Below, piece after piece: positions 1-64,000 of a DNA stretch of 64,000 bases. Made by a program: the position numbers and the translations under genes. Origin of the DNA: Streptomyces sp. Go-475 (lineage in GTDB: Bacteria > Actinomycetota > Actinomycetes > Streptomycetales > Streptomycetaceae); contig NZ_CP026121.1 in assembly GCF_003330845.1 (NCBI RefSeq), positions 8,165,501 through 8,229,500 on the forward strand, written 5' to 3'. A model generated the notes under the pieces. The model worked only from the letters and a program-made list of their open reading frames with translations. It did no database searches and was not told the DNA's origin. Every line of letters starts with the position of its first letter. The stretch's first letter is position 1.

Positions 1-500
1 TCCGGCAGGTACGCGATCAGGTCGAGGTGGTGCAGCGTCCACTCCAGGACGTACACCGAGAGGTAGTCGGCCACCGTCAGAACCTCGTCGCGGGTGCCGA
101 CCCTGGCGGCCGGGTCGGCGAGCAGGGCGGCGCGGCCGGCGGCGGAGCCGACGTCGTCCAGGTGGAACGTGAGCAGGTGCGGCTCCTGGTACGCCGCGGC
201 CAGCCGGACCGTCAGCGCGTCGAGCGGGTCGTCGCCCGTCGGCGGTGTGCCGGAGACCTCCCAGTAGGACACCGCGTCCCGGGTCGGCTCCCGGTCGGAA
301 GGGGTGGCGAGGGTGATCAGGACGTCCTGGGCGTCGATGACCAGGTGGCACACCAGGTCCCGCACCAGCCAGCCGGTGCAGCCGGACGGCCGGGCGAAGT
401 CCTCGTCGGAGAGACCGGCGACCGCCTCGCGCAACGCCGTCCAGGAGCGTGAGAAGAGATCCACCTCGGCAACGTAGTGCGGCGCCGCGAGCGTGGACAA
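1..500 (-). CDS. Mycothiol-dependent maleylpyruvate isomerase-family protein, N-terminal part (partial)
   Basis: The frame reads leftwards off the window edge, so only about the first 166 residues are present. They fit the DinB-like four-helix N-terminal domain of the MDMPI family, proteins that use mycothiol and a bound metal. The expected His ligands appear in DLVCHL (about residue 52) and in WTLHHLDL close to the edge. The start is uncertain: TTG at 500 (peptide STLAAPHYVAEV) or GTG at 464; neither has a clear Shine-Dalgarno. Many family members are uncharacterised, so no substrate is claimed. It is divergent from the amidinotransferase gene. Confidence 0.72.
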   Translation of the reverse strand, partial: MSTLAAPHYVAEVDLFSRSWTALREAVAGLSDEDFARPSGCTGWLVRDLVCHLVIDAQDVLITLATPSDREPTRDAVSYWEVSGTPPTGDDPLDALTVRLAAAYQEPHLLTFHLDDVGSAAGRAALLADPAARVGTRDEVLTVADYLSVYVLEWTLHHLDLIAYLP

Positions 501-630
501 GCGAATTCGGGGCAACCGGCTGGGTACCGAGGGCGTCGTGACCGTTGACGCGGACGGCTCCCGCGGACCACGGTGAGCAGCCGGGCACGGGCGGCGCATC
601 GGTGAAGCCCGCGATCCCCAGGGGGTGAGC

Positions 631-1767
631 ATGACGGTCCTGCAGAACCCCGGAGTACCCGCCGCGAACGGCGAGCCGGCGGAGCAGCCCGTGTCGCCGG
701 TCGACTCGCACACCGAGTGGGACCCGCTGGAGGAGATCATCGTCGGCCGCCTCGAAGGCGCCACGATCCCCTCCGACCACCCGGTGGTGACCTGCAACGT
801 GCCCCCCTGGGCCGGGCGGCTGCAGGGGCTCGCCGCGGGCTTCCGGTACCCGCGGATGCTCGTCGAGAAGGCGCAGCAGGAGATCGACGGGTTCGTCACC
901 CTGCTGGAGTCCCTCGGCGTCACCGTCCGGCGCCCGGACGCGGTCGACCACCGGCGCCGCTTCGCCACCCCCGACTGGTCCTCACGCGGTTTCTGCAACA
1001 CCTGTCCCCGGGACAGCATGCTCGTGATCGGCGACGAGATCATCGAGACCCCGATGGCGTGGCCGTGCCGGTACTTCGAGACGCACTCCTACCGCCCCAT
1101 CCTCAAGGACTACTTCCGGCGCGGCGCGCGCTGGACTGCGGCCCCCAAACCGCAGCTCACGGACGAGCTGTTCGATCCGGACTTCCGCGTCCCGGAGGAC
1201 GGCGACCCCATGCGCTACATCCTCACCGAGTTCGAACCCGTCTTCGACGCGGCGGACTTCGTCCGGGCGGGCCGCGACCTGTTCGTGACGCGCAGCAACG
1301 TCACCAACGCGATGGGCATCGAGTGGCTGCGCCGTCACCTCGGGCCGGGGTACCGCATCCACGAGATCGAGAGCCGCTGCCGCACACCCATGCACATCGA
1401 CACCACGTTCGTCCTGCTCGCGCCCGGAAAGGTGCTGGTCAACCCCGAGTACATCGACGTCGACCGGCTGCCCGGCATCCTGGACTCCTGGGACGTCCTG
1501 ATCGCCCCCGAGCCCGACCCGATCGACGAGCGGCTGCTCAAGGTCACCTCGATGTGCGGCAAGTGGCTCAGCATGAACGTGCTCATGGTCGACGAGCGGC
1601 GGGTGATCGCCGAGCGGCACCACACCGGCATGCTGCGCGCGCTCGAGAAATGGGGCTTCGAGCCGATCCCGTGCGACCTGCTGCACTACGCGCCGTTCGG
1701 CGGCTCGTTCCACTGCGCGACGCTCGACGTCCGCCGCCGCGGCTCGCTCCAGTCGTACTTCGACTGA
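631..1767 (+). CDS. Amidinotransferase (glycine/inosamine amidinotransferase family)
   Basis: This 378-residue protein belongs to the L-arginine:glycine amidinotransferase/StrB1 family, which moves the amidino group of arginine to an amine acceptor through a covalent amidino-cysteine. The family signature ADFVRAGRDLFV-RSNVTN is at about 208-226, with Asp about 209, His about 255 (TPMHIDT) and the nucleophile Cys about 362 (GGSFHCATLD), matching the Asp-His-Cys triad. ATG at 631 is preferred over the GTG at 625 because the AGGGGG at 620-625 then sits five bases upstream. No aminoglycoside, cylindrospermopsin-type or creatine genes lie nearby, so the acceptor amine is unknown. It converges on cbiO with a 17-bp gap. 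Confidence 0.85.
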   Translation: MTVLQNPGVPAANGEPAEQPVSPVDSHTEWDPLEEIIVGRLEGATIPSDHPVVTCNVPPWAGRLQGLAAGFRYPRMLVEKAQQEIDGFVTLLESLGVTVRRPDAVDHRRRFATPDWSSRGFCNTCPRDSMLVIGDEIIETPMAWPCRYFETHSYRPILKDYFRRGARWTAAPKPQLTDELFDPDFRVPEDGDPMRYILTEFEPVFDAADFVRAGRDLFVTRSNVTNAMGIEWLRRHLGPGYRIHEIESRCRTPMHIDTTFVLLAPGKVLVNPEYIDVDRLPGILDSWDVLIAPEPDPIDERLLKVTSMCGKWLSMNVLMVDERRVIAERHHTGMLRALEKWGFEPIPCDLLHYAPFGGSFHCATLDVRRRGSLQSYFD

Positions 1768-1784
1768 CCGGCGCGCCCTCCTCC

Positions 1785-2648
1785 TCAGCCGCCGCTCCCG
1801 GCCGTCCGCAGCCGCTGCCCCGCCGCGAGGGCGGCCAGCTCGTCCGGCGTACGCGGGCCCGGCGCCGACTCCGTCAGCACGCCCTGAGCGCGGAGCAGTT
1901 CCGCCGCGGCGGCGCCCCACGGCAGCCGCAGCCCCGCCTCCCGGAGCAGATCGGTGCGGGCCAGTGCCGCCGGCGCGGGCCCGGTGCGCACGCCGGACGG
2001 GGTGAGGAGCGCCGCGTCGTCGGCCCAGCGCAGGGCGAGGTCGACGTCGTGGGTGGCCATCACGACCGTGGTGCCCCGGGCGCGGAGCCCGTCGAGCGTG
2101 CCGAGGAGCCGTTCCTGGCCGTCGGGGTCGAGTCCGGCCGTCGGCTCGTCGAGGACGAGGACCCGGGGCCGCATGGCGACCGCGCCGGCGATGGCGGTCC
2201 GCTTGCGCTGCCCGTAGGAGAGCAGATGGGTGGGCCGGTCGGCCAGGGCGGCGATGTCCAGGGCGTCGAGCGCCTCCGCCACCCGCGCCCGCACCTCCGC
2301 GTCGTCCAGGCCGAGGTTCAGCGGCCCGAACGACACGTCCTGCTCGACCGAGGCCGCGAACAGCTGGTCGTCCGGGTCCTGCACCACCAGCTGGACGGTC
2401 GTCCGCAGCCGGGTCAGGCCCCCGCGGTCGTACGTCACCGGCCGCCCGTCGACCGTCAGCCGGCCCTCGAGCGGCCTCAGTCCGCCGCTGAGCAGCCGCA
2501 TCAGCGTGGTCTTGCCGCTGCCGTTGCGGCCGAGCAGCGCGAGCGCGCGCCCCTCGCGGATCTCGAAGTCGAGGCCGCTGAGCACGGCCGGGCCGTCCTC
2601 GTAGGCGAAGGACGCGCCCCGCAGGGCGACCAGGGCGGCCTCGCTCAT
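1785..2648 (-). CDS. cbiO: Cobalt ECF transporter ATPase CbiO
   Basis: This 287-residue ABC ATPase is the A component of a cobalt energy-coupling-factor importer. It shows Walker A GRNGSGKTT (about 38-46), the Q-loop region VVQDPDDQLF typical of CbiO/EcfA, a signature LLSYGQRKR, Walker B VLVLDEP and the switch His in MATHD. The ATG start overlaps the cbiQ stop by four bases (ATGA). It is the last gene of cbiMNQO and should be controlled by the cobalamin riboswitch upstream of cbiM. Only one ATPase gene is present, as is usual for CbiMNQO. Confidence 0.93.
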   Translation of the reverse strand: MSEAALVALRGASFAYEDGPAVLSGLDFEIREGRALALLGRNGSGKTTLMRLLSGGLRPLEGRLTVDGRPVTYDRGGLTRLRTTVQLVVQDPDDQLFAASVEQDVSFGPLNLGLDDAEVRARVAEALDALDIAALADRPTHLLSYGQRKRTAIAGAVAMRPRVLVLDEPTAGLDPDGQERLLGTLDGLRARGTTVVMATHDVDLALRWADDAALLTPSGVRTGPAPAALARTDLLREAGLRLPWGAAAAELLRAQGVLTESAPGPRTPDELAALAAGQRLRTAGSGG

Positions 2649-3394
2649 GTCAGCGGCCTTTCCAGCACGAAGGTGAGGACGGCCAGCGCCGCGAGGAGCG
2701 CGCAACTGGCCGTGGTGAAACGGACGGAGACCCGGGCCTCGGGCAGCAGGACGCGCAGGGTGCCGTCGTAGCCGCGCCCGGCGAGACCGGCCTGGAGGCG
2801 GGCCGCCCGGTCGAAGGCCCGGACGAACGCGGTGGCGCCCAGCCCGGCCAGGGACCGCCACTCCGCGGCCCGGCTGGTGTGCCCGAGCCGGGCGGCCTGG
2901 GCGTCCCGGACGCGGCGCACGGAGTCCAGGAGCAGGAAGCTCATCCGGTACGTCACCAGGGCGACGTCGACGACGGGCGCGGGCACGCCCGCCCGCACCA
3001 GGCGGGGCAGCAGGTCGGACATCGGCGTGGTGAAGGCGAACAGCAGCACGCCCAGGGAGGCCGCCGAGGTGCGCAGCAGCAACTCGGCGGCCCGCACCGG
3101 CCCGTCACCGGCGAGGGAGACGAAGTCCCCCGGCCCGCCGATCTGGACGAGCAGGGTGAGCGCGCCGGTGACGCAGAAGCCGAGCGGCACCCGGTAGGCC
3201 CGCCACAGCCGCCGCCCGGGCACACCGGCCGGACCCAGCAGCAGGGACAGCGCCGCCACGAGCACCAGGGCCGCGCCCGGCCAGGGCGGCAGGGAGACCG
3301 CCAGCGCGGTGAGGCCGAGTCCGAGCACGGCCTTGTCCACGGGGTGGCGGCGGCGCCAGCGACTGCCGTGCGCCGCCGCGTCGATCGGCAGCAC
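2645..3394 (-). CDS. cbiQ: Cobalt ECF transporter membrane coupling protein CbiQ
   Basis: This 249-residue integral membrane protein is the T component that couples ATP hydrolysis by CbiO to substrate binding by CbiM. It has four or five hydrophobic segments and the two short coupling motifs with Ala-Arg-Gly character expected in CbiQ: DAQAARLGH (about 165) and LQAGLAGRGYDG (about 200). It starts with GTG, six bases after the cbiN stop, and overlaps cbiO by four bases. Confidence 0.92.
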   Translation of the reverse strand: MLPIDAAAHGSRWRRRHPVDKAVLGLGLTALAVSLPPWPGAALVLVAALSLLLGPAGVPGRRLWRAYRVPLGFCVTGALTLLVQIGGPGDFVSLAGDGPVRAAELLLRTSAASLGVLLFAFTTPMSDLLPRLVRAGVPAPVVDVALVTYRMSFLLLDSVRRVRDAQAARLGHTSRAAEWRSLAGLGATAFVRAFDRAARLQAGLAGRGYDGTLRVLLPEARVSVRFTTASCALLAALAVLTFVLERPLT

Positions 3395-3399
3395 GCGGC

Positions 3400-3774
3400 T
3401 CAGGCCCCTTCGGCCGGGGACTCCCCGGGGACGCCCACGGCGCCCCCGTCAGCGGCCTGTTGACGGGCCGCGGCCCGTTCCTCGCCCTGGCGGCGGCCGC
3501 GCCGCAGGCCGAAGTAGTAGGCGAGGACGCCCGCGCCGATCGCCGCCTGGAGGGCGAACAGCGCCGACTCGATCTCCCCGGACGGCGGCTCGTACAGCGG
3601 TGAGAACCAGGGCTCGTAGCCCGGGTCCAGCTCGGTGATCGCCGTCTCCGCCTGGGCGTCGGCGCCGGTGAACGGCTCTTTCCTGTGGTCGCCGAGACCG
3701 AGCGCGAGCGGCAGCACGGCGAGCGCGGCCACGACGGCCAGCAGCACCAGGTTGATCTTCGTGTTCCGGCTCAT
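3400..3774 (-). CDS. cbiN: Cobalt transport protein CbiN
   Basis: This 124-residue protein has two transmembrane segments (about 8-26 and 70-90) separated by an extracytoplasmic loop with DPGYEPWF and [16 protein letters not shown], the characteristic CbiN layout. CbiN is the auxiliary subunit that helps load Co2+ into CbiM. The C-terminal tail (about 93-124) is longer, charged and low-complexity. Its ATG overlaps the cbiM stop by four bases. Confidence 0.9.
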
Positions 3775-4472
3775 CGGGCCACCGCCTCGGTCTCGGTCCG
3801 GGTCTGCTTCTTGGCGAGGAGCACACCCAGCCGGGTCAGTTCGCCCTTGCTCGACTGCACCAGCAGCCGCATCACGAGCACGGTCAGCAGGCCCTCGCTC
3901 ACCGCGAGCGGGATCTGCGTGACGGCGAAGATGGAACCGAACTTGCCGAGCGCGCCGAGGAATCCGCTGCCCGGGTCGGGGAAGGCGAGCGCCAGCTGCA
4001 CGCTGGTGACGCAGTAGGTGGACAGGTCGGCGACGAACGCGCCGGCGAACACCGCGACCATCAGCGGCGCGTTGGAGCGCCGCAGCAGCTTGTACACGGC
4101 GTATCCGGCCCAGGGCCCGACGATCGCCATGGAGAAGACGTTGGCGCCGAGCGTGGTGAGGCCGCCGTGCGCGAGCAGCAGGGCCTGGAAGAGCAGGGTG
4201 ATGGTGCCCAGCACCGCCATGATGGGCGGGCGGAACAGGATGGCCCCCAGACCCGTGCCGGTGGGGTGGGAGCAACTGCCGGTGACGGACGGCAGTTTCA
4301 GGGCGGACAGGACGAACGTGAAGGCGCCGGAGGCACCGAGGAGCAGTGTGCTCTCGGGGTGCTCGCGCACCTCACGGGTGAGCGACCGGACTCCGTGGAC
4401 GACGAACGGCGCCGACGCGACGCTCCAGGCGACCGCGTGCGCCGGAGGCAGGAAACCCTCGGCAATGTGCAT
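3771..4472 (-). CDS. cbiM: Cobalt ECF transporter substrate-binding protein CbiM
   Basis: This 233-residue S component begins [10 protein letters not shown], the diagnostic CbiM N-terminus whose free amino group, His2 and a later His bind Co2+. The second ligand region is [11 protein letters not shown] (about 86-96). Six or so membrane helices follow. The gene is first in cbiMNQO, and its leader from about 4500 to 4690 holds a cobalamin riboswitch, so expression should fall when B12 is plentiful. Confidence 0.95.
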
Positions 4473-4499
4473 GGCTCAGCAGACCCTCTCCAGCACCTC

Positions 4500-4690
4500 G
4501 TGGATGGTTGACGCGCCTTGGCCGGTCTCCTGGCTGACGGGTACCACCGCCCGTGCTCCGCCTTCCCGGGTCCTTCAGGACCCAGTGGCTGCCCGTGAGG
4601 GCCGGAGCCGGACTTCCCGATTCACAGTGGCGAGGGCCGCACCGGCATCACACCGGATTTCCCGTTCACCAAGGCGTGGTGACAATAAGG
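4500..4690 (-). ncRNA. Cobalamin (B12) riboswitch upstream of cbiM
   Basis: Read on the minus strand, the leader contains GCCGGTGTGATGCCGGTGCG-like purine-rich core elements and ends in the B12 box AGCCAGGAGACCGGCC (4521-4536 in plus coordinates), the most conserved sequence of the class. A GC-rich hairpin with GGGTCC/GGACCC arms (about 4566-4582) follows the core. The distance from the B12 box to the cbiM start, about 50 bases, suits translational control. The exact 5' boundary is estimated. Confidence 0.9.
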
Positions 4691-4795
4691 CCGGGATAAG
4701 GACGATGACAAGCCACGCAGGGGGCGCGTGAGGGGGCGCCCGCTCGCACACCGGCGCATGACACCGCGGATCAACGCGAGACGGGCGGCGCCCCG

Positions 4796-4853
4796 GGCCG
4801 CCGGAGGGCGGGCGTGTCCGAGACAGGGGCATCCCGGCCGCCGGAGGGCGGGC
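4796..4853. repeat. 18-bp direct repeat, two copies 40 bp apart
   Basis: GGCCGCCGGAGGGCGGGC occurs exactly at 4796-4813 and again at 4836-4853, directly after the likely kinase stop codon at 4858 (minus strand). GC-rich and partly self-complementary, so it may be part of the transcription end of the kinase gene. No function is established. Confidence 0.6.
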
Positions 4854-4857
4854 CGTG

Positions 4858-6280
<1,423 letters not shown>

Positions 6281-6485
6281 GCGTGTGGGAAGGTCGTTGC
6301 CGCAGGCCGAACTCCCCGCGTTCGCACGGGGATTGGTGGGGGGTGCCGCAGCCGACCCAGGATACTGGCGCCGGATGATCAGTGTGTTCCGCGGCGGTGC
6401 TCCCGGACGGAACGGTCCCGGAAAACCCGGGGCGCGCCGTCGCCCTGCGGAGTGACGCTCCCGTCCGCGCGGTTGCCGGGCCCGG

Positions 6486-7784
6486 TCAGGCCGCCGGGGC
6501 CGCCCGCCCCTCCCGGCGCGGCAGCAGCGCCACCGCCAGCGCCGGCACGGCCGCGAGGACCAGCCACGGCACCGCGGCGGGCAGGCCCGAGTCGAGCAGG
6601 GAGCCGGTGGCGGCGCTGCCGACGAGCACGATCAGGCCGGAGACGGAGGACAGCGCACCCATGTACAGGCCGAGACGGCCCTCCTCGGCGAGGTCGGGGA
6701 CCCAGGCGCGGGCGGCGGGCACCACCAGCATCTGCCCCACGGTGAGCAGCACGACGAACCCGGCGGCCGGCAGCAGCCCGGCCGTGCCCGTCCACCCGGC
6801 GGGACGGGCGGCGGCCACCACCGCGAAGCCCGACGCGATCAACAGCAGCCCGGCGGCCATGGAGCGGCGCAGGTCGAGCCGGTCGCCCGCCCAGCGGGTC
6901 ACCGGGAGCTGGGCGAACACCACGAGCACCGACGACAGGGCGAACAGCCAGGACAGCGGCGCCTGGGAGCCCGCCGCGCGCTGCACCTCGTCCGGCAGCG
7001 CCAGGTACAGCTGGTTGTAGGCGAGCAGGTACGTCCCGTACGCGCAGCACAGGGCCAGGAAGCGGCGGTTGCGCAGCAGCACGCGCGCCCCACCCCCCTT
7101 CCGGACGCGGACCCGGCCGGGGATGTGCTGCGGCATCAGCCACAGGTGTCCCGCGAGGACGAGCACGAAGACCGCGGCGCCGGCCAGGCACGCGGTGCGG
7201 AAGTCGACGGCGAGCAGCAGCGCGCCGAGCAGCGGCCCGACGAAGGCCCCGGCCTGCCCCGCCACGCTGAACAGGGCGAGCACACGCGTGCGCGGGCCGT
7301 GCCCCTCCTCCTCCCAGGCCACCGCCTGGCGGGCCACCTCGGACTCCACGGCGGGGGAGAACAGCGCGGCGGCGAAACCGATCACCAGCACCGCCCCGAT
7401 CACGGCCCAGCTCGCCGCCGCGTATCCGAGCCACGCGAACCCGGCGACGCGCAGCACGCAGCCGGCCAGCACGACCGGACGCACGCCCCACCGGTCGACG
7501 AGCCAGCCACCGACCACGAACAGCCCCTGCTGGCTGAAGGTGCGCAGCCCGAGGACGAACCCGACCAGCCAGCCCGCCATGCCGATGGCGGTGCCGAGGT
7601 GCTCGGCGAGGAACGGCAGGACGGCGTAGAAGCCGATGTTGAAGGCGAGCTGGGTGAGGATCAGCAGCCGCAGCAGCGGGGACAGGTCCTTCCACAGCCG
7701 CCAGGTGCTCTCGCGCGGGGCGCGGGGGGCCTTGGGCGTAGGGGAGCTTCGGCGGGGCAGCACGCGGGATATGCGGTCGGTCAT
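6486..7784 (-). CDS. MFS transporter
   Basis: This 432-residue protein has about twelve hydrophobic segments and the major-facilitator motif between helices 2 and 3 (WLVDRWGVRPVVLAG, about 97-111). A longer hydrophilic stretch after helix 6 (MPQHIPGRVRVRKGGG) is the central loop. It resembles MdtH-type drug efflux proteins. The ATG overlaps the fused-permease stop by four bases, so it is the last gene of a three-gene operon with a GNAT protein and a Dpp-like permease. Direction and substrate are unknown; export of a small modified molecule is a guess from context. Confidence 0.85.
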   Translation of the reverse strand: MTDRISRVLPRRSSPTPKAPRAPRESTWRLWKDLSPLLRLLILTQLAFNIGFYAVLPFLAEHLGTAIGMAGWLVGFVLGLRTFSQQGLFVVGGWLVDRWGVRPVVLAGCVLRVAGFAWLGYAAASWAVIGAVLVIGFAAALFSPAVESEVARQAVAWEEEGHGPRTRVLALFSVAGQAGAFVGPLLGALLLAVDFRTACLAGAAVFVLVLAGHLWLMPQHIPGRVRVRKGGGARVLLRNRRFLALCCAYGTYLLAYNQLYLALPDEVQRAAGSQAPLSWLFALSSVLVVFAQLPVTRWAGDRLDLRRSMAAGLLLIASGFAVVAAARPAGWTGTAGLLPAAGFVVLLTVGQMLVVPAARAWVPDLAEEGRLGLYMGALSSVSGLIVLVGSAATGSLLDSGLPAAVPWLVLAAVPALAVALLPRREGRAAPAA

Positions 7785-9673
7785 CGTTCTTCTGTCGGTG
7801 AGGTGGACACGGGGACGAGGAGGGCGTCAGGGCGGTTCCGCCCCGGGGCGGATTCGACCGGTTCCCCGGGCGGTCCGGCCGGGCTTTCGGACCGCTCGCG
7901 CCGCCGGGGCAGCCGTACGCCGCCCGCGGCCGTCACCGCGAGCGCCCCGAGCAGGGCGAGCACGGCGGCGGGGAACAGGACGGCCCAGGGGGCGCGCTCG
8001 GCGTACGGCTGGTTCTCGGCGAGCAGCAGGCCCCACTCGGGCGACGGCGGCTGGGCGCCCAGGCCGAGGAAGCCGAGCGCCGCGAGGCTCAGCGCGATGC
8101 CGGGCAGCCGGATCAGCGCGTGCCGGGCCACCGGCGGCAGCACGGCGGGCAGCAGTTCGTGCCACAGCAGATAGCGGCGCCCGGCGCCCAGCGCGCGGGT
8201 GGCGGCCAGGTGGGTGGTCGCCCGCTCCTGGCGCAGCAGGGAGGAGGTGTGCGCGGCCAGCGGGGCCCAGGCCACGACGCCCACGGCGACCGCCGGTGTC
8301 CAGGGACCGCTGCCCGCGACGCCGGCGACGAGCAGACCGGCCAGGACGGGCGGTACGGCGCTGACGAGATCGACCAGCGGCCCGGACAGCCGCGGCAGCA
8401 GCCCCAGCAGCAGGCCCACGGCCAGCGCGGCGGCGCTCACCGCGAGGGCGGTGCCGAGGGTGGTCAGCGCGCCGTGGGAGACCCGGGCGAGGACGTCCCG
8501 GCCGAGCGCGTCCGTGCCGAACGGGTGCGCCGGGGAAGGGGCTTGCAGCCGGCCCAGGGCGTCCAGGGCGAGCGCGTCACGGGGCAGGCCGAAGCCGATG
8601 ACGGCGGCGAGCAGCGCCCCGTACAGCAGGGGCAGCGTACGGGGCGCGGGCGGACCGGGCGGGTGCAGGGAGTGCAGGGCGCCGTCGCGCAGCGCGGGCC
8701 CGATCAGCAGCCGGGCCGTGAGCCGGGCGAGGATCCCGGCGGCGGCCGCGAGCAGGACGAGCGCGAGCGTGCCGGTCTGCAGCACGGGCAGGTCCTGGGC
8801 CAGGGCGGCCTGCAGGGTGAGCCGGCCCAGGCCGGGGATGTCGAAGATCTGCTCGACGGCGACCGAGCCGCCGGTCAGACCGACCACGAACAGGCCCAGG
8901 TTCGGCAGCAGCGCGGGCACGCAGCGGCGCACCGCCTGCCGCGCCACGGACTTCGGCGGCACCCCGCGCGCGGCGGCGGCCAGCGCCCAGGGCTCGGCGA
9001 ACGCGCCGGGCAGCAGGTCGTCCAGCATCCGCCCGAGGACCGCCCCGGCGGGCAGGCCGAGGGCCAGCGAGGGCAGCACCATCCACTGCGGCCCGTACCA
9101 GCCCAGGGCCGGCAGCCAGCCCAGCTGCACGCCGATCACGGAGGCCAGCACCGAGGCGACGAGGAACTCGGGCAGCGCCGCCAGCACGGCGGTCGCCGTG
9201 CCGCCGGGGCCGCGCGTACCGAGCCGCCGCCGCGAGCCGAGCCGGAGCGTACGGGCGCACACCGCCGTCGCCGTGCCCGCCGCGACCACGAGGGCCCCCG
9301 CCATCAGCAGCAGCGACACGCCGAGCGCCTGCACCACGCCGGGCAGCACCTGCGTGCCGGACACCCACGAGGTGCCCGCGTCCCCGTGCAGCAGCCCGCC
9401 CAGCCAGCGGCCGAGCAGGGCCGACGGGCCGTCGTCGAGGCCGAGTTGGTCACGGACGGCCCGCAGCGTCTCGGGTGTCGGGTCGCGGTCGGCCGAGCGG
9501 GCCTTGAGCACGGTCAGCGCCGGGTCGGTGCGCGACAGCCAGGGCAGCAGGCCGATCGCGCCCACCAGGGCGGCCATGAGGACGGCCCGCCACAGCAGCG
9601 TCGGGCCCCCGCCGCGCGCGAGGACGCGCAGGGCAGTGAGGCCCCTGGGCACGGAGGACGTCTTCGACACCAC
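7781..9673 (-). CDS. Fused DppB-DppC-type ABC permease (peptide/nickel class)
   Basis: About 630 residues hold two binding-protein-dependent permease domains that are normally separate proteins. The first half has the DppB pattern: an N-terminal helix, DPALTVLKA, LRAVRDQLGLD, HGDAGTSW and an EAA loop around AFAEPWALAAAARGV. The second half, from about residue 350, has the DppC pattern: FGTDALGRDVLARV and an EAA loop around HLAATRALGAGRRYLLWHELLP. No substrate-binding protein or ATPase is adjacent, so it must borrow partners. The GTG start at 9673 (or 9670) is five bases after the GNAT stop. The Nur-like box upstream of the operon hints at nickel. Confidence 0.85.
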   Translation of the reverse strand: MVSKTSSVPRGLTALRVLARGGGPTLLWRAVLMAALVGAIGLLPWLSRTDPALTVLKARSADRDPTPETLRAVRDQLGLDDGPSALLGRWLGGLLHGDAGTSWVSGTQVLPGVVQALGVSLLLMAGALVVAAGTATAVCARTLRLGSRRRLGTRGPGGTATAVLAALPEFLVASVLASVIGVQLGWLPALGWYGPQWMVLPSLALGLPAGAVLGRMLDDLLPGAFAEPWALAAAARGVPPKSVARQAVRRCVPALLPNLGLFVVGLTGGSVAVEQIFDIPGLGRLTLQAALAQDLPVLQTGTLALVLLAAAAGILARLTARLLIGPALRDGALHSLHPPGPPAPRTLPLLYGALLAAVIGFGLPRDALALDALGRLQAPSPAHPFGTDALGRDVLARVSHGALTTLGTALAVSAAALAVGLLLGLLPRLSGPLVDLVSAVPPVLAGLLVAGVAGSGPWTPAVAVGVVAWAPLAAHTSSLLRQERATTHLAATRALGAGRRYLLWHELLPAVLPPVARHALIRLPGIALSLAALGFLGLGAQPPSPEWGLLLAENQPYAERAPWAVLFPAAVLALLGALAVTAAGGVRLPRRRERSESPAGPPGEPVESAPGRNRPDALLVPVSTSPTEER

Positions 9674-9678
9674 TGTGC

Positions 9679-10215
9679 TCAGGCGAAGGGGATCTCGAAG
9701 TGCACGACCCCGCTGCCCCCGCCGGGCACGTCCTCGCGCTCGTCGCACAGCACCTTGCCCAGCGCCCGCCACAGGCCCATCGCGCCGGGTGAGTGCGGAT
9801 ACGTGTGCAGGTAGACGGACCGGTAACCGCCGTCGGCCCGCGCGAACTCCAGCAGTTCCGCCACGAGTTCCCGGGCCAGGCCCCGCCGCCGGTGCTCGGG
9901 GCGCACGTACACCCGCCGCAGCTGCGCGGTCTCCCCCGAGGGGAACCGTTCGGCCAGCCAGCGCGGGTTCGGCGGATGTGCCGGCCCGCGCGCGTCGAGC
10001 GCCGCCGTGGCCGCCACCGTCCCGTCGCGCTCGTCCACGGCCACCAGGAGCGTGTGCCGCGGCGGCGCGAGGTAGAACGACACCGGGTCGATGATGTCGG
10101 CGTGCCACCGCGGCACGTAACCGGTGTCGAAGTCGCGGTACACGGTGTCGAGCATCACCACCCGGGCCCCGTCGACGTCGGCTGCCGTGGCTTCCCTGAT
10201 GGTGTAGTCGCGCAT
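9679..10215 (-). CDS. GNAT-family N-acetyltransferase
   Basis: This 178-residue protein has the acetyl-CoA-binding motif A as LRRVYVRPEHRRRGLARELV (about 105-124) and a normal GNAT size. The substrate is not predictable. It is the first gene of the GNAT/permease/MFS operon. The ATG directly abuts an inverted repeat at 10216-10232 and has no Shine-Dalgarno, which suggests a leaderless message or very tight operator control. Confidence 0.85.
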   Translation of the reverse strand: MRDYTIREATAADVDGARVVMLDTVYRDFDTGYVPRWHADIIDPVSFYLAPPRHTLLVAVDERDGTVAATAALDARGPAHPPNPRWLAERFPSGETAQLRRVYVRPEHRRRGLARELVAELLEFARADGGYRSVYLHTYPHSPGAMGLWRALGKVLCDEREDVPGGGSGVVHFEIPFA

Positions 10216-10232
10216 TTGCGCATCATATGCAA
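10216..10232 (-). promoter_or_regulatory. Candidate Nur (nickel) box
   Basis: On the minus strand the 17 bases TTGCATATGATGCGCAA lie immediately before the GNAT start codon. They form a 6-5-6 arrangement with TTGC and GCAA outer arms, which fits the Streptomyces Nur consensus as I recall it (tTGCaa-N5-ttGCAA). No mapped promoter supports this; it is a motif match only. The rest of the 10233-10426 gap shows nothing recognisable. Confidence 0.5.
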
Positions 10233-10426
10233 GAAGGTTTACGGCTCAATCGGGGGGCGTCGACGGACGGTGGGGCCGAAGCCGAGCCCGAAGGGGTTCT
10301 CCCGTGTCTCTCACCGCCCCCGCGCAGCCCGCAGGAGCGGAGACCGGGTCCGCTGCCAAGGAGTACGCGGTGCTGGGCGTCTTCGTCCACCAGGGTGAGG
10401 CCATCGCTGGTGGTGACGCGGCCGGC

Positions 10427-11224
10427 TCAGCTCTCCGCCGGGGTGAGCACCACGAAGTCCGCGTTCGCCGGGTCGAGGCAGACGGCCAGCCGGCCGACGC
10501 CCTCCGCGTCCTCGGGGCCCATCTGCACGCTGCCGCCGTTCTCCCTCACCCTGGCCACCGCGGCGTCGCAGTCCTCGACCGCGAAGACCGGGTGCCAGTA
10601 CGGCTGTCCGTTCGCCAGCGAGAGGTTCTCCTTGCCCATCTCCATGAGGCCGCCGTGCATGCGCTCCTCGGGCAGGCCGGCGGGGGTGATGAGCGTGTAC
10701 GTGCCCCCGCCGCCGGGCAGCGGCGTGTCGCTGAACTGCCAGCCGAAGAGGCCGCCGTAGAACTCCTTCGCCGCCGCGGCGTCGCTCGTGTACAGCTCCA
10801 CCCACGACAGCGAGCCCGGCTGGTCCACCAGCTCCATGCCCCGGTTCGTCCCCGGCTGCCAGACGGCGAACTGGCCGCCCAGGGGGTCGCTGAACTGCGC
10901 CATGCGGCCCCACTCGTCGAGGTCCATCGGCGCCACCCGCACGGTGCCGCCCGCCTGCCGCACGGCCTGGGTCGTGGCGTCCGCGTCGGTGACGCAGTAG
11001 TAGAGCATCCAGGCCGAGCGGGCGCCCTCCTCGGTGAGCTTGCCGAGTCCGGCGACGGTCTTGCCGTCCTTCTTGAACATCCCGCCTTCGAAGTCCTCGC
11101 TCTCGCCCATGGACTCGTACTCCCAGCCGAGCACCGCGCCGTAGAAGGCCGCGGCGGCGGGGACGTCCGGGGCGCCGAGGTCGAGCCAGCAGGGGGAACC
11201 GGGGGCGTACTCCGTGGTGATCAT
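10427..11224 (-). CDS. VOC-family protein (two glyoxalase/bleomycin-resistance domains)
   Basis: This 265-residue protein has two vicinal-oxygen-chelate domains: the first around CWLDLGAPDVPAAAAFYGAVLGW (split motif, about 12-34), the second around SWVELYTSDAAAAKEFYG (about 137-155). It matches the tandem VOC proteins common in actinomycetes (for example hydroxylase-like 27 kDa antigen CFP30B types). AAAGGGA about nine bases upstream of the ATG supports the start. It is monocistronic and its substrate is unknown. Confidence 0.85.
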   Translation of the reverse strand: MITTEYAPGSPCWLDLGAPDVPAAAAFYGAVLGWEYESMGESEDFEGGMFKKDGKTVAGLGKLTEEGARSAWMLYYCVTDADATTQAVRQAGGTVRVAPMDLDEWGRMAQFSDPLGGQFAVWQPGTNRGMELVDQPGSLSWVELYTSDAAAAKEFYGGLFGWQFSDTPLPGGGGTYTLITPAGLPEERMHGGLMEMGKENLSLANGQPYWHPVFAVEDCDAAVARVRENGGSVQMGPEDAEGVGRLAVCLDPANADFVVLTPAES

Positions 11225-11416
11225 GGCGATGCATCCCTTTCGCAGGTCCTGTCTGCCCAGCGTGGCACCGGCCGCTGACACTCGCCCGTCGGCCGCGTCC
11301 CCGGTTCGGGGAGTCCCGGGCGGGGGATTCCCGGTCGGGGGAGTCCCGGTGGGGGTGGTCCGGCCGTGGGAAGATCGGGCCGGTCGCCCGGCCGGGTGGT
11401 GGCGGAGTTCTGTGCG

Positions 11417-12283
11417 GTGAGGGTGGTGGGCGGCGTGGTCGCCGACTGGGAGTGGGACGACACGCTGTTCTCCGGGACGGCCGCCTACTACGAGCGGGGG
11501 CGGCTGCCGTACGCGCCCGGGCTGGCGGACGCGCTCGCCGAGGCGCTGCGGCTCGACGGGCGGGGGCGCCTCATCGACGTGGGCTGCGGGCCCGGGACCA
11601 TCGCGCTGCGCCTCGCGCATCTGTTCGGCGAGATCGTCGGCGTGGACCCGGACGGCGGCATGATCGCCGAAGCCGCGCGGGGAGCCGCCGACCGGGGCGT
11701 CGCGGACAAGTCCCGGTGGGTGCGGGCCCGTGCCGAAGCCCTGCCCGCGGGGCTCGGCACGTTCTCCGTCGCCGTCTTCGGCCAGTCCTTCCACTGGATG
11801 GACCGGGACCCGGTCGCGGCGACCGTCCGCGACATGCTCCGGCCCGGCGGGGCCCTCGTGCACATCTCCGACCTGAAGACGGAGGTCCGGACCGTCGACG
11901 GCCTGCCGTACCCGGCGGTGCCCTGCACGGCGGTGGACGAACTGGTCAGGCGTTACCTGGGGCCGGTGCGGCGAGCGGGCCGCGGCGTGCTGCCGCGGGG
12001 GACGCCGGGCGGTGAGGCCGAGGTGTTCGCCCGGGCGGGATTCACCGGCCCCCGGCGGCTCGTCGTGCCCGGTGGGCAGGCGCTGGAGCGGAGCGTCGAC
12101 GACGTCGTCGCCTGGGTGTTCTCGATGTCGTTCTCGGCTCCGCACCTGTTCGGAGGGCGGCGGGACGACTTCGAGGCGGACCTGCGCCGGCTGCTGCGGG
12201 AGGCCTCCGCGTCGGGCCGGTTCTCCGAACGGGGCCCGAGCACGGAGGTGTTCGTGTGGGGGAAGGGCCCGTCCGCGGGCTGA
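11417..12283 (+). CDS. Class I SAM-dependent methyltransferase
   Basis: About 288 residues with a Rossmann methyltransferase fold. SAM motif I is LIDVGCGPGTIALRLA (about 50-65), followed by IVGVDPDGGMI (motif II) and the FSVAVFGQSFHWMD strand-4 region typical of the ubiquinone/methyltransf_11 type. The acceptor is unknown. The GTG at 11417 is chosen because GGAG lies nine bases upstream; the frame is open further upstream and GTG codons at 11423 and 11435 are alternatives. It converges on the SDR gene with a 15-bp gap. Confidence 0.82.
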   Translation: MRVVGGVVADWEWDDTLFSGTAAYYERGRLPYAPGLADALAEALRLDGRGRLIDVGCGPGTIALRLAHLFGEIVGVDPDGGMIAEAARGAADRGVADKSRWVRARAEALPAGLGTFSVAVFGQSFHWMDRDPVAATVRDMLRPGGALVHISDLKTEVRTVDGLPYPAVPCTAVDELVRRYLGPVRRAGRGVLPRGTPGGEAEVFARAGFTGPRRLVVPGGQALERSVDDVVAWVFSMSFSAPHLFGGRRDDFEADLRRLLREASASGRFSERGPSTEVFVWGKGPSAG

Positions 12284-12298
12284 CCGGCCCGGGCCGCG

Positions 12299-13105
12299 TC
12301 AGTGGACGGACAGCCCGCCGTCGACGAAGACCGACTGCCCGGTGACGTAGGACGAGGCCGGGCTCGCCAGGAAGACCGCCGCGCCTGCGAAGTCCTCGGC
12401 CAGGCCGTTGCGCCCGATCATCGTGCGGGCGGCGAGGGCGGCCACCTTCTCCGGGTCCGACGACAGCCGCGCGTTGAGCGGTGTCATGACGAAGCCCGGG
12501 ACCAGGACGTTGCAGGTGACGCCGCGCGGCGACCACGCCTCGGCCTGGGACCGCGCCAATGCCTCCAGCCCGCCCTTGGAGGCGCCGTAGGCGCCGCTCT
12601 GGACGAACGCCCGGTGCGCCTGCTGCGAGCTGATGTGCAGGATCCGCCCGTACCCGCGCTCGGCCATGCCGGGGCCGAAGCGCTGCCCCAGCAGGAAGGG
12701 CGCCTCCAGGTTGACGGCCATCGTGGCGTCCCAGACGTCCTCGGTGAGCTCGTCCATCGGCGGACGCAGGTTGATGCCGGCGCTGTTGACGAGGATGTCG
12801 GGCTCCCCGAACGCCTCGACCGCCCGCTCGGCGGCCGTCCGCACCCCCGCGCGCGTGCTCAGGTCCGCGCTGACCCACGCGGCGCGGCAGCCCTGGGCCG
12901 TCAGTTCCCCGACCGTCGCCGTCAGGCCGGCCTCGGTGCGGGCCACGACCACGACGCTCGCCCCGGCCCGGGCGAGGGCGGCGGTGATGGCGCGGCCGAT
13001 GCCCGAGCTGCCGCCCGTGACCACCGCCACCCGGCCCTCCAGGGAGAACAGCTCGGAGAGATAGGCCTGTGTCTGCCGGGTCGACCGCGGCGGCTGCGTC
13101 GTCAT
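12299..13105 (-). CDS. Short-chain dehydrogenase/reductase (SDR)
   Basis: This 268-residue classical SDR has the NAD(P) motif TGGSSGIGRA (about 31-40), NSAGI (the NAG motif with Ser in place of Asn-Asn), a catalytic Ser in HISSQQ and YGASK as the YxxxK pair. It ends VTGQSVFVDGGLSVH, the usual C-terminal signature. Close relatives include gluconate 5-dehydrogenase-like proteins, but the substrate cannot be fixed here. ATG 13105 is preferred because the conserved core begins soon after it. It is divergent from the DUF4396 gene. Confidence 0.85.
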   Translation of the reverse strand: MTTQPPRSTRQTQAYLSELFSLEGRVAVVTGGSSGIGRAITAALARAGASVVVVARTEAGLTATVGELTAQGCRAAWVSADLSTRAGVRTAAERAVEAFGEPDILVNSAGINLRPPMDELTEDVWDATMAVNLEAPFLLGQRFGPGMAERGYGRILHISSQQAHRAFVQSGAYGASKGGLEALARSQAEAWSPRGVTCNVLVPGFVMTPLNARLSSDPEKVAALAARTMIGRNGLAEDFAGAAVFLASPASSYVTGQSVFVDGGLSVH

Positions 13106-13145
13106 GGCGAGCACTCTAGGTCGACTCGGCGTCACGACCTCTGGC

Positions 13146-13167
13146 TATATACCCCTAGGGGGTATAT
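13146..13167. promoter_or_regulatory. CsoR-type palindrome overlapping the DUF4396 promoter
   Basis: The stretch reads TATATACCCC, then TA, then GGGGGTATAT, a near-perfect palindrome of the TACCC/GGGTA class bound by copper-sensing CsoR and its relatives (RcnR, FrmR). It overlaps a TATATA sequence that could serve as -10 and ends 11 bases before the preferred ATG at 13178. No CsoR gene is in the window, so the repressor would act in trans. Confidence 0.68.
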
Positions 13168-13177
13168 GCTCGAAGTC

Positions 13178-13654
13178 ATGGACCACACCACTCACAACCC
13201 CGCGGAGCACTCGCACGGGACGGCGTCCTGGGGGACCGCCGTGAAGGCGACGCTGCACTGTCTGACCGGGTGTGCGATCGGCGAGATCCTCGGCATGGTG
13301 ATCGGCACCGCGCTGGGATGGGGCAACCTGCCCACCATGGTGCTGGCGATCGGGCTGGCGTTCCTCTTCGGCTACTCGTTCACCCTGTTCGCCGTCCTGC
13401 GGGCCGGCCTCGGGCTCGCGGCGGCGGTCAAGGTCGCGCTGGCCGCGGACACGGTCTCGATCACGGTGATGGAGTTCGTCGACAACGCGATCATCGCTCT
13501 CACCCCGGGCGCGATGGACGCCCACCTGACGGACGCGCTGTTCTGGTCGGCGCTGCTGGGCGGTTTCGTCGTCGCCTTCGTGATCACGACCCCGGTCAAC
13601 AAATGGATGATCGGCCGGGGCAAGGGCCACGCCGTCGTCCACGCCCACCACTGA
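13178..13654 (+). CDS. DUF4396 membrane protein, probably metal-responsive
   Basis: This 158-residue protein has four transmembrane segments (about 18-40, 44-66, 68-95 and 110-140). It matches the DUF4396 family, whose function is undetermined. Its termini are His-rich (HTTHNPAEHSH at the start, HAVVHAHH at the end), and HCLTGCAIGE at the first helix holds a His-Cys-Cys group. Together with the CsoR-type palindrome in its promoter this suggests a role in copper handling. ATG 13178 is preferred; an in-frame ATG at 13166 lies inside the palindrome and would imply a leaderless start. Confidence 0.78.
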   Translation: MDHTTHNPAEHSHGTASWGTAVKATLHCLTGCAIGEILGMVIGTALGWGNLPTMVLAIGLAFLFGYSFTLFAVLRAGLGLAAAVKVALAADTVSITVMEFVDNAIIALTPGAMDAHLTDALFWSALLGGFVVAFVITTPVNKWMIGRGKGHAVVHAHH

Positions 13655-13792
13655 CGCGACGCCGTCCGGCGCTCCGTCCCTGACCCGCCTTCCTGGACAG
13701 TGGCCTGAATCACATCTCGCCGATTGAGTGTCCCGGGACTATGTCCGTACCCATGGGGGACGGGGCGGGGCCGGATGCGAGGATGAGGCGCC

Positions 13793-14452
13793 ATGACAGC
13801 TGGGTGGTGTGCTCGCGCGATACGGGCCGCGGTGTTCGCGGCCGTCTGTGTCGTGCTCGCCGCCCTGGGCCACGTCATGATGTCCGGCGACCACGTGCCC
13901 CTGCCGACCCTGGTGGCCGGCTGGGCCGCCACGGGTGCGGCGGGCTGGTGCCTGGCGGGCCGCGAGCGCGGACTCCGGCTCGTGGTCGCCGTCGCCGTCG
14001 CCGTCCAGACGGCCCTGCACTCGGCGTTCTCGCTAGCACCGCAGGCACAGGGCACCGGACCGGCCACCGGAACTCCCGCACCGGACGCGCACTCCATGGA
14101 CATGGCATCCATGGGACACGGCGCGGGCTCCATGGAGTCCATGTCCGCGCACATGGGGCACATGGGACACGCCCCCGGCGGGGACTCCTCCCTCGGCATG
14201 CTCGCCGCCCACCTCCTGGCCGCCCTGCTGTGCGGACTGTGGCTGGGCCACGGCGAACGGGCCGCCTTCCGCCTGCTGCGCGCCGTGGGCGGCCGGCTCG
14301 CCGCGCCCCTGCGGCTCCTGCTCGCCCTGCCGACGCCGGCGCCCCCGCCCGTGCGGGTCCGGCGCGCGTCCTCCGACCGGGCGCCGCGCCTCTCCCTCCT
14401 CGTCCACGCGATCACCTCCCGGGGACCTCCGGCGGGGGCCGCTGCCGCCTGA
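13793..14452 (+). CDS. Met/His-rich membrane protein, putative copper-related
   Basis: I do not recognise a named family. The 219-residue product has three N-terminal hydrophobic segments (about 9-27, 36-55, 60-80), an external-looking loop (about 98-131) packed with Met and His (MDMASMGHG, MSAHMGHMGH), one more membrane segment (about 134-152) and a basic Pro/Arg tail. Such MxxM/HMGHM clusters are typical of Cu(I)-binding segments. GAGG five bases before ATG supports the start. It follows the CsoR-boxed DUF4396 gene by 138 bp and precedes an ECF sigma gene by 379 bp. Confidence 0.7.
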   Translation: MTAGWCARAIRAAVFAAVCVVLAALGHVMMSGDHVPLPTLVAGWAATGAAGWCLAGRERGLRLVVAVAVAVQTALHSAFSLAPQAQGTGPATGTPAPDAHSMDMASMGHGAGSMESMSAHMGHMGHAPGGDSSLGMLAAHLLAALLCGLWLGHGERAAFRLLRAVGGRLAAPLRLLLALPTPAPPPVRVRRASSDRAPRLSLLVHAITSRGPPAGAAAA

Positions 14453-14831
14453 CGGCGGCCGGTCATCCCGGGGCCGCCCCTGCGCGCCCCGGTCCAGGTC
14501 GTCCCCGCGTACGTCGGTGCGCCACGCTGCCCGCGACAGCCCGGGCCCGCCCGGTCCGAGCGCGCGTCACGCGTCGCCCGCGTCCGCCCGGGCTCCTGCC
14601 CGGTCCGAGCACGCTGCGTGTGACCTGCGGCAGCCCGGGCCCGCCCGGCCCGAGCACGTGCCGCCCGTTGCACGCGGCTGCCCGGGCTCTCCGGCTCGAG
14701 CGCGCCGTTCGGGTACGACCGCATCCCCGCTCACCGGACCACGCGGCCGGGCGTGCGCCCCGCCGGACCCCCATGGTGCCGGCGCGCCCGCCCGTGCGCC
14801 CGTGGTCCCGGACACCCGAGAAGGACATCAG
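14453..14831. other. 379-bp gap between membrane-protein and sigma-factor genes
   Basis: No convincing gene is seen here; frames in all directions are Arg/Pro-rich and look like composition artefacts. The gap holds the 47-bp repeat array (14537-14724) and ends with AAGGA seven bases before the sigma-factor GTG. Confidence 0.6.
14537..14724 (+). repeat. Four imperfect 47-bp tandem repeats
   Basis: The core CCCGGGC recurs at 14540, 14587, 14634 and 14681, exactly 47 bp apart. It is followed each time by a CCGG(T/C)CCGAGC-like block. Copies 1 and 3 match at 24 of their first 25 bases; copy 4 is the most diverged. Each core is partly self-complementary and could fold as a small hairpin. No transposase or array genes are linked. 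Confidence 0.72.
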
Positions 14832-15455
14832 GTGATCACTCCTGCCCCGCCCCTCGCCACCGCGAGACCGGCCTCGGCCGACGAGTCGGCGACCGCCTGG
14901 GCGCTGGCCGCCCGGGGCGGTGACTCCGCGGCCGTCGACCGGTTCGTGCGCGCCCTGCACCGCGACGTCATCCGGTACGTCGCCCATCTGTGCGCCGATC
15001 CGCAGGCCGTGGACGATCTGGCACAGGACACGTTCCTGCGGGCGCTCGGCAGCCTGCACCGGTTCGAGGGCCGCTCCTCGGCCCGCGCCTGGCTGCTCGC
15101 CATCGCCCGGCGCGCGGTGGCCGACAGCATCCGCGGCAGCGCCGTACGCCCTCGCCCCGCCGACCTGCCGGACTGGGAGCTGGCGGTCGAGCACGCCCAG
15201 CCGTGCGGCCTGCCCGGCTTCGACGACGGCGTGGCGCTGCGGGAGCTGCTGGCCGCGCTGCCGCGGGAGCGGCGCGAGGCGTTCGTCCTCACCCAGCTGC
15301 TCGGACTGCCGTACGCGGAGGCCGCCGAGCTGAGCGACTGCCCGGTCGGCACGGTCCGCTCCCGAGTGGCCCGCGCCCGGGCCACGCTCATGACCCTCCT
15401 GGCCGAGGCGGAGGAGGCCCGGCCGCCGGCGTCCCCCGCGCCGGTCGCGGCCTGA
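14832..15455 (+). CDS. ECF-family RNA polymerase sigma factor
   Basis: This 207-residue protein has sigma region 2 (VDDLAQDTFLRALGSL, about 58-73, then FEGRSSARAWLLAIARR) and region 4 (LPRERREAFVLTQLLGLPYAEAAE followed by GTVRSRVARAR, about 138-185). AAGGA lies seven bases before the GTG start. No recognisable zinc-binding anti-sigma gene is adjacent; the preceding Met/His-rich membrane protein is the only candidate partner. A perfect hairpin terminator follows the stop. Confidence 0.9.
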   Translation: MITPAPPLATARPASADESATAWALAARGGDSAAVDRFVRALHRDVIRYVAHLCADPQAVDDLAQDTFLRALGSLHRFEGRSSARAWLLAIARRAVADSIRGSAVRPRPADLPDWELAVEHAQPCGLPGFDDGVALRELLAALPRERREAFVLTQLLGLPYAEAAELSDCPVGTVRSRVARARATLMTLLAEAEEARPPASPAPVAA

Positions 15456-15458
15456 CGC

Positions 15459-15500
15459 GGTGCGAGCGGCAGGGGACCTGCCGCTCGCACCCCCTTTTCC
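15459..15500. terminator. Perfect 15-bp hairpin terminator, bidirectional
   Basis: GGTGCGAGCGGCAGG (15459-15473) pairs without mismatch with CCTGCCGCTCGCACC (15477-15491) across a GGA loop, followed by CCCTTTT. It separates the convergent sigma-factor and P450 genes. Confidence 0.88.
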
Positions 15501-15533
15501 GCCTGGCCGCAGCCCGGCCCGCCCGGAGACCCG

Positions 15534-16820
15534 TCAGGCGAGCGTGACCTCCACCGGCAGTTTCTTGATGCCGTTGACGAAGTTGGAGCGCACGCGCGGC
15601 ACGTCACCGGCCAGCCGGATGTCCGCCAGGCGCGGGATCAGTTCCTCGAACATGATGCGGATCTCGGTGCGGGCGAGGAGGTTGCCCAGGCACAGGTGGG
15701 GGCTGCCCTTGCCGAAGGTGACGTGGTCGTTGTCGCGGCGGGTGACGTCGAAGTCGTAGGGGTTGCCGAAGACCTCCTCGTCGCGGTTGCCGGAGGCGAA
15801 CCACATCACCACCTTGTCGCCCTCCTTCACCTGCTTGCCGCCCAGTTCGACGTCGCGGGTGGCGGTGCGGCGGAAGTGGTAGACGGGGGAGGCCCAGCGC
15901 AGGAACTCCTCGACGGCGACCGGGATCAGGGAGGGGTCCTCCTGGAGGCGGGCGAGCTGCTCGGGGTGCTGGATGAGGGCCAGCATGGAGTGGGAGATGG
16001 TGTGCCGGGTGGTCTCGTTGCCGGCGACGACCAGGAGCAGGAAGTAGTTGTCGAAGTCCTGCGGGGAGAGCGGGACCCCGTCCCGGGGGACGGTGTTCAC
16101 CAGGCGCGAGATCAGGTCCGTGCCGTCGCCGCCGCGCCGCTGCCGTGCCAGTTCCCTGCCGTACTCGAACACCTCCAGCGAGGCGGGGGAGCGGAACGGC
16201 AGGTCGCGGTACCGCTCGCTCTCCTCGCTGTGCAGCAGGACGTCCGCGTAGTCGGGGTCGGTGTGCCCGATGATGCGGTTGCCCCAGTCGATGAGCTTCT
16301 GGTTGTCCTCCGGCGGCACGTCCAGCAGCCGGGCGAGGACGTTGATGGGGAAGTCCGCCGAGACGTCCGCGACGAAGTCGAAGCGGCCCTTGGCGAGGGC
16401 GGCGTCGAGGGTCCTCGCGGTCAGGCCGCGCAGGAAGTCCGTGTAGCCGTTGATCACGTTCGCGCCGAACTGCCGCTGGATGACGCTGCGCAGCGCCCGG
16501 TGCCGGACCCCGTCCAGTTCGAGGATCGAGGCGCGTTTCTTGATCTGGTCGTCGTCGACCTCCTCCAGGTTGACGAACCTCGTCGACGTGAAGGTCTCCG
16601 GGTCGCGGTCCACCCGGACGATGTCCTGGTGGCGGGTCACCGCCCAGAAGCCGGAGTTGGGCGCCTCCTCGGGCTGCCAGTGCACCGGGTCCTCGTGGCG
16701 CAGCGTGTGGAACATCCGCCAGGGGGTGACCCCGTCGGTGAAGCGGTCCAGGTCGGCGAGGTCCACGTCGGCCAGGGGCAGCGGCTCGCGCACCGCGTCG
16801 GGCAGGGTCTCGGTCGTCAT
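15534..16820 (-). CDS. Cytochrome P450 (linked to glutamine-synthetase-like gene and ferredoxin)
   Basis: This 428-residue soluble P450 has the I-helix VVAGNETTRH (about 265-274), the heme loop FGKGSPHLCLGN with Cys about 377, and the ExxR-type Glu in VAVEEFLRW region. It is a bacterial class I enzyme that needs a ferredoxin and reductase; both are encoded 1.7 kb away across the divergent promoter. It starts 29 bp after the glutamine-synthetase-like stop with GAGGAG upstream of the ATG. P450/GS-like/ferredoxin trios are known from mycobacterial morpholine and piperidine degradation (mor, pip), so oxidation next to an amine nitrogen is a reasonable guess; an aromatic substrate is also possible given the Hpa-like enzymes nearby. 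Confidence 0.92.
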   Translation of the reverse strand: MTTETLPDAVREPLPLADVDLADLDRFTDGVTPWRMFHTLRHEDPVHWQPEEAPNSGFWAVTRHQDIVRVDRDPETFTSTRFVNLEEVDDDQIKKRASILELDGVRHRALRSVIQRQFGANVINGYTDFLRGLTARTLDAALAKGRFDFVADVSADFPINVLARLLDVPPEDNQKLIDWGNRIIGHTDPDYADVLLHSEESERYRDLPFRSPASLEVFEYGRELARQRRGGDGTDLISRLVNTVPRDGVPLSPQDFDNYFLLLVVAGNETTRHTISHSMLALIQHPEQLARLQEDPSLIPVAVEEFLRWASPVYHFRRTATRDVELGGKQVKEGDKVVMWFASGNRDEEVFGNPYDFDVTRRDNDHVTFGKGSPHLCLGNLLARTEIRIMFEELIPRLADIRLAGDVPRVRSNFVNGIKKLPVEVTLA

Positions 16821-16849
16821 CGGCGTGCTCCTCGGCGTCACAGGGGGCG

Positions 16850-18199
16850 TCACAGGTGGTGGGCGTACTCGGTGAACTCCCAGTCCGTCACATGCCGGTG
16901 GAAGCGTTCGACCTCGTCGCGCTTGTAGGAGAGGAAGGACGTGGTGAAGCCCTTGCCGAGCAGGTCGGTCAGGGCGGTGTCCGCCTCCAGCGCGTCCAGC
17001 GCGGCGGACAGGGTCTGCGGCAGGACGGCCGAGCGGGCGGTGTCGTAGCCGTAGCCCTCCAGCGGGGCGGGCGGCTCCTCGCCGGCCAGGACACCCAGCA
17101 GCGCGGCGGTGATCGTCCCGGCGATCGCCAGGTACGGGTTGGCGCTCGCGTCGCCGAGGCGCAGTTCGAGCCGGGCGCCGGATCCCCGCTCGGGCGGGAT
17201 GCGCACCATGGCGCTGCGGTTGTCCAGGCCCCAGTCGATCAGCCAGGGCGCGAGGGTGTCGGGGCCGAAGCGTTTGTACGAGTTGACCGTGGGGTTGAGC
17301 AGGGCGGCCAGGGCGGGCGCGTGCGCCAGGACGCCGGCGACGGCGTGCCGGGCGGTGGCGGACAGGCCGTACGCACCGGACGGGTCGTCGAAGGTGTTGC
17401 GGCCCTCCTCGTCGTCGCAGGACAGGTGGAGGTGGAAGCCGGAGCCGCCCGCGTCGTTGAAGGGCTTGGCCATGAAGGTGGCCAGCCGGCCCTCCTTCCG
17501 CGCCAGTTCCTTGATCGCGGCCTTGAAGCGGAAGGACCGGTCGGCGGCCGACACGGCGTCCGAGTGCGCCAGGTTGATCTCGATCTGGCCGCCGTCGAAC
17601 TCGTGGTTGCCGCTGATCGCCCCGACCTTCAGATCGCGCACGTGCCGCAGGGTGCGCAGCAGGTGGTTGTCCGGGTCGGCGCGCAGGCCGGCGGTGTAGA
17701 CGACCCCGGGGTCGGGTGCGTACCGGCGCCAGCCTCCGGCCGGGTCCGGGTCGCACAGGAAGTACTCCAGCTCGGGCCCCACCACCGGCCGCAGCCCGTG
17801 CTCGGCGCACCGGGCGAGGACGGACCGCAGCAGGTCGCGGGGCGACTCGGGCGCGGGGGCGCCGGTCGCCGGGTCGACGACCTCGCCCAGACAGGCCGCC
17901 ACTCCCGGCTCCCAGGGCAGCGGCACCAGCGTGTCGAGGTCCGGCCGGACGCAGATGTCCGGCAGGCCCGCGTCGAGCCCGCCGCTGACCGGGACCACGT
18001 CGCCCTGCGGGCTGGTGTGGTAGACGGCCCGGCAGAACGCCAGCCCGTGCTCGCACGCGCGGGGCAACTCGTCCAGCAGCACGTCACGCGCCCGGTCGGT
18101 GCCGATCAGGTCGGGATAGGTCACCCGGACCACGTCGATGCCGTCGGCGGCGAGCCGGTCCATGTGGCGGCGGACTTCTTCAAGGTCGTGAGCGCTCAC
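16850..18199 (-). CDS. Glutamine-synthetase-like gamma-glutamyl amide ligase
   Basis: This 449-residue protein has the GS fold. The beta-grasp N-domain reads VVRVTYPDLIGTDRAR. The catalytic domain carries GPELEYFL, GNHEFDGGQIEINLAHSD (metal Glu residues), KPFNDAGGSGFHLHLS (catalytic His) and RLELRLGDASANPYLA. It resembles PuuA/GlnA3/IpuC-type enzymes that join glutamate to an amine rather than to ammonia. PuuC- and PuuD-like genes controlled by the same operator support that reading. The GTG start has GAGGAG about seven bases upstream. Control should come from the operator at 18311-18324. Confidence 0.88.
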   Translation of the reverse strand: MSAHDLEEVRRHMDRLAADGIDVVRVTYPDLIGTDRARDVLLDELPRACEHGLAFCRAVYHTSPQGDVVPVSGGLDAGLPDICVRPDLDTLVPLPWEPGVAACLGEVVDPATGAPAPESPRDLLRSVLARCAEHGLRPVVGPELEYFLCDPDPAGGWRRYAPDPGVVYTAGLRADPDNHLLRTLRHVRDLKVGAISGNHEFDGGQIEINLAHSDAVSAADRSFRFKAAIKELARKEGRLATFMAKPFNDAGGSGFHLHLSCDDEEGRNTFDDPSGAYGLSATARHAVAGVLAHAPALAALLNPTVNSYKRFGPDTLAPWLIDWGLDNRSAMVRIPPERGSGARLELRLGDASANPYLAIAGTITAALLGVLAGEEPPAPLEGYGYDTARSAVLPQTLSAALDALEADTALTDLLGKGFTTSFLSYKRDEVERFHRHVTDWEFTEYAHHL

Positions 18200-18310
18200 C
18201 GTTGTCTCCTCGGGCGGACGTCGGGACACCTCCGGGACACGGGGGCCGGGGAGGCGGGTGGCGTGGGAGCGAGCGGCCGGGCGCGGCGGAGCCAGGACCG
18301 CCCGGAGCTT

Positions 18311-18351
18311 GTTTGATGCCAAACGGTAGGGGTGGGTGAAGGGTGCCGCAA
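18311..18351 (-). promoter_or_regulatory. Promoter and operator for the GS-like/P450 operon
   Basis: On the minus strand a TTGCGG -35 (18346-18351) and TACCGT -10 (18323-18328) are separated by exactly 17 bases. The operator GTTTG-N4-CAAAC (GTTTGATGCCAAAC, 18311-18324) overlaps the -10 and transcription start region, a position that would block polymerase. Confidence 0.7.
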
Positions 18352-18370
18352 GAGGGCGGGGGCAAGAATT

Positions 18371-18384
18371 TATCCATCCGGATA
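18371..18384. promoter_or_regulatory. Inverted repeat TATCC-N4-GGATA in the divergent promoter
   Basis: TATCCATCCGGATA lies between the two divergent promoters, five bases upstream of the ferredoxin -35. It differs from the GTTTG operators and may bind a second regulator. A GGATAG half-match also occurs near the permease promoter (24813-24818). Confidence 0.4.
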
Positions 18385-18388
18385 GCTA

Positions 18389-18431
18389 TTGACCAGGCCC
18401 CTGCCCCTGCCTACCTTGTTTGGAGCCAAAC
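18389..18431 (+). promoter_or_regulatory. Promoter and operator for the ferredoxin operon
   Basis: TTGACC (18389-18394) and TACCTT (18412-18417) are spaced by 17 bases. GTTTGGAGCCAAAC (18418-18431) starts immediately after the -10, giving the same layout as the divergent promoter. The rest of the 338-bp gap holds only a GC-rich leader and AGGAGG before the ferredoxin ATG. Confidence 0.72.
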
Positions 18432-18537
18432 GAGTTCGGGGCGCGTCCACCGCACCCCGTTGGCCGGGGCCCGGCCCCTTCCGGCCGGGCCCCTTCTTCC
18501 CTTCCCCTCGACGCCCTCACATTCAGGAGGACCGGCC

Positions 18538-18726
18538 ATGAAGGTCGTCGTCGACATGAACAGGTGCCAGGACCACGGCCAGTGCGTCTTCGCCGCCCCC
18601 GACGTCTTCCGCCTGGACGACGACGGCCGCCTGGCCTACGTCCCCGACCCCGACGACGCCCTGCGCGACGAGGTCGAGGAGGCCGCGGACGTCTGCCCGC
18701 TCCAGGCCATCCGGATCGAGGACTGA
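18538..18726 (+). CDS. 3Fe-4S ferredoxin, P450 electron donor
   Basis: This 62-residue ferredoxin has three cluster cysteines: Cys10 (NRCQDHGQC), Cys16 and the Cys of VCPLQAI near residue 55. The second cysteine of a 4Fe-4S motif is replaced by His (CxDHGxC), as in the SoyB/CYP-associated 3Fe-4S class. AGGAGG lies upstream of the ATG and the reductase gene follows after one base, so it most likely carries electrons from that reductase to the P450. Confidence 0.92.
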   Translation: MKVVVDMNRCQDHGQCVFAAPDVFRLDDDGRLAYVPDPDDALRDEVEEAADVCPLQAIRIED

Positions 18727-18727
18727 C

Positions 18728-19924
18728 ATGAGCGGGCGCATCGTCGTCGCCGGCGCCTCCCTCGGCGGACTGCGCGCCGCCGAGCAGCTGCGCGCCGCGG
18801 GCTGGACCGGCGGCATCACGGTGGTCGGCGACGAGCCGCACCCGCCGTACAACCGGCCCCCGCTGTCCAAGGAGGTCCTCGCGGGCAAGGCGTCCTTCGC
18901 CTCGCTCGCCTTCACGCCGAAGCCGTCCGCGGCCGACGTGGAGTGGCGGCTGGGCACCAGGGCCGTGCGGGCCCGGCTCGCCGAGCGGACCGTCGTACTC
19001 GACGACGGCTCGGTGCTGTCGTACGACGGGCTGGTCGTCGCCACCGGGATGCGGCCCCGGCGGCTGCGCTGCCCCGGGCCGGTCGCCGGCCGGCACACCG
19101 TCCGCACGATCGACGACGCCCGGGGGCTGCGGGCCGAGCTGACCCGGCCGGGCGTGCGGGTCGTCGTGGTCGGCGCCGGGTTCATCGGCTGCGAGGTCGC
19201 CGCGACCGCGGTCGGGCTCGGTGCGGCCGAGGTGACCGTCGTCGATCCGCTGCCGTTGCCCATGGTCGGGCCGCTCGGGGAGCTGCTCGCGCGCGTGCTG
19301 CTGCACCGGCACCGGGAACGCGGGGTCCGCTTCGCGCTCGGCTCGGGGGTCGCCGGGTTCGAGGGCGACGACCGGGTCACCGGTGTCGTGCTGAGCGACG
19401 GGTCCGTGCTCGCCGCCGACGTGGTGGTGGAATCCGTCGGTTCGGTCGCCAACACCGAGTGGCTCGACGGCAACGGACTCGACCTGGGCGACGGCGTGCT
19501 CACCGACGAGCACCTGAGGGCCGGCGGCCGGCCCGAGGTCGTCGCGGTGGGTGACGTCGCCCGTTTCCCCAACGCCCGCTACGACGGCGTGCCGCGGCGG
19601 GTCGAGCACTGGTCCGTGCCGACGGACTCGGCCAAGCACGCGGCGAAGGTGCTGGTGGAGGGCGGTGCCGGCCTGGCGCCCTTCGCGCCGCTGCCCACCT
19701 TCTGGAGCGACCAGCACGACTTCCGGTTGCAGTCCTTCGGCGCGCCGGCGCTGGGGCTCGGCGATGTCCGGGTCCTCGACGGCGACCCCTCCGGGGACGT
19801 GCTGGCCGGTTACCACCGCGACGGACTGCTGGTCGGTGTCGTCGCGCTCGGCGGGCCTGCCGCGGCCCGCGCCGCCGCCCGGTACCGCGCCGATCTGCTG
19901 AAGCAGCCCGCCCTCACCTCGTAA
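18728..19924 (+). CDS. FAD-dependent NAD(P)H:ferredoxin reductase
   Basis: This 398-residue flavoprotein has an N-terminal FAD Rossmann motif (IVVAGASLGGLRAAEQLR), NRPPLSKE, LVVATGMRP, a second NAD(P) motif (VVVVGAGFIGCEVAA, about 147-161) and a VAVGDVARF FAD motif near 275. This is the layout of putidaredoxin/rhodocoxin reductases. It lies between the ferredoxin and the decarboxylase-fold gene in one operon and completes a three-component P450 system. Confidence 0.92.
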   Translation: MSGRIVVAGASLGGLRAAEQLRAAGWTGGITVVGDEPHPPYNRPPLSKEVLAGKASFASLAFTPKPSAADVEWRLGTRAVRARLAERTVVLDDGSVLSYDGLVVATGMRPRRLRCPGPVAGRHTVRTIDDARGLRAELTRPGVRVVVVGAGFIGCEVAATAVGLGAAEVTVVDPLPLPMVGPLGELLARVLLHRHRERGVRFALGSGVAGFEGDDRVTGVVLSDGSVLAADVVVESVGSVANTEWLDGNGLDLGDGVLTDEHLRAGGRPEVVAVGDVARFPNARYDGVPRRVEHWSVPTDSAKHAAKVLVEGGAGLAPFAPLPTFWSDQHDFRLQSFGAPALGLGDVRVLDGDPSGDVLAGYHRDGLLVGVVALGGPAAARAAARYRADLLKQPALTS

Positions 19925-19935
19925 GGAGCCCTTCC

Positions 19936-20748
19936 GTGACCGGTCTTCGTGGTTACTTCCATCCCAAGACGGCGACGGGCGCGTCGTCGCTGATCCCCTC
20001 TCCGCCGTGGCGGTACTCCGGCGACCTGTTGACGGTCGAGTACCGGACCGATCCGGCGCGGGTGCGTGAACTGCTCCCCGAGCCACTGGAGTTGGCCGAC
20101 GAGGATCCGGGCGCGGTCGCCCTGATCTGGGCGGACTGGCAGTCCTGCTCGGCCTCCGGGGAGGAGCTGCTCGATCCCGTGCGGGCGCAGTACAAGGAGG
20201 CGTTCGCGGTCGTGCGGTGCCGGTACGGGGGGCGGACGTACTCGCGGTGCGTCCACATCTGGGTCGACAAGGACTTCGCGATCGCGCGGGGGCTGCACCA
20301 GGGGTATCCGAAGAAGCTGGGCTCCATCCATCAGACGCGGCCGCATCCGTACGGGCCCGCCCCGCGGATCGAGGCGGGGGCGCGGTTCGGGGCGACGCTG
20401 GCCGCCGCGGACCGGCGCATCGCGCAGGCCGTGGTGACGCTGCGGGAGCCGTCGGAGAGCGGTGGGTTCGTCAACGCCCATCCCATGGCGCATCACCGGT
20501 GGCTGCCGTCGATCGAGAAGGGGAAGGGGCTGGCGCTCGACGAGCTGATCGAGAGTGGTGCGGCTTCCTTCGAAGGTGGTCAACCGTGGGTCGGGGATGC
20601 CGAGTTGGAGCTGTTCGAGGCGCCTACGGAGGAACTGGCCCGGCTGGAGGTGCGGGAGCCGATCGCCGCGTACTACCGGCAGGTCGGGGTCGTCTGGGAC
20701 GGGGGGCGGCTGCTGGAAGTCGGTACGTCGGGAGCGTCTGCCGCGTAG
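19936..20748 (+). CDS. Acetoacetate decarboxylase-fold protein
   Basis: This 270-residue protein matches the acetoacetate decarboxylase (ADC) superfamily. The Schiff-base lysine pair is present as GYPKKLGSI (Lys126-Lys127), matching the Lys115/Lys116 of clostridial ADC. Some family members catalyse aldol or dehydration steps instead of decarboxylation. Its place between the P450 electron-transfer genes and Hpa-like ring-cleavage enzymes suggests it acts on an oxo-acid intermediate; the exact reaction is unknown. The start is GTG with AAGGAG upstream. Confidence 0.85.
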   Translation: MTGLRGYFHPKTATGASSLIPSPPWRYSGDLLTVEYRTDPARVRELLPEPLELADEDPGAVALIWADWQSCSASGEELLDPVRAQYKEAFAVVRCRYGGRTYSRCVHIWVDKDFAIARGLHQGYPKKLGSIHQTRPHPYGPAPRIEAGARFGATLAAADRRIAQAVVTLREPSESGGFVNAHPMAHHRWLPSIEKGKGLALDELIESGAASFEGGQPWVGDAELELFEAPTEELARLEVREPIAAYYRQVGVVWDGGRLLEVGTSGASAA

Positions 20749-20780
20749 CGCCAGTGGGTCGAGTGCGGGTGCGTGGTGGC

Positions 20781-20807
20781 TTGTCGCGCAGTTCCCCGCG
20801 CCCCTGA
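20781..20807. repeat. Dispersed intergenic repeat, copy 1
   Basis: The complement reads TCAGGGGCGCGGGGAACTGC then GCGACAA. A near-identical element lies at 49982-50005 in this window. Such a short GC hairpin-like repeat is widespread between genes of many Streptomyces genomes. It sits in the 98-bp gap between the decarboxylase-fold gene and the dehydrogenase gene. Confidence 0.7.
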
Positions 20808-20846
20808 GTACGTGCAATAGCCCCTCGTTGGAATGGAACTCTTCTC

Positions 20847-22310
20847 ATGCCTGAAAGAATCACCGTCGCCGGTGTTTCCGTCGACACCCGGCACTGGATC
20901 GGCGGGCGGCGGGTCGCCTCCGACGGCACCTTCACCGACCACTCTCCGATCGACGGCAGCGTGCTGGGCGAGATCGCCCGGGGCGGGCCCGCCGAGGCCG
21001 GAGCCGCGGTCGTCGCCGCCCGGGACGCCTTTCCCGCCTGGGCCGCCACCTCGCGCGGCGAGCGCGCCCGCATCCTGCACGCCATCGCCGACGGTGTCGA
21101 GAAGCGGCTCGAAGAGCTGGCGATCGTCGAGACCACCGACAACGGCGCGCTGCTGCGGTCGCACCGGCGGGGCGTCATGCCCCGCGTCGCCCACAACTTC
21201 CGGTTCTTCGCCGACTGGCTGCTGACGCTGGAGCACGAGGACTTCGACACCCGGGGGCACACCAACCACGTCAGCTGGGATCCGGCCGGGCCCTGCGTGC
21301 TGATCACGCCGTGGAACGCGCCGCTGATGCTGGCCACCTGGAAGGTCGCCCCCGCCCTCGCCGCCGGGAACACCGTCGTCCTCAAGCCCGCCGAATGGTC
21401 ACCGCTGACCGCCTCCCTGCTGGCCGACATCGCGGCGGAGGCCGGACTGCCGGCCGGTGTCCTCAACGTCGTCCAGGGGTACGGCTCCGAGATCGGCGAC
21501 GCCCTCACCGCGCACCCCGACGTGCGGCGCATCAGCTTCACCGGCTCGGTGCCGACCGCGCGGCGGATCGCCGCCTCGGCCGCCGCGAACCTCACGCCCC
21601 TCAGTCTCGAACTCGGCGGCAAGTCGCCGCTGTTGGTCTTCGCCGACGCCGATCTCGACCTGGCCGTCGACCTCGCCGTGGAGCAGTACGACAACGCCGG
21701 GCAGGTGTGCCTCGCGGGCACCCGGCTGCTCGTCGAGGAGCCGGTCGCCGAGGAGTTCACCCGGCGGTTCGTCGAGAAGGCCACGGCCCTGCGGCAGGGC
21801 GACCCGCGGGACGAGAGCACCGACATCGGGCCCACCATCCACCCCCGCCAGCTGGAGAAGATCGACGGTTTCGTGCGCCGGGCCGTCGCCGCCGGGGCAC
21901 GGGCGGTCATCGGCGGGCACCGCGAGGACGGCCAGTACTACGCGCCGACCCTGCTCACCGGCGTCGCCCAGGACTCCGAGATCGTGCAGGAGGAGGTCTT
22001 CGGGCCCGTCCTGACCCTGCAGACCTTCACCGGCGAGGACGAAGCCGTCCGGCTCGCCAACGACACCCGCTTCGGGCTGGCCGCCACCGTCGCCACCGGC
22101 GACCGCGAGCGCGCGGAGCGGGTCTCCGCCCAGCTCGTCGCGGGGACCGTCTGGGTCAACTGCTTCTTCGTGCGGGACCTCCGGGCGCCCTTCGGCGGCT
22201 CCCGGCAGTCCGGCGTCGGCCGCGAGGGCGGCACCTGGAGCTTCGACTTCTACTGCGACCTGAAGAACACCGTCACCGCCCCGAACGGATGGAGCCAGGA
22301 CCATGGGTGA
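20847..22310 (+). CDS. Aldehyde dehydrogenase, HpaE-like (5-carboxymethyl-2-hydroxymuconate semialdehyde type)
   Basis: This 487-residue ALDH has Asn157 (PWN), Glu255 (LELGGKSP) and nucleophile Cys288 (GQVCLAG). Beyond the general fold it shares HpaE features: RVAHNFRFFAD (about 113-123) and the C-terminal VRDLRAPFGGSRQSG-GREGG stretch. HpaE oxidises the semialdehyde made by homoprotocatechuate ring cleavage. It overlaps the dioxygenase gene by eight bases and is followed by an HpaG-like gene, which strengthens the assignment. Confidence 0.88.
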   Translation: MPERITVAGVSVDTRHWIGGRRVASDGTFTDHSPIDGSVLGEIARGGPAEAGAAVVAARDAFPAWAATSRGERARILHAIADGVEKRLEELAIVETTDNGALLRSHRRGVMPRVAHNFRFFADWLLTLEHEDFDTRGHTNHVSWDPAGPCVLITPWNAPLMLATWKVAPALAAGNTVVLKPAEWSPLTASLLADIAAEAGLPAGVLNVVQGYGSEIGDALTAHPDVRRISFTGSVPTARRIAASAAANLTPLSLELGGKSPLLVFADADLDLAVDLAVEQYDNAGQVCLAGTRLLVEEPVAEEFTRRFVEKATALRQGDPRDESTDIGPTIHPRQLEKIDGFVRRAVAAGARAVIGGHREDGQYYAPTLLTGVAQDSEIVQEEVFGPVLTLQTFTGEDEAVRLANDTRFGLAATVATGDRERAERVSAQLVAGTVWVNCFFVRDLRAPFGGSRQSGVGREGGTWSFDFYCDLKNTVTAPNGWSQDHG

Positions 22311-23226
22311 GATCGTCGGGGCCGGGCTGCTCGCCCACGTCCCCACCATCGTGCTGCCCGAGGCCGACCGCCTGGAGCTCAACGAGGGCAAGGAGATCAC
22401 CCTCGTCACCGGGCTCCGGGAACTGCGCCGGGACGTCTTCGAGCGGGACGACTACGACACCGTCGTCGTCCTCGACTCCCACTGGGCCACCACCGTCGAG
22501 TTCGTCGTCACCGCCCAGCAGCGCAGAGCCGGACTCTTCACCTCCGAGGAGCTGCCGCGCGGCATGTGCCGGATGCCGTACGACTACCCGGGCGACCCCG
22601 AACTCGCCCACAACATCGCCTCGTTCGCCGACAAGCACGGCACCTGGATCACCCCGATCGACGACGCGTACCTGCCGGTCTACTACGCCACCATCAACCT
22701 CTGGAAGTACCTGGGCGAGGGCCTGCCCGACAAGCGGTGGGTCACCATCGGGGTCTGCCAGACCGGTGACCTGGAGGACCACCTGCGGCTCGGGCGGGCG
22801 CTCGCCGACGGCATCGCCGCCACCCCGGGGCGACGGGTGCTGCTCATCGCCTCCGGCGCCCTCTCGCACACCTTCTGGCCGCTGCGCGAACTGCGGGACC
22901 ACGAGGCCAGCGACCCGGTGCACATCCGCACGCCCGAGGCGCGGGAAGCCGACCTGGAGCGCATCGCCTGGTTCAAGGAGGGGCGCCACGACAAGGTCCT
23001 CGACACCATGGACGAGTTCTGGAAGTTCAGGCCCGAGGCGAAGTTCTTCCACTACCTGATGATGGCCGGCGCCCTCGGTGAGCGGCACTGCACCGCCCGG
23101 GCCCGCCAGTACGGCGCGTACGAGAACTCCGTCGGCACCGGCCAGGCCCACCTCTGGTTCGACCGGCCCGCCGACGGCTGGACCGGCAGCCCCACCACCG
23201 CACCCCAGGAGTCCGCCCATGCCTGA
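22303..23226 (+). CDS. Extradiol ring-cleavage dioxygenase, HpaD-like (LigB superfamily)
   Basis: This 307-residue protein matches class III homoprotocatechuate 2,3-dioxygenase: GLLAHVPTI (metal His about 11), VVVLDSHW (His about 61), FTSEELPRG, MPYDYPGDPELA, IASGALSHTFW (catalytic His) and NSVGTGQ near the C-terminus. It should open a catechol ring using Fe2+ and O2; 3,4-dihydroxyphenylacetate or a close analogue is the best guess. It overlaps both neighbours by eight bases, so the three ring-cleavage enzymes are probably translationally coupled. Confidence 0.9.
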   Translation: MGEIVGAGLLAHVPTIVLPEADRLELNEGKEITLVTGLRELRRDVFERDDYDTVVVLDSHWATTVEFVVTAQQRRAGLFTSEELPRGMCRMPYDYPGDPELAHNIASFADKHGTWITPIDDAYLPVYYATINLWKYLGEGLPDKRWVTIGVCQTGDLEDHLRLGRALADGIAATPGRRVLLIASGALSHTFWPLRELRDHEASDPVHIRTPEAREADLERIAWFKEGRHDKVLDTMDEFWKFRPEAKFFHYLMMAGALGERHCTARARQYGAYENSVGTGQAHLWFDRPADGWTGSPTTAPQESAHA

Positions 23227-24064
23227 GTACCGCCGCATCCTCCTCGACGGCGCCGCCGTCCAGGTCACCGTCGACGGTGACGAACTCGTCGCCGGGGACG
23301 GCCGCCGCGTCAAGACCGACGACGCGCGGCACCTGCCGCCGGTCGTGCCGTCCAAGGTCATCGCCGTGCACCTCAACCACCGCAGCCGGGTCGACGAGTT
23401 CCGGATCGGGCTGCCCGACACGCCCACCTACTTCCACAAGCCGACCTCGGCCCTCAACGCCCACCAGGGCGCGATCGTCCGCCCCGAGGGCTGCAAGTGG
23501 CTCAACTACGAGGGCGAGGTCGCCATCGTCATCGGGAGGACCGCGCGGAACATCGCGCAGGGTGAGGCGGGGGAGTACATCGCCGGGTACACGATCGCCA
23601 ACGACTTCGGCCTGCACGACTTCCGCGACACCGACGCCGGGTCGATGCTCCGGGTGAAGGGCTCCGACACCCTCTGCCCGCTCGGCCCCGGCCTCGTCAC
23701 CGACTGGGACTTCCACGGCAAGCGGCTGCGGACCCACGTCAACGGCGAGGTGGTGCAGGACGGGTCGACGGACGAGATGACCTGGGACATGCACTACCTC
23801 GTCGCCGACATCGCCCGCACCATCACCCTGTACCCGGGCGACGTCCTGCTGTCCGGCACGCCCGCCAACTCGCGGCCCGTCCAGCCGGGCGACGTGGTGG
23901 AGGTGGAGGTCGAGGGACTGGGGCGGCTCACCAACCACATCGTGACCGGCCCGACCGCCGTCCGCACCGACGTCGGCGCCCAGCCCACCGAGTCGGAGGA
24001 AGTGCTGTCGACCGCGCTCGGCGGCGACTGGGAGTTCCGTGGCATCCGGCCGCCGCGCCGCTGA
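23219..24064 (+). CDS. Fumarylacetoacetate hydrolase-family protein, HpaG-like
   Basis: This 281-residue FAH-fold enzyme has NYEGEVAIVIGRTARN (metal Glu), GYTIANDFGLHDF, LRVKGSDTLCPLGPGLV and LSGTPANSRPVQPGDVVEVEVEGLGRL, closely following HpaG (2-hydroxyhepta-2,4-diene-1,7-dioate isomerase / OPET decarboxylase). It would act after the HpaD- and HpaE-like steps. HpaF, HpaH and HpaI equivalents are not in the window, so the route beyond this point needs genes elsewhere or a variant pathway. Confidence 0.87.
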   Translation: MPEYRRILLDGAAVQVTVDGDELVAGDGRRVKTDDARHLPPVVPSKVIAVHLNHRSRVDEFRIGLPDTPTYFHKPTSALNAHQGAIVRPEGCKWLNYEGEVAIVIGRTARNIAQGEAGEYIAGYTIANDFGLHDFRDTDAGSMLRVKGSDTLCPLGPGLVTDWDFHGKRLRTHVNGEVVQDGSTDEMTWDMHYLVADIARTITLYPGDVLLSGTPANSRPVQPGDVVEVEVEGLGRLTNHIVTGPTAVRTDVGAQPTESEEVLSTALGGDWEFRGIRPPRR

Positions 24065-24128
24065 GGGCCACCGGGTGGCTGAAGGCCGCCGCGCCGCTGA
24101 ACGGGACGGCTTGGGTAGGGTCGCGGGC

Positions 24129-24752
24129 ATGACCGAGCCCGCCCGCCGCCCCCGCAAGCGCGTGCACTACGGCACGGGCCGCGAGGCCCTGCTGGAGGCC
24201 GCCGTGCGCGTCGTGGCCCGGGGCGGGCTGCGCAAGCTCACCTACCGGGCGGTCGCGGAGGAGGCCGGGGTCACCCACGGCCTGGTCGTGCACCATTTCG
24301 GCTCCCGCGACGCCCTGATCGAGGAGGCCGTCGCCCACGCCATCCGCTCCTCCCTCAGCAGCAGCGCCCTCGAACCGGGCACGGGCGAGGTCGCCGACTT
24401 CTCGGCGGGCCTGACGGACATGGTCGAATCCGGTCCTGACCTCCAGGCGTTCCAGTACGAACTGCTGCTGGAGTCCCGCCGCCGCCCCGAGCTCCTCGCC
24501 CACCTGCGGTCGCTGTACGACGAGTACTTCGACGCCACCCGGCGCGAACTCACCCAGATGCTGCCCGGCCCGGTGGACGAGGGGCTGTCCCGGATGGTCT
24601 TCGCGACGCTGGAGGGGCTCGTCCTGCACCAGCTGGTCTTCGGGGAGCGCGAGGTCATCGACCAGGCGCTGGACGAACTGCGCTCGGTGCTGCGGCTGCT
24701 CGCGGAGCGACAAGGCGGCGAGGGGTGCGGCGACGGCTGCGGCGAGGGCTGA
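24129..24752 (+). CDS. TetR-family regulator, likely repressor of the amine/aromatic regulon
   Basis: This 207-residue protein has an N-terminal TetR helix-turn-helix (LLEAAVRVVARGGLRKLTYR, AVAEEAGVTHGLVVHHFGSRDALI, about 17-60) and a ligand-binding C-domain. It follows the HpaG-like gene by 64 bp and precedes the permease promoter. As the only regulator inside the cluster it is the natural candidate to bind the GTTTG-N4-CAAAC operators. The ATG at 24129 is favoured; the frame is open upstream but that part overlaps low-complexity sequence. Confidence 0.88.
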   Translation: MTEPARRPRKRVHYGTGREALLEAAVRVVARGGLRKLTYRAVAEEAGVTHGLVVHHFGSRDALIEEAVAHAIRSSLSSSALEPGTGEVADFSAGLTDMVESGPDLQAFQYELLLESRRRPELLAHLRSLYDEYFDATRRELTQMLPGPVDEGLSRMVFATLEGLVLHQLVFGEREVIDQALDELRSVLRLLAERQGGEGCGDGCGEG

Positions 24753-24803
24753 GCCCGCCACCCCCTCCGCCGCGCGCGTCCGCGATTCCTCGTCCCTCAC
24801 CCC

Positions 24804-24856
24804 TTGCCAAACGGATAGTTCCGCCCCACCATGAGGCAACTCGTTTGGCCTGAAAC
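24804..24856 (+). promoter_or_regulatory. Promoter and operator for the APC permease
   Basis: TTGCCA (24804-24809), a 17-base spacer and CACCAT (24827-24832) form a plausible promoter. GTTTGGCCTGAAAC (24843-24856) is the regulon operator with one arm mismatch, placed downstream of the -10 and 31 bases before the GTG start. Confidence 0.65.
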
Positions 24857-24887
24857 GATCCTTCCTCCCCTCTGGCAGGTGATCCGA

Positions 24888-26339
24888 GTGGACAGTCAGA
24901 CGGTCTCCCGGCACGCGGCGAAACCGGACGCGCCCACCGCAGGCACGCTCAAGCCCGACGCCCTCGGCGTCCTGGGCATCCTCTTCTTCGTCCTGTCCGC
25001 CCAGGCCCCGCTCACCGGCATCGCCGGCGCGGCCCCCATCGCCGTGGCCCTCGGCAACGGCCCCGGCGTGCCCGCCGCCTATCTGGTGGCGGGACTGGTG
25101 ATCCTGCTGTTCTCGGTGGGTTTCGTCGCCATGGGCCGCCACGTCGTGGACGCGGGCGCCTTCTACACCTACATCGGCAAGGGCCTCGGCCGGACCACCG
25201 GCACCGGCAGCGCGGGCCTCGCGCTCTTCGCGTACTGCACCATCCAGGCCGCCATGTACGGCCTCTACGGCTCCATCGTCAGCGGCCTGGTCGCGAGCCA
25301 CACCGGCCTGGACCTGCCGTGGTGGCTCTGGACGCTGGCGACCATGGCCGTGGTGCAGGCGCTCGGCGCGGCCGGCATCGAGATGGGCGCCAAGGTGCTG
25401 GCCGCCTTCGTCCTCGCGGAGTTCAGCATCCTGTCGGTGTTCGCCCTCGTCACCCTGGTCAAGGGCGGCGGGCCCGAGGGGCTCGGCCTCGCCGAGAGCT
25501 TCTCCCCGGCCGCGGCCCTGGACGGGGCGCCGGGCGTGGCCGTGATGTTCGCCGTGGCGTCCATGTTCGGCTTCGAGGCGACCGCCATCTACGGCGAGGA
25601 GGCCCGCGAGCCCCGCAGGACCGTGCCGCGCGCCACCTACCTCGCGGTCGTGGTGGTCACCGGCTTCTTCGCCCTGGTCTCCTGGACGCTCATCTCCTCC
25701 TACGGCGCCTCCAAGGCCACCGCCGCCGCGGGCAAGGCCCTGGCGGGCGGAGACGGCGCCGGCTTCGTCTTCGCGCCCATCGCGGCGGACTTCGGCGGCT
25801 GGGTGGGTGACGTCCTGCCGGTCCTGCTCGCCACGTCCCTCTTCGCCGGCATCCTCACCTTCCACAACTCCGCCAACCGCTACCTGTTCTCGCTCGGCCG
25901 CGACCGGCTGCTGCCGCGCCGGCTGTGCGGGCTCAACCGCCGCCACGCGCCCTGGGTGGCCGGATGCGCGCAGACCGCCCTGGCCGTCCTCCTGGTGGCG
26001 CCCTTCGCGCTGGCGGGCAAGGACCCGGTGCTGACGCTGTTCTCCTGGTTCAGCGGCGTCGCCGTCCTGGCGATGATGCTGCTGTACCTGCTGACGTCGG
26101 TGTCCGTCGTGGTCTTCTTCCGCCGCGAGCGCCTCGACCCCCGGCCCTGGAACACCCTGATCGCACCCCTGCTGGGCGCGCTCGGCATCGCCGGGGCGAT
26201 CTGGCTCATCCTGGCCAACTTCACCACCCTCATCGGCGGCGCACGCACCACCGCCCTGTGGCTCACGCTGTCCGTCCCGGTGGTCATGGCGCTGGGCCTG
26301 ATCGCCGCGCGGATGCGGGGCAGGGCCGCCGGCGGCTGA
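24888..26339 (+). CDS. APC-superfamily amino acid/amine permease
   Basis: This 483-residue protein has about twelve transmembrane segments. It begins with the APC helix-1 pattern GVLGILFFVLSAQAPLTGIA and has GFEATAIYGEEAREPRRTVPRA in the helix-6/7 region. The GTG at 24888 is preferred because AGGTGA lies five bases upstream and the operator then sits in the leader. In the Puu system an APC permease (PuuP) imports putrescine; here it probably imports the amine that the GS-like ligase glutamylates. Confidence 0.88.
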   Translation: MDSQTVSRHAAKPDAPTAGTLKPDALGVLGILFFVLSAQAPLTGIAGAAPIAVALGNGPGVPAAYLVAGLVILLFSVGFVAMGRHVVDAGAFYTYIGKGLGRTTGTGSAGLALFAYCTIQAAMYGLYGSIVSGLVASHTGLDLPWWLWTLATMAVVQALGAAGIEMGAKVLAAFVLAEFSILSVFALVTLVKGGGPEGLGLAESFSPAAALDGAPGVAVMFAVASMFGFEATAIYGEEAREPRRTVPRATYLAVVVVTGFFALVSWTLISSYGASKATAAAGKALAGGDGAGFVFAPIAADFGGWVGDVLPVLLATSLFAGILTFHNSANRYLFSLGRDRLLPRRLCGLNRRHAPWVAGCAQTALAVLLVAPFALAGKDPVLTLFSWFSGVAVLAMMLLYLLTSVSVVVFFRRERLDPRPWNTLIAPLLGALGIAGAIWLILANFTTLIGGARTTALWLTLSVPVVMALGLIAARMRGRAAGG

Positions 26340-26374
26340 CCACGGGCACCGTCCTCCACGGACAGCGCCGCCCA

Positions 26375-26392
26375 TATCGTTTGACATCAAAG
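26375..26392 (+). promoter_or_regulatory. Operator upstream of the PuuC-like/PuuD-like operon
   Basis: GTTTGACATCAAAG (26379-26392) is a fourth copy of the regulon operator with one arm mismatch, overlapping a TATCGT -10-like hexamer (26375-26380). It ends just before the AGGAGG that precedes the ATG at 26404. No convincing -35 is seen. Confidence 0.6.
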
Positions 26393-26403
26393 GAGGATCC
26401 TCC

Positions 26404-27894
26404 ATGCCGGCCGTCACCCACGACGAGTGGCTCCGCCGCGCCAAGGCGTTCCAGCTCTCCGGCGCCCATCACATCGACGGCGCCGAGGAGCCCGGGGGAG
26501 GGGCCGCGTTCCCGGTCGTGTCCCCGCGTGACGGCCGGGTCCTCGCCGAGGTCGCCGACGGCGGCGCCGCCGAGGTGGACGCGGCCGTCGCCGCCGCCCG
26601 GCGGGCCTTCGACAGCGGGCCCTGGCCGCGCCTGGCACCCGCCGAGCGCGGCCGGGCCCTGCTCCGCCTCGCCGACCTGCTCGAAGAGCGGCGCGAGGAA
26701 CTCGCCCTGACCGTCACCCTGGAGATGGGCAAACCCGTCACGGACGCGTACGGCATCGAACTGCGCGCCCTCATCGGCACGTTCCGCTGGTACGGCCAAC
26801 TCGCGGACAAGCTCACCGACACCTCCCCGCACACCGCCCCGGACGCCCTCGCCCTGGTCACCCGGGAACCGGCCGGGGTGGTCGGCGCGGTGGTGCCCTG
26901 GAACTTCCCGCTGACCCTGGCCGGCTGGAAGGTCGCCCCGGCCCTCGCGGCGGGCTGCACGGTCGTGCTGAAACCCTCCGAGAACTCCCCGCTCTCCGCC
27001 CTCCTCCTCGGCCGCCTCGCCACCGAGGCCGGCCTCCCGCCCGGCGTGCTCAACGTCGTCACCGGCGACGGCCCCACGGCGGGGCGGGCCCTCGGCCTCC
27101 ACCCGGACGTCGACGTCCTGGCGTTCACCGGCTCCACCGCCGTCGGCCGCCACTTCCTGCGCTACGCCGCCGACTCCAACCTCAAGCGCGTCTGGCTGGA
27201 ACTCGGCGGCAAGTCGCCCAACATCGTCCTGCCCGACGCCCCGGACCTCGACCGGGCCGCCGCCACCGCCGCCTGGGGCATCTTCTTCAACCAGGGTGAG
27301 ATGTGCACGGCCCCCTCCCGGCTGCTCGTGCACACCTCGATCGCCGAGCGGGTCACCGAGGCCGTGGTCCGGCGGGCCCGCGAGCTGCGGGTCGGCGACC
27401 CGCTCGACCCGGAGACGGAGATGGGCGCGCTGGTCGGCCCGGCCCACCTGGAGCGCGTGCGCGACCACATCCGGCACGGCCTCGACGAGGGCGCCCGCCT
27501 GCGCACCGGAGGCGAGCGCGTGCTCGCCGAGACGGGCGGGACGTACCTGGAGCCGACCGTCTTCGACCGCGTCGACCCCGGCTCCCGGCTGGCCCGGGAG
27601 GAGATCTTCGGGCCCGTGCTGTCCGTACTCGCCTTCGACGACCTCGACGAGGCGGTCCGCCTGGCCAACGCCACCGAGTACGGCCTCGCCGCCGGCCTGT
27701 GGACCTCCGACCTGTCCACCGCCCACCGGGTCTCCCGCAAGCTCAGGGCCGGGACGGTCTGGGTCAACTGCTACGAGGAGGGCGACCTGACCGTCCCCTT
27801 CGGCGGCATGAAGCAGTCGGGCAACGGCCGCGACAAGTCCGCCCACGCCCTGGAGAAGTACACCGAGCTCAAGACCACCTGGATCCAGCTGTGA
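26404..27894 (+). CDS. Aldehyde dehydrogenase, PuuC-like (gamma-glutamyl-aminoaldehyde type)
   Basis: This 496-residue ALDH has Asn167 (PWN), Glu266 (LELGG) and Cys301 (GEMCTAPSR). Its C-terminus, GDLTVPFGGMKQSGNGRDKS then HALEKYTELKTTWI, closely follows E. coli PuuC, which oxidises gamma-glutamyl-aminobutyraldehyde. The PuuD-like gene overlaps it by four bases. With the GS-like ligase under the same operator, it probably oxidises a gamma-glutamylated aldehyde. Confidence 0.9.
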   Translation: MPAVTHDEWLRRAKAFQLSGAHHIDGAEEPGGGAAFPVVSPRDGRVLAEVADGGAAEVDAAVAAARRAFDSGPWPRLAPAERGRALLRLADLLEERREELALTVTLEMGKPVTDAYGIELRALIGTFRWYGQLADKLTDTSPHTAPDALALVTREPAGVVGAVVPWNFPLTLAGWKVAPALAAGCTVVLKPSENSPLSALLLGRLATEAGLPPGVLNVVTGDGPTAGRALGLHPDVDVLAFTGSTAVGRHFLRYAADSNLKRVWLELGGKSPNIVLPDAPDLDRAAATAAWGIFFNQGEMCTAPSRLLVHTSIAERVTEAVVRRARELRVGDPLDPETEMGALVGPAHLERVRDHIRHGLDEGARLRTGGERVLAETGGTYLEPTVFDRVDPGSRLAREEIFGPVLSVLAFDDLDEAVRLANATEYGLAAGLWTSDLSTAHRVSRKLRAGTVWVNCYEEGDLTVPFGGMKQSGNGRDKSAHALEKYTELKTTWIQL

Positions 27895-28583
27895 GGCCCC
27901 TCATCGCGATCCCCGCCCGGTTCTCGGCCCGGACCTCCGCGCTCCGCTACGCCGCCGAGGTCAACGCCCGTGCCCTGATCGAGGCCGTGTGGCGGGCCGG
28001 CGGCGAGCCGGTGAGCATCCACCCGGCGGACACCGGCACCGCCGAACGGCTCACCCGCTTCGACGGCGTCCTCCTCCCCGGCGGCGGGGACCTCGCGCCC
28101 GCCCGCTACGGCGCCACCGACACCCACGCCACCGTCTACGACGTCGACCCCCTCCAGGACGCCTTCGACCTGGACGTCGCCCGGCACGCGCTGGAGTCGG
28201 GCCGGCCGCTGCTCGCGATCTGCCGCGGCCTCCAGGTCGTCAACGTCGCCCTCGGCGGCACCCTGGAACAGGACATGGGCGGCCCGGAACACGAGCACCG
28301 GCACGTCGTGCACCCCGTCACCCTGGAGCCCGGCTCGGTCCTCGCCCGCGCCACGGGCGCCGAGAAGGCCGACGCCTCCTGCTACCACCACCAGCGCGTC
28401 GACCGCCCGGGCGCGGACCTCCGCGTCACGGCCCGGGCGGCCGACGGAACCATCGAGGGCCTCGAACTCCCCGGCGCGGGCGGCTGGTTCACGGCCGTCC
28501 AGTGGCACCCCGAGGACACCGCCCACGAGGACCCGGCCCAGCAGGGCCTGTTCGACGCGCTCGTGCGGGCCGCGGCCCGGTGA
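27891..28583 (+). CDS. Class I glutamine amidotransferase-like gamma-glutamyl hydrolase, PuuD-like
   Basis: This 230-residue protein has the class I amidotransferase triad: Cys111 (LLAICRGLQVVNV), His206 and Glu208 (VQWHPED). It shows the PuuD-type features LLPGGGDLAPARYG, LGGTLEQD and SCYHHQRV. PuuD removes glutamate from gamma-glutamyl-GABA; here it would free an acid from its gamma-glutamyl carrier. The start GTG overlaps the dehydrogenase stop (GTGA). Confidence 0.9.
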   Translation: MRPLIAIPARFSARTSALRYAAEVNARALIEAVWRAGGEPVSIHPADTGTAERLTRFDGVLLPGGGDLAPARYGATDTHATVYDVDPLQDAFDLDVARHALESGRPLLAICRGLQVVNVALGGTLEQDMGGPEHEHRHVVHPVTLEPGSVLARATGAEKADASCYHHQRVDRPGADLRVTARAADGTIEGLELPGAGGWFTAVQWHPEDTAHEDPAQQGLFDALVRAAAR

Positions 28584-28597
28584 GGCGGTGGCGGGCG

Positions 28598-29218
28598 TCA
28601 GGCCCGGGGCCGTCGGCCGCTGCGCCGGGGGGCGGGCTCGGCGCCGCCCAGCAGGGCCTGCCGCCGCTCCTCGCCGTGCTCCTCCACCTGGAGCACCACG
28701 CTGCGCAGCCCCTCCGCGAGGCTGCGGCACTCCGCGTCGCTGAGCCCGGCGGTGACGAACGCCTCCTCCTCGTTGAACGCCGGGAACACCCGCCGCATGA
28801 ACTCCTCGCCCTCGTCGGTGAGGCTCAGCAGCACCAGCCGCCCGTCGCTCGGATGGTCCGCCCGCCGCAGCAGCCCCCGCGACTCCAGCGTGCGGGCCAC
28901 CCCCGTGAGCGTGCCCTTGGAGATCCCCGCCTCCTCCGCCACGTGCCGGGTCTCCGACTCGCCCCACACCCAGACCACCCACAGCACCACGAAGGCCGTC
29001 CAGGTCAGGTCGGAGCCGCGCAGCACGGAGTTCTCCAGGTGCTGCCGCACGGCGGACGCGGCCCGGTAGATGTTCGCCACCGCCGCCATCTGCTCCCGGC
29101 GGATCGGAATGCCCCCGAGCTTCGCCGCGGCGAGCTTCTCGGCTTCGGTGATCGATCGGTGGCCCGGCACGGGCGGCTCCTTCGGCTGGTCCTGCGGCGT
29201 CACGAGCGGGCGGCTCAT
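28598..29218 (-). CDS. MarR-family transcriptional regulator
   Basis: This 206-residue protein has a winged helix typical of MarR: LTWTAFVVLWVVWVWGESETR, HVAEEAGISKGTLTGVARTLESRGLL and the wing HPSDGRLVLLSLTDEG. The extended N-terminus and basic C-terminus (RRSGRRPRA) are unusual. ATG 29218 is preferred over an upstream TTG at 29245. It is divergent from the LLM oxidoreductase gene, with an inverted repeat in between, so it probably controls that gene and itself. Confidence 0.87.
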   Translation of the reverse strand: MSRPLVTPQDQPKEPPVPGHRSITEAEKLAAAKLGGIPIRREQMAAVANIYRAASAVRQHLENSVLRGSDLTWTAFVVLWVVWVWGESETRHVAEEAGISKGTLTGVARTLESRGLLRRADHPSDGRLVLLSLTDEGEEFMRRVFPAFNEEEAFVTAGLSDAECRSLAEGLRSVVLQVEEHGEERRQALLGGAEPAPRRSGRRPRA

Positions 29219-29233
29219 CCTCGCCGTCCAATC

Positions 29234-29256
29234 GTTCGGGCTCAAATTGTACGAAC
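29234..29256. promoter_or_regulatory. Possible MarR operator between divergent genes
   Basis: GTTCG (29234-29238) and CGAAC (29252-29256) form inverted arms separated by 13 AT-richer bases, in the short gap between the MarR and LLM oxidoreductase genes. The position is right for autoregulation; the motif is a guess. Confidence 0.4.
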
Positions 29257-29274
29257 TCGAAAGGGAAACCCCAC

Positions 29275-30216
29275 ATGCCGATACAGCCCCGCATGCTCCT
29301 CGTCCTCAGCGAGAACTGGACCCTCACCGGTGGCCGGGCCGACCTGCCCGCCGCCGTCCGCTGGGCCCGCGAGGCCGAGGACGCCGGCTTCGACTCGGTC
29401 ATGGTCAGCGAGCACATCGTCCTCGGCCCCGACGCGTCCGCCGCCGGCGTCATGGGCAACCCCCGTGACTACGCCCTCCCGGGCAACCAGGACCCGGACA
29501 CCCCCTGGCCGAACTCCCTGCTGCTGCTCGCCGCCATCGCCTCCGTCACCTCCCGGCTCCGCCTGGCCGCCGCCGCCGTCCTCGCCCCGCTGCGCCACCC
29601 CCTGCTGCTCGCCCGCGAGCTCGGCACCCTCGACCTGATCAGCGAGGGGCGTCTCGTCGTACAGCCCACCGTCAGCTGGAGCAAGGACGAGTACGACGCC
29701 CTCGGCGTGCCCTTCGACCGGCGCGGGCGGCTCCTCGACGAGCACCTGGAGGTCTGGGCGAAGGCCTGGGGGCCCTCCCCGATCTCCCACGACGGACCCC
29801 ACTACCCCTTCCGGGACGTCCACTTCGAGCCCAAGGCCCACCGTCCGGACGGACCCCGGCTCTGGTTCGGCGGGCAGCGCCTGCACGGCCCCGTCCTGCG
29901 CCGCCTCGTGCGGTACGGCCACGGCTTCCACCCGCTCGGCCGCCCCACGCCCGCGGACCTCCAGGCCCTCGAGGAGGCGATGACGGCGGCCGGGCGGGAC
30001 ATCGGCGACCTGGAGATGATCGGCAGCACCCGCGCCGTCTTCCCCGACGACCGCTCACCGGCGGACCTGGGCGCGGCGCTCGCCGTGCTCCCCGAGCAGC
30101 TGGAGCAGGGCTTCACGACCTTCTGCGTCAAGCCGAACCAGTTCATCGACGACCCCGACGGCGTCGGGGCGTTCTGCCGCGACGTCATGAGGCGCGTCGC
30201 GGCGCTGACCTCCTGA
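29275..30216 (+). CDS. LLM-class (luciferase-like) oxidoreductase, probably F420-dependent
   Basis: This 313-residue protein has the bacterial luciferase-like TIM-barrel pattern: AREAEDAGFDSVMVSEHIVLG, TSRLRLAAAAVLAPLRHPLLLARELGTLD and SEGRLVVQPTVSWSKDEYDALGV followed by RGRLLDE. The LLM family uses F420 or FMN, and in actinomycetes this subgroup is mostly F420-dependent. The substrate is unknown. It may belong functionally to the preceding amine/aromatic cluster, but its operator differs, so this is not assumed. Confidence 0.87.
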   Translation: MPIQPRMLLVLSENWTLTGGRADLPAAVRWAREAEDAGFDSVMVSEHIVLGPDASAAGVMGNPRDYALPGNQDPDTPWPNSLLLLAAIASVTSRLRLAAAAVLAPLRHPLLLARELGTLDLISEGRLVVQPTVSWSKDEYDALGVPFDRRGRLLDEHLEVWAKAWGPSPISHDGPHYPFRDVHFEPKAHRPDGPRLWFGGQRLHGPVLRRLVRYGHGFHPLGRPTPADLQALEEAMTAAGRDIGDLEMIGSTRAVFPDDRSPADLGAALAVLPEQLEQGFTTFCVKPNQFIDDPDGVGAFCRDVMRRVAALTS

Positions 30217-30231
30217 CCGCCCGGGCCCGGA

Positions 30232-30468
30232 TCACGCCTCCACGAACCGCGCGAGGTGATCCGGGTCCGGCCGCAGCAGCCCGTCCCGGACGGCGAGCGC
30301 CGTGGCCTGGGCGCGGGACACGCACCCGGTCTTGCGCAGCAGATGCTCGACATGGCTGTGCACCGTCCGCGGGGACAGGAACAGCGCCTGCGCGATGGCC
30401 TGGTTGGTCTGCCCCGTGGCCGCCCGCGTGAGCACCTCCAGCTCCCGGGGGCTCAGCCCGTACGGCAT
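30232..30468 (-). pseudogene. LuxR-type HTH remnant (C-terminal part only)
   Basis: The frame from ATG 30468 encodes a complete LuxR DNA-binding domain (LSPRELEVLTRAATGQTNQA, IAQALFLSPRTVHSHVEHLLRKTG) ending in FVEA, but the sensory or receiver part is missing. The frame can be extended to a GTG at 30552, but that extra piece lies antisense to the tail of an ABC ATPase and has no domain. It looks like the 3' end of a larger regulator gene left by a deletion, although a stand-alone HTH protein could still be made. Confidence 0.6.
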
Positions 30469-30469
30469 T

Positions 30470-30582
30470 GCCTGATCGTCGCCCGGGGACGGATCGTCGG
30501 CGAACTCTCCGGCACGGAACTCACCGAACAGTCCCTGCTGTCGGCCGTCCACGACCCCCTGCCCGCCGAAGGAGCAGCATGA
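30470..30582 (+). pseudogene. C-terminal remnant of a sugar ABC transporter ATPase (RbsA type)
   Basis: The last 37 codons, LIVARGRIVGELSGTELTEQ followed by SLLSAVHDPLPAEGAA, match the extreme C-terminus of ribose-type ATPases (compare [19 protein letters not shown] at the end of the rhamnose ATPase in this window). Everything upstream is replaced by the LuxR remnant on the other strand, giving a junction near 30468-30470. Its stop overlaps the permease ATG (ATGA), showing that the permease once followed a full ATPase gene. Confidence 0.7.
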
Positions 30583-31562
30583 CCACCGCCGACCCCGCCC
30601 TCACCCGGCCCCGCCTGATCGCCACGGGCGGGCTGACCGCCGTACGCCGCAACCCGCTCCTCGTCGTGCTCGTCGTGATGGTGCCGTTCTTCCAGCTCAC
30701 CACCGGCAGCTTCCTCGACCCGGCCAACCTGAGCGGCATCGCCACCGACGCCGCCACCCTCGCCATCGTCGCGGTGCCGCCGGCCCTGCTGGTCATCAGC
30801 GGCTACCTCGACCTGTCGGTCGGCTCCACGCTGGCCCTCGGAGGGCTCGTCGCGGGCTGGCTCGCCGGGCAGCACCACCAGTCGCCCGCCATCGCGCTGT
30901 TCGGGGCGCTCGCGGCCGGGGCCGTGGTCGGCGCGGTGAACGGCGTCCTGTGCTGCCACCTCGGCCTGTCCGCGTTCATCGTGACCCTCGGCATGCTGAC
31001 CGCCGTGCGCGGACTCGCCCAGCAACTGTTCCCGCTGCCGCTGAGCGGCTTCGGCTCCGGGTTCGCCTGGATCGGCGGGGCACGCGTCGCCGGGCTCGCG
31101 GCACCGGTCGTCATCGCGGCACTCGTGCTCGTCGCAGGCGCCCTGTTCCTGGCGCTCACCCCCGCCGGACGGCACGTCTTCGCCATCGGCGTCAACCGCG
31201 AGGCCGCCCACCTCTCCGGCGTCCACATCCGGCGCACCCCGTTCGCGCTGTTCGTCGCCACCGGCGTGGCCGCCGCCCTGGCCGGGGCCATCAAGGCGTC
31301 GGTGCTGGACAGCGCCGTCGCCGGCACCTCCGGCGCCGGGTTCGAACTGACCGTCCTCACCGCGGTGCTGCTCGGCGGAGTCGCCCTCACCGGCGGCACC
31401 GGCTCGATCCTCGGCGTCCTGCTCGGCGTGCTCTTCCTCGGCGGCCTGCAGAACGGCCTGACCCTGCTGAACGCGCCGACGTTCTGGCAGCAGATGGCCC
31501 AGGGCGCCGCGCTGGTGGCCGGCGCAGCCCTGGCCTACGCGGCACCCCGCGCGGGGCGCTGA
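30579..31562 (+). CDS. Sugar ABC transporter permease (RbsC type), orphaned
   Basis: This 327-residue membrane protein matches the BPD_transp_2 family of ribose/xylose/rhamnose importers: [56 protein letters not shown] and LTAVLLGGVALTGGTGSILG. The ATPase that should precede it is reduced to a C-terminal remnant and no sugar-binding protein lies nearby. It may be non-functional or may use partners encoded elsewhere, such as the rhamnose ATPase. The amidohydrolase gene follows after 36 bp. Confidence 0.85.
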   Translation: MTTADPALTRPRLIATGGLTAVRRNPLLVVLVVMVPFFQLTTGSFLDPANLSGIATDAATLAIVAVPPALLVISGYLDLSVGSTLALGGLVAGWLAGQHHQSPAIALFGALAAGAVVGAVNGVLCCHLGLSAFIVTLGMLTAVRGLAQQLFPLPLSGFGSGFAWIGGARVAGLAAPVVIAALVLVAGALFLALTPAGRHVFAIGVNREAAHLSGVHIRRTPFALFVATGVAAALAGAIKASVLDSAVAGTSGAGFELTVLTAVLLGGVALTGGTGSILGVLLGVLFLGGLQNGLTLLNAPTFWQQMAQGAALVAGAALAYAAPRAGR

Positions 31563-31598
31563 CCCACCCTCTTCCGAAATTCCGAAATGAGGTCACCC

Positions 31599-33296
31599 GT
31601 GAGCGACACCGCCCCCACCCTCGTCCTGACCGGCGGCCAGGTCCTCACCGTCGACGCCGGCTTCTCCGTCGCCGAAGGCGTGGCCGTGCGCGGCCGGGAC
31701 ATCCTGGCCGTCGGCGGCGACGCGGAGATGCGCGCCCTGGCCGGGCCCGGCACCCGGATCGTCGAGCTGGGCGGCCGGACCGTGCTGCCCGGCATCAACG
31801 ACTCGCACCTGCACGGGGCCGCGTACGGGATGACCAAGCCGCCGTTCGCCGTCGACGTCGGTCATCCGGCGGTCGGTTCCCTCGCCGACATCGCCGCGGC
31901 CGTGGCACGGGCGGCACGGGAACTGCCGGACGGCGCGTGGGTCGTCGGCCTGGGCTGGGACCCCGGCTACCTCGCCGAGTGCCTCGCCGACCCCGGCCGC
32001 TTCCCGCACCGCCGGGACCTGGACGCGGTGGCCCCGCGCCACCCGGTCTGCCTGACCGACTTCTCCTCCCACATGGTGTGGGCCAACTCCGAGGCGCTGC
32101 GCCGCTGCGGCATCGACGCGGACACCACGCCCCCGCCCGGCGGCGTCATCGACCGCGACCCCGACGGCCGCCCGACCGGCATCCTGCGCGAGGCGGCCGG
32201 ACGGCTCGTCCAGGCCGCGCTGCCCGCCCCGACCCTCGCCCAGCGCCGCCGGGCCATCCAGGGCGTGATCGGCGAGCTGCACTCCCGCGGCATCACCAGC
32301 TACACCGAGCCCGGCCTCGGCCCCGGCGGCGCGGGCACCCTCTTCGGCGGCCTGAGCACCGACAACTGGACCGCCTACGCCGACCTCGCCGCACACGGCG
32401 AACTCCAGGCCCGGGTCAGCGTCCTGCTCCTGCCCGCCCCCATGGGCGGCTCCGCCGACGACGTCCGCGAGGGCCTGGCCGCACTGCGCCGCCCCGAGTC
32501 GGCCGATCCCCGGCTGCTGCGGGCCATCGGCGTCAAGATCTTCGGCGACGGCGTCCCGCCCAACCGCACGGCGTGGATGAGCGAGCCCTACCCGGACGGC
32601 GGCCACGGCGCCCTCTGCGTCCACGGCGACACCCCCGCCCTCCAGGTGCGCGAACTGCGCGAGATGATCCGGCTCGCCCACGAGGCCGGCTTCCAGCTCG
32701 GCGTGCACGTCACCGGCGACCGGGCCATCGACACCGTCGTGGACGCCTTCGTCGCCGCGAACACCGCCGCACCCCGCCCCGACGCCCGGCACTACGTCAT
32801 CCACGGCGACTTCATCAGCCCGCGAAGCCTGGCGAAGCTCGCCGCGCACGGCTACGGCGTCAACATGAACCCCGCCATCAAGTGGACCATCTCCGACCTC
32901 ATGGACGAGGTCGTGGGCCCCGAACGCTCCGCGTACCAGTGGCCGGTGCGCTCCGCGCTCGACGCCGGAGTGCGGGTCTGCGCCAGCTCCGACGCCCCCA
33001 TCACCGAGCCCGACTGGCGCCAGGGCGTGGCCTCGATGATGCTGCGCGAGTCCAAGGCCGGCGGCCGGCCCAGCGGTCCCGAGCAGTGCGTGCCGCTCGC
33101 CGACGCCCTGCGCGCCTACACGGCCACCGCCGCCTGGCAGGACTTCGCCGACGACTGGAAGGGCACGATCGAGCCGGGCAAGGCGGCCGACCTCTGCGTC
33201 CTGGACCGGCCGCTGCTGGACCTCGACCCGCACGAGATCACCGAAGCGCGGGTCGACCTCACGGTCTTCGACGGGCGGGTCGTCTTCGAACGGTGA
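31599..33296 (+). CDS. Amidohydrolase family protein, YtcJ-like
   Basis: This 565-residue protein has the metal-dependent amidohydrolase layout: beta-sandwich strands (LVLTGGQVLTVD), metal motif GINDSHLHG, a long insertion with FSSHMVWANSEALR, a carboxylatable-lysine region IGVKIFGDGV, HVTGDRAID and a late Asp (CASSDAPITEP). It belongs to the YtcJ/Amidohydro_3 group with unknown physiological substrates. GAGG just before GTG 31599 favours it over ATG 31587. Its place behind a transport operon suggests it hydrolyses an imported compound. Confidence 0.85.
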   Translation: MSDTAPTLVLTGGQVLTVDAGFSVAEGVAVRGRDILAVGGDAEMRALAGPGTRIVELGGRTVLPGINDSHLHGAAYGMTKPPFAVDVGHPAVGSLADIAAAVARAARELPDGAWVVGLGWDPGYLAECLADPGRFPHRRDLDAVAPRHPVCLTDFSSHMVWANSEALRRCGIDADTTPPPGGVIDRDPDGRPTGILREAAGRLVQAALPAPTLAQRRRAIQGVIGELHSRGITSYTEPGLGPGGAGTLFGGLSTDNWTAYADLAAHGELQARVSVLLLPAPMGGSADDVREGLAALRRPESADPRLLRAIGVKIFGDGVPPNRTAWMSEPYPDGGHGALCVHGDTPALQVRELREMIRLAHEAGFQLGVHVTGDRAIDTVVDAFVAANTAAPRPDARHYVIHGDFISPRSLAKLAAHGYGVNMNPAIKWTISDLMDEVVGPERSAYQWPVRSALDAGVRVCASSDAPITEPDWRQGVASMMLRESKAGGRPSGPEQCVPLADALRAYTATAAWQDFADDWKGTIEPGKAADLCVLDRPLLDLDPHEITEARVDLTVFDGRVVFER

Positions 33297-33302
33297 GGCG
33301 CC

Positions 33303-34184
33303 TCAGGCCGGCCGCGGCACCGTCCGCCGCGCTCCCCAGCGCCGGGTCCGGTACCGCCCCGCCACCCGGCACACCGCGTAGATCGTGAACGAGATCGTCG
33401 TGACGTAGGGGCTGATGGGGATGCTGCTGCCCAGCGCGAGCAGGATGCCGCCCTCGATCGAGGCCACGGCGAACAGCACGCTCAGCACGGGCAGCAGCAC
33501 CGGCGAGGCGGTGACGCGGGCCGCCGCGGCGGCCGGGGTCACGACCAGCGTGAGCACCAGCAGCGCGCCGACGATCTGCACCGACAGGGCGACCGCCAGC
33601 CCGAGCACCAGCATGAACGCGAAGGACAGCCCCCGCACCGGCACCCCGCGCGCCTCGGCCACGTCCGGGTCTGTGCTGGCGAAGGTGAGGGGCCGCCACA
33701 TGACGGCCAGGGCGACCAGCACCAGGACGGACGTGCCGAGCAGCCAGGACATCTGCGGGGTGTCGACGGCGACGATCTGCCCGGTGAGCAGCCCGAACTT
33801 GTTGGCCGCCCGGCCCTTGTAGAGAGCGAGGAACAGCACCCCGAGCCCCAGCCCGAACGGCATGATGATGCCGATCGCCGAGTTGCGGTCCCGGGCCCGT
33901 GCCCCCAGCACGCCGATGGCACCGGCCGCGAGGAGCGAACCGGCGATCGAGCCCGCCACGATGTTCGCCCCGAGCAGCAGTGCCGCCGACGCGCCCGCGA
34001 AGGACAGCTCGCTGATGCCGTGCACCGCGAACGGCAGGTCCCGCATCAGCACGAACACCCCGGCCAGCCCGCCCACGAGGCCGAGCGCCACACCGGCGAT
34101 GAGGGAGTTGCGGACCAGGGCGAGGAGTTCGCCGTAGTCGGTGAAGTCGAAGATCTGGTGCCAGATCCCGTCGGCGAGTGTCAT
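33303..34184 (-). CDS. znuB: Zinc/manganese ABC transporter permease (ZnuB type)
   Basis: This 293-residue membrane protein is an ABC-3 family permease: AGVFVLMRDLPFAVHGISEL, SFAGASAALLLGANIVAGS, VQIVGALLVLTLVVTPAAAA and a C-terminal helix. It converges on the amidohydrolase gene. Its ATG overlaps the ATPase stop by four bases. Two Zur-like boxes upstream of the binding-protein gene favour zinc over manganese. Confidence 0.9.
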   Translation of the reverse strand: MTLADGIWHQIFDFTDYGELLALVRNSLIAGVALGLVGGLAGVFVLMRDLPFAVHGISELSFAGASAALLLGANIVAGSIAGSLLAAGAIGVLGARARDRNSAIGIIMPFGLGLGVLFLALYKGRAANKFGLLTGQIVAVDTPQMSWLLGTSVLVLVALAVMWRPLTFASTDPDVAEARGVPVRGLSFAFMLVLGLAVALSVQIVGALLVLTLVVTPAAAAARVTASPVLLPVLSVLFAVASIEGGILLALGSSIPISPYVTTISFTIYAVCRVAGRYRTRRWGARRTVPRPA

Positions 34185-35029
34185 GCGCGCACTCCGTCCG
34201 TCTCGTCGGCCTGCTCGGGGTGGTGCGGCGGGGAGGCCGGTTCGTCGGGCGCCCCGGCGACGACGACCCGGCCGCGGACGCGCACGACGTCGACCTGCGT
34301 GCCGTAGAGCCGGGACAGCGACGCGGAGGTCAGCACCTCGTCCGGGGTGCCGGTCCGGTGGCCGCCGCGGGCCAGGTACAGCACCCGGTCCACCAGCCCC
34401 AGCACCGGGTTGATCTCGTGCGTGACGAACACCACCGCCGTGCCGTGGGAGCGGCGCCGGGCGTCGATCAACTCGGTGACGGCCCGCTGGTGGTTCAGGT
34501 CGAGCGACAGCAGCGGCTCGTCGCAGAGCAGGATCCGCGGATCGGTCGCCAGGGCCTGCCCGATGCGCACCCGCTGCCGTTCGCCGCCGGACAGCATCCC
34601 GAGCGGGACGTCCGCGTACGCCGTGGCCCCGACCGACTCCAGGATCTCGTCCACCCGGCGCCGGACCCCGCCGCCGCGCGGCCGCGGCCCGAAGCGGTGC
34701 CCGTCGATGCCGAACCGCACGAGGTCCCGGGCGCGCAGCAGCGCCTGCGCGGACAGCGCCGCCTGCTGCGGGACGTAGCCGATGTGCCGGGCGGACTCGC
34801 GCGCCGGCCGGCCGAGGACCGTCAGCGTCCCGGCGGACAGCGGCTGACGGCCCAGCAGCGCCCGCACGAAACTGGTCTTGCCCGCTCCGTTCGGACCCAG
34901 CACGGCCAGGAACTCCCCGGGCCGCACGTCGAGATCGAGGCCGCTCCACACCTCGCGGTCGCCGTAGGACAGGGCCGCGGTGCGCAGGCTGATGACGGGC
35001 GTGCGGTCCTGGCGGGGGAGCGCGGTCAC
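34181..35029 (-). CDS. znuC: Zinc/manganese ABC transporter ATPase (ZnuC type)
   Basis: This 282-residue ATPase has Walker A GPNGAGKTS (about 45-53), GYVPQQAALS, signature MLSGGERQRV, Walker B ILLCDEPLLSLD and switch His VTHEI. The C-terminus has His/Pro-rich DEPASPPHHPEQ. The GTG start overlaps the znuA stop by four bases. Confidence 0.92.
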   Translation of the reverse strand: MTALPRQDRTPVISLRTAALSYGDREVWSGLDLDVRPGEFLAVLGPNGAGKTSFVRALLGRQPLSAGTLTVLGRPARESARHIGYVPQQAALSAQALLRARDLVRFGIDGHRFGPRPRGGGVRRRVDEILESVGATAYADVPLGMLSGGERQRVRIGQALATDPRILLCDEPLLSLDLNHQRAVTELIDARRRSHGTAVVFVTHEINPVLGLVDRVLYLARGGHRTGTPDEVLTSASLSRLYGTQVDVVRVRGRVVVAGAPDEPASPPHHPEQADETDGVRA

Positions 35030-35946
35030 TTGGCCAGCGCGCTCGCGAGCGCGTCGACGTTGCCGGTCATCCAGCCGAGGTAGTCCTTGCCCTTGGGCAG
35101 GGTCTCGGTGACGGGTACGACGGGGACGCCGGCCGCCTTGGCCGCCGACTCGGCCTTCTCGGTCTGCGGGCCGGAGGTCTGCTCGTTGTAGACGAGCGCC
35201 TTCACCTTGTGGCCGCTGAACAGGGCCAGGCTCGCCTGGAGGACCCTGGGGGAGACGTCGTCGCCCTCCTCGACGGCCTCGCTGAACGCCGGGGGCGTCT
35301 TGTCGACCAGTCCGCTCGCGTCGGTCATGTACAGCGGCACGGGCTCGGTGATCGCCACCCCCTCCCCGCCGTGTTCCTTCTTGATCTGCGCCTCCTTCGC
35401 CTCCAGCGGCGCGAGCTTCGCCTTGAAGGCGGCGGCGTTCTTCCGGAAGCCGGCGGCCCCGTCCGGGTCGGCCTGGCCGAGGGCCGCGGCTATGCGGTCG
35501 GCGATCTTGGCGACGGTGGGGAAGTCGTACCAGACGTGCTCGTTGAGCTCGCCGCCCTTCGGGGCGGTCTTGCCGGACACCTTCACCGCGTTGATCACCT
35601 GGGCGGAGTCGTTGTGGCCGCTCTTCAGCATGCGGTCGACGAAGTCGTCGTAGCCGCCGCCGTTCTCGACGACGACCTTCGCCTTGGACAGGGCCAGCTG
35701 GTTCTGGGTGTCGGCCTCGTAGGAGTGCGGGTCCTGGTCGGGGTCGCTGATGATCGAGGTGACGTCGACTCTGTCGCCGCCGATGTGCCGCACGATGTCG
35801 CCGTAGACGTTCGTGGAGGCGACCACGGCCACCCGCGCCGGGGCGCTCTTGCCGTCGGCGGGCTCCGACGAGCTGCCGCAGCCCGCGAGCAGAGCCAGCG
35901 ACGCGCTGGTCAGCAGCGCCAGGCGGCGGGACGTGGACAGGGGCAT
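35026..35946 (-). CDS. znuA: Zinc-binding lipoprotein of ABC importer (ZnuA type)
   Basis: This 306-residue cluster A-I binding protein has a lipoprotein signal with lipobox LLAGC (Cys23). Likely metal ligands are His in DPDQDPHSYEA and NEHVWYDFP, plus later acidic residues. The His-rich loop of some ZnuA proteins is absent. It is the first gene of znuACB and is preceded by two Zur-like boxes. Confidence 0.9.
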   Translation of the reverse strand: MPLSTSRRLALLTSASLALLAGCGSSSEPADGKSAPARVAVVASTNVYGDIVRHIGGDRVDVTSIISDPDQDPHSYEADTQNQLALSKAKVVVENGGGYDDFVDRMLKSGHNDSAQVINAVKVSGKTAPKGGELNEHVWYDFPTVAKIADRIAAALGQADPDGAAGFRKNAAAFKAKLAPLEAKEAQIKKEHGGEGVAITEPVPLYMTDASGLVDKTPPAFSEAVEEGDDVSPRVLQASLALFSGHKVKALVYNEQTSGPQTEKAESAAKAAGVPVVPVTETLPKGKDYLGWMTGNVDALASALAK

Positions 35947-36011
35947 GACTCCTCCAGAGCGGATGTGCAGGGGGTGCAGAGGGGTTTCTCGTCGACAGGC
36001 GCCACGCTAGA

Positions 36012-36026
36012 TGGCAATGAATGTCA
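36012..36026. promoter_or_regulatory. Zur-like box 1 upstream of znuA
   Basis: TGGCAATGAATGTCA fits the 7-1-7 inverted pattern of the actinobacterial Zur box (TGAAAATGATTTTCA as I recall it), matching 11 of 15 positions. It is 66 bases upstream of the znuA start. Confidence 0.6.
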
Positions 36027-36051
36027 AGAGCGGGTTCCGGCCGAAGTCATG

Positions 36052-36066
36052 TGAAAACCATTGCCA
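36052..36066. promoter_or_regulatory. Zur-like box 2 in the znuA/YheO-regulator gap
   Basis: TGAAAACCATTGCCA matches 11 of 15 positions of the same consensus, 40 bp from box 1 centre to centre. The gap is AT-rich compared with its surroundings and serves the divergent regulator gene too. Confidence 0.5.
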
Positions 36067-36144
36067 ACTGTTGGTGATTTCTGGACGGGCTATCCAAAGG
36101 CTGGATTACTGATCTAAGGTGGAGGCGTATGGAGGGGAGACACC

Positions 36145-36831
36145 ATGTCCGCCGAACAAGCCCTGGACGCCGAGCGGGACGCGATCCTCGCCGCGCTCGA
36201 ACCGGTCGTGGAAGGCATCGCCGCGACCTTCGGGCCGGTCTGCGACGTCGTGCTGCACGACTACCGGAACCCGGAGAAGTCCGTGGTCGCCGTCGCCGGA
36301 TCGGTGACCGGGCGGACGGTGGGCGGCGCGATGAGCGAGATCGGCCTGCGCGTCCTCGCCCGCGGCGACGAGGCCACCGACGAGCTGAACTACGTCACCC
36401 GCACCCGGAACGGAACGCTGCTGAAGTCCTCCACGATGGTGCTGCGGGACTCCACCGGAGCGGTGTTCGGCGCGCTCTGCGTCAACGTGGACATCAGCGC
36501 CGTCCACCAGGTCCACACCCTGCTCGGCGCGCTCGCCGGAGCCGGCGCCGCCCCGGCGGAAGCGCCCACCACCACCTTCGGCAACGACATCGACTCCGTG
36601 GTCGACGCCCTCGTCGACGCCCACCAGTCGAAACAGCGCGGCAGCTGGGCGGAACTCGACCGCGCGGAGCGCCTGGAGCTGTTCGGCGGGCTGGACGCCC
36701 GCGGTGTCTTCGCCGTGCGCGGCGCCGTCGAACAGGTCGCCGCCCGGCTCGGCATCTCCCGCGCCTCCGCCTACAACTACCTCTCCCGGGCCCGGGCCGC
36801 CCACGACACCCCCACCGGAGGATCCGCGTGA
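36145..36831 (+). CDS. YheO/DauR-type transcriptional regulator (PAS-like + HTH)
   Basis: This 228-residue protein has a YheO-like PAS domain (FGPVCDVVLHDYRNPEKSVV ... LKSSTMVLRDSTGAVFGALC, about 28-115) and a C-terminal helix-turn-helix (VFAVRGAVEQVAARLGISRA, SAYNYLSRA, about 190-218). The type includes the D-arginine utilisation repressor DauR. It overlaps the following ammonia-lyase gene by four bases and probably senses that enzyme's substrate. Confidence 0.87.
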   Translation: MSAEQALDAERDAILAALEPVVEGIAATFGPVCDVVLHDYRNPEKSVVAVAGSVTGRTVGGAMSEIGLRVLARGDEATDELNYVTRTRNGTLLKSSTMVLRDSTGAVFGALCVNVDISAVHQVHTLLGALAGAGAAPAEAPTTTFGNDIDSVVDALVDAHQSKQRGSWAELDRAERLELFGGLDARGVFAVRGAVEQVAARLGISRASAYNYLSRARAAHDTPTGGSA

Positions 36832-37802
36832 CGACCACCACCCCACCGGTCACCCTCGACGACGTCCGGGCCGCCGCCGCCCGCATCGACGGCATCGCCC
36901 ACCGCACCCCGGTCCTGCGCTCCCGCACCCTCGACGCGCTCGCCGGTGCCGAGGTCCACCTCAAGTGCGAGAACTTCCAGCGCATGGGCGCCTTCAAGTT
37001 CCGCGGCGCCTACAATGCCGTCTCCCGCCTCACCCCCGAGCAGCTGTCCCGGGGCATCGCCACCTACTCCTCGGGCAACCACGCCCAGGCCGTCGCCCTG
37101 GCCGCCCGCGAGCTGGGCACCACCGCCGTGATCGTCATGCCGGAGGACGCCCCGCCGTCGAAACGGGCGGCCACCGCGGGCTACGGCGCCGAGATCGTCA
37201 CGTACGACCGCTACACCGGCGACCGCGTCGCCCTAGCCGAGGCCCTGGCCGCCGAGCGGGGCCTGACGGTCATCCCGCCCTACGAGCACCCGCACGTCAT
37301 CGCCGGGCAGGGCACCGCCGCGCTCGAACTCGTCGAAGAGGTGGGCGAGCTGGACGCACTGCTCGCGCCCGTCGGCGGCGGGGGACTGATCGCCGGCAGC
37401 GGCACGGCCGTCAAGGGCCTGCACCCCGCGACCCGCGTGATCGGCGTCGAACCGGAGGCCGGGGACGACACCAAACGGTCCCTGGAGGCCGGCCGGCGCG
37501 TCAGCATCCCGGTCCCGCACACCATCGCCGACGGCCAGGCGCTGCACACGCCCGGAGAGCTGACCTTCTCCATGAACCGCAGGCTCCTCGACGACGTCGT
37601 CCTCGTCGGCGACGACGAGATCCGCCACGCGATGCGGTTCGCCTTCGAGCGGCTGAAGATCGTCCTCGAGCCGAGCGGCGCCACCCCGCTGGCCGCGCTG
37701 CTCACCGGCCGCGCGGGCCGCCTCCCGGGCCGCGTCGGCGTCATCCTCTCCGGCGGCAACATCGACGCCGAACGCTTCGCCGCGCTGTGCGGCGGCACCT
37801 GA
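36828..37802 (+). CDS. PLP-dependent threonine/serine (or hydroxyaspartate) ammonia-lyase
   Basis: This 324-residue fold-type II enzyme has the PLP lysine in FQRMGAFKFRGAYNA (about 50), SSGNHAQAVALAA and the phosphate-binding loop APVGGGGLIAGSG. There is no regulatory ACT domain, so it is a catabolic form; threo-3-hydroxyaspartate dehydratase and L-serine/threonine dehydratase are equally possible. It starts with GTG and is translationally coupled to the YheO-type regulator. Confidence 0.88.
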   Translation: MTTTTPPVTLDDVRAAAARIDGIAHRTPVLRSRTLDALAGAEVHLKCENFQRMGAFKFRGAYNAVSRLTPEQLSRGIATYSSGNHAQAVALAARELGTTAVIVMPEDAPPSKRAATAGYGAEIVTYDRYTGDRVALAEALAAERGLTVIPPYEHPHVIAGQGTAALELVEEVGELDALLAPVGGGGLIAGSGTAVKGLHPATRVIGVEPEAGDDTKRSLEAGRRVSIPVPHTIADGQALHTPGELTFSMNRRLLDDVVLVGDDEIRHAMRFAFERLKIVLEPSGATPLAALLTGRAGRLPGRVGVILSGGNIDAERFAALCGGT

Positions 37803-37942
37803 ACCGGGTGCCCCGAATGGCGGCCCCCGGTGGACGGGCGGACCATGGAGGTGTAGGGGGCCGACCGCCGACGGCGGTGTCCAGGGCCGCCGGGGCGACC
37901 CGGCCCCGGCCGCGGCGTACCGCGGCCGGAAGGGAGCGCGTC

Positions 37943-38302
37943 ATGTTGGAAGTGAAGACGCTCGACAAGCCCGACGAGCGCCGTGATTTCCCCCGCGGCC
38001 ACCTCGAAGCCATCCACATGACGGATCTCGACTTCGCCGTGGCGACCTTCGAACCCGGTTGGCGCTGGACGGAGTCCGTGGGCCCGATCGCGGGCACCGA
38101 GAGCTGCCAGATGCACCACAACTGCTACATGGCCCAGGGCCGGATGCACATCCGCATGGACGACGGCGGCGAGAGCGAGGTCGGACCCGGCGACGTCTTC
38201 GTCTGCTCGCCCGGCCATGACGCGTGGGTCGTGGGCGACGAGCAGGTCGTGGTCTACGACTTCCAGGGACAGACGGCCCGGGAGTACGCGAAGCAGGGAT
38301 AG
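37943..38302 (+). CDS. Small cupin-domain protein
   Basis: This 119-residue protein has a cupin fold: FEPGWRWTESVGPIAGTESC, QMHHNCYMAQGRMHIRMDDG and VGPGDVFVCSPGHDAWVVGD, giving candidate metal His residues. The function is unknown. GGGAG before the ATG supports the start. It is 140 bp downstream of the ammonia-lyase gene and probably separate from it. Confidence 0.82.
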   Translation: MLEVKTLDKPDERRDFPRGHLEAIHMTDLDFAVATFEPGWRWTESVGPIAGTESCQMHHNCYMAQGRMHIRMDDGGESEVGPGDVFVCSPGHDAWVVGDEQVVVYDFQGQTAREYAKQG

Positions 38303-38369
38303 CACCCACCCACCCGCGCGGACGTGTCACCCGATGACGACCACCTCCGCCCGCGCGTGGTCCAACCCC

Positions 38370-38401
38370 GGGCACCGGACCGCCTCGGCGGTCCGGTGCC
38401 C
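38370..38401. terminator. Perfect 15-bp hairpin between convergent genes
   Basis: GGGCACCGGACCGCC (38370-38384) pairs fully with GGCGGTCCGGTGCCC (38387-38401) across a two-base TC centre. There is no T-tract, but the position between the convergent cupin and VWA genes suits a bidirectional terminator. Confidence 0.78.
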
Positions 38402-38450
38402 GCACGATACCCACGGTGCCGCGAGGCCCGCCGTGCGCCGCTCCGCCCGA

Positions 38451-39809
38451 TCACACCGGCAGCAGCCGCGCCACCAGCGCGCTCAGCTGCCGCGCGGTGC
38501 GGCACTCGTGCATCTCGACCAGCTCGGCGTACGCGGGCGCGACGGAGTCGCCCGTGCCCCAGCGGGAGCGCTGCTCGGGATTGAGCCAGTAGACGCGGCG
38601 CGCCCGCTCGGCGATCCGCCGCACGGCCGGCAGGTTCGGGTCGGCGCGGTTCGTCCGGGCGTCGCCCAGGACGAACACCGTCGTGCGCGAACCCACCGCG
38701 TCGGCGTAGCGTTCCGCGAACTCGCCCAACGCCATGCCGTAGTCGCTGCTGCCGTGGTAGCCCGTGACCGCCGCCTCCGCCTGGATGCGGGCGCCCAGGC
38801 CCTCGGGGTCGGCGCTGCCGTGCTCCAGCAGCCCGGTCACCTCGTCGATCCGGTTGACGAAGGCGAAGACCCGCACCTTGCTGAACTGGTCGTGCAGCGC
38901 CTGCACCAGCAGCATCGTGAAGTCCGAGAAACCGGAGACCGAGCCCGACACATCGCACAGCAGGACCAGTTCGGGACGGGCGGGACGCCGTCGGCGCAGC
39001 ACCGGCTTCATCGGCACGCCGCCCGTCGACAGCGAACCGCGCAGCGTCCGCCGCAGGTCGATCGCGCCGCGGGAGGCACGCCGGCGGCGGGCCGCGAGCC
39101 GGGTCGCGAGCTTGCGGGCGAGCGGCTGGACCGTTCTGCGCAGCTCGGCCAGCCGGTCCTGTCCGGCGAACAGGAAGTCGACCCGGTCGGCCGTCGGGGC
39201 CACCGCCCGCCGGGCGATCTCGTCCCGCCCGCGCCGCTCGGCGACCCGCCGCCGCGCCTCCGCGGCCACCAGCGCGCGGAAGGTCTCGATGCGCCGCCGG
39301 ATCTCGTCCTCCAGCAGCCGGTCCGTGAAGCCCTGACTCCCGCCCCGGCCGCGCACGGTGTCGCGGACCCGCGCCATGAGCGTCTGCGGGCGCAGCCGCT
39401 CCAGCGCCTGGTAGGACGACCAGCCGTCCGACTCCGGCGCCGAACCGTAGCCGCCGAAACCGTCGACCGCCTCGATCGCCAGCCGGCCCAGCAGGGCACG
39501 GTCGTCGGCGGCCAGGGCGTCGGCCAGCCGGTCCCGCAGGTCCTCCCGCCCCGCCGGCCGCTGCTCCGGGCCGCCGACCCCGCGCGGGAAGTACAGGTCG
39601 AAGACCGGGTCGAACACCTGCCGCTGCCCGGGCGCGTGCAGCAGCGTCGCCGCGAGCCCCTCGCGCAGCAGCTCCCGGTCGGCGAGGCCGAGTTCCTCGA
39701 CCGCCCGCGCCGCGTCGACCGTCTCGCCGGTGCCGATCCGGACGCCGTGCGCGCGCAGGGCCCCCACGAGGGACGTCAGCCGCTCCGCCACGCCCGTCGG
39801 TGTGGTCAC
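38451..39809 (-). CDS. VWA domain-containing (CoxE-like) protein
   Basis: This 452-residue protein has an N-terminal helical region (GVRIGTGETVDAARAVEELG) and a C-terminal von Willebrand factor A domain with a MIDAS-type motif LLCDVSGSVSGFSD (about 285-298) and VFVLGDARTN. CoxE/VWA proteins work with MoxR-type AAA+ ATPases as metal-dependent chaperones for enzyme maturation. The GTG overlaps the MoxR stop (GTGA). No client enzyme such as CO dehydrogenase is encoded nearby. Confidence 0.85.
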   Translation of the reverse strand: MTTPTGVAERLTSLVGALRAHGVRIGTGETVDAARAVEELGLADRELLREGLAATLLHAPGQRQVFDPVFDLYFPRGVGGPEQRPAGREDLRDRLADALAADDRALLGRLAIEAVDGFGGYGSAPESDGWSSYQALERLRPQTLMARVRDTVRGRGGSQGFTDRLLEDEIRRRIETFRALVAAEARRRVAERRGRDEIARRAVAPTADRVDFLFAGQDRLAELRRTVQPLARKLATRLAARRRRASRGAIDLRRTLRGSLSTGGVPMKPVLRRRRPARPELVLLCDVSGSVSGFSDFTMLLVQALHDQFSKVRVFAFVNRIDEVTGLLEHGSADPEGLGARIQAEAAVTGYHGSSDYGMALGEFAERYADAVGSRTTVFVLGDARTNRADPNLPAVRRIAERARRVYWLNPEQRSRWGTGDSVAPAYAELVEMHECRTARQLSALVARLLPV

Positions 39810-40663
39810 AGGGCGTCCAGGTCGAGCTTGGCGGACGCCTTGAGGAGGTCGTCCTGGTGCTTGAGGAGGACACCGAGGGTGGCCTGGACGACCGTCTCGT
39901 CCAACGTGCCGGCGCCGAGCGCGAGCAGCGTGCGCGCCCAGTCGACGGTCTCGGCGACCGACGGCACCTTGCGCAGGTCCATCGCCCGCAGCGCGCCCAC
40001 CACCCGGACGACCGAGCGGGCCAGCTCCTCGTCCAGCTCCGGCACCTTCAGCCGTACGATCCGGCGCTCCAGCTCCTCGTCCGGGAACCCGATGTGCAGG
40101 AAGAGGCAGCGGCGGCGCAGCGCCTCCGACAGCTCCCGGCTCGCGTTGGAGGTGAGGACGACGAAGGGGCGGCGCGTCGCGGTGATGGTGCCCAGCTCGG
40201 GGACGGTCACCTGGAAGTCGCTGAGCACCTCCAGCAGCAGGCCCTCCACCTCGACGTCCGCCTTGTCGGTCTCGTCGATCAGCAGCACCTTCGCCTCGTC
40301 GCCCCGGATGGCGGTCAGCAGGGGCCGCGTGAGCAGGAACTCCTCGCTGAAGATGTCCGTCCGCGTCTCGTCCCAGGTCTCGTCGCGGCCCGCGCTGATG
40401 CGCAGCAGCTGCTTGGCGTGGTTCCACTCGTACAGCGCCCGGGACTCGTCGACCCCCTCGTAGCACTGGAGGCGGACCAGCCGCGCCCCGGCCACCTCGG
40501 CGACCGCCTTGGCGAGTTCCGTCTTGCCGACTCCGGCCGGGCCCTCCACCAGGAGCGGCTTGCCGAGGCGGTCGGCGAGGAAGACGGTCGTGGCGACGGC
40601 GGGCGAGGCGAGGTAGCCGGTCTCGGCCAGACGTGCGGAGACGTCGTCGACGGACGTGAACAA
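39806..40663 (-). CDS. MoxR-family AAA+ ATPase
   Basis: This 285-residue ATPase has Walker A VEGPAGVGKTELAKA (about 39-53), Walker B KVLLIDETDKAD, sensor 1 VVLTSNASRELSEALRRRC and a C-terminal lid. It resembles CoxD/APE2220-type MoxR proteins. TTG 40663 (peptide FTSVDDVSARL) is chosen because GGAGG lies six bases upstream; the frame runs on to another TTG at 40690. It forms a chaperone pair with the VWA protein. Confidence 0.88.
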   Translation of the reverse strand: MFTSVDDVSARLAETGYLASPAVATTVFLADRLGKPLLVEGPAGVGKTELAKAVAEVAGARLVRLQCYEGVDESRALYEWNHAKQLLRISAGRDETWDETRTDIFSEEFLLTRPLLTAIRGDEAKVLLIDETDKADVEVEGLLLEVLSDFQVTVPELGTITATRRPFVVLTSNASRELSEALRRRCLFLHIGFPDEELERRIVRLKVPELDEELARSVVRVVGALRAMDLRKVPSVAETVDWARTLLALGAGTLDETVVQATLGVLLKHQDDLLKASAKLDLDAL

Positions 40664-40770
40664 CGGGGGCCTCCAGGTCGGCGGCGGCAACGTGCGGACG
40701 AAGCACTATCTAAGCGCTTGTTCAGCGCTGCTGTCACGGGGTTCCCGCACCGCGCCCGCCGGGCCGCCGC

Positions 40771-42081
40771 TCACGTGGCCGACGCCACCGCCCGCACCGC
40801 GGGCGAGCGCAGCACCCGCCGGGCCGTCGCCAGGCCCGTCCCCAGCGTCACCGCCGCCGCGACCCCGGCGACCGCGAGCCACACGCCGAACAGCTGGTCC
40901 GGCAGCACCGCGTCGCTGCGGACCACGGTGAACGGGACGACCCCCGCCAGCGCCGCCAGCGTGCCGCAGCACACGCCGGTGACCGTCAGGACCAGCCCCT
41001 CGGCCGCCACCACACCGAGCACCTGCCCGGGGGTCGCCCCGGCGAGACGCTGCTGCCCGAACTCCCGCTCCCGGTAACTGGTCGCCGCGTACAGCGAGTT
41101 GACCAGTATGACGCAGACGAACACCACGATGACGCCGACGACCGTGAAGTTGAGCGTCTCCAGGTTCTTCGCGTCGACCGACTTCACCAGCCCCGAGGCG
41201 GCGGCGGCGTCGCTCTCCACCGCCTGCATGGTCAGCGTCGCCGTGGCGACCGCGGTGAACAGGATCAGCGACATCAGGATCCCGGCGAGCTGCCCGGCCC
41301 GCTCCCGCAGGTTGCGCACCGCCAGCCAGCCGCTCGCGCCGCCGAGCGGCAGCCGGTCCAGCACCACCGCCAGCAGCCGGGGTGCCCGCAGCGCGCACCC
41401 GACGGAGAGCAGGATCGCCCCGTACGCCGGCGGCGCCATCAGCGCGGCGTCCGTCGCCGAGAACACGAACGTCGAGGTCACCGAGGCGGCTCCCGCCACC
41501 AGAGCCGCGTGGGCGAGGACCGTCCGCGCCCGGCCCCGCCGCCGGCTCGGGCGCGTCGCCCGCCGCACGGCGAGGAACGCGGCCCCCGCGGCGGCGGCGA
41601 GCGTGATGCCGACCCCGGTCGCCAGGGCCACCGGACCGAAGGAGAACCCGACCGACCGGGCGACCTGGCCGCTGTCCTGGAACACCCCCAGCAGCGCCCG
41701 GCCACCGAGCATCGCCGGACCGACCGCCAGTGCCGCGCCCACCAGTGCCACGGCCACCGCCTCGCCCACGACCATCCGCCCGAGCTGCCCCGGAGTCGCC
41801 CCCGAACAGCGCAACAGCTCCATCTCGGCGGCCCTTTGGCGCACGTTGACCGTCAGCGTCGAGGCGATCGCGAAGAACACCAGCAGGGTGCCGTAGCCGC
41901 CCACCACACCCGCCGCCGTGGAGAGGGTCTCCGCGCTCACGGCGTCCACCCCGGCCTGCCCGGCGGTGTCGTGCATCGCGTTGAAGGTCATGATGATCGC
42001 CGCGCCCAGGAACGCGCACAGCAGCGTCGCGAGGAACCGCCCGGGCCGTTGCCGGATCGACCGCATCGCCAGTACGAACAT
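40771..42081 (-). CDS. FtsX/MacB-type ABC transporter permease
   Basis: This 436-residue membrane protein has two FtsX-type domains: one after the N-terminal anchor (SIRQRPGRFLATLLCAFLGA) with RQRAAEMELLRCSGATPGQL, and a second near the end with YREREFGQQRLAGATPGQVL. Eight or so membrane segments are visible. With the ATPase gene three bases upstream it forms a LolD/MacB-like exporter. The substrate is unknown. Confidence 0.87.
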   Translation of the reverse strand: MFVLAMRSIRQRPGRFLATLLCAFLGAAIIMTFNAMHDTAGQAGVDAVSAETLSTAAGVVGGYGTLLVFFAIASTLTVNVRQRAAEMELLRCSGATPGQLGRMVVGEAVAVALVGAALAVGPAMLGGRALLGVFQDSGQVARSVGFSFGPVALATGVGITLAAAAGAAFLAVRRATRPSRRRGRARTVLAHAALVAGAASVTSTFVFSATDAALMAPPAYGAILLSVGCALRAPRLLAVVLDRLPLGGASGWLAVRNLRERAGQLAGILMSLILFTAVATATLTMQAVESDAAAASGLVKSVDAKNLETLNFTVVGVIVVFVCVILVNSLYAATSYREREFGQQRLAGATPGQVLGVVAAEGLVLTVTGVCCGTLAALAGVVPFTVVRSDAVLPDQLFGVWLAVAGVAAAVTLGTGLATARRVLRSPAVRAVASAT

Positions 42082-42084
42082 CCC

Positions 42085-42870
<786 letters not shown>

Positions 42871-42957
42871 CGTCGTCCCCCTCCTGCGGCACGCCCTGTG
42901 CCTCGCCGACGACGCTACGGAGAAGGCGGCAGGACCACACGGGCCGCAGAACCCGTA

Positions 42958-43330
42958 TCACGGGGTGTACTCAGCGACACCCCGCGACACGGGAGAACCG
43001 GAGCGCGGCCGGCCGTCAGCCGTCGCCGCCCGGGGGGGCGTGACGGGCGAGGGCCAGGCGGAGGCGCTGGTGTAGAGGCGCACCTTCGGGTCCTTGGTCG
43101 AGCCGTAGTACCAGACGCCCTGCGCCGGGGCCGGACCGCGCAGGCCGATCCGGAACTCGTCGTCCCCGCCGTGCGCACCAGGCCGCAGCGCAGGAAGACG
43201 GTCTGACGGAGTCCCCCCGACCAGGTCGGCAGCGCCGCGATGACGTGCCGGTCCTCGGCCGTCCGCTCGTTGTGCGCGTGGAGGCCCGCCACGTACGCCC
43301 CGTCGTATTGGGGGCCGTTGCCCACGAGGT
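42958..43330 (-). pseudogene. Hypothetical protein gene, frameshifted
   Basis: The minus strand encodes LPSPDLVGNGPQYDGAYVAG, LHAHNERTAEDRHVIAALPT and VFLRCGLVRTAG in one frame. It then continues sensibly only in another frame: DDEFRIGLRGPAPAQGVWYY, GSTKDPKVRLYTS. Adding one G to the run at 43164-43167 (CCCC on plus) would rejoin them. No family is recognised and no good start or ribosome site is visible. Either a decayed gene or a sequencing error in a homopolymer. Confidence 0.5.
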
Positions 43331-43402
43331 CGGGGGAAGGGAGGCGAGTCGGAACGCGGCAAGGCGTGCGAAGCGGACGTCGGTCGATGCCCGGGAGCGA
43401 GC

Positions 43403-43519
43403 GTCAGCGGACGCGAGATCGCCACCATGGTCGTCTGCCTCGCCTCCGACCACGCCTCGGCGACCACGGGCGGTGCCCTGCGCGTCGACGGCGGCTACGT
43501 CGACTCGATCCTGCCCTGA
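43403..43519 (+). pseudogene. C-terminal remnant of an SDR dehydrogenase
   Basis: The plus strand encodes VSGREIATMVVCLASDHASA then TTGGALRVDGGYVDSILP and a stop. The piece TGGALRVDGGYV is the standard C-terminal signature of short-chain dehydrogenases. Nothing of the NAD-binding or YxxxK part lies upstream. An ATG at 43427 could yield only about 30 residues. It is probably the tail of a sugar dehydrogenase lost before or during assembly of the neighbouring rhamnose cluster. Confidence 0.62.
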
Positions 43520-43520
43520 G

Positions 43521-44156
43521 TCACGCCTCGCCCACGAGGATCACCTCCAGCGTGCGCGGGCCGTGCACCCCCTCGACCCGGTCCAGCTCGATGTCGCTGG
43601 TCGCCGAAGGACCGGAGATCCAGGTCAACGGGCGTACCGGATCGAGGCGTTCCAGGGCCTGCGGCACGGACGACACGACCTGGTCCGGGACCCGGACGAC
43701 GCAGACGTGATGGTCCGGGACGAGGGTGATCCGGCGCCGCCCCTGGTCGGGGGAGCCGTCCAGCACGATCGTCCCGGTCTCCGCGATCGCGACCGCACAG
43801 GCCGTCACGACACTGTCCACCCGGTCGAGTTCGGCCGGGGTGCTCTCCGCCCGGTCCGCCACCCGCGTCACCCCGGTCGCCGCCAGCCAGCCCTCGTCCA
43901 GCCCGGGCGGCACCAGCACCGAGGCCGCCCCGCGCTTCTCCAGCAGCCCCGCGATCAGCCCGGGCAGCCCCGCGCTGTCGGTGCGGTGCACGATCGCCCG
44001 GTAGTCCGCCAGGTTCTCGGCGAGCAGCTCCACCGTCTCGGCGACCGTCCGCCGCCCGTGCTCACGCAGGTAGTCCCGCGCGATCGGCGTCTCGTCGGCG
44101 GGCACGTCCGCGAGGGCGCGCCGCACCCGCCCCAGGATCCGCTCCCTGCTGTTCAC
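43521..44156 (-). CDS. lutC: Lactate utilisation protein LutC
   Basis: This 211-residue protein has the LUD domain with ACAVAIAETGTIVLDG (about 110-125), LVPDHHVCVV and ISGPSATSDIELDRVEGVHG then PRTLEVILV, the LutC/YkgG signature. It is part of the LutABC L-lactate oxidising complex. The GTG overlaps the lutB stop by four bases. Confidence 0.93.
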   Translation of the reverse strand: MNSRERILGRVRRALADVPADETPIARDYLREHGRRTVAETVELLAENLADYRAIVHRTDSAGLPGLIAGLLEKRGAASVLVPPGLDEGWLAATGVTRVADRAESTPAELDRVDSVVTACAVAIAETGTIVLDGSPDQGRRRITLVPDHHVCVVRVPDQVVSSVPQALERLDPVRPLTWISGPSATSDIELDRVEGVHGPRTLEVILVGEA

Positions 44157-45631
44157 TTCGCCCCGTCCTTTCCGCCGCGCGTGCGCTGCCACCAGTCCCG
44201 GAACGGCTCGGCCGGCACCGGTGGCAGGTCCCGGGTCCCGCTCCACGCCCTGCCCGGGCCGGGCAGCGTACGGGGATGGAAGCGCCGGGTCCGGGAGGCG
44301 GCGCGCTGTCCGGTGCGCAGCGCGCCCGGGTGTGTGAACGCCCAGCGCGCCGCGCGCATCGCGGCCCGCTCGGCGGCGTGTCCCTTCGCGGGCCGCAGCA
44401 CGACCCGGTTGCCCTCCCGGGTCACCTCACCGCCCTCCACGACCCGTTCCCGCAGGTGCACCAGCACCTCGGGGATGTCGATGGCCACCGGGCACACCTC
44501 GTAGCACGCCCCGCACAGCGAGGACGCGTACGGCAGCGAGGCGTCGATCTCGCTGCCCGTGCCCCGCAGTTGGGGGCTGAGGATCGCGCCGATCGGGCCG
44601 GGATAGACCGAGCCGTAGGCGTGGCCGCCGGCCCGCTCGTACACCGGGCACACGTTCAGGCACGCCGAGCAGCGGATGCAGCGCAGGGCCTGCCGGCCGA
44701 CCTCGTCGGCGAGGGTGTCGGTGCGGCCGTTGTCCAGCAGCACCAGGTGGAAGGTGCTCGGCCCGTCGCCGTCGGTCGTGCCGGTCCAGGTCGACGTGTA
44801 CGGGTTCATGCGCTCGGCCGTCGAGGAGCGGGGGAGGGTCTGCAGGAACACCTCCAGGTCCCGCCAGGTCGGCACGATCTTCTCGATGCCGACGACCGAG
44901 ATCAGCGTCTCGGGCAGGGTGAGGCACATCCGCCCGTTGCCCTCGGACTCCACGACCACGAGCGTGCCCGTCTCGGCGACCATGAAGTTGGCGCCGGAGA
45001 TTCCGACCTCGGCCCGCAGGAACTTCTCCCGCAGGTGCAGCCGGGCGGCTTCGGCGAGTTCGGCCGGCGTGTCGGTCAGGCCCTCGGGAGCGGGGCGGCC
45101 CCACTCGCTCATCTCCTGGGTGAAGATGTCCCGGATCTCGCCCCGGTTGCGGTGGATGGCCGGCACCAGGATGTGCGAGGGCCGGTCCTTGCCCAACTGG
45201 ACGATCAGCTCGGCGAGATCCGTCTCGTAGGCGCGGATGCCCTCGGCCTCCAGCGCCTCGTTGAGCCCGATCTCCTGCGTGGCCATCGACTTGACCTTGA
45301 CGACCTCCGACTCGCCGGTCATCTTCACGAGCTGGGTGACGATCTCGTTGGCCTCGGCCGCGTCGGCGGCCCAGTGGACGATGCCGCCGGCCGCTGTCAC
45401 CGCCTCCTCCAACTGCTCCAGGTAGCGGTCGAGATGGCGCAGTGTGTGGTCCTTGATCCGCTTGCCCGCCTCGCGCAGCTCGGCCCAGTCGGACACCTCC
45501 GACACGGCCTTGGCCCGCTTGGCGCGGATGGTGTGCGTGGCGTGCCGCAGATTGCCGCGCAGGGTCGCGTTGCCGACCGCCTCCCGCGCGGCCTCCGGGA
45601 ACGCCGGCATCCCGACGAACGTTCCGCTCAT
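44153..45631 (-). CDS. lutB: Lactate utilisation iron-sulfur protein LutB
   Basis: This 492-residue protein has a LUD domain (GISGANFMVAETGTLVVVES) and two 4Fe-4S motifs, CIRCSACLNVCP (about 335-346) and CGACYEVCP (about 387-395), followed by a DUF3390-like C-terminus. It is the Fe-S subunit of the LutABC lactate oxidase. Its start overlaps lutA by four bases. In this locus it would burn the lactate released from rhamnose. Confidence 0.95.
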   Translation of the reverse strand: MSGTFVGMPAFPEAAREAVGNATLRGNLRHATHTIRAKRAKAVSEVSDWAELREAGKRIKDHTLRHLDRYLEQLEEAVTAAGGIVHWAADAAEANEIVTQLVKMTGESEVVKVKSMATQEIGLNEALEAEGIRAYETDLAELIVQLGKDRPSHILVPAIHRNRGEIRDIFTQEMSEWGRPAPEGLTDTPAELAEAARLHLREKFLRAEVGISGANFMVAETGTLVVVESEGNGRMCLTLPETLISVVGIEKIVPTWRDLEVFLQTLPRSSTAERMNPYTSTWTGTTDGDGPSTFHLVLLDNGRTDTLADEVGRQALRCIRCSACLNVCPVYERAGGHAYGSVYPGPIGAILSPQLRGTGSEIDASLPYASSLCGACYEVCPVAIDIPEVLVHLRERVVEGGEVTREGNRVVLRPAKGHAAERAAMRAARWAFTHPGALRTGQRAASRTRRFHPRTLPGPGRAWSGTRDLPPVPAEPFRDWWQRTRGGKDGAK

Positions 45632-46383
45632 ACGGCCGGTTCCTCCTCCGTGCTCGCCAGGATCTCCGCGATGTGCACCGGCCGCATGCCGGTCCGCAGC
45701 CGGGCCATCGTGCCGCCGATGTGCATCAGGCAGGAGTTGTCGGCCGCGCACAGCACCTCGGCGCCCGTCGACTCGGCGTTGCGCACCTTGTCCGCGCCCA
45801 TCGCCGCCGAGACGTCGGAGTTCTTCAGCGCGAACGTGCCGCCGAACCCGCAGCACTCCTCCGCGCCCGGCAGCTCGACCAGCTCCAGCCCCTTCACCGC
45901 CCGCAGCAGCCGCAGGGGCCGCTCGCCGAGCCCGAGCCCGCGCAGGCCGTGGCAGGTCGGGTGGTAGGTCACCGTGTGCGGGTAGTACGCCCCGACGTCC
46001 GTCACGCCCAGCACGTCCACGAGGAACTCGGTGAGTTCGTACGTCTTCGGCACCACCGGCGCCAGCGTGGCCGCGAGGGTGTCCCCGCGGCCCTCGGCCC
46101 GGGCCCGCTCACCCATGCGCGGATACAGCTCCCGCACCATCGCCCCGCACGACCCGGACGGCGTCACGATCGCCTCGTACCCGCCGAAGACATCGGAGAA
46201 GTGCCGGGCGAGCGGCTCGGCCTCATGGCGGTACCCGGTGTTGTAGTGCGCCTGCCCACAGCAGGTCTGCGCCATCGGGAAGTCGACCTCGACGCCCAGC
46301 CTGGTCAGCAGTTTCACCACAGCGCGCCCGGTGTCCGGATACAGCGTGTCGTTGACGCAGGTCAGGAACAGGGCGACACGCAT
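45628..46383 (-). CDS. lutA: Lactate utilisation protein LutA (CCG-domain Fe-S protein)
   Basis: This 251-residue protein has two cysteine-rich CCG domains: MAQTCCGQAHYNTG with SGSCGAMV, and TCHGLRGLGLG with GAEECCGFGGTF. This is the LutA/GlpC pattern that ligates Fe-S clusters. AAGGAG lies six bases before the ATG. It is the first gene of lutABC with its own 70-bp upstream gap after rhaB. Confidence 0.95.
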   Translation of the reverse strand: MRVALFLTCVNDTLYPDTGRAVVKLLTRLGVEVDFPMAQTCCGQAHYNTGYRHEAEPLARHFSDVFGGYEAIVTPSGSCGAMVRELYPRMGERARAEGRGDTLAATLAPVVPKTYELTEFLVDVLGVTDVGAYYPHTVTYHPTCHGLRGLGLGERPLRLLRAVKGLELVELPGAEECCGFGGTFALKNSDVSAAMGADKVRNAESTGAEVLCAADNSCLMHIGGTMARLRTGMRPVHIAEILASTEEEPAV

Positions 46384-46402
46384 CGCGGCTCCTTGGGGTT
46401 GA

Positions 46403-46413
46403 TCATCGGATGA
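46403..46413. promoter_or_regulatory. Short palindrome upstream of lutA
   Basis: TCATCGGATGA is an 11-base inverted repeat (TCATC-G-GATGA) 20 bases upstream of the lutA ATG. It resembles GntR/FadR-type half-sites. It suggests lutABC can be switched separately from the rhamnose genes. Confidence 0.35.
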
Positions 46414-46453
46414 GTGCAGGGTAGTCCGGGCGTACGGCCGGCGGGAGACCCCG

Positions 46454-47902
46454 TCAGTCCCCGGCGAGCCGGGCCTGCGCGGCACGCCACCGCTCGGTCC
46501 CGCCGCGCGGCTCGTACCGCGTGAGCGGCTGGGTGCGGACGAGCAGCTCCCGCATGCCCGCGAGGTCCCCGACCAGACCGTGCGCCCGGGCCTGCACGAG
46601 CACGTTGCCGAGGGCGGCCGCCTCGGTCGGCCCGGCCACCACCGGCAGCCCGCAGGCGTCGGCGGTCAGCTGGCACAGCAGCGCGTTGCGCGTGCCGCCG
46701 CCCACCACGTGCACGACGTCGACCGTCTGCCCGGCGAGCCGCTGTGCGTCCTGCACGGCCCTGCGGTGCGCGAGGGCGAGCGAGTCGAGGATGCAACGCG
46801 TCACCTCGGCCGGCGACCGCGGCACCGGCTGCCCCGAGACCCGGCAGGCCTCGGCGATCCGCTCGGGCATGCGCCCGGGCGCGAGGAACGCCGCGTCGCC
46901 CGCGTCGACCACCGACCGCAGCGCCTGCACCTTGGACGCCTCCAGCAGCAGCCCGCCCAGGTCCGGGTCGCCCCAGGCCCGCACGCACTCCTGGAGCAGC
47001 CACAGCCCCATGATGTTGCGCAGGTAGCGGACCGTGCCGTCGAGCCCCAGCTCGTTGGTGAAGTTGGCCGCCCGGCTCTCCTCGGTGAGCACCGGCGCGT
47101 CCAGCTCCAGTCCGGCCAGGGACCAGGTGCCGGTGCAGATGTAGGCGAACCGCTCACCCGTCGCGGGCACGGCGGCGACGGCCGACGCGGTGTCGTGCGA
47201 CCCGACGGCCGTCACCGGCACCGGACCGGCCAGCCCGGTCTCCTCCAGCACCTCCGGCCGCAGCAGCCCCGCGGGATCACCGGGCAGCCGCAGCGGCGCG
47301 AACAGCCCGAGGTCGATCCCCAGGCGCTCCGCGACGCCGTACGCCCAGTCCCGGGTGCGCGGGTCGATGAGCTGGGTGGTCGAGGCGTTGGTCAGCTCGG
47401 TGCCCTGCTCGCCGGTGAGCCAGTACGTCAGCAGGTCCGGCATCAGCAACAGCCGCCGCGCCTGGGCGAGCTGGGCCGTCGACCGGGCCGCCGTCAGCTG
47501 GTACAGGGTGTTGAAGGGCGCGTACTGCAACCCGGTCGCGGCGTACAGCTCCTGGGCGGGCACGGTCGCCCACACCTTCTCCGCGACGCCCTCGGTCCGC
47601 GCGTCCCGGTAGTGCACGGGGTTGCCGAGCAGCGCCCCGTCCGCGTCGAGCAGCCCGTAGTCGACGGCCCAGCTGTCGATGCCGACGGAGTCCACCTGCC
47701 CGGCCGCCTTCAGCCCGTCGAGCACGCCCGCGTACAGCCCGAGCACGTCCCAGCGCAGCCCCTCCGGCAGGCGCACCGGCCGGTTCGGGAAGCGGTGGAC
47801 CTCGCTCAGCTCCAGCGAGTCCGGGCCGACGCGGCCGACCATGACGCGCCCGCTGGACGCGCCGAGGTCGACCGCGGCGTACGACTTCACGGCCGCGCTC
47901 AC
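46454..47902 (-). CDS. rhaB: Rhamnulokinase
   Basis: This 482-residue FGGY-family sugar kinase has an N-terminal phosphate motif VDLGASSGRVMVG, IDSWAVDYGLLD, NASTTQLIDPRTRDW, VGSHDTASAVAAVP and the C-terminal VVGGGTRNALLCQLTADACG. These are the rhamnulokinase signatures. It phosphorylates L-rhamnulose. The GTG overlaps the stop of the aldolase/dehydrogenase gene. Confidence 0.94.
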   Translation of the reverse strand: MSAAVKSYAAVDLGASSGRVMVGRVGPDSLELSEVHRFPNRPVRLPEGLRWDVLGLYAGVLDGLKAAGQVDSVGIDSWAVDYGLLDADGALLGNPVHYRDARTEGVAEKVWATVPAQELYAATGLQYAPFNTLYQLTAARSTAQLAQARRLLLMPDLLTYWLTGEQGTELTNASTTQLIDPRTRDWAYGVAERLGIDLGLFAPLRLPGDPAGLLRPEVLEETGLAGPVPVTAVGSHDTASAVAAVPATGERFAYICTGTWSLAGLELDAPVLTEESRAANFTNELGLDGTVRYLRNIMGLWLLQECVRAWGDPDLGGLLLEASKVQALRSVVDAGDAAFLAPGRMPERIAEACRVSGQPVPRSPAEVTRCILDSLALAHRRAVQDAQRLAGQTVDVVHVVGGGTRNALLCQLTADACGLPVVAGPTEAAALGNVLVQARAHGLVGDLAGMRELLVRTQPLTRYEPRGGTERWRAAQARLAGD

Positions 47903-49938
47903 CGCAGGAAGGCGGCCGCGACGCCCGCGTCGACGGGGATGTGCAGACCGGTCGTGTGCGTGAGATCCCCGCCGGTCAGCGCGAACACGGCGTTGGCGAC
48001 ATGCTCGGGCAGCACCTCGCGCTTGAGGATCGTCCGCTGGGCGTAGAACTCGCCCAGCTTCTCCTCCTCGACCCCGTACACGGCGGCCCGCTTGGCGCCC
48101 CACCCGCCGGCGAAGATCCCCGATCCGCGCACGACACCGTCGGGGTTGATCCCGTTGACCCGGATCCCGTGCTCGCCCAGCTCGGCGGCGAGGAGCCGCA
48201 CCTGGTGGGCCTGGTCGGCCTTGGTGGCCGAGTAGGCGATGTTGTTCGGCCCGGCGAACACGGCGTTCTTCGAGGCGATGTAGACGATGTCACCGCCCAG
48301 CTCCTGGGCGATCATCACCCGGGCCGCCTCCCGCGACACCAGGAACGAGCCGCGCGCCATGATGTCGTGCTGGAGGTCCCAGTCCTTGGCGGAGGTCTCC
48401 AGCAGCGGCTTGGAGATCGAGATGCCCGCGTTGTTGACGACGAGGTCGACACCGCCGAAGGCCAGCACGGCCGCCCGGAACGCCTCGGCGATCTGCTCCT
48501 CGGACGTCACGTCCACGGTCACGGCGACGGCCTTGTCGGGACCGCCCAGCTCCTCGGCGACCGCCTCGGCGTTCTCCGTGTTGAGGTCGGCGACGACCAC
48601 ACACGCCCCCTCGGCCACGAGCCGGTGCGCGATGGCCTTGCCGATCCCACTCCCGGCGCCGGTCACCAGCGCGACCCGGGTCGCCAGCGCCTTGGGCTTC
48701 GGCAACCGCTGGAGCTTGGCCTCCTCCAGCGCCCAGTACTCGATGCGGAACTTCTCGGACTCCTCGATCGGCGCGTAGGAGGAGACGGCCTCGGCGCCGC
48801 GCATCACGTTGATGGCGTTGACGTAGAACTCGCCGGCGACCCGGGCGGTCTGCTTGTCCTTGCCGAACGAGAACATGCCGATCCCCGGGATCAGCACGAT
48901 CGCCGGGTCGGCACCGCGCATGGCGGGGGAGTCGGGCTCGGCGTGCCGCCGGTAGTAGGCGGCGTACTCCTCGCGGTACTCGGCGTGCAGTTCCTTGAGC
49001 CGGGCGACGGCCTCGTCGAGCGGGGCGGTCGGCGGCAGGTCGAGGACCAGCGGCCGCACCTTGGTCCGCAGGAAGTGGTCCGGGCAGGAGGTGCCGAGGG
49101 CGGCGAGCCGCGGGTGCTCGGCGCTCGCGAGGAAGTCGAGCACCACTTCGGAGTCGTTGAAGTGCCCGACCTGGGGGCGGTCCTTCGAGGCGAGGGCGCG
49201 CACGTACGGCGCGAGGGCGGCGGCCCGCTCCCGCCGCTCGGCGGCGCCCAGCGCGGCGTACCCCTCGATCACCGGCCCGAAGGGCTCGGGCTTCCCGCGC
49301 TCGGCGAGGAACTTCTCGGCGGTCCGGATGATGTGCAGCGAGTTCCGCTCGCACTCCTCGGAGGTGTCACCCCAGGCGGTGATGCCGTGCCCACCGAGAA
49401 TGCACCCGATGGCCTGCGGATGAGCGGCCTTCACGGCGGCGATGTCCAGCCCCAGCTGGAAGCCCGGCCGCCGCCACGGCACCCACACCACACTGTCCCC
49501 GAAGCACTCGGCGGTCAGCTTCTCCCCGTCGGCGGCGCAGGCGAGCGCGATCCCCGAGTCCGGGTGCAGATGATCGACGTGCGCGGCCTCGACCAGCCCG
49601 TGCATGGCGGTGTCGATGGACGGGGCGGCCCCGCCCTTGCCGTGCAGGCAGTAGTCGAACGCGGCGACCATCTCGTCCTCGCGCTCGACCCCCGGGTACA
49701 CCTCGACGAGCGCCCGCATCCGGTCCAGCCGCAACACGGCCAGCCCCGCCTCGGTCAGCGTCCCGAGATCACCGCCGGAGCCCTTGACCCACATCAGCTC
49801 GACGTCCCCGCCGGTGACGGGGTCGGTCCCGGTGCCCTTGGCGGAGGCGTTGCCCCCCGCGTAGTTCGTGTTCCGCGGATCGGCCCCGAGCCGGTGCGAC
49901 CGGCCGAGCAGAGCGTCAGCTTCGGGATGAACAGCCAT
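47899..49938 (-). CDS. rhaD: Bifunctional rhamnulose-1-phosphate aldolase / lactaldehyde dehydrogenase (RhaD-alpha type)
   Basis: This 679-residue fusion has an N-terminal class II aldolase domain (about 1-400) with zinc ligands in DHLHPDSGIA and LGGHGITAWG, and a C-terminal SDR domain (about 425-679) with VTGAGSGIGKAI, Ser in YIASKNAVF and YSATK. The first part splits rhamnulose-1-phosphate to DHAP and L-lactaldehyde; the second oxidises the aldehyde to L-lactate. Its product feeds lutABC downstream. AAGGAA precedes the ATG. Confidence 0.94.
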   Translation of the reverse strand: MAVHPEADALLGRSHRLGADPRNTNYAGGNASAKGTGTDPVTGGDVELMWVKGSGGDLGTLTEAGLAVLRLDRMRALVEVYPGVEREDEMVAAFDYCLHGKGGAAPSIDTAMHGLVEAAHVDHLHPDSGIALACAADGEKLTAECFGDSVVWVPWRRPGFQLGLDIAAVKAAHPQAIGCILGGHGITAWGDTSEECERNSLHIIRTAEKFLAERGKPEPFGPVIEGYAALGAAERRERAAALAPYVRALASKDRPQVGHFNDSEVVLDFLASAEHPRLAALGTSCPDHFLRTKVRPLVLDLPPTAPLDEAVARLKELHAEYREEYAAYYRRHAEPDSPAMRGADPAIVLIPGIGMFSFGKDKQTARVAGEFYVNAINVMRGAEAVSSYAPIEESEKFRIEYWALEEAKLQRLPKPKALATRVALVTGAGSGIGKAIAHRLVAEGACVVVADLNTENAEAVAEELGGPDKAVAVTVDVTSEEQIAEAFRAAVLAFGGVDLVVNNAGISISKPLLETSAKDWDLQHDIMARGSFLVSREAARVMIAQELGGDIVYIASKNAVFAGPNNIAYSATKADQAHQVRLLAAELGEHGIRVNGINPDGVVRGSGIFAGGWGAKRAAVYGVEEEKLGEFYAQRTILKREVLPEHVANAVFALTGGDLTHTTGLHIPVDAGVAAAFLR

Positions 49939-49981
49939 CAACAGTTCCTTTTCAAGAGGGAGGGGGTGAGATGCCTTCTTT

Positions 49982-50005
49982 TCAGGGGCGCGGGGAACCG
50001 CGCGA
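49982..50005. repeat. Dispersed intergenic repeat, copy 2
   Basis: TCAGGGGCGCGGGGAACCGC then GCGA, matching the complement of copy 1 (20781-20807) with one base difference. It lies in the 116-bp gap between rhaI and the aldolase gene. Confidence 0.7.
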
Positions 50006-50054
50006 TCAACCACACACAACCCGCGCCCCGCAGATCACAGAACTCGGCAGACGC

Positions 50055-51215
50055 CTACGCACCCCACCCCGCCTGCTGCCCGCCCACCCGCTCGGCAACG
50101 ATCTTCTCGGCCCACCCGGACCGCCGGTACGCGGCGAGAGGCTCGGGGTCCAACCCCATCTCCTCCCGCACCTCCCGCAGCAACGGCCGCACATCCGTGT
50201 TGTACGCGTCCATCAGCACGGCATTGGCCTCCAGCACGTCCCCCGCCCGCTGCGCCGCACCCAACGCGTCCCCGTCGACCAGCAGCGCCTTCGCCGTGGC
50301 CTCCTGCACGTTCATCACCGACCGGATGATCGCCGGGATCTTCGCCTCGATGTTGTGGCACTGGTCGAGCATGAACGCGACCTCGGGCGAGAACCCCCCG
50401 CCCCGGACCACCTCGTACATGATCCGGAACAGCTGGAACGGATCCGCGGCGCCCACCATCAGGTCGTCGTCCGCGTAGAACCGCGAGTTGAAGTCGAACC
50501 CGCCGAGCTTGCCCTCCCGCAGCAGCGTCGCCACGATGAACTCGATGTTGGTCCCCGGCGCGTGATGCCCCGTGTCGACGACGACCTGCGCCTTCGGCCC
50601 GAGCTTCAGACAGTGGGCGTACGCCGTCCCCCAGTCCGGCACGTCCGTCGTGTAGAAGGCCGGCTCGAAGAACTTGTACTCCAGCAGAATGCGCTGCCCG
50701 TCACCGAGCCGCTCGTACACCTCGGCCAGCCCTTCGGCCAGCCGGTCCTGCCGCGCCCGGATGTCGTCCTGCCCGGGATAGTTCGTCCCGTCGGCGAACC
50801 ACAGCTTCAGGTCCGTGGACCCGGTGGCGTCCATGATGTCGACGCACTCCAGCAGATGGTCCACGGCCTTGCGCCGCACCGCCGCGTCCGGGTGGCAGAT
50901 GCTGCCGAGCTTGTAGTCGTCGTCCTGGAACGTGTTGGAGTTGATCGCGCCGAGCTTCACCCCGCGGTCCTCGGCGTGCTTCGCCAGCGCCGCGTAGTCG
51001 TCGACCTTGTCCCACGGGATGTGCAGCGCGACCGTCGGGGCGACCCCGGTGAACTCGTGCACCTTCGCCGCGTCGTCCAGCTTCTCCTGCGGCGTGCGTG
51101 GAACGCCCGCTTGCGCGAACACCTTGAACCGCGTGCCGGAGTTCCCGTACGCCCACGACGGCGTCTCGACGGCCTGTGTCTTGAGAGCGGCCTTCGCCGC
51201 GGCGAGCTCGGTCAC
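50055..51215 (-). CDS. rhaI: L-rhamnose isomerase
   Basis: This 386-residue TIM-barrel isomerase matches the actinobacterial/Pseudomonas stutzeri RhaI type: [67 protein letters not shown] and [18 protein letters not shown]. These contain the metal-binding Glu, Asp and His residues. GTG 51215 has CAGGAG seven bases upstream. It is the first gene of the rhaI-aldolase-rhaB-lut run. Confidence 0.94.
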
Positions 51216-51263
51216 GTCAGAACTCCTGAGACATCGGGTCGCCACGACCACGCGTGACCACCA

Positions 51264-51281
51264 CTGAATGAAACGATTCAG
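51264..51281. promoter_or_regulatory. LacI-type operator near rhaI
   Basis: CTGAATGAAACGATTCAG has six-base inverted arms (CTGAAT/ATTCAG), and TGAAACGATTCA (51269-51280) inside it has the central CG expected of LacI-family operators. It is about 50 bases upstream of the rhaI start. The LacI regulator gene at 58034 is the likely partner. Confidence 0.68.
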
Positions 51282-51434
51282 GACGCGAAGTTATGGGCCC
51301 CCCGAAGGGGTGTCAACCCCTCCGGCCAAGACAGTTTCCCGTGACCAGCGCGTGACCTTCTGGCTTCGAAACTTTTTCGACCGGAACCCATTGACGTGAC
51401 ATGCGCGGCCCGCCTAACGTCCCGGCAACCCAGT

Positions 51435-51446
51435 TGAAACCTTTCA
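51435..51446. promoter_or_regulatory. LacI-type operator near the rhamnose ABC genes
   Basis: TGAAACCTTTCA has perfect five-base arms (TGAAA/TTTCA) and lies 53 bases upstream of the ATPase start. It is related to the site at 51269-51280 but has CC in place of the central CG. TTGACG at 51390-51395 could be part of the promoter. Confidence 0.55.
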
Positions 51447-51499
51447 CGACGCCCACGACGCCGAGAGGCGCTCCCGCCGGCGTCGTCGAGGAGCCCCCA

Positions 51500-53017
51500 A
51501 TGACCCACCCGTCCACCACGGGTCCGGCCCCGGTTCTGGCACTGAAGGACGTCTCCAAGTCCTTCGGCGCGGTCCGCGCCCTGCGGGACGTCTCCCTGGA
51601 GCTGTTCCCCGGGGAGGTGCACGCCCTGGCCGGAGAGAACGGCGCCGGCAAGTCGACCCTCATCAAGACACTCGCCGGAGTGCACCGGCCGGACGCCGGC
51701 CAGGTGCTGCTCGACGGCGCGCCCGTGGCCTTCCACGGCCCCGGCGACGCCCGCGACGCCGGCATCGCCGTGATCTACCAGGAGCCCACGCTCTTCCCCG
51801 ACCTGTCGATCGCCGAGAACATCTACATGGGCCGCCAGCCGCGGCGCGCGCTCGGCCGGATCGACCACAAGGCCACGCACAACGCGACCGCCGAGCTGAT
51901 GAAGCGCCTCGGTGTCGAACTCGACCCCGACCGCCCCGCGCGCGGCCTGTCCATCGCCGACCAGCAGATCGTCGAGATCGCCAAGGCCCTCTCCTTCGAC
52001 GCCCGCGTCCTGATCATGGACGAGCCGACCGCCGCCCTCACCGGCAGCGAGGTCGCCCGCCTCTTCGGCGTCGTCCGCACCCTGCGCGAACAGGGCGCCG
52101 CCGTGCTGTTCATCTCCCACCGGCTGGAGGAGATCTTCGAGATCTGCCAGCGGGTCACCACCCTGCGCGACGGCGCCTGGATCGCCAGCGAGCCCCTGGA
52201 CGGCATGACCGAGGACGACCTCGTGCGCCGCATGGTCGGCCGCGACCTCGACGAGCTGTACCCCAAGCAGGAGGTCGAGCCGGGCGAGGTCGCCCTGAGC
52301 GTGCGGCGGCTGACCCGCGAGGGCGTCTTCACCGACGTCTCCTTCGAGGTACGGCACGGCGAGATCGTCGGCCTGGCCGGACTCGTCGGCGCCGGGCGCA
52401 CGGAGGTCGCCCGGGCGATCTTCGGCATCGACCGCTGGGACGCCGGTGAGGTCTCCGTCCAGGGCAAGACCCTGGTCAACGGCGCGCCCTCCACCGCCAT
52501 GGCCGCCGGACTCGCCCTGGTCCCCGAGGACCGGCGCGCCCAGGGCCTGGTGATGGACATGTCCATCGAGCGGAACATCGGCCTCACCGGACTCCGCACC
52601 ACCGTGAAGGCCGGGCTCATGGACCGCGGCGCCGAGCGCAGCCGCTCCCTCGACTGGGCCGTCAAGCTCCAGGTGAAGTACGCCCGCATCGCCGACACGG
52701 TCAACACGCTCTCCGGCGGCAACCAGCAGAAGGTCGTGCTCGCCAAGTGGCTCGCCACCGGCCCCAGGGTGCTGATCGTCGACGAACCGACCCGCGGCAT
52801 CGACGTCGGCACCAAGGCCGAGGTGCACCGGCTGCTGTCCCAGCTGGCCGCCGACGGCGTGGCCGTCCTGATGATCTCCTCCGACCTGCCCGAGATCCTC
52901 GGCATGGCCGACCGCGTGCTGGTGATGCACGAGGGCCGCCTCACCGCCGAGATCCCGCGCTCCGACGCCACCGAGGAAACCGTGATGGCCGCAGCCACCG
53001 GGAGGGCCGCCGCATGA
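51500..53017 (+). CDS. rhaT: Rhamnose ABC importer ATPase (two ATP-binding domains)
   Basis: This 505-residue protein has duplicated ATPase domains as in RbsA: Walker [10 protein letters not shown] (about 43-51), [12 protein letters not shown], then a degenerate second Walker A (GLVGAGRTE), signature [15 protein letters not shown] and [12 protein letters not shown]. It is first in an operon with two permeases, a binding protein and rhamnose mutarotase, which sets the substrate as L-rhamnose. GAGGAG precedes the ATG. Confidence 0.92.
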
Positions 53018-54054
53018 CGGTCGTGACCCCGCAGAAGGCCCCCGTGGCCGACGTGCCCAAGTCGAGCGGCACACGGCTCGTCGACCGCGTCTTCAAGATG
53101 CGCGAACTGGCCATCCTGGTCGTCTTCCTGGTGATGATCGGCGTCACCCAGGCCGGCAACAGCGAGTTCCTGTCCGAGCAGGGCATCAAGGACCTGCTGC
53201 TGAACGCGACGATCCTCGTCCTGGTCGCCACCGGCCAGTCCCTCGTCGTCATCACCCGCAACGTCGACCTGTCCGTCGGCTCCACGCTCGGCATCAGCGC
53301 CTTCGCCGCCGGCACCTACCTCCAGGGCGGCGGCAACCCGGTCGTCGCGATCGCCCTGGCCGTGCTGCTCGGCATCGGCTTCGGACTGCTCAACGGGCTG
53401 CTCGTCAGTCTCGGCCAGGTGCCCGCGCTCGTGGTCACCCTCGGCACGCTGTACATCATCCGCGGCATCGACTCCATCTGGGTCGGCTCCCGCCAGATCA
53501 CCGCGGCCGACCTGCCCGGCGGGTTCGTCGACTTCGGCTCCGGCGGCATCTCGGCGGTGCCGTACCTGGCGCTGATCGCCCTGGCGGTCCTCGTCGCCAC
53601 CGCCTACTACCTCAAGCACTTCGGCAGCGGCCGCGAACTGTACGCGCTCGGCTCCAACCCGGAGGCCGCCCGCCTCGCCGGCATTCCCGTGCGCAAGCGG
53701 ATCCTCGCCGCGTACACCTTCTGCGGCGCCCTCGCCGGACTCGCCGGCGCGATGTACCTCGCCCGGTTCGGCAACGTCGACTCCGGCACCGGCAACGGCT
53801 ACGAACTGACCGTCGTCAGCGCGGTCGTGGTCGGCGGCGTCGTCTTCACCGGCGGCTCCGGCAGCGTCTACGGCGCGGCCCTCGGCGCGCTGCTGCTGAC
53901 CTCCATCAACAGCGTGCTGCCCGCCCTCGGCGTCAGCTCCGTCTGGGTGCTCGCCATCAACGGCATCCTGCTCATCCTCGCCATCGCGGTCGACCGGATC
54001 GTCGCGCTGCGCGTGGCCTCCGCCCTGAAGAAGAGGAACGCCCGCCATGGCTGA
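53014..54054 (+). CDS. rhaP: Rhamnose ABC importer permease 1
   Basis: This 346-residue BPD_transp_2 permease has [60 protein letters not shown] and [20 protein letters not shown], with about nine membrane segments. The ATG overlaps the ATPase stop by four bases and the gene overlaps the second permease by eight. Confidence 0.92.
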
Positions 54055-55039
54055 CATCTCCCTGAGCCGAGCGGTCCGCTGGGACACGGTGGTCGGCGCC
54101 CTGCTGATCGTGGTGCTGCTGTTCTCGTTCGGTTTCGTCGACGGGTTCGGCAACGCGCTCAACCTGTCGTTCCTGATCGGCAACACGCTGCCGATCGCGC
54201 TGATCGCGCTGCCGATGACCCTGCTGGTCGTCTCCGGCGAGATCGACCTGTCGGTGGCCTCCACGGCCGGTCTGTCCGGAGCCGTGATGGGCGCCCTGTG
54301 GAACCAGGGCATGGCCATCGAGACGATCATCCCGATCTGCCTGCTGCTGGGCGTGGTGTGCGGGCTGGTCAACGGCCTGCTGGTGACCAAACTGGGGCTG
54401 CCGTCGCTGGCCGTCACCATCGGCACGCTGGCCGCGTACCGGGGCATCGCGCAGATCGTGCTCGGCTCGGACGCGGTGACCGACTTCCCGACGCAGTACC
54501 TGGACTTCGCGGCCGGGCGCATCGGGGACACCTTCATCCCGTACGCGTTCCTGCCGTTCCTCGTCCTGCTCGCCATCGCCGTGGTCGCGCTGCACGCCAC
54601 GCCGTTCGGGCGGTCGCTGTTCGCGATCGGGGCGAGCGAGGAGGCGGCCCGCTTCGCCGGGATCCGGGTCAAGCGGCAGAAGCTGATCCTGTTCACGCTG
54701 ACCGGTCTGATGGCCTCGCTGACCGGGATCTTCTGGGCGCTGCACTACGCCAGCGCCCGCTACGACAACGCCACGGGTCTGGAACTCTCCGTCGTGGCGG
54801 CCGTGTTGCTCGGCGGTATCGACTTCGACGGCGGCAAGGGCACGCTGGGCGGCGCGATCGCCGGCGTGTTCCTCCTCGGGGCGCTGCAGAACGTGATGAG
54901 CCTCCAGGACGTCTCCGCGCAGTCGCAGATCGTCGTCACCGGCGTCCTGCTCGTTCTGTCCGTGCTCGGCCCCCGGGTCGTACGGCAGATCTCCACGGCG
55001 AGGGCGGGCCGCAGAGCCGCCTCGACTCCCACCTCATAA
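54047..55039 (+). CDS. rhaQ: Rhamnose ABC importer permease 2
   Basis: This 330-residue permease is of the same family: LLVVSGEIDLSVASTAGLSG, VNGLLVTKLGLPSLAVTIGT, AIGASEEAARFAGIRVKRQK and VAAVLLGGIDFDGGKGTLGG. Two different permeases suggest a heterodimeric channel, as in Rhizobium RhaP/RhaQ. The binding-protein gene follows after 30 bp. Confidence 0.92.
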   Translation: MADISLSRAVRWDTVVGALLIVVLLFSFGFVDGFGNALNLSFLIGNTLPIALIALPMTLLVVSGEIDLSVASTAGLSGAVMGALWNQGMAIETIIPICLLLGVVCGLVNGLLVTKLGLPSLAVTIGTLAAYRGIAQIVLGSDAVTDFPTQYLDFAAGRIGDTFIPYAFLPFLVLLAIAVVALHATPFGRSLFAIGASEEAARFAGIRVKRQKLILFTLTGLMASLTGIFWALHYASARYDNATGLELSVVAAVLLGGIDFDGGKGTLGGAIAGVFLLGALQNVMSLQDVSAQSQIVVTGVLLVLSVLGPRVVRQISTARAGRRAASTPTS

Positions 55040-55069
55040 CCCAGCCCTTCCTCGTAAAGGACCACAGCC

Positions 55070-56155
55070 ATGCGCAAGACGACCCTCCGCCGCAGCTGCG
55101 CGGCGCTCGCCACCGCCACCTCCCTCGCCCTGGCGCTCACCGCCTGTGGCGGCGGCACCACCAAGAAGGACGTCGCCAACGAGGGCGGGTCCGCCGCCAC
55201 CGCCGGCAAGGCCGACCCGAACGCCGAGCTGAAGAAGGGGCTGACCGTCGGCTTCCTGCCGAAGCAGGTCAACAACCCGTACTTCACCACCGCCGACAAG
55301 GGCGGCGAGAAGGCCCTGGCCGAACTGGGCTCGAAGTACAAGGAGGTCGGGCCGTCCAGCGCGACCGACACCGCCGGGCAGGTCTCCTACGTCAACACGC
55401 TCACCCAGCAGCAGGTCGACGCGATGGCCGTGTCCGCCCAGGACCCGGGCGCCCTGTGCACCGCGCTCAAGCAGGCCATGAAGAACGGCATCAAGGTCGT
55501 CACCTACGACTCCGACACCACCCCCGACTGCCGCAACGCCTTCGTCTCGCAGGCCTCCGCCGAGGACCTGGGCCGCACCGAGGTGCAGCTGCTCGCCAAG
55601 CAGATCGGCTACAAGGGCGAGATCGCGATCCTGTCGGCCGCGCAGACCGCGACGAACCAGAACACCTGGATCGACTTCATGAAGGACGAGCTGAAGAAGC
55701 CCGAGTACAAGAACATGAAGCTGGTGAAGGTCGCGTACGGCAACGACGACGCCCAGCAGTCCTTCCAGCAGACCCAGGGCCTGCTCCAGGAGTACCCGAA
55801 CCTGAAGGGGATCATCTCCCCGACCACCGTCGGCATCAAGGCCGCCGCCCAGTACCTGTCGGGCTCCAAGTACAAGGGCAAGGTCAAGCTGACGGGCCTC
55901 GGCACCCCGAACGACATGCGCAAGTACGTCAAGAACGGCACCGTCGAGGCGTTCGAGCTGTGGGACCCGGCGAAGCTCGGCGAGCTGGCCGCGCGGACGG
56001 CCGTCGCGCTGTCCTCGGGGCAGATCACCGGCAAGGAGGGCGAGACCTTCAAGGCCGGCTCCATGGGCGAGTACACGATCGGCAAGGACGGCGTGATCAG
56101 CCTCGGCAAGCCGACCGTGTTCGACGCCAAGAACATCGACCAGTTCAACTTCTAG
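55070..56155 (+). CDS. rhaS: Rhamnose-binding lipoprotein
   Basis: This 361-residue protein has a lipoprotein signal with lipobox LTAC (Cys26) and a periplasmic-binding type 1 (RbsB-like) fold: VGFLPKQVNNPYFTTADKGG, MAVSAQDPGALCTALKQAM and KVVTYDSDTTPDCRNAFVSQ. It captures the sugar outside the membrane. The mutarotase gene follows after 17 bases with GGAGGA. Confidence 0.92.
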   Translation: MRKTTLRRSCAALATATSLALALTACGGGTTKKDVANEGGSAATAGKADPNAELKKGLTVGFLPKQVNNPYFTTADKGGEKALAELGSKYKEVGPSSATDTAGQVSYVNTLTQQQVDAMAVSAQDPGALCTALKQAMKNGIKVVTYDSDTTPDCRNAFVSQASAEDLGRTEVQLLAKQIGYKGEIAILSAAQTATNQNTWIDFMKDELKKPEYKNMKLVKVAYGNDDAQQSFQQTQGLLQEYPNLKGIISPTTVGIKAAAQYLSGSKYKGKVKLTGLGTPNDMRKYVKNGTVEAFELWDPAKLGELAARTAVALSSGQITGKEGETFKAGSMGEYTIGKDGVISLGKPTVFDAKNIDQFNF

Positions 56156-56172
56156 TCCCCGGAGGACTGTTG

Positions 56173-56493
56173 ATGCAGCGCGTGTGCTTCCTGCTGAAGG
56201 TCCGGGCGGACCGCCTCGACGAGTACCGCGAGCGGCACGCCGCCGTGTGGCCCGAGATGCTCGACGCCCTGAAGGCGACCGGCTGGCACAACTACTCGCT
56301 CTTCCTGCGCGAGGACGGACTGCTCGTCGGCTACCTCGAGACCGAGGACTTCGCCGCGGCCCAGGCCCGCATGGAAGCCACCGACGTCAACGCCCGCTGG
56401 CAGGCGGAGATGGCGCCGTTCTTCGAGTCGCTGGACGGCGCCCGACCCGACGAGGCCATGAAACCGCTCACGGAAGTGTTCCACCTCGCCTGA
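56173..56493 (+). CDS. rhaM: L-rhamnose mutarotase
   Basis: This 106-residue ferredoxin-like-fold protein matches RhaM/RhaU: VCFLLKVRADRLDEYRERHA, VWPEMLDALKATGWHNYSLF and a Trp at TDVNARWQAEMAPFF. It interconverts alpha- and beta-L-rhamnose so that the isomerase gets its preferred anomer. GGAGGA sits seven bases before ATG. Confidence 0.94.
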   Translation: MQRVCFLLKVRADRLDEYRERHAAVWPEMLDALKATGWHNYSLFLREDGLLVGYLETEDFAAAQARMEATDVNARWQAEMAPFFESLDGARPDEAMKPLTEVFHLA

Positions 56494-56510
56494 ACGATGG
56501 AGTTCATGAG

Positions 56511-57935
56511 ATGCACAGACGTACGTTGCTGGCCGCCGCCCTCGCGGGTGCGGTGGTGACCCCCGCCCTGGCCTCCGGCACCGCCCGGGCCGCCGACCCC
56601 GGCCCCTCGGTCACCCGGACCGGCACCACCACGCTCGACAACCAGGCCCTCTTCTTCGTGTCGTACGACGGGCTGGTCAACAACAACTCGTTCCAGAAGA
56701 ACGGCCTGCTGACCTACAAGGGCTACCAGTACGCCGTCTGGTACACCGCCGACCGCAACGCCGTCGTCGGCCGCCGCCCCCTCGGGGCGAGCACCTGGGC
56801 GACCGTGAAGGTCGGCCACACCCTGCGCTACAACGACTCCCACAACGTCATCTCCATGGGCGTCTCCCGGGTCGACGGCCGGCTGCACCTCAACATGGAC
56901 TCCCACAGCGACGGCTTCACCTACGTCAAGTCCGTCGCCGGGCTGATGGACAACCCGGCGGGGCTGAGCTGGACCGCCAGCCGCTTCGGCGCGCCCCAGT
57001 CGACGCTCGACGGCCTCGCACTGACCTCGCAGTTCACCTACCCCCAGTTCATCGCCACGCCGGAGGGCAGGCTCCAGCTCAGCTACCGCGTCGCCGTCTC
57101 CGGCAACGGCCGCAACGCCCTCGCCGAGTACGACGGCACCCGGTGGACCAACCTGGGGGAGTGGTCCAGCTCCACCGGCACGTACACCAGCGAGCACGGC
57201 TCCTCGACCGCCCGCAACATGTACCTGCACGGCATCGACTACGACCGGAACGGCCGGCTGCACTCCTTCTTCACCTGGCGCGAGCAGAACGGCGCCGTGA
57301 TGTGCAGCAGCGGCGGCATCACCAACCACGACACCGGCTACGTCTACTCCGACGACCGCGGCCGCACCTGGCGCAACAACGCCGGCACCGTCGTCGGCAC
57401 CACCGGCGGCTCCGACAAGGTCTCCGTGACCGACGCCGGCCTGGTCGTCGACCCGCTCAACCCGGACCACTCCCTGATGAACCAGGAGAGCCAGTTCACC
57501 GACTCCGCGGGCCGGCCGCACGCGATCATCTCCTACGTGCCCGGCCGCTTCGGCCAGTGCACCACGAACTACGTGGCCGACCGCACCGCCAACGGACGCG
57601 CCTTCCACGTCCGCAAGAACGCCTCGGGCACCTGGCAGAAGACCGAGATACCGGTCCCGCTGGGCTCCAGCCAGCGCACCAAGCTGATCCTGGACAAGTA
57701 CGACAACGCCTACGCGATCTTCCCCTTCGGGCGGATCGCCGCCGCCTCGGCGGCCTCCGGGCACACCGACTGGAAGATCCTCTTCGACGGCAGCGGTCTC
57801 AACGCCTTCGGCGAGGTCGTCATCGACGAGACCCGGGTCGCGCAGGACGGCGTGCTGTCCTTCATGTACCAGGAGAAGTCCAGCGGCACGACGCCCTCGG
57901 CGCTGCGCGTCGTCGACTTCCGGCTGCCCGCCTGA
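56511..57935 (+). CDS. Secreted BNR_4-type beta-propeller protein, probable L-rhamnose-alpha-1,4-D-glucuronate lyase
   Basis: This 474-residue protein has a Tat-like signal (MHRRTLLAAALAGAVVTPAL) and a BNR_4-type seven-bladed propeller: FFVSYDGLVNNNSFQKNGLL, YQYAVWYTADRNAVVGRR, YNDSHNVISMGVSRVDGRLH, MDSHSDGFTY, FTYPQFI and MYLHGIDYDRNGRLHSFFTW. BNR_4 proteins include rhamnosyl-glucuronate lyases (PL42) and GH145 enzymes that attack terminal rhamnose on glucuronic acid in gum arabic-type polymers. Placement directly after rhamnose mutarotase makes that role likely. The active-site His cannot be confirmed by eye. Confidence 0.82.
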   Translation: MHRRTLLAAALAGAVVTPALASGTARAADPGPSVTRTGTTTLDNQALFFVSYDGLVNNNSFQKNGLLTYKGYQYAVWYTADRNAVVGRRPLGASTWATVKVGHTLRYNDSHNVISMGVSRVDGRLHLNMDSHSDGFTYVKSVAGLMDNPAGLSWTASRFGAPQSTLDGLALTSQFTYPQFIATPEGRLQLSYRVAVSGNGRNALAEYDGTRWTNLGEWSSSTGTYTSEHGSSTARNMYLHGIDYDRNGRLHSFFTWREQNGAVMCSSGGITNHDTGYVYSDDRGRTWRNNAGTVVGTTGGSDKVSVTDAGLVVDPLNPDHSLMNQESQFTDSAGRPHAIISYVPGRFGQCTTNYVADRTANGRAFHVRKNASGTWQKTEIPVPLGSSQRTKLILDKYDNAYAIFPFGRIAAASAASGHTDWKILFDGSGLNAFGEVVIDETRVAQDGVLSFMYQEKSSGTTPSALRVVDFRLPA

Positions 57936-57948
57936 CCGCGACCGGTTC

Positions 57949-57984
57949 CCGGGGCGGCGTGCCGGTAATGTGAAGCCGCCCCGG
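57949..57984 (+). terminator. Hairpin after the lyase gene
   Basis: CCGGGGCGGC (57949-57958) pairs with GCCGCCCCGG (57975-57984) across a 16-base loop, 14 bases after the stop codon. It probably ends the transport/lyase operon before the LacI gene. Confidence 0.55.
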
Positions 57985-58033
57985 CCGCCGCCCCCACGCC
58001 GCCCCCTCGTCTCCCTCTGGAGGTCCCTGCCCG

Positions 58034-59059
58034 ATGGCCCAGTCGGTGGGTATCAAGGACGTCGCCCGCGCCGCCGGAGTCTCCGTCGGCACGGTGTCGA
58101 ACGTGATCAACCGCCCGGACACGGTCGCCACCGAGACCCGGGCCCGCGTGCTGTCCGCGATAGACCGGCTCGGCTACGTCCGCAGCGAGTCCGCGCGCCA
58201 GCTGCGCGCCGGCCGCAGCCGCATCATGGGGCTGCTCGTCCTCGACATGGGCAACCCCTTCTTCGTCGACGTCGCGCGCGGCGCCGAGCGCGCCGCCCGC
58301 CAGGCCGGGCTCGGCGTGATGGTCTGCAACAGCGCCCAGAACCCCGGCGAGGAGGCCGAGTACCTGTCGCTCTTCGCCGAGCAGCGCGTACGGGGCGTGC
58401 TGCTCACCCCGGCCGACGCGACCGGCCGCAACATCGAGGCGTTCCGCCGGCACGGCATCCCGTTCGTCCTGGTCGACCGCGTCGCCGAGGGCACCACCGA
58501 GTGCTCCGTCTCCGTCGACGACGTGGCGGGCGGCGCCCTCGCGGTCCGCCACCTCGTCGACGCCGGGCACCGCTCCCTGGCCTACGTCAGCGGCCCGCCC
58601 GGCCTCAACCAGGTCCGCGACCGGCGCACCGGCGCCCTCGAAGCGCTCGCCGAGGCCGGGCTCGGCCCCGACGCCCTGCGCGAGCTGCCCACCGAGCGGC
58701 TGGACGTCGCCGCCGGCCGGGACGCCGGGGCCCGTCTCCTCGGCCTCGCCGACCGGCCCACCGCCGTGTTCTGCGCCAACGACCTGCTCGCCCTCGGCGT
58801 GCTCCAGGCCATGTACGCGGCCGGGGTGCGCGTCCCCGACGACCTCGCCATCGTCGGCTACGACGACATCGAGTTCGCGGCCGCCGCGGCCGTCCCGCTC
58901 ACCTCCGTACGGCAGCCCGCCGTCACCATGGGCGCCATGGCCGCCGACCTGCTCCTGGAGGAGACGGAGGAGGAGGGCACCGCGCGCCCGCACGAGCACC
59001 GGCGGGTCGTCCTCCAGCCCGAACTGGTGGTCCGCCGCTCCAGCCTGGCCGCCCGCTGA
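58034..59059 (+). CDS. LacI-family transcriptional regulator, probable rhamnose repressor
   Basis: This 341-residue protein has the LacI helix-turn-helix and hinge (GIKDVARAAGVSVGTVSNVI, RLGYVRSESARQLRAGRSR) and a periplasmic-binding-like effector domain (GLLVLDMGNPFFVDVARGAE, FCANDLLALGVLQAMYAAGV, IVGYDDIEFAAAAAVPLTSV). Its position at the end of the rhamnose locus and the two LacI-like palindromes at 51264-51446 make it the likely regulator of both rhamnose operons. Confidence 0.92.
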   Translation: MAQSVGIKDVARAAGVSVGTVSNVINRPDTVATETRARVLSAIDRLGYVRSESARQLRAGRSRIMGLLVLDMGNPFFVDVARGAERAARQAGLGVMVCNSAQNPGEEAEYLSLFAEQRVRGVLLTPADATGRNIEAFRRHGIPFVLVDRVAEGTTECSVSVDDVAGGALAVRHLVDAGHRSLAYVSGPPGLNQVRDRRTGALEALAEAGLGPDALRELPTERLDVAAGRDAGARLLGLADRPTAVFCANDLLALGVLQAMYAAGVRVPDDLAIVGYDDIEFAAAAAVPLTSVRQPAVTMGAMAADLLLEETEEEGTARPHEHRRVVLQPELVVRRSSLAAR

Positions 59060-59168
59060 CCCTGAACCGCCGTTCAGCACGACGTCATGATCCGAAGCGC
59101 CTCCGCCCGGACGTGCCCTGTGATGAACTGGGACGCGGTCCGACCATCCGCCCGTCCCGGGAGCCCCG

Positions 59169-60470
59169 TTGACGCTCAGCTACCGCCAGCCCGGAGTCGT
59201 CCTCACCGACCGCCGCTTCACCGCCCCCCTCGATCACGACCACCCCGGGGGCGAGACGATCGAGCTGTACGCCCGCGAGGTCGTCGCGACCGACAAGGCG
59301 CACCAGGACCTGCCGTGGCTGCTCTACCTCCAGGGCGGGCCCGGCTTCGGCGCGGACCGCTCCGTCGGCCGGCCCGGCTGGCTGGGCCGGGCCCTGAAGG
59401 AGTACCGCGTCCTCCTCCTCGACCAGCGCGGCACCGGCCACTCCACGCCCGCCACCCGCCAGACGCTCCCGCTGCGCGGCGGCCCCGCCGAACAGGCCGA
59501 CTACCTCACGCACTTCCGCGCCGACTCCATCGTCCGCGACTGCGAGGCCATCCGCGCCGAGGTCACCGGCGGCGCGCCCTGGACCGTCCTCGGCCAGAGC
59601 TTCGGCGGCTTCTGCCTGACCACCTACCTGTCCCTCGCGCCCGAGGGCCTGGCCACCGCCGTCATCACCGGCGGACTGCCTTCCCTGGACGCCCACGCGG
59701 ACGACGTCTACCGGGCCGCCTTCCCGCGCGTCGAACGCAAGGTCACCGCCCACTACGCCCGCTACCCGCAGGACGTCGAGCGCGCCCGCCGGATCGCCGA
59801 CCACCTCCTCACGCACGACGTGGTCCTGCCGAACGGCTACCGGCTCACCGCCGAGGCATTCCAGTCCCTGGGCATCGTCCTCGGCACCGGCGACGGCACC
59901 CACCGCCTCCACTACCTCCTGGAGGACGCCTTCGTCCGCACCCCGAACGGCCACACCCTCTCCGACGCCTTCCAGGAGCAGGTGCAGGGCATGCTGTCCT
60001 ACGCCCGCCACCCGCTGTACGCCCTGATCCACGAGTCGATCTACGGCCAGGACGACCGGCCCACCGCCTGGTCGGCCGAGCGGGTCCGCGCCGAGTTCCC
60101 GCGGTTCGACGCCGCCAAGGCCCTCGCGGGCGACGAGCCGCTGCTGTTCACCGGCGAATCGATCCACCCCTGGATGTTCGACTGCGACCCCGCCCTGCGC
60201 CCCCTGCGCGAGACCGCCGACCTGCTCGCCGCCCGCACCGACTGGACGCCGCTGTACGACCCGGCCCGGCTCGCCGCCAACCAGGTGCCGGTCGTCGCGG
60301 CCGTCTACCACGACGACATGTACGTCGACACGGCCCATTCCCTGCGCACCGCCCGCACCATCCGCGGGCTGCGCACCTGGATCACGGACGAGTTCGAACA
60401 CGACGGCATCCGCACCGGCGGCCCCCGGGTCCTCGACCGGCTCCTGGCGATGGCGCGGGACGAGGCGTGA
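59169..60470 (+). CDS. Alpha/beta hydrolase, proline iminopeptidase-like (S33)
   Basis: This 433-residue protein has the S33 aminopeptidase pattern: oxyanion region YLQGGPGFGADR, LLLDQRGTGHST, nucleophile VLGQSFGGFC (Ser about 140) and a late Asp/His region (VYHDDMYVD, EFEHDGI). The size fits proline iminopeptidases. The start is TTG with GGGAG seven bases upstream. It cleaves N-terminal proline or a similar peptide in the cytoplasm. Confidence 0.88.
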   Translation: MTLSYRQPGVVLTDRRFTAPLDHDHPGGETIELYAREVVATDKAHQDLPWLLYLQGGPGFGADRSVGRPGWLGRALKEYRVLLLDQRGTGHSTPATRQTLPLRGGPAEQADYLTHFRADSIVRDCEAIRAEVTGGAPWTVLGQSFGGFCLTTYLSLAPEGLATAVITGGLPSLDAHADDVYRAAFPRVERKVTAHYARYPQDVERARRIADHLLTHDVVLPNGYRLTAEAFQSLGIVLGTGDGTHRLHYLLEDAFVRTPNGHTLSDAFQEQVQGMLSYARHPLYALIHESIYGQDDRPTAWSAERVRAEFPRFDAAKALAGDEPLLFTGESIHPWMFDCDPALRPLRETADLLAARTDWTPLYDPARLAANQVPVVAAVYHDDMYVDTAHSLRTARTIRGLRTWITDEFEHDGIRTGGPRVLDRLLAMARDEA

Positions 60471-60498
60471 GCCGGGCGGCGGGGACTAATCTGCGGAC

Positions 60499-61242
60499 AT
60501 GACCGAGCCGACGAGCACTCAACTCCGCCCCATGCCGGCCGACTGGCGGCGCGCCCTCGCGGTCGTGGCGCACCCCGACGACCTCGAGTACGGCTGCTCC
60601 GCGGCGATCGCGGCCTGGACCGACGAGGGCCGCGAGATCGCCTACGTCCTCGCCACCCGCGGCGAGGCGGGCATCGACACGCTCGCACCCGAGCAGTGCG
60701 GCCCGCTGCGCGAGCGGGAGCAGCGGGCGAGCGCGGCGGTGGTCGGCGTGACCGAGGTGGAGTTCCTCGACCACAAGGACGGCGTCATCGAGTACGGCAC
60801 CGCCCTGCGCCGCGACATCGCCGCCGCGATCCGCCGCCACCGGCCCGAGCTGGTCATCACGCTCAACCACCGCGACACCTGGGGCGGCGTCGCCTGGAAC
60901 ACCCCGGACCACGTCGCCGTCGGCCGGGCCACCCTCGACGCGGCCGGCGACGCCGGCAACCGCTGGATCTTCCCGGAACTCGTCGAGCAGGGCCTCGAAC
61001 CCTGGGACGGCGTGCGCTGGATCGCCGTCGCCGGCTCCAGCACCCCCACGCACGCCGTGGACGCGACGCCCGGACTGGAGCGCGCGGTGCGGTCCCTGCT
61101 CGAACACCGCACCTACATCGAGGCGCTGACCGATGAGGACCCGGAGGCGTACGTCCGCGACTTCCTGACGCACCACGCCGAGACGACGGGGGAGCGGTTC
61201 GGGGGCCGGCCCGCGGTGGCGTTCGAAGTGTTCGGCAGATGA
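60499..61242 (+). CDS. PIG-L family deacetylase
   Basis: This 247-residue zinc deacetylase has AVVAHPDDLEYGCSAAIAAW (zinc His-Pro-Asp-Asp, about 23-42), REQRASAAVVGV and DHVAVGRATLDA (third ligand). The family includes MshB and Mca of mycothiol metabolism and other LmbE proteins. ATG start about 28 bp after the peptidase gene. Its substrate is not determined. Confidence 0.88.
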   Translation: MTEPTSTQLRPMPADWRRALAVVAHPDDLEYGCSAAIAAWTDEGREIAYVLATRGEAGIDTLAPEQCGPLREREQRASAAVVGVTEVEFLDHKDGVIEYGTALRRDIAAAIRRHRPELVITLNHRDTWGGVAWNTPDHVAVGRATLDAAGDAGNRWIFPELVEQGLEPWDGVRWIAVAGSSTPTHAVDATPGLERAVRSLLEHRTYIEALTDEDPEAYVRDFLTHHAETTGERFGGRPAVAFEVFGR

Positions 61243-61262
61243 CGCGGACGACGGGGGAGACC

Positions 61263-62183
61263 ATGACAGGCAGCGAGGAACTGGCCGGCCGGTTCGAGGA
61301 GCACCGGGGGCGGCTGAGGGCGGTCGCGTACCGCATGCTCGGCTCACTGGCGGATGCGGAGGACGCCGTCCAGGAGACCTGGCTGAAGCTCAGCCGCACC
61401 GACCCGGACGACATCCAGAACCTCGGCGGCTGGCTGACCACCGTGACCGGCCGGGTCTGCCTGGACCTGCTGCGCTCACGCGCCGCCCGCCGCGAGGATC
61501 CGCTGGGCGACACGCACGACACCTGGGACACGTTCGTCCCGGACCCCGTGCTCCGCCCCCTGTCCCACATCGACCCGGCCGAGGAGGTGCTCCAGGCCGA
61601 CTCCGTGGGCCTGGCGCTGCTCGTCGTGCTGGAGAACCTGGCGCCGGACGAGCGGCTCGCGTTCGTGCTGCACGACATGTTCGCCGTGCCGTTCGACGAC
61701 ATCGCGCCGATCGTGGAACGCGGCCCGGCCGCGACCCGGCAGCTGGCGAGCCGGGCCCGGCGCCGGGTGCGTGGCGCCACCCCGGCGACGGAACCGGACC
61801 TCGGCCGGCAGAAGGAGGTTCTCGACGCCTTCCTGGCCGCCTCGCGCGGCGGGGACTTCGAGGCGCTGCTCGCACTCCTGCACCCGGACGTGGTGCTGCG
61901 GGCCGACTCGGGCGAACTGGTGCGCGGCGCGGCCGTGTCCAAGCTCGTCCAGGGGGCGAAGGCGGTGGCGGAGCAGGCGCTCATGTTCGCCCGGTTCGCC
62001 CAGTCCGCGGAGCTGGTCCTGGTCAACGGCTCGGTCGGGGTCGTCAACGCGCCCGGGGGACGCGTGCAGTCGGTCATGGGCGTCACGATCGTCGACGGCC
62101 GGATCACCGGGATGTACATCCTGGCCGACCCCGAGCGTCTGGAGCGCCTCGAGCGCGTGGAGGCGCCACCGGCTCATCGGTGA
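61263..62183 (+). CDS. ECF41-type sigma factor with SnoaL-like C-terminal domain (SigJ-like)
   Basis: This 306-residue protein has sigma region 2 (RAVAYRMLGSLADAEDAVQE, TWLKLSR), region 4 (LAPDERLAFVLHDMFAVPFD then RGPAATRQLASRARRRV) and a C-terminal SnoaL/NTF2-like domain (EVLDAFLAASRGGDFEALLA, LLHPDVVLRAD). This is the ECF41 layout in which the extension replaces an anti-sigma. ATG 61263 has GGGGGAG upstream; an ATG at 61239 overlaps the deacetylase stop. A typical ECF41 partner carboxymuconolactone decarboxylase gene is not seen next to it. Confidence 0.9.
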   Translation: MTGSEELAGRFEEHRGRLRAVAYRMLGSLADAEDAVQETWLKLSRTDPDDIQNLGGWLTTVTGRVCLDLLRSRAARREDPLGDTHDTWDTFVPDPVLRPLSHIDPAEEVLQADSVGLALLVVLENLAPDERLAFVLHDMFAVPFDDIAPIVERGPAATRQLASRARRRVRGATPATEPDLGRQKEVLDAFLAASRGGDFEALLALLHPDVVLRADSGELVRGAAVSKLVQGAKAVAEQALMFARFAQSAELVLVNGSVGVVNAPGGRVQSVMGVTIVDGRITGMYILADPERLERLERVEAPPAHR

Positions 62184-62208
62184 GTTGTCGTTCCGTATGC
62201 TGAACGCC

Positions 62209-63039
62209 ATGCGAGATCACCACGCCGCGCGAGCGGAACTGCGCGGCGACTGTGCCCGGTGCTTCGGCCTCTGCTGCGTCGCCCTGCCGTTCACGGCCTC
62301 GGCCGACTTCGCGGTCGACAAGGCCGCCGGCACACCCTGCCGCGACCTCCAGGACGACCACCGCTGCGGCATCCACGCCAAGCTGAGGCAGAAAGGTTTC
62401 ACCGGCTGCACGGTCTACGACTGCTTCGGCGCCGGGCAGCGGGTCTCGCAGGTCACCTTCGGCGGGCAGGACTGGCGGACGGGGACGCCCGGCCACTCCC
62501 GCCGCATGTTCGACGTGTTCCCGGTCGTCCGGCAGCTGCACGAGCTGCTCTGGTACCTCACCGAGGCGCTCGCCCTGCCGGCGGCCCGCCTCGTCCACGC
62601 CGAGCTGCGCGAGGCCCTGGAGAAGACGGAGGGCCTGACCGGCGGGACCCCCGAGGAGCTCGCCGAACTGGATGTGGCCGCCCACCGCCAGGAGGTCAAC
62701 GTCCTGCTGCTGAGGACCAGCGAGCTGGTCCGGGCCGGCATCAAGGGGCGCAAGAAGGACCGTCGGGGCGCGGACCTCATCGGCGCCCGCCTCAAGGGCG
62801 CCGACCTGCGCGGCGCCAGCCTCCGCGGCGCCTACCTCATCGCCGCCGACCTCACCGGCGCGGACCTCAGGGACGCCGACTTCATCGGCGCCGACCTGCG
62901 CGACGCGGACCTCACCGACGCCGACCTGACCGGGGCGTTCTTCCTCACCCAGCCGCAGCTCAACGCGGCGCGTGGCAGCGCCGGTACCCGGCTGCCGGAG
63001 TCAGTCACCCACCCCGGGCACTGGACAGCGCGGCTCTGA
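62209..63039 (+). CDS. Pentapeptide-repeat protein with Cys-rich N-terminus
   Basis: This 276-residue protein has an N-terminal cysteine cluster (CARCFGLCC, then CRDL, RCGIH, GCTVYDC; about 16-70), a helical middle region and about nine pentapeptide repeats of A(D/N)LxG type (ADLIGARLKGADLRGASLRG and onwards, about 185-245). The cluster could bind zinc or Fe-S. Pentapeptide repeats form beta-helices and can mimic DNA, but function varies. ATG 62209 is used; an in-frame ATG at 62197 is an alternative. Confidence 0.82.
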   Translation: MRDHHAARAELRGDCARCFGLCCVALPFTASADFAVDKAAGTPCRDLQDDHRCGIHAKLRQKGFTGCTVYDCFGAGQRVSQVTFGGQDWRTGTPGHSRRMFDVFPVVRQLHELLWYLTEALALPAARLVHAELREALEKTEGLTGGTPEELAELDVAAHRQEVNVLLLRTSELVRAGIKGRKKDRRGADLIGARLKGADLRGASLRGAYLIAADLTGADLRDADFIGADLRDADLTDADLTGAFFLTQPQLNAARGSAGTRLPESVTHPGHWTARL

Positions 63040-63159
63040 GACCGGCCGGTTCCCGGGTCAGGCACTTGCCACGGGTTCTGGACGGCGTGCGGCTCTGAGG
63101 CTGATCGGTTCCCACCGTCAGGCATCCGCCCCGGGTACGGGACAGCGCGGCTCCGGGGC
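63023..63159 (+). repeat. Three imperfect tandem repeats of 57-60 bp
   Basis: GGACAGCGCGGCTCTGAG-like units start at 63023, 63080 and 63140 and each is followed by a CGGTTCCC...GTCAGGCA stretch (third copy truncated). The first copy contains the pentapeptide gene stop and the last contains the P450 C-terminus, so the array spans both gene ends. Confidence 0.6.
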
Positions 63160-64000
63160 CGGTGCGGGCACCGGCGTCCGGTGTTCCGGGTGGAGGCGCA
63201 GCCCCTCCGGCATCAGCGTCAGTCGCTCCGTCACGCGCAGCCGGTAGGCCGGATCGGGCCGCAGCTCGTAGCGGCGCAGCAGCAGGCCGAGCACCAGCGT
63301 CGCCTCGTGCAGCGCGAACTGGCGCCCGATGCACGCCCGCGCCCCCGTCCCGAACGGCTTGAAGGTGTGCGGCGCCCGGGTCCGTACGACCCCCGCCTCG
63401 AAGCGGTCCGGGTCGAACCGCTCGGCGTCCGCGCCCCACACCTCGGGGTCCCGGTGCAGCATCGGCGTCAGCACCAGCGCCCACGCCCCGCGCCGCATCG
63501 GGTGCTCTCCGGCCAGCACGGTGTCCTCCCGGGCCTCCCGGGCGAAGGCGGGCGCGGTGGGCCACAGCCGCAGTGACTCGTCCAGCACCCGGCGCACGTA
63601 GCGCAGCCGGGCCACCTGCTCGTAGGCCGGCTCCGCCGTGTCTCCCCAGACGCGGTCCACCTCGGCGCGGGCCCGGGCCGCGACCTCGGGGTGGCGGGAG
63701 AGGTAGTGCAGGGCGAAGGACAGCGCGCCGGACGTCGTCTCGTGGCCGGCGACCAGGAAGGTGATGACCTGGCGGCGCACGTTCCGGTCCGCCAGCCGCT
63801 TCCCGGTCTCGGGGTGGGCCGTCTCCAGCATCCGGTCGAGCAGGTCCCCGTCCCCGCCGCCCCCGGCGCGCCGGGCCCGGACCAGCTCGTCGACCGTGCG
63901 GTTGAGGTAGGCGATGTCGGCCGCGTTGCGCCGGCTCGCGCTCCGCAGCAGCAGCGGGGCCAGCGGGAACGGCACGGTGTTGAGCCGCTGCGCGTAGGTC
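63118..64000 (-). CDS. Cytochrome P450, CYP102 (BM3 heme domain)-like, no fused reductase (partial)
   Basis: About 294 residues from the C-terminal end are in the window; the start lies beyond the right edge. Features follow the BM3 heme domain very closely: DLLDRMLETAHPETGKRL, ITFLVAGHETTSGALSFAL (I helix), VLDESLRLWPTAPAFAREA (ExxR), FKPFGTGARACIGRQFALHE (heme Cys) and LTLMPEGLRL. In BM3 a flavin reductase follows this point; here the protein stops about 25 residues later with a Pro-rich tail, so a separate redox partner is needed. Confidence 0.9.
   Translation of the reverse strand, partial: TYAQRLNTVPFPLAPLLLRSASRRNAADIAYLNRTVDELVRARRAGGGGDGDLLDRMLETAHPETGKRLADRNVRRQVITFLVAGHETTSGALSFALHYLSRHPEVAARARAEVDRVWGDTAEPAYEQVARLRYVRRVLDESLRLWPTAPAFAREAREDTVLAGEHPMRRGAWALVLTPMLHRDPEVWGADAERFDPDRFEAGVVRTRAPHTFKPFGTGARACIGRQFALHEATLVLGLLLRRYELRPDPAYRLRVTERLTLMPEGLRLHPEHRTPVPAPAPEPRCPVPGADA

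Follow-up and report, generated by a model that had tools for sequence, protein, structure and literature searches.

A conserved Streptomyces gene set under a shared operator, and a candidate gamma-glutamyl route from 2-arylethylamines through ring cleavage to GABA

Twelve genes in Streptomyces sp. Go-475, running from a cytochrome P450 through a PuuD-like hydrolase, almost certainly form a single regulon, judging by the genes and operators that their relatives share; going by the same comparison, the set is common to many soil Streptomyces under one DNA switch. Our tentative proposal, held at a little under even confidence, is that it serves the catabolism of 2-arylethylamines: tyramine or dopamine would be converted to pyruvate and GABA, with a glutamate cap kept on throughout and the ring opened beneath it.

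Every gene named in the original prediction was found at 15534-28583 of the window (the whole 64,000-nucleotide stretch of DNA that was analysed). The genes for a glutamine synthetase (GS)-like ligase and the P450, on the minus strand, diverge from those for ferredoxin, reductase, an ADC-fold protein and HpaE-, HpaD- and HpaG-like enzymes on the plus strand; TetR, APC permease, aldehyde dehydrogenase (ALDH) and hydrolase (GATase) genes come next, all on the plus strand. The regulon unit runs past the end of that interval, through a MarR regulator and an LLM-class oxidoreductase, to 30216. The features are as follows.

15534..16820, minus strand: cytochrome P450 (PF00067; closest solved chains CYP125MRCA and CYP124)
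16850..18199, minus strand: putative GS-like gamma-glutamyl amine ligase, Leu in place of the ammonium-site Glu
18311..18324: operator 1, exact, GTTTGATGCCAAAC
18418..18431: operator 2, exact, GTTTGGAGCCAAAC, 107 bp from operator 1
18538..18726, plus strand: small ferredoxin with three Cys (C-x2-H-x2-C ... CP pattern, read by eye)
18728..19924, plus strand: ferredoxin reductase (Pyr_redox_2 and Reductase_C)
19936..20748, plus strand: ADC-fold protein (closest solved folds MppR and the S. bingchenggensis aldolase-dehydratase)
20847..22310, plus strand: HpaE-like semialdehyde dehydrogenase (534 bits, cut-off 638)
22303..23226, plus strand: HpaD-like, LigB-type extradiol dioxygenase (PF02900, conserved residues)
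23219..24064, plus strand: HpaG-like single-domain FAH protein
24129..24752, plus strand: TetR-family regulator
24843..24856: operator 3, one mismatch, ahead of the APC permease
24888..26339, plus strand: APC-family amine/amino acid permease
26379..26392: operator 4, one mismatch, ahead of the ALDH
26404..27894, plus strand: PuuC-like ALDH (best solved relative 4lih)
27891..28583, plus strand: PuuD-like gamma-glutamyl hydrolase (GATase; Peptidase_C26)
28598..29218, minus strand: MarR-family regulator, beyond the interval first described
29234..29247: operator 5, degenerate, two mismatches, GTTCGGGCTCAAAT, at the MarR start
29275..30216, plus strand: LLM-class F420-type oxidoreductase, also beyond that interval
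30579..33296, plus strand: sugar-type ABC permease and Amidohydro_3 (YtcJ-like) gene

The motif GTTTG-N4-CAAAC had been placed at four promoters; there are indeed four such sites, but two of them, both exact (18311 and 18418), share the divergent promoter between the GS-like and ferredoxin genes, with one each before APC and ALDH, and the degenerate site at MarR makes a fifth. In the window alone, eight matches with up to two mismatches were counted, a number reached by 14 of 100 shuffles and not significant. The whole genome (8.57 Mb) holds three exact sites against none for a reversed-pattern control; when one mismatch is allowed there are 11 places, four of them at this locus, against 15 for the control, so that a single one-mismatch site carries no meaning. 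The weight of the operator evidence lies in clustering and conservation, not in single sites. Between the GS-like and ferredoxin genes, relatives have paired operators in 68 of 72 cases and one site in the other four, and the spacing within pairs is always 105-109 bp (107 bp in 37). A site within one mismatch lies ahead of APC in 66/70 loci and ahead of ALDH in only 30/70, and of the 44 loci having the MarR gene, 41 show a site within two mismatches close to its start. All twelve genes are present in 55 of 65 full-flank loci, and the P450 in 71 of 80. The single regulon originally predicted is thus borne out by conserved operators and a shared gene set, and independent regulation of its halves, looked for by comparing loci, was not found.

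The reader of the operator is likelier to be the MarR protein than the nearby TetR implied at first, because loci lacking TetR retain their operators. Of the five genomes whose loci lack TetR, two gave no TetR elsewhere (scoring in one of the two covered 150 of 164 candidates), and none was found at any of eight loci of a decarboxylase-bearing variant described below, all of which keep operators. Genome G306 gave no MarR match, and its operators are kept nonetheless.

The residues of the ammonium site support an amine ligase, not a true GS, as the identity of the GS-like protein. The ammonium-site Glu, which we take to be Glu327 in GS numbering, is Leu in all 75 aligned near relatives (one fragment was left out) and Leu, Met, Ile or Phe in 14/14 distant ones; loss of this residue is the mark of a glutamyl organic amide synthetase (GoaS). 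Nor does the protein match the FDGSS loop found in true GS. The gamma-glutamylputrescine synthetase model (NF045547) gives 255 bits against a cut-off of 650, and 8wwu, presumably NpaA1, gives 145.6 bits, a weaker match than many other GS chains. The ferredoxin, probably carrying a 3Fe-4S cluster, is presumed to be the partner of the P450, for which we propose hydroxylation of the ring of a gamma-glutamyl phenolic amine; attack on the side chain instead is conceivable.

The ring-cleavage proteins all score below the HpaD (124.7 bits, cut-off 316), HpaE and HpaG (209.5 bits, cut-off 276) equivalogs. The HpaD-like protein does belong to the LigB family (84.8 bits, cut-off 26.3), and His12, His60, His189 and Glu245, which we take to be its three metal ligands and catalytic His, are invariant in 82/82 near and 25/25 far relatives. 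The HpaG-like protein is proposed to be a decarboxylase/isomerase and the ADC-fold protein a hydratase/retro-aldolase; in structural alignments the latter is 31-34% identical to MppR and the S. bingchenggensis aldolase-dehydratase, members of the ADC superfamily with which it shares its fold and a lysine pair in the Schiff-base region, presumably serving in that chemistry. A literature report of such a protein in an aromatic-amine regulon was not found. PuuC is the best NCBIfam match of the ALDH, but at 570 bits against a cut-off of 850; its best solved relative, 4lih, is a gamma-glutamyl-gamma-aminobutyraldehyde dehydrogenase. The GATase has a Peptidase_C26 domain (Pfam, 170 bits, cut-off 20.5) and scores 67 bits against the PuuD equivalog cut-off of 266. 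A Pfam scan of the twelve proteins found no PuuB-type FAD oxidase domain, amine oxidase, polyamine oxidase or Rieske oxygenase, and none of the twelve was assigned as HpaF isomerase, HpaH hydratase or HpaI aldolase; the HpaB-1 model TIGR02309 has no match in the genome.

The substrate type is suggested by neighbouring genes elsewhere. PLP decarboxylases (PF00282) occur in 14 of 25 distant loci; one has as its best solved relatives 4obu, presumably a tryptophan decarboxylase, and DOPA decarboxylase 7xin, with glutamate and other decarboxylases matching too. Among PF00282 members, the decarboxylase of L045 has 376 bits to Tyr/DOPA decarboxylase; that of L074 matches tyrosine decarboxylase best in NCBIfam (127.7 bits, cut-off 905) and is of a different type, about 29-34% identical to the decarboxylases of the distant loci. 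HpaG or HpaD flanks the L074-type gene in 11 of the best 30 loci, and an exact operator stands 48 bp ahead of a further copy. An HpaD-like gene is present in 35 of 41 genomes with an L074-type decarboxylase at at least 76% identity (a cut set after the list was seen) and in 49 of 351 others, counts that ignore relatedness. The window locus is without a decarboxylase, and the copy elsewhere in its own genome (C1:343945) has no operator within one mismatch nearby. In the second Streptomyces variant, a tyrosine-decarboxylase-like gene is present and the P450, ferredoxin and reductase are absent at 8/8 loci, which fits a substrate that is a catechol from the start. Of these eight, five have a GS that is free of stops across residues 1-446 and has lost the same Glu, and the other three have no GS; ALDH-GATase adjoins the ring-cleavage genes in three of the eight. 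These recurrent decarboxylases, apparently of aromatic-amino-acid type, support an arylethylamine as substrate. Of the aromatic or cyclic amine originally envisaged, they favour the aromatic; what speaks for the cyclic is solely the set of GS, P450, ferredoxin and reductase.

From these sequences we infer a substrate, an order of steps, enzyme roles, and a mode and agent of repression. Tyramine would be the substrate of the P450 variant and DOPA-derived dopamine that of the decarboxylase variant. The amine would be imported by APC and converted by the GS-like ligase to gamma-glutamyl-tyramine, whose ring the P450, ferredoxin and reductase would hydroxylate to give gamma-glutamyl-dopamine. The HpaD-like dioxygenase would then carry out 2,3 ring opening, the HpaE-like enzyme oxidation of the semialdehyde, and the HpaG-like protein decarboxylation, after which hydration and retro-aldol cleavage by the ADC-fold protein would release pyruvate and leave gamma-glutamyl-4-aminobutyraldehyde. 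That compound is the classical substrate of PuuC, so the Hpa and Puu halves would be one pathway, with the PuuC-like ALDH and PuuD-like hydrolase giving GABA and glutamate, the latter recycled; carbon accounting thus suggests that the gamma-glutamyl group is retained through ring cleavage. Repression would be exerted at the GTTTG-N4-CAAAC sites, most likely through the linked MarR, and the entry module would be interchangeable under one conserved operator, phenolic amines entering by way of a P450 system and amino acids by way of a tyrosine/DOPA-type decarboxylase. Within the stretches covered for the 25 distant loci, some cut by contig ends, only eight have an ADC-like gene, four a PuuC-like or other related ALDH and one a PuuD-like GATase. 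In the main decarboxylase group (12 loci, again some cut by contig ends) all three are absent from these stretches, so the end of the proposed route is not seen there.

Release of an arylacetate before ring opening, as first predicted, is now disfavoured and we consider it unlikely, if the most credible of the alternatives. The amine would be glutamylated, its side chain oxidised by the P450 or PuuC-like ALDH, and 3,4-dihydroxyphenylacetate released for Hpa-like cleavage to succinate semialdehyde and pyruvate. The likeness of the ring-cleavage genes to Hpa families fits this, and L122, where HpaB-like and HpaD-like genes are accompanied by those for HpaE, HpaG, an ADC-like protein and a PuuC-like ALDH but by no GS, indicates that these parts can serve such a route. 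Against it stand the absence of an amine oxidase among the twelve proteins and of an HpaB-1 match in the genome, and the dilemma that a P450 making the aldehyde leaves no catechol maker, and vice versa; moreover, ALDH-GATase remains with the ring-cleavage genes in loci without a P450 (L073, L074, L222, L225 and L226), and a still-glutamylated substrate would end as the classical PuuC/PuuD substrate. It is less probable again that the same capping serves several amines or an arylalkylamine with another ring or chain (benzylamines, for example, would give beta-alanine): nothing in the sequence fixes chain length, and a second P450 lies within 10 and an extra GATase within 11 of the 80 loci (one of each was identified), but the adjoining decarboxylases, if of Tyr/DOPA/Trp type, yield 2-arylethylamines. 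Two unrelated modules, for amine or polyamine use and for aromatic acid use, with merely a regulator in common, would suit the division into several transcription units that each have an operator, and the five genomes in which the halves are unlinked. We consider this improbable: no polyamine oxidase was seen among the twelve proteins, both halves keep an operator when unlinked (the ALDH-GATase block in 5/5 genomes), and in L225 and L226 one promoter with two exact operators lies between divergent GATase-ALDH and HpaE-HpaD-HpaG operons.

Aniline and 1-naphthylamine systems include a GATase. As described in the portions of PMC11335346 drawn on here, those of AtdA and NpaA1 have an oxygenase and cap an aromatic amine by means of a GS-like ligase whose ammonium site is altered, and aniline- or naphthylamine-type degradation with a P450 replacing the Rieske dioxygenase might be supposed. 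This is very improbable, given a match to 8wwu weaker than that to many other GS chains, the lack of a Rieske oxygenase among the twelve proteins, and amino acid decarboxylases next door that would not make anilines; HpaD-type ring cleavage and the additional ALDH/GATase end also set the present genes apart. Least probable of all is degradation of piperidine or morpholine, whose PipA/MorA clusters, in the portions of PMC9477822 drawn on, resemble this one in gene content, with P450, ferredoxin, reductase and GS together. The extradiol dioxygenase and its followers, like the Puu-like genes an addition to that set, would have no role, and the P450 system is absent from all eight loci of the decarboxylase variant.

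Under the preferred reading, with the cap retained, the Puu pathway is resembled in its gamma-glutamyl-carried amine, PuuC-type ALDH, PuuD-type hydrolase and APC permease; it differs in having a PuuB-type oxidase and a ligase within its own model, and aromatic ring cleavage would here come between ligase and ALDH. Homoprotocatechuate meta-cleavage (Hpa/Hpc) is resembled in the HpaE-, HpaD- and HpaG-like steps and in a weakly HpaR-like MarR (42 bits, cut-off 121), whereas here HpaB-1 and HpaF/H/I are missing in the scopes given, the ADC-fold protein is proposed as hydratase-aldolase, and GS, P450 and Puu-like genes are added. S. coelicolor GlnA2, GlnA3 and GlnA4 are likewise Streptomyces GS-like ligases, for polyamines or ethanolamine; the portions of their descriptions drawn on mention neither a P450, an extradiol dioxygenase nor such an operator.

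The LLM, YtcJ-like and ABC genes find no explanation in the proposed route. An LLM homologue is present in 8/25 distant loci. No other ABC genes were seen adjoining the ABC permease/YtcJ-like pair at the window locus; a one-mismatch operator lies 2.8-3.0 kb upstream in four of seven loci having the sugar-type ABC permease, L060 being one of the misses, though room was there.

The original prediction knew of no described pathway with the full set, and a literature search likewise found no description of this gene set or route. If the proposal is right, gamma-glutamyl amine catabolism and meta ring cleavage, each a textbook pathway, merge into one, with GABA from tyramine or catecholamines as an unusual predicted product, and roles are offered for three proteins otherwise annotated by fold alone: the P450, the GS-like ligase and the ADC-fold protein. 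A sample of 392 genomes from the genus has the HpaD-like marker gene in 91, so the route could shape the use of tyramine, dopamine and DOPA by soil bacteria; dopamine and other catechols are reported, in the portions of PMC9814775 drawn on, to elicit Streptomyces siderophores and antibiotics.

All of the genes originally claimed are present in the window, in the order claimed. The window lies at the following position in the Streptomyces sp. Go-475 genome (G000, contig C1), an 8.57 Mb sequence in a single contig:

C1:8165501-8229500, the window

The twelve genes of the core set, at 15534-28583 within it, encode a P450, GS, ferredoxin, reductase, ADC, HpaE, HpaD, HpaG, TetR, APC, ALDH and GATase, with gaps of -8 to 98 bases from ferredoxin through HpaG. 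The nearest orthologous locus is that of Streptomyces olindensis (L005), with 89-99% identity per protein. Scanning genome contigs for HpaD relatives gave 266 stretches, the best 80 of which were retained; 79 of these loci are from Streptomyces and one is from Kitasatospora. A search for the same gene set in other actinomycetes had originally been suggested, and all 12 core genes are found in 55 of the 65 loci of at least 20.8 kb; of the other ten, some lack two or more and L062 lacks one. An HpaD-like gene is present in 91 of 392 genomes of the genus sample, seven of the 91 at only 57-59% identity, and in 28 of 296 genomes of the phylum sample. Directly beyond the reported end lie genes for a MarR regulator and an LLM-class oxidoreductase (28598-30216), and these belong to the set. 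The original remark that no described pathway with the full gene set was known agrees with the literature searched, in which coverage of subscription journals is thin: it gave no account of the set, PMC11335346, PMC9477822, PMC7820114 and PMC9814775 included.

Two exact copies of the putative operator, GTTTG-N4-CAAAC, stand 107 bases apart in the GS/ferredoxin intergenic region, and sites with one mismatch precede APC and ALDH. Counted over just the window, with up to 2 mismatches allowed, the motif is not significant, and that test was superseded by whole-genome counts and conservation. Genome-wide there are 3 exact sites, versus 0 for a reversed-pattern control, and 11 sites with up to one mismatch, versus 15 for the control, 4 of the 11 being within the cluster. 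The operator is judged real because it is conserved in relatives, the window count being insufficient by itself: two sites (up to one mismatch) occur in 68 of 72 GS/ferredoxin intergenic regions, spaced 105-109 in all 68, and one site in the remaining 4. At the same stringency a site precedes APC in 66 of 70 loci and ALDH in 30 of 70 (34 of 70 at up to 2 mismatches), while the MarR start has a nearby site (up to 2 mismatches) in 41 of the 44 loci with MarR. The strict pattern matches only twice in the genome, once in the promoter of GS and once at the start of MarR; further operator-controlled genes were sought with it, and it matches nothing outside the cluster. The sole exact site outside, at C1:3128116-3128129, is upstream of what by eye is a helix-turn-helix gene, with no visible link to the cluster.

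Both halves of the set had been predicted to form a single regulon. Among seven genomes checked for GATase away from the main locus, five have an ALDH-GATase pair there, its block carrying an operator (up to one mismatch) in all five; in G312 the pair is within the main locus, and G314 has no GATase match. In L225 and L226, GATase-ALDH and HpaE-HpaD-HpaG operons diverge from a common promoter with two exact sites. These operators on unlinked blocks, together with the common promoter, argue against independent regulation of the halves and make one regulon very likely.

As to what reads the operator, TetR acting alone is not supported, as there are operator-bearing genomes and decarboxylase-variant loci without it. 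Of five genomes having TetR-less loci, two (G311, with 150 of 164 candidates scored, and G313) show no TetR match and retain operators, and none of the eight decarboxylase-variant loci has TetR, while MarR is seen in six of them. Of 18 genomes checked for MarR, 17 have a match (E ≤1e-30); only G306 does not, and it retains TetR and operators. Dual control by MarR and TetR may operate. From these distributions MarR is favoured as the putative reader.

A second arrangement is seen in Streptomyces. P450 is present in 71 of the 80 loci, and a tyrosine-decarboxylase-like gene only in L074, itself without P450, where it sits between HpaG and ADC. This second copy of Streptomyces sp. A012304 also contains:

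L074:7135-7656, a truncated GS remnant adjoining MarR and operators

By homology search, this type of decarboxylase occurs in 58 of 392 genomes of the genus. HpaG or HpaD adjoins it in 11 of its best 30 loci, and 48 bases upstream of one lone copy lies an exact operator. The copy in Go-475 (C1:343945) has no operator (up to one mismatch) nearby. With an identity cut of at least 76%, picked after the list was seen, HpaD (at least 76%) is in 35 of 41 genomes with the decarboxylase versus 49 of 351 others (Fisher 8e-21, kinship ignored); minus the 11 with it known in the operon, 24 of 30 versus 49 of 351 (4e-14, kinship ignored). Using all decarboxylase matches gives 36 of 58 versus 55 of 334 (3e-12, kinship ignored). 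Eight such loci with neighbouring ring-cleavage genes were followed further along the sequence: P450, ferredoxin, reductase, APC and HpaB are absent from all eight, and ALDH-GATase adjoins the ring-cleavage genes in three. GS aligns over residues 1-446, stop-free, in five and was not seen in three. In all five GS proteins the ammonium-site Glu is replaced by Thr or Ala (L222-L231), versus Leu in the P450 variant (L005-L084), and this residue may line the amine pocket. About 1.8 kb past MarR, L045 has a decarboxylase of the canonical aromatic-amino-acid type, which scores 376 bits against Tyr/DOPA decarboxylase.

A polyamine pathway was rejected, there being no oxidase among the 12 core proteins. 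The full route, in which an arylethylamine would be glutamylated and its ring hydroxylated and cleaved with the glutamyl group kept, giving pyruvate and GABA, we rate at slightly less than an even chance. Its chain-length and step-order argument is built on general Hpa and Puu chemistry. The proteins score below the cut-off of each Hpa or Puu equivalog model they were compared with. The odds are lowered because ADC, ALDH and GATase are mostly absent near 25 distant loci found elsewhere in the phylum, several of them cut by contig ends: ADC-like genes are near only 8, ALDH 4 and PuuD-like GATase 1. These loci were searched with queries from L114, L115 and L116, which match themselves. A PF00282-type decarboxylase is present in 14, 12 in one group and 2 in a second that shares about 31% identity with the first; the 12, some contig-cut, have no ADC-like, ALDH or PuuD-like GATase gene. 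GS-like genes occur in 14 of the 25, MarR in 11, an LLM homologue in 8 and a class III aminotransferase in 5. The aminotransferase has GABA-transaminase models among its best matches, below cut-offs, and the ALDH adjoining it in distant loci fitted no particular assignment. The LLM, YtcJ-like and ABC genes, which have no part in the model, also count against the route. One further locus combines these parts differently:

L122:2031-11464, HpaB-like/HpaD-like cluster that includes genes for an ADC-like protein and for a PuuC-like ALDH

Here HpaE, HpaG, ADC-like and PuuC-like genes stand with an HpaD-like gene and an HpaB-like one (363 bits, cut-off 480), GS being absent, and therefore these four parts can serve arylacetates too; the ADC protein may substitute for the hydratase/aldolase in the ordinary Hpa route as well. 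In the HpaD tree both HpaB-linked entries are poorly placed, on long branches.

Beyond the LLM gene lies:

30232-33296, the C-terminal fragment of a LuxR-type protein, a sugar-type ABC permease standing alone, and an amidohydrolase resembling YtcJ

Seven relatives have the permease, and in 4 of them, as well as in L190, a one-mismatch operator is 2.8-3.0 kb upstream; solved relatives of the amidohydrolase are only distant, uncharacterised or generic. Another group comprises 11 related genes (L043:12550-13842 and others), of which 10 lie within the cluster, separating TetR from APC; the one member identified is a second P450. Between APC and ALDH, 11 of the 80 loci have an extra gene (L035:15484-16269 and 10 others), the one identified being a GATase-type protein; L131, L190, L222 and L225 have relatives close to the set too. 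The protein encoded at 625-1767 presumably resembles glycine amidinotransferase, judging by eye.
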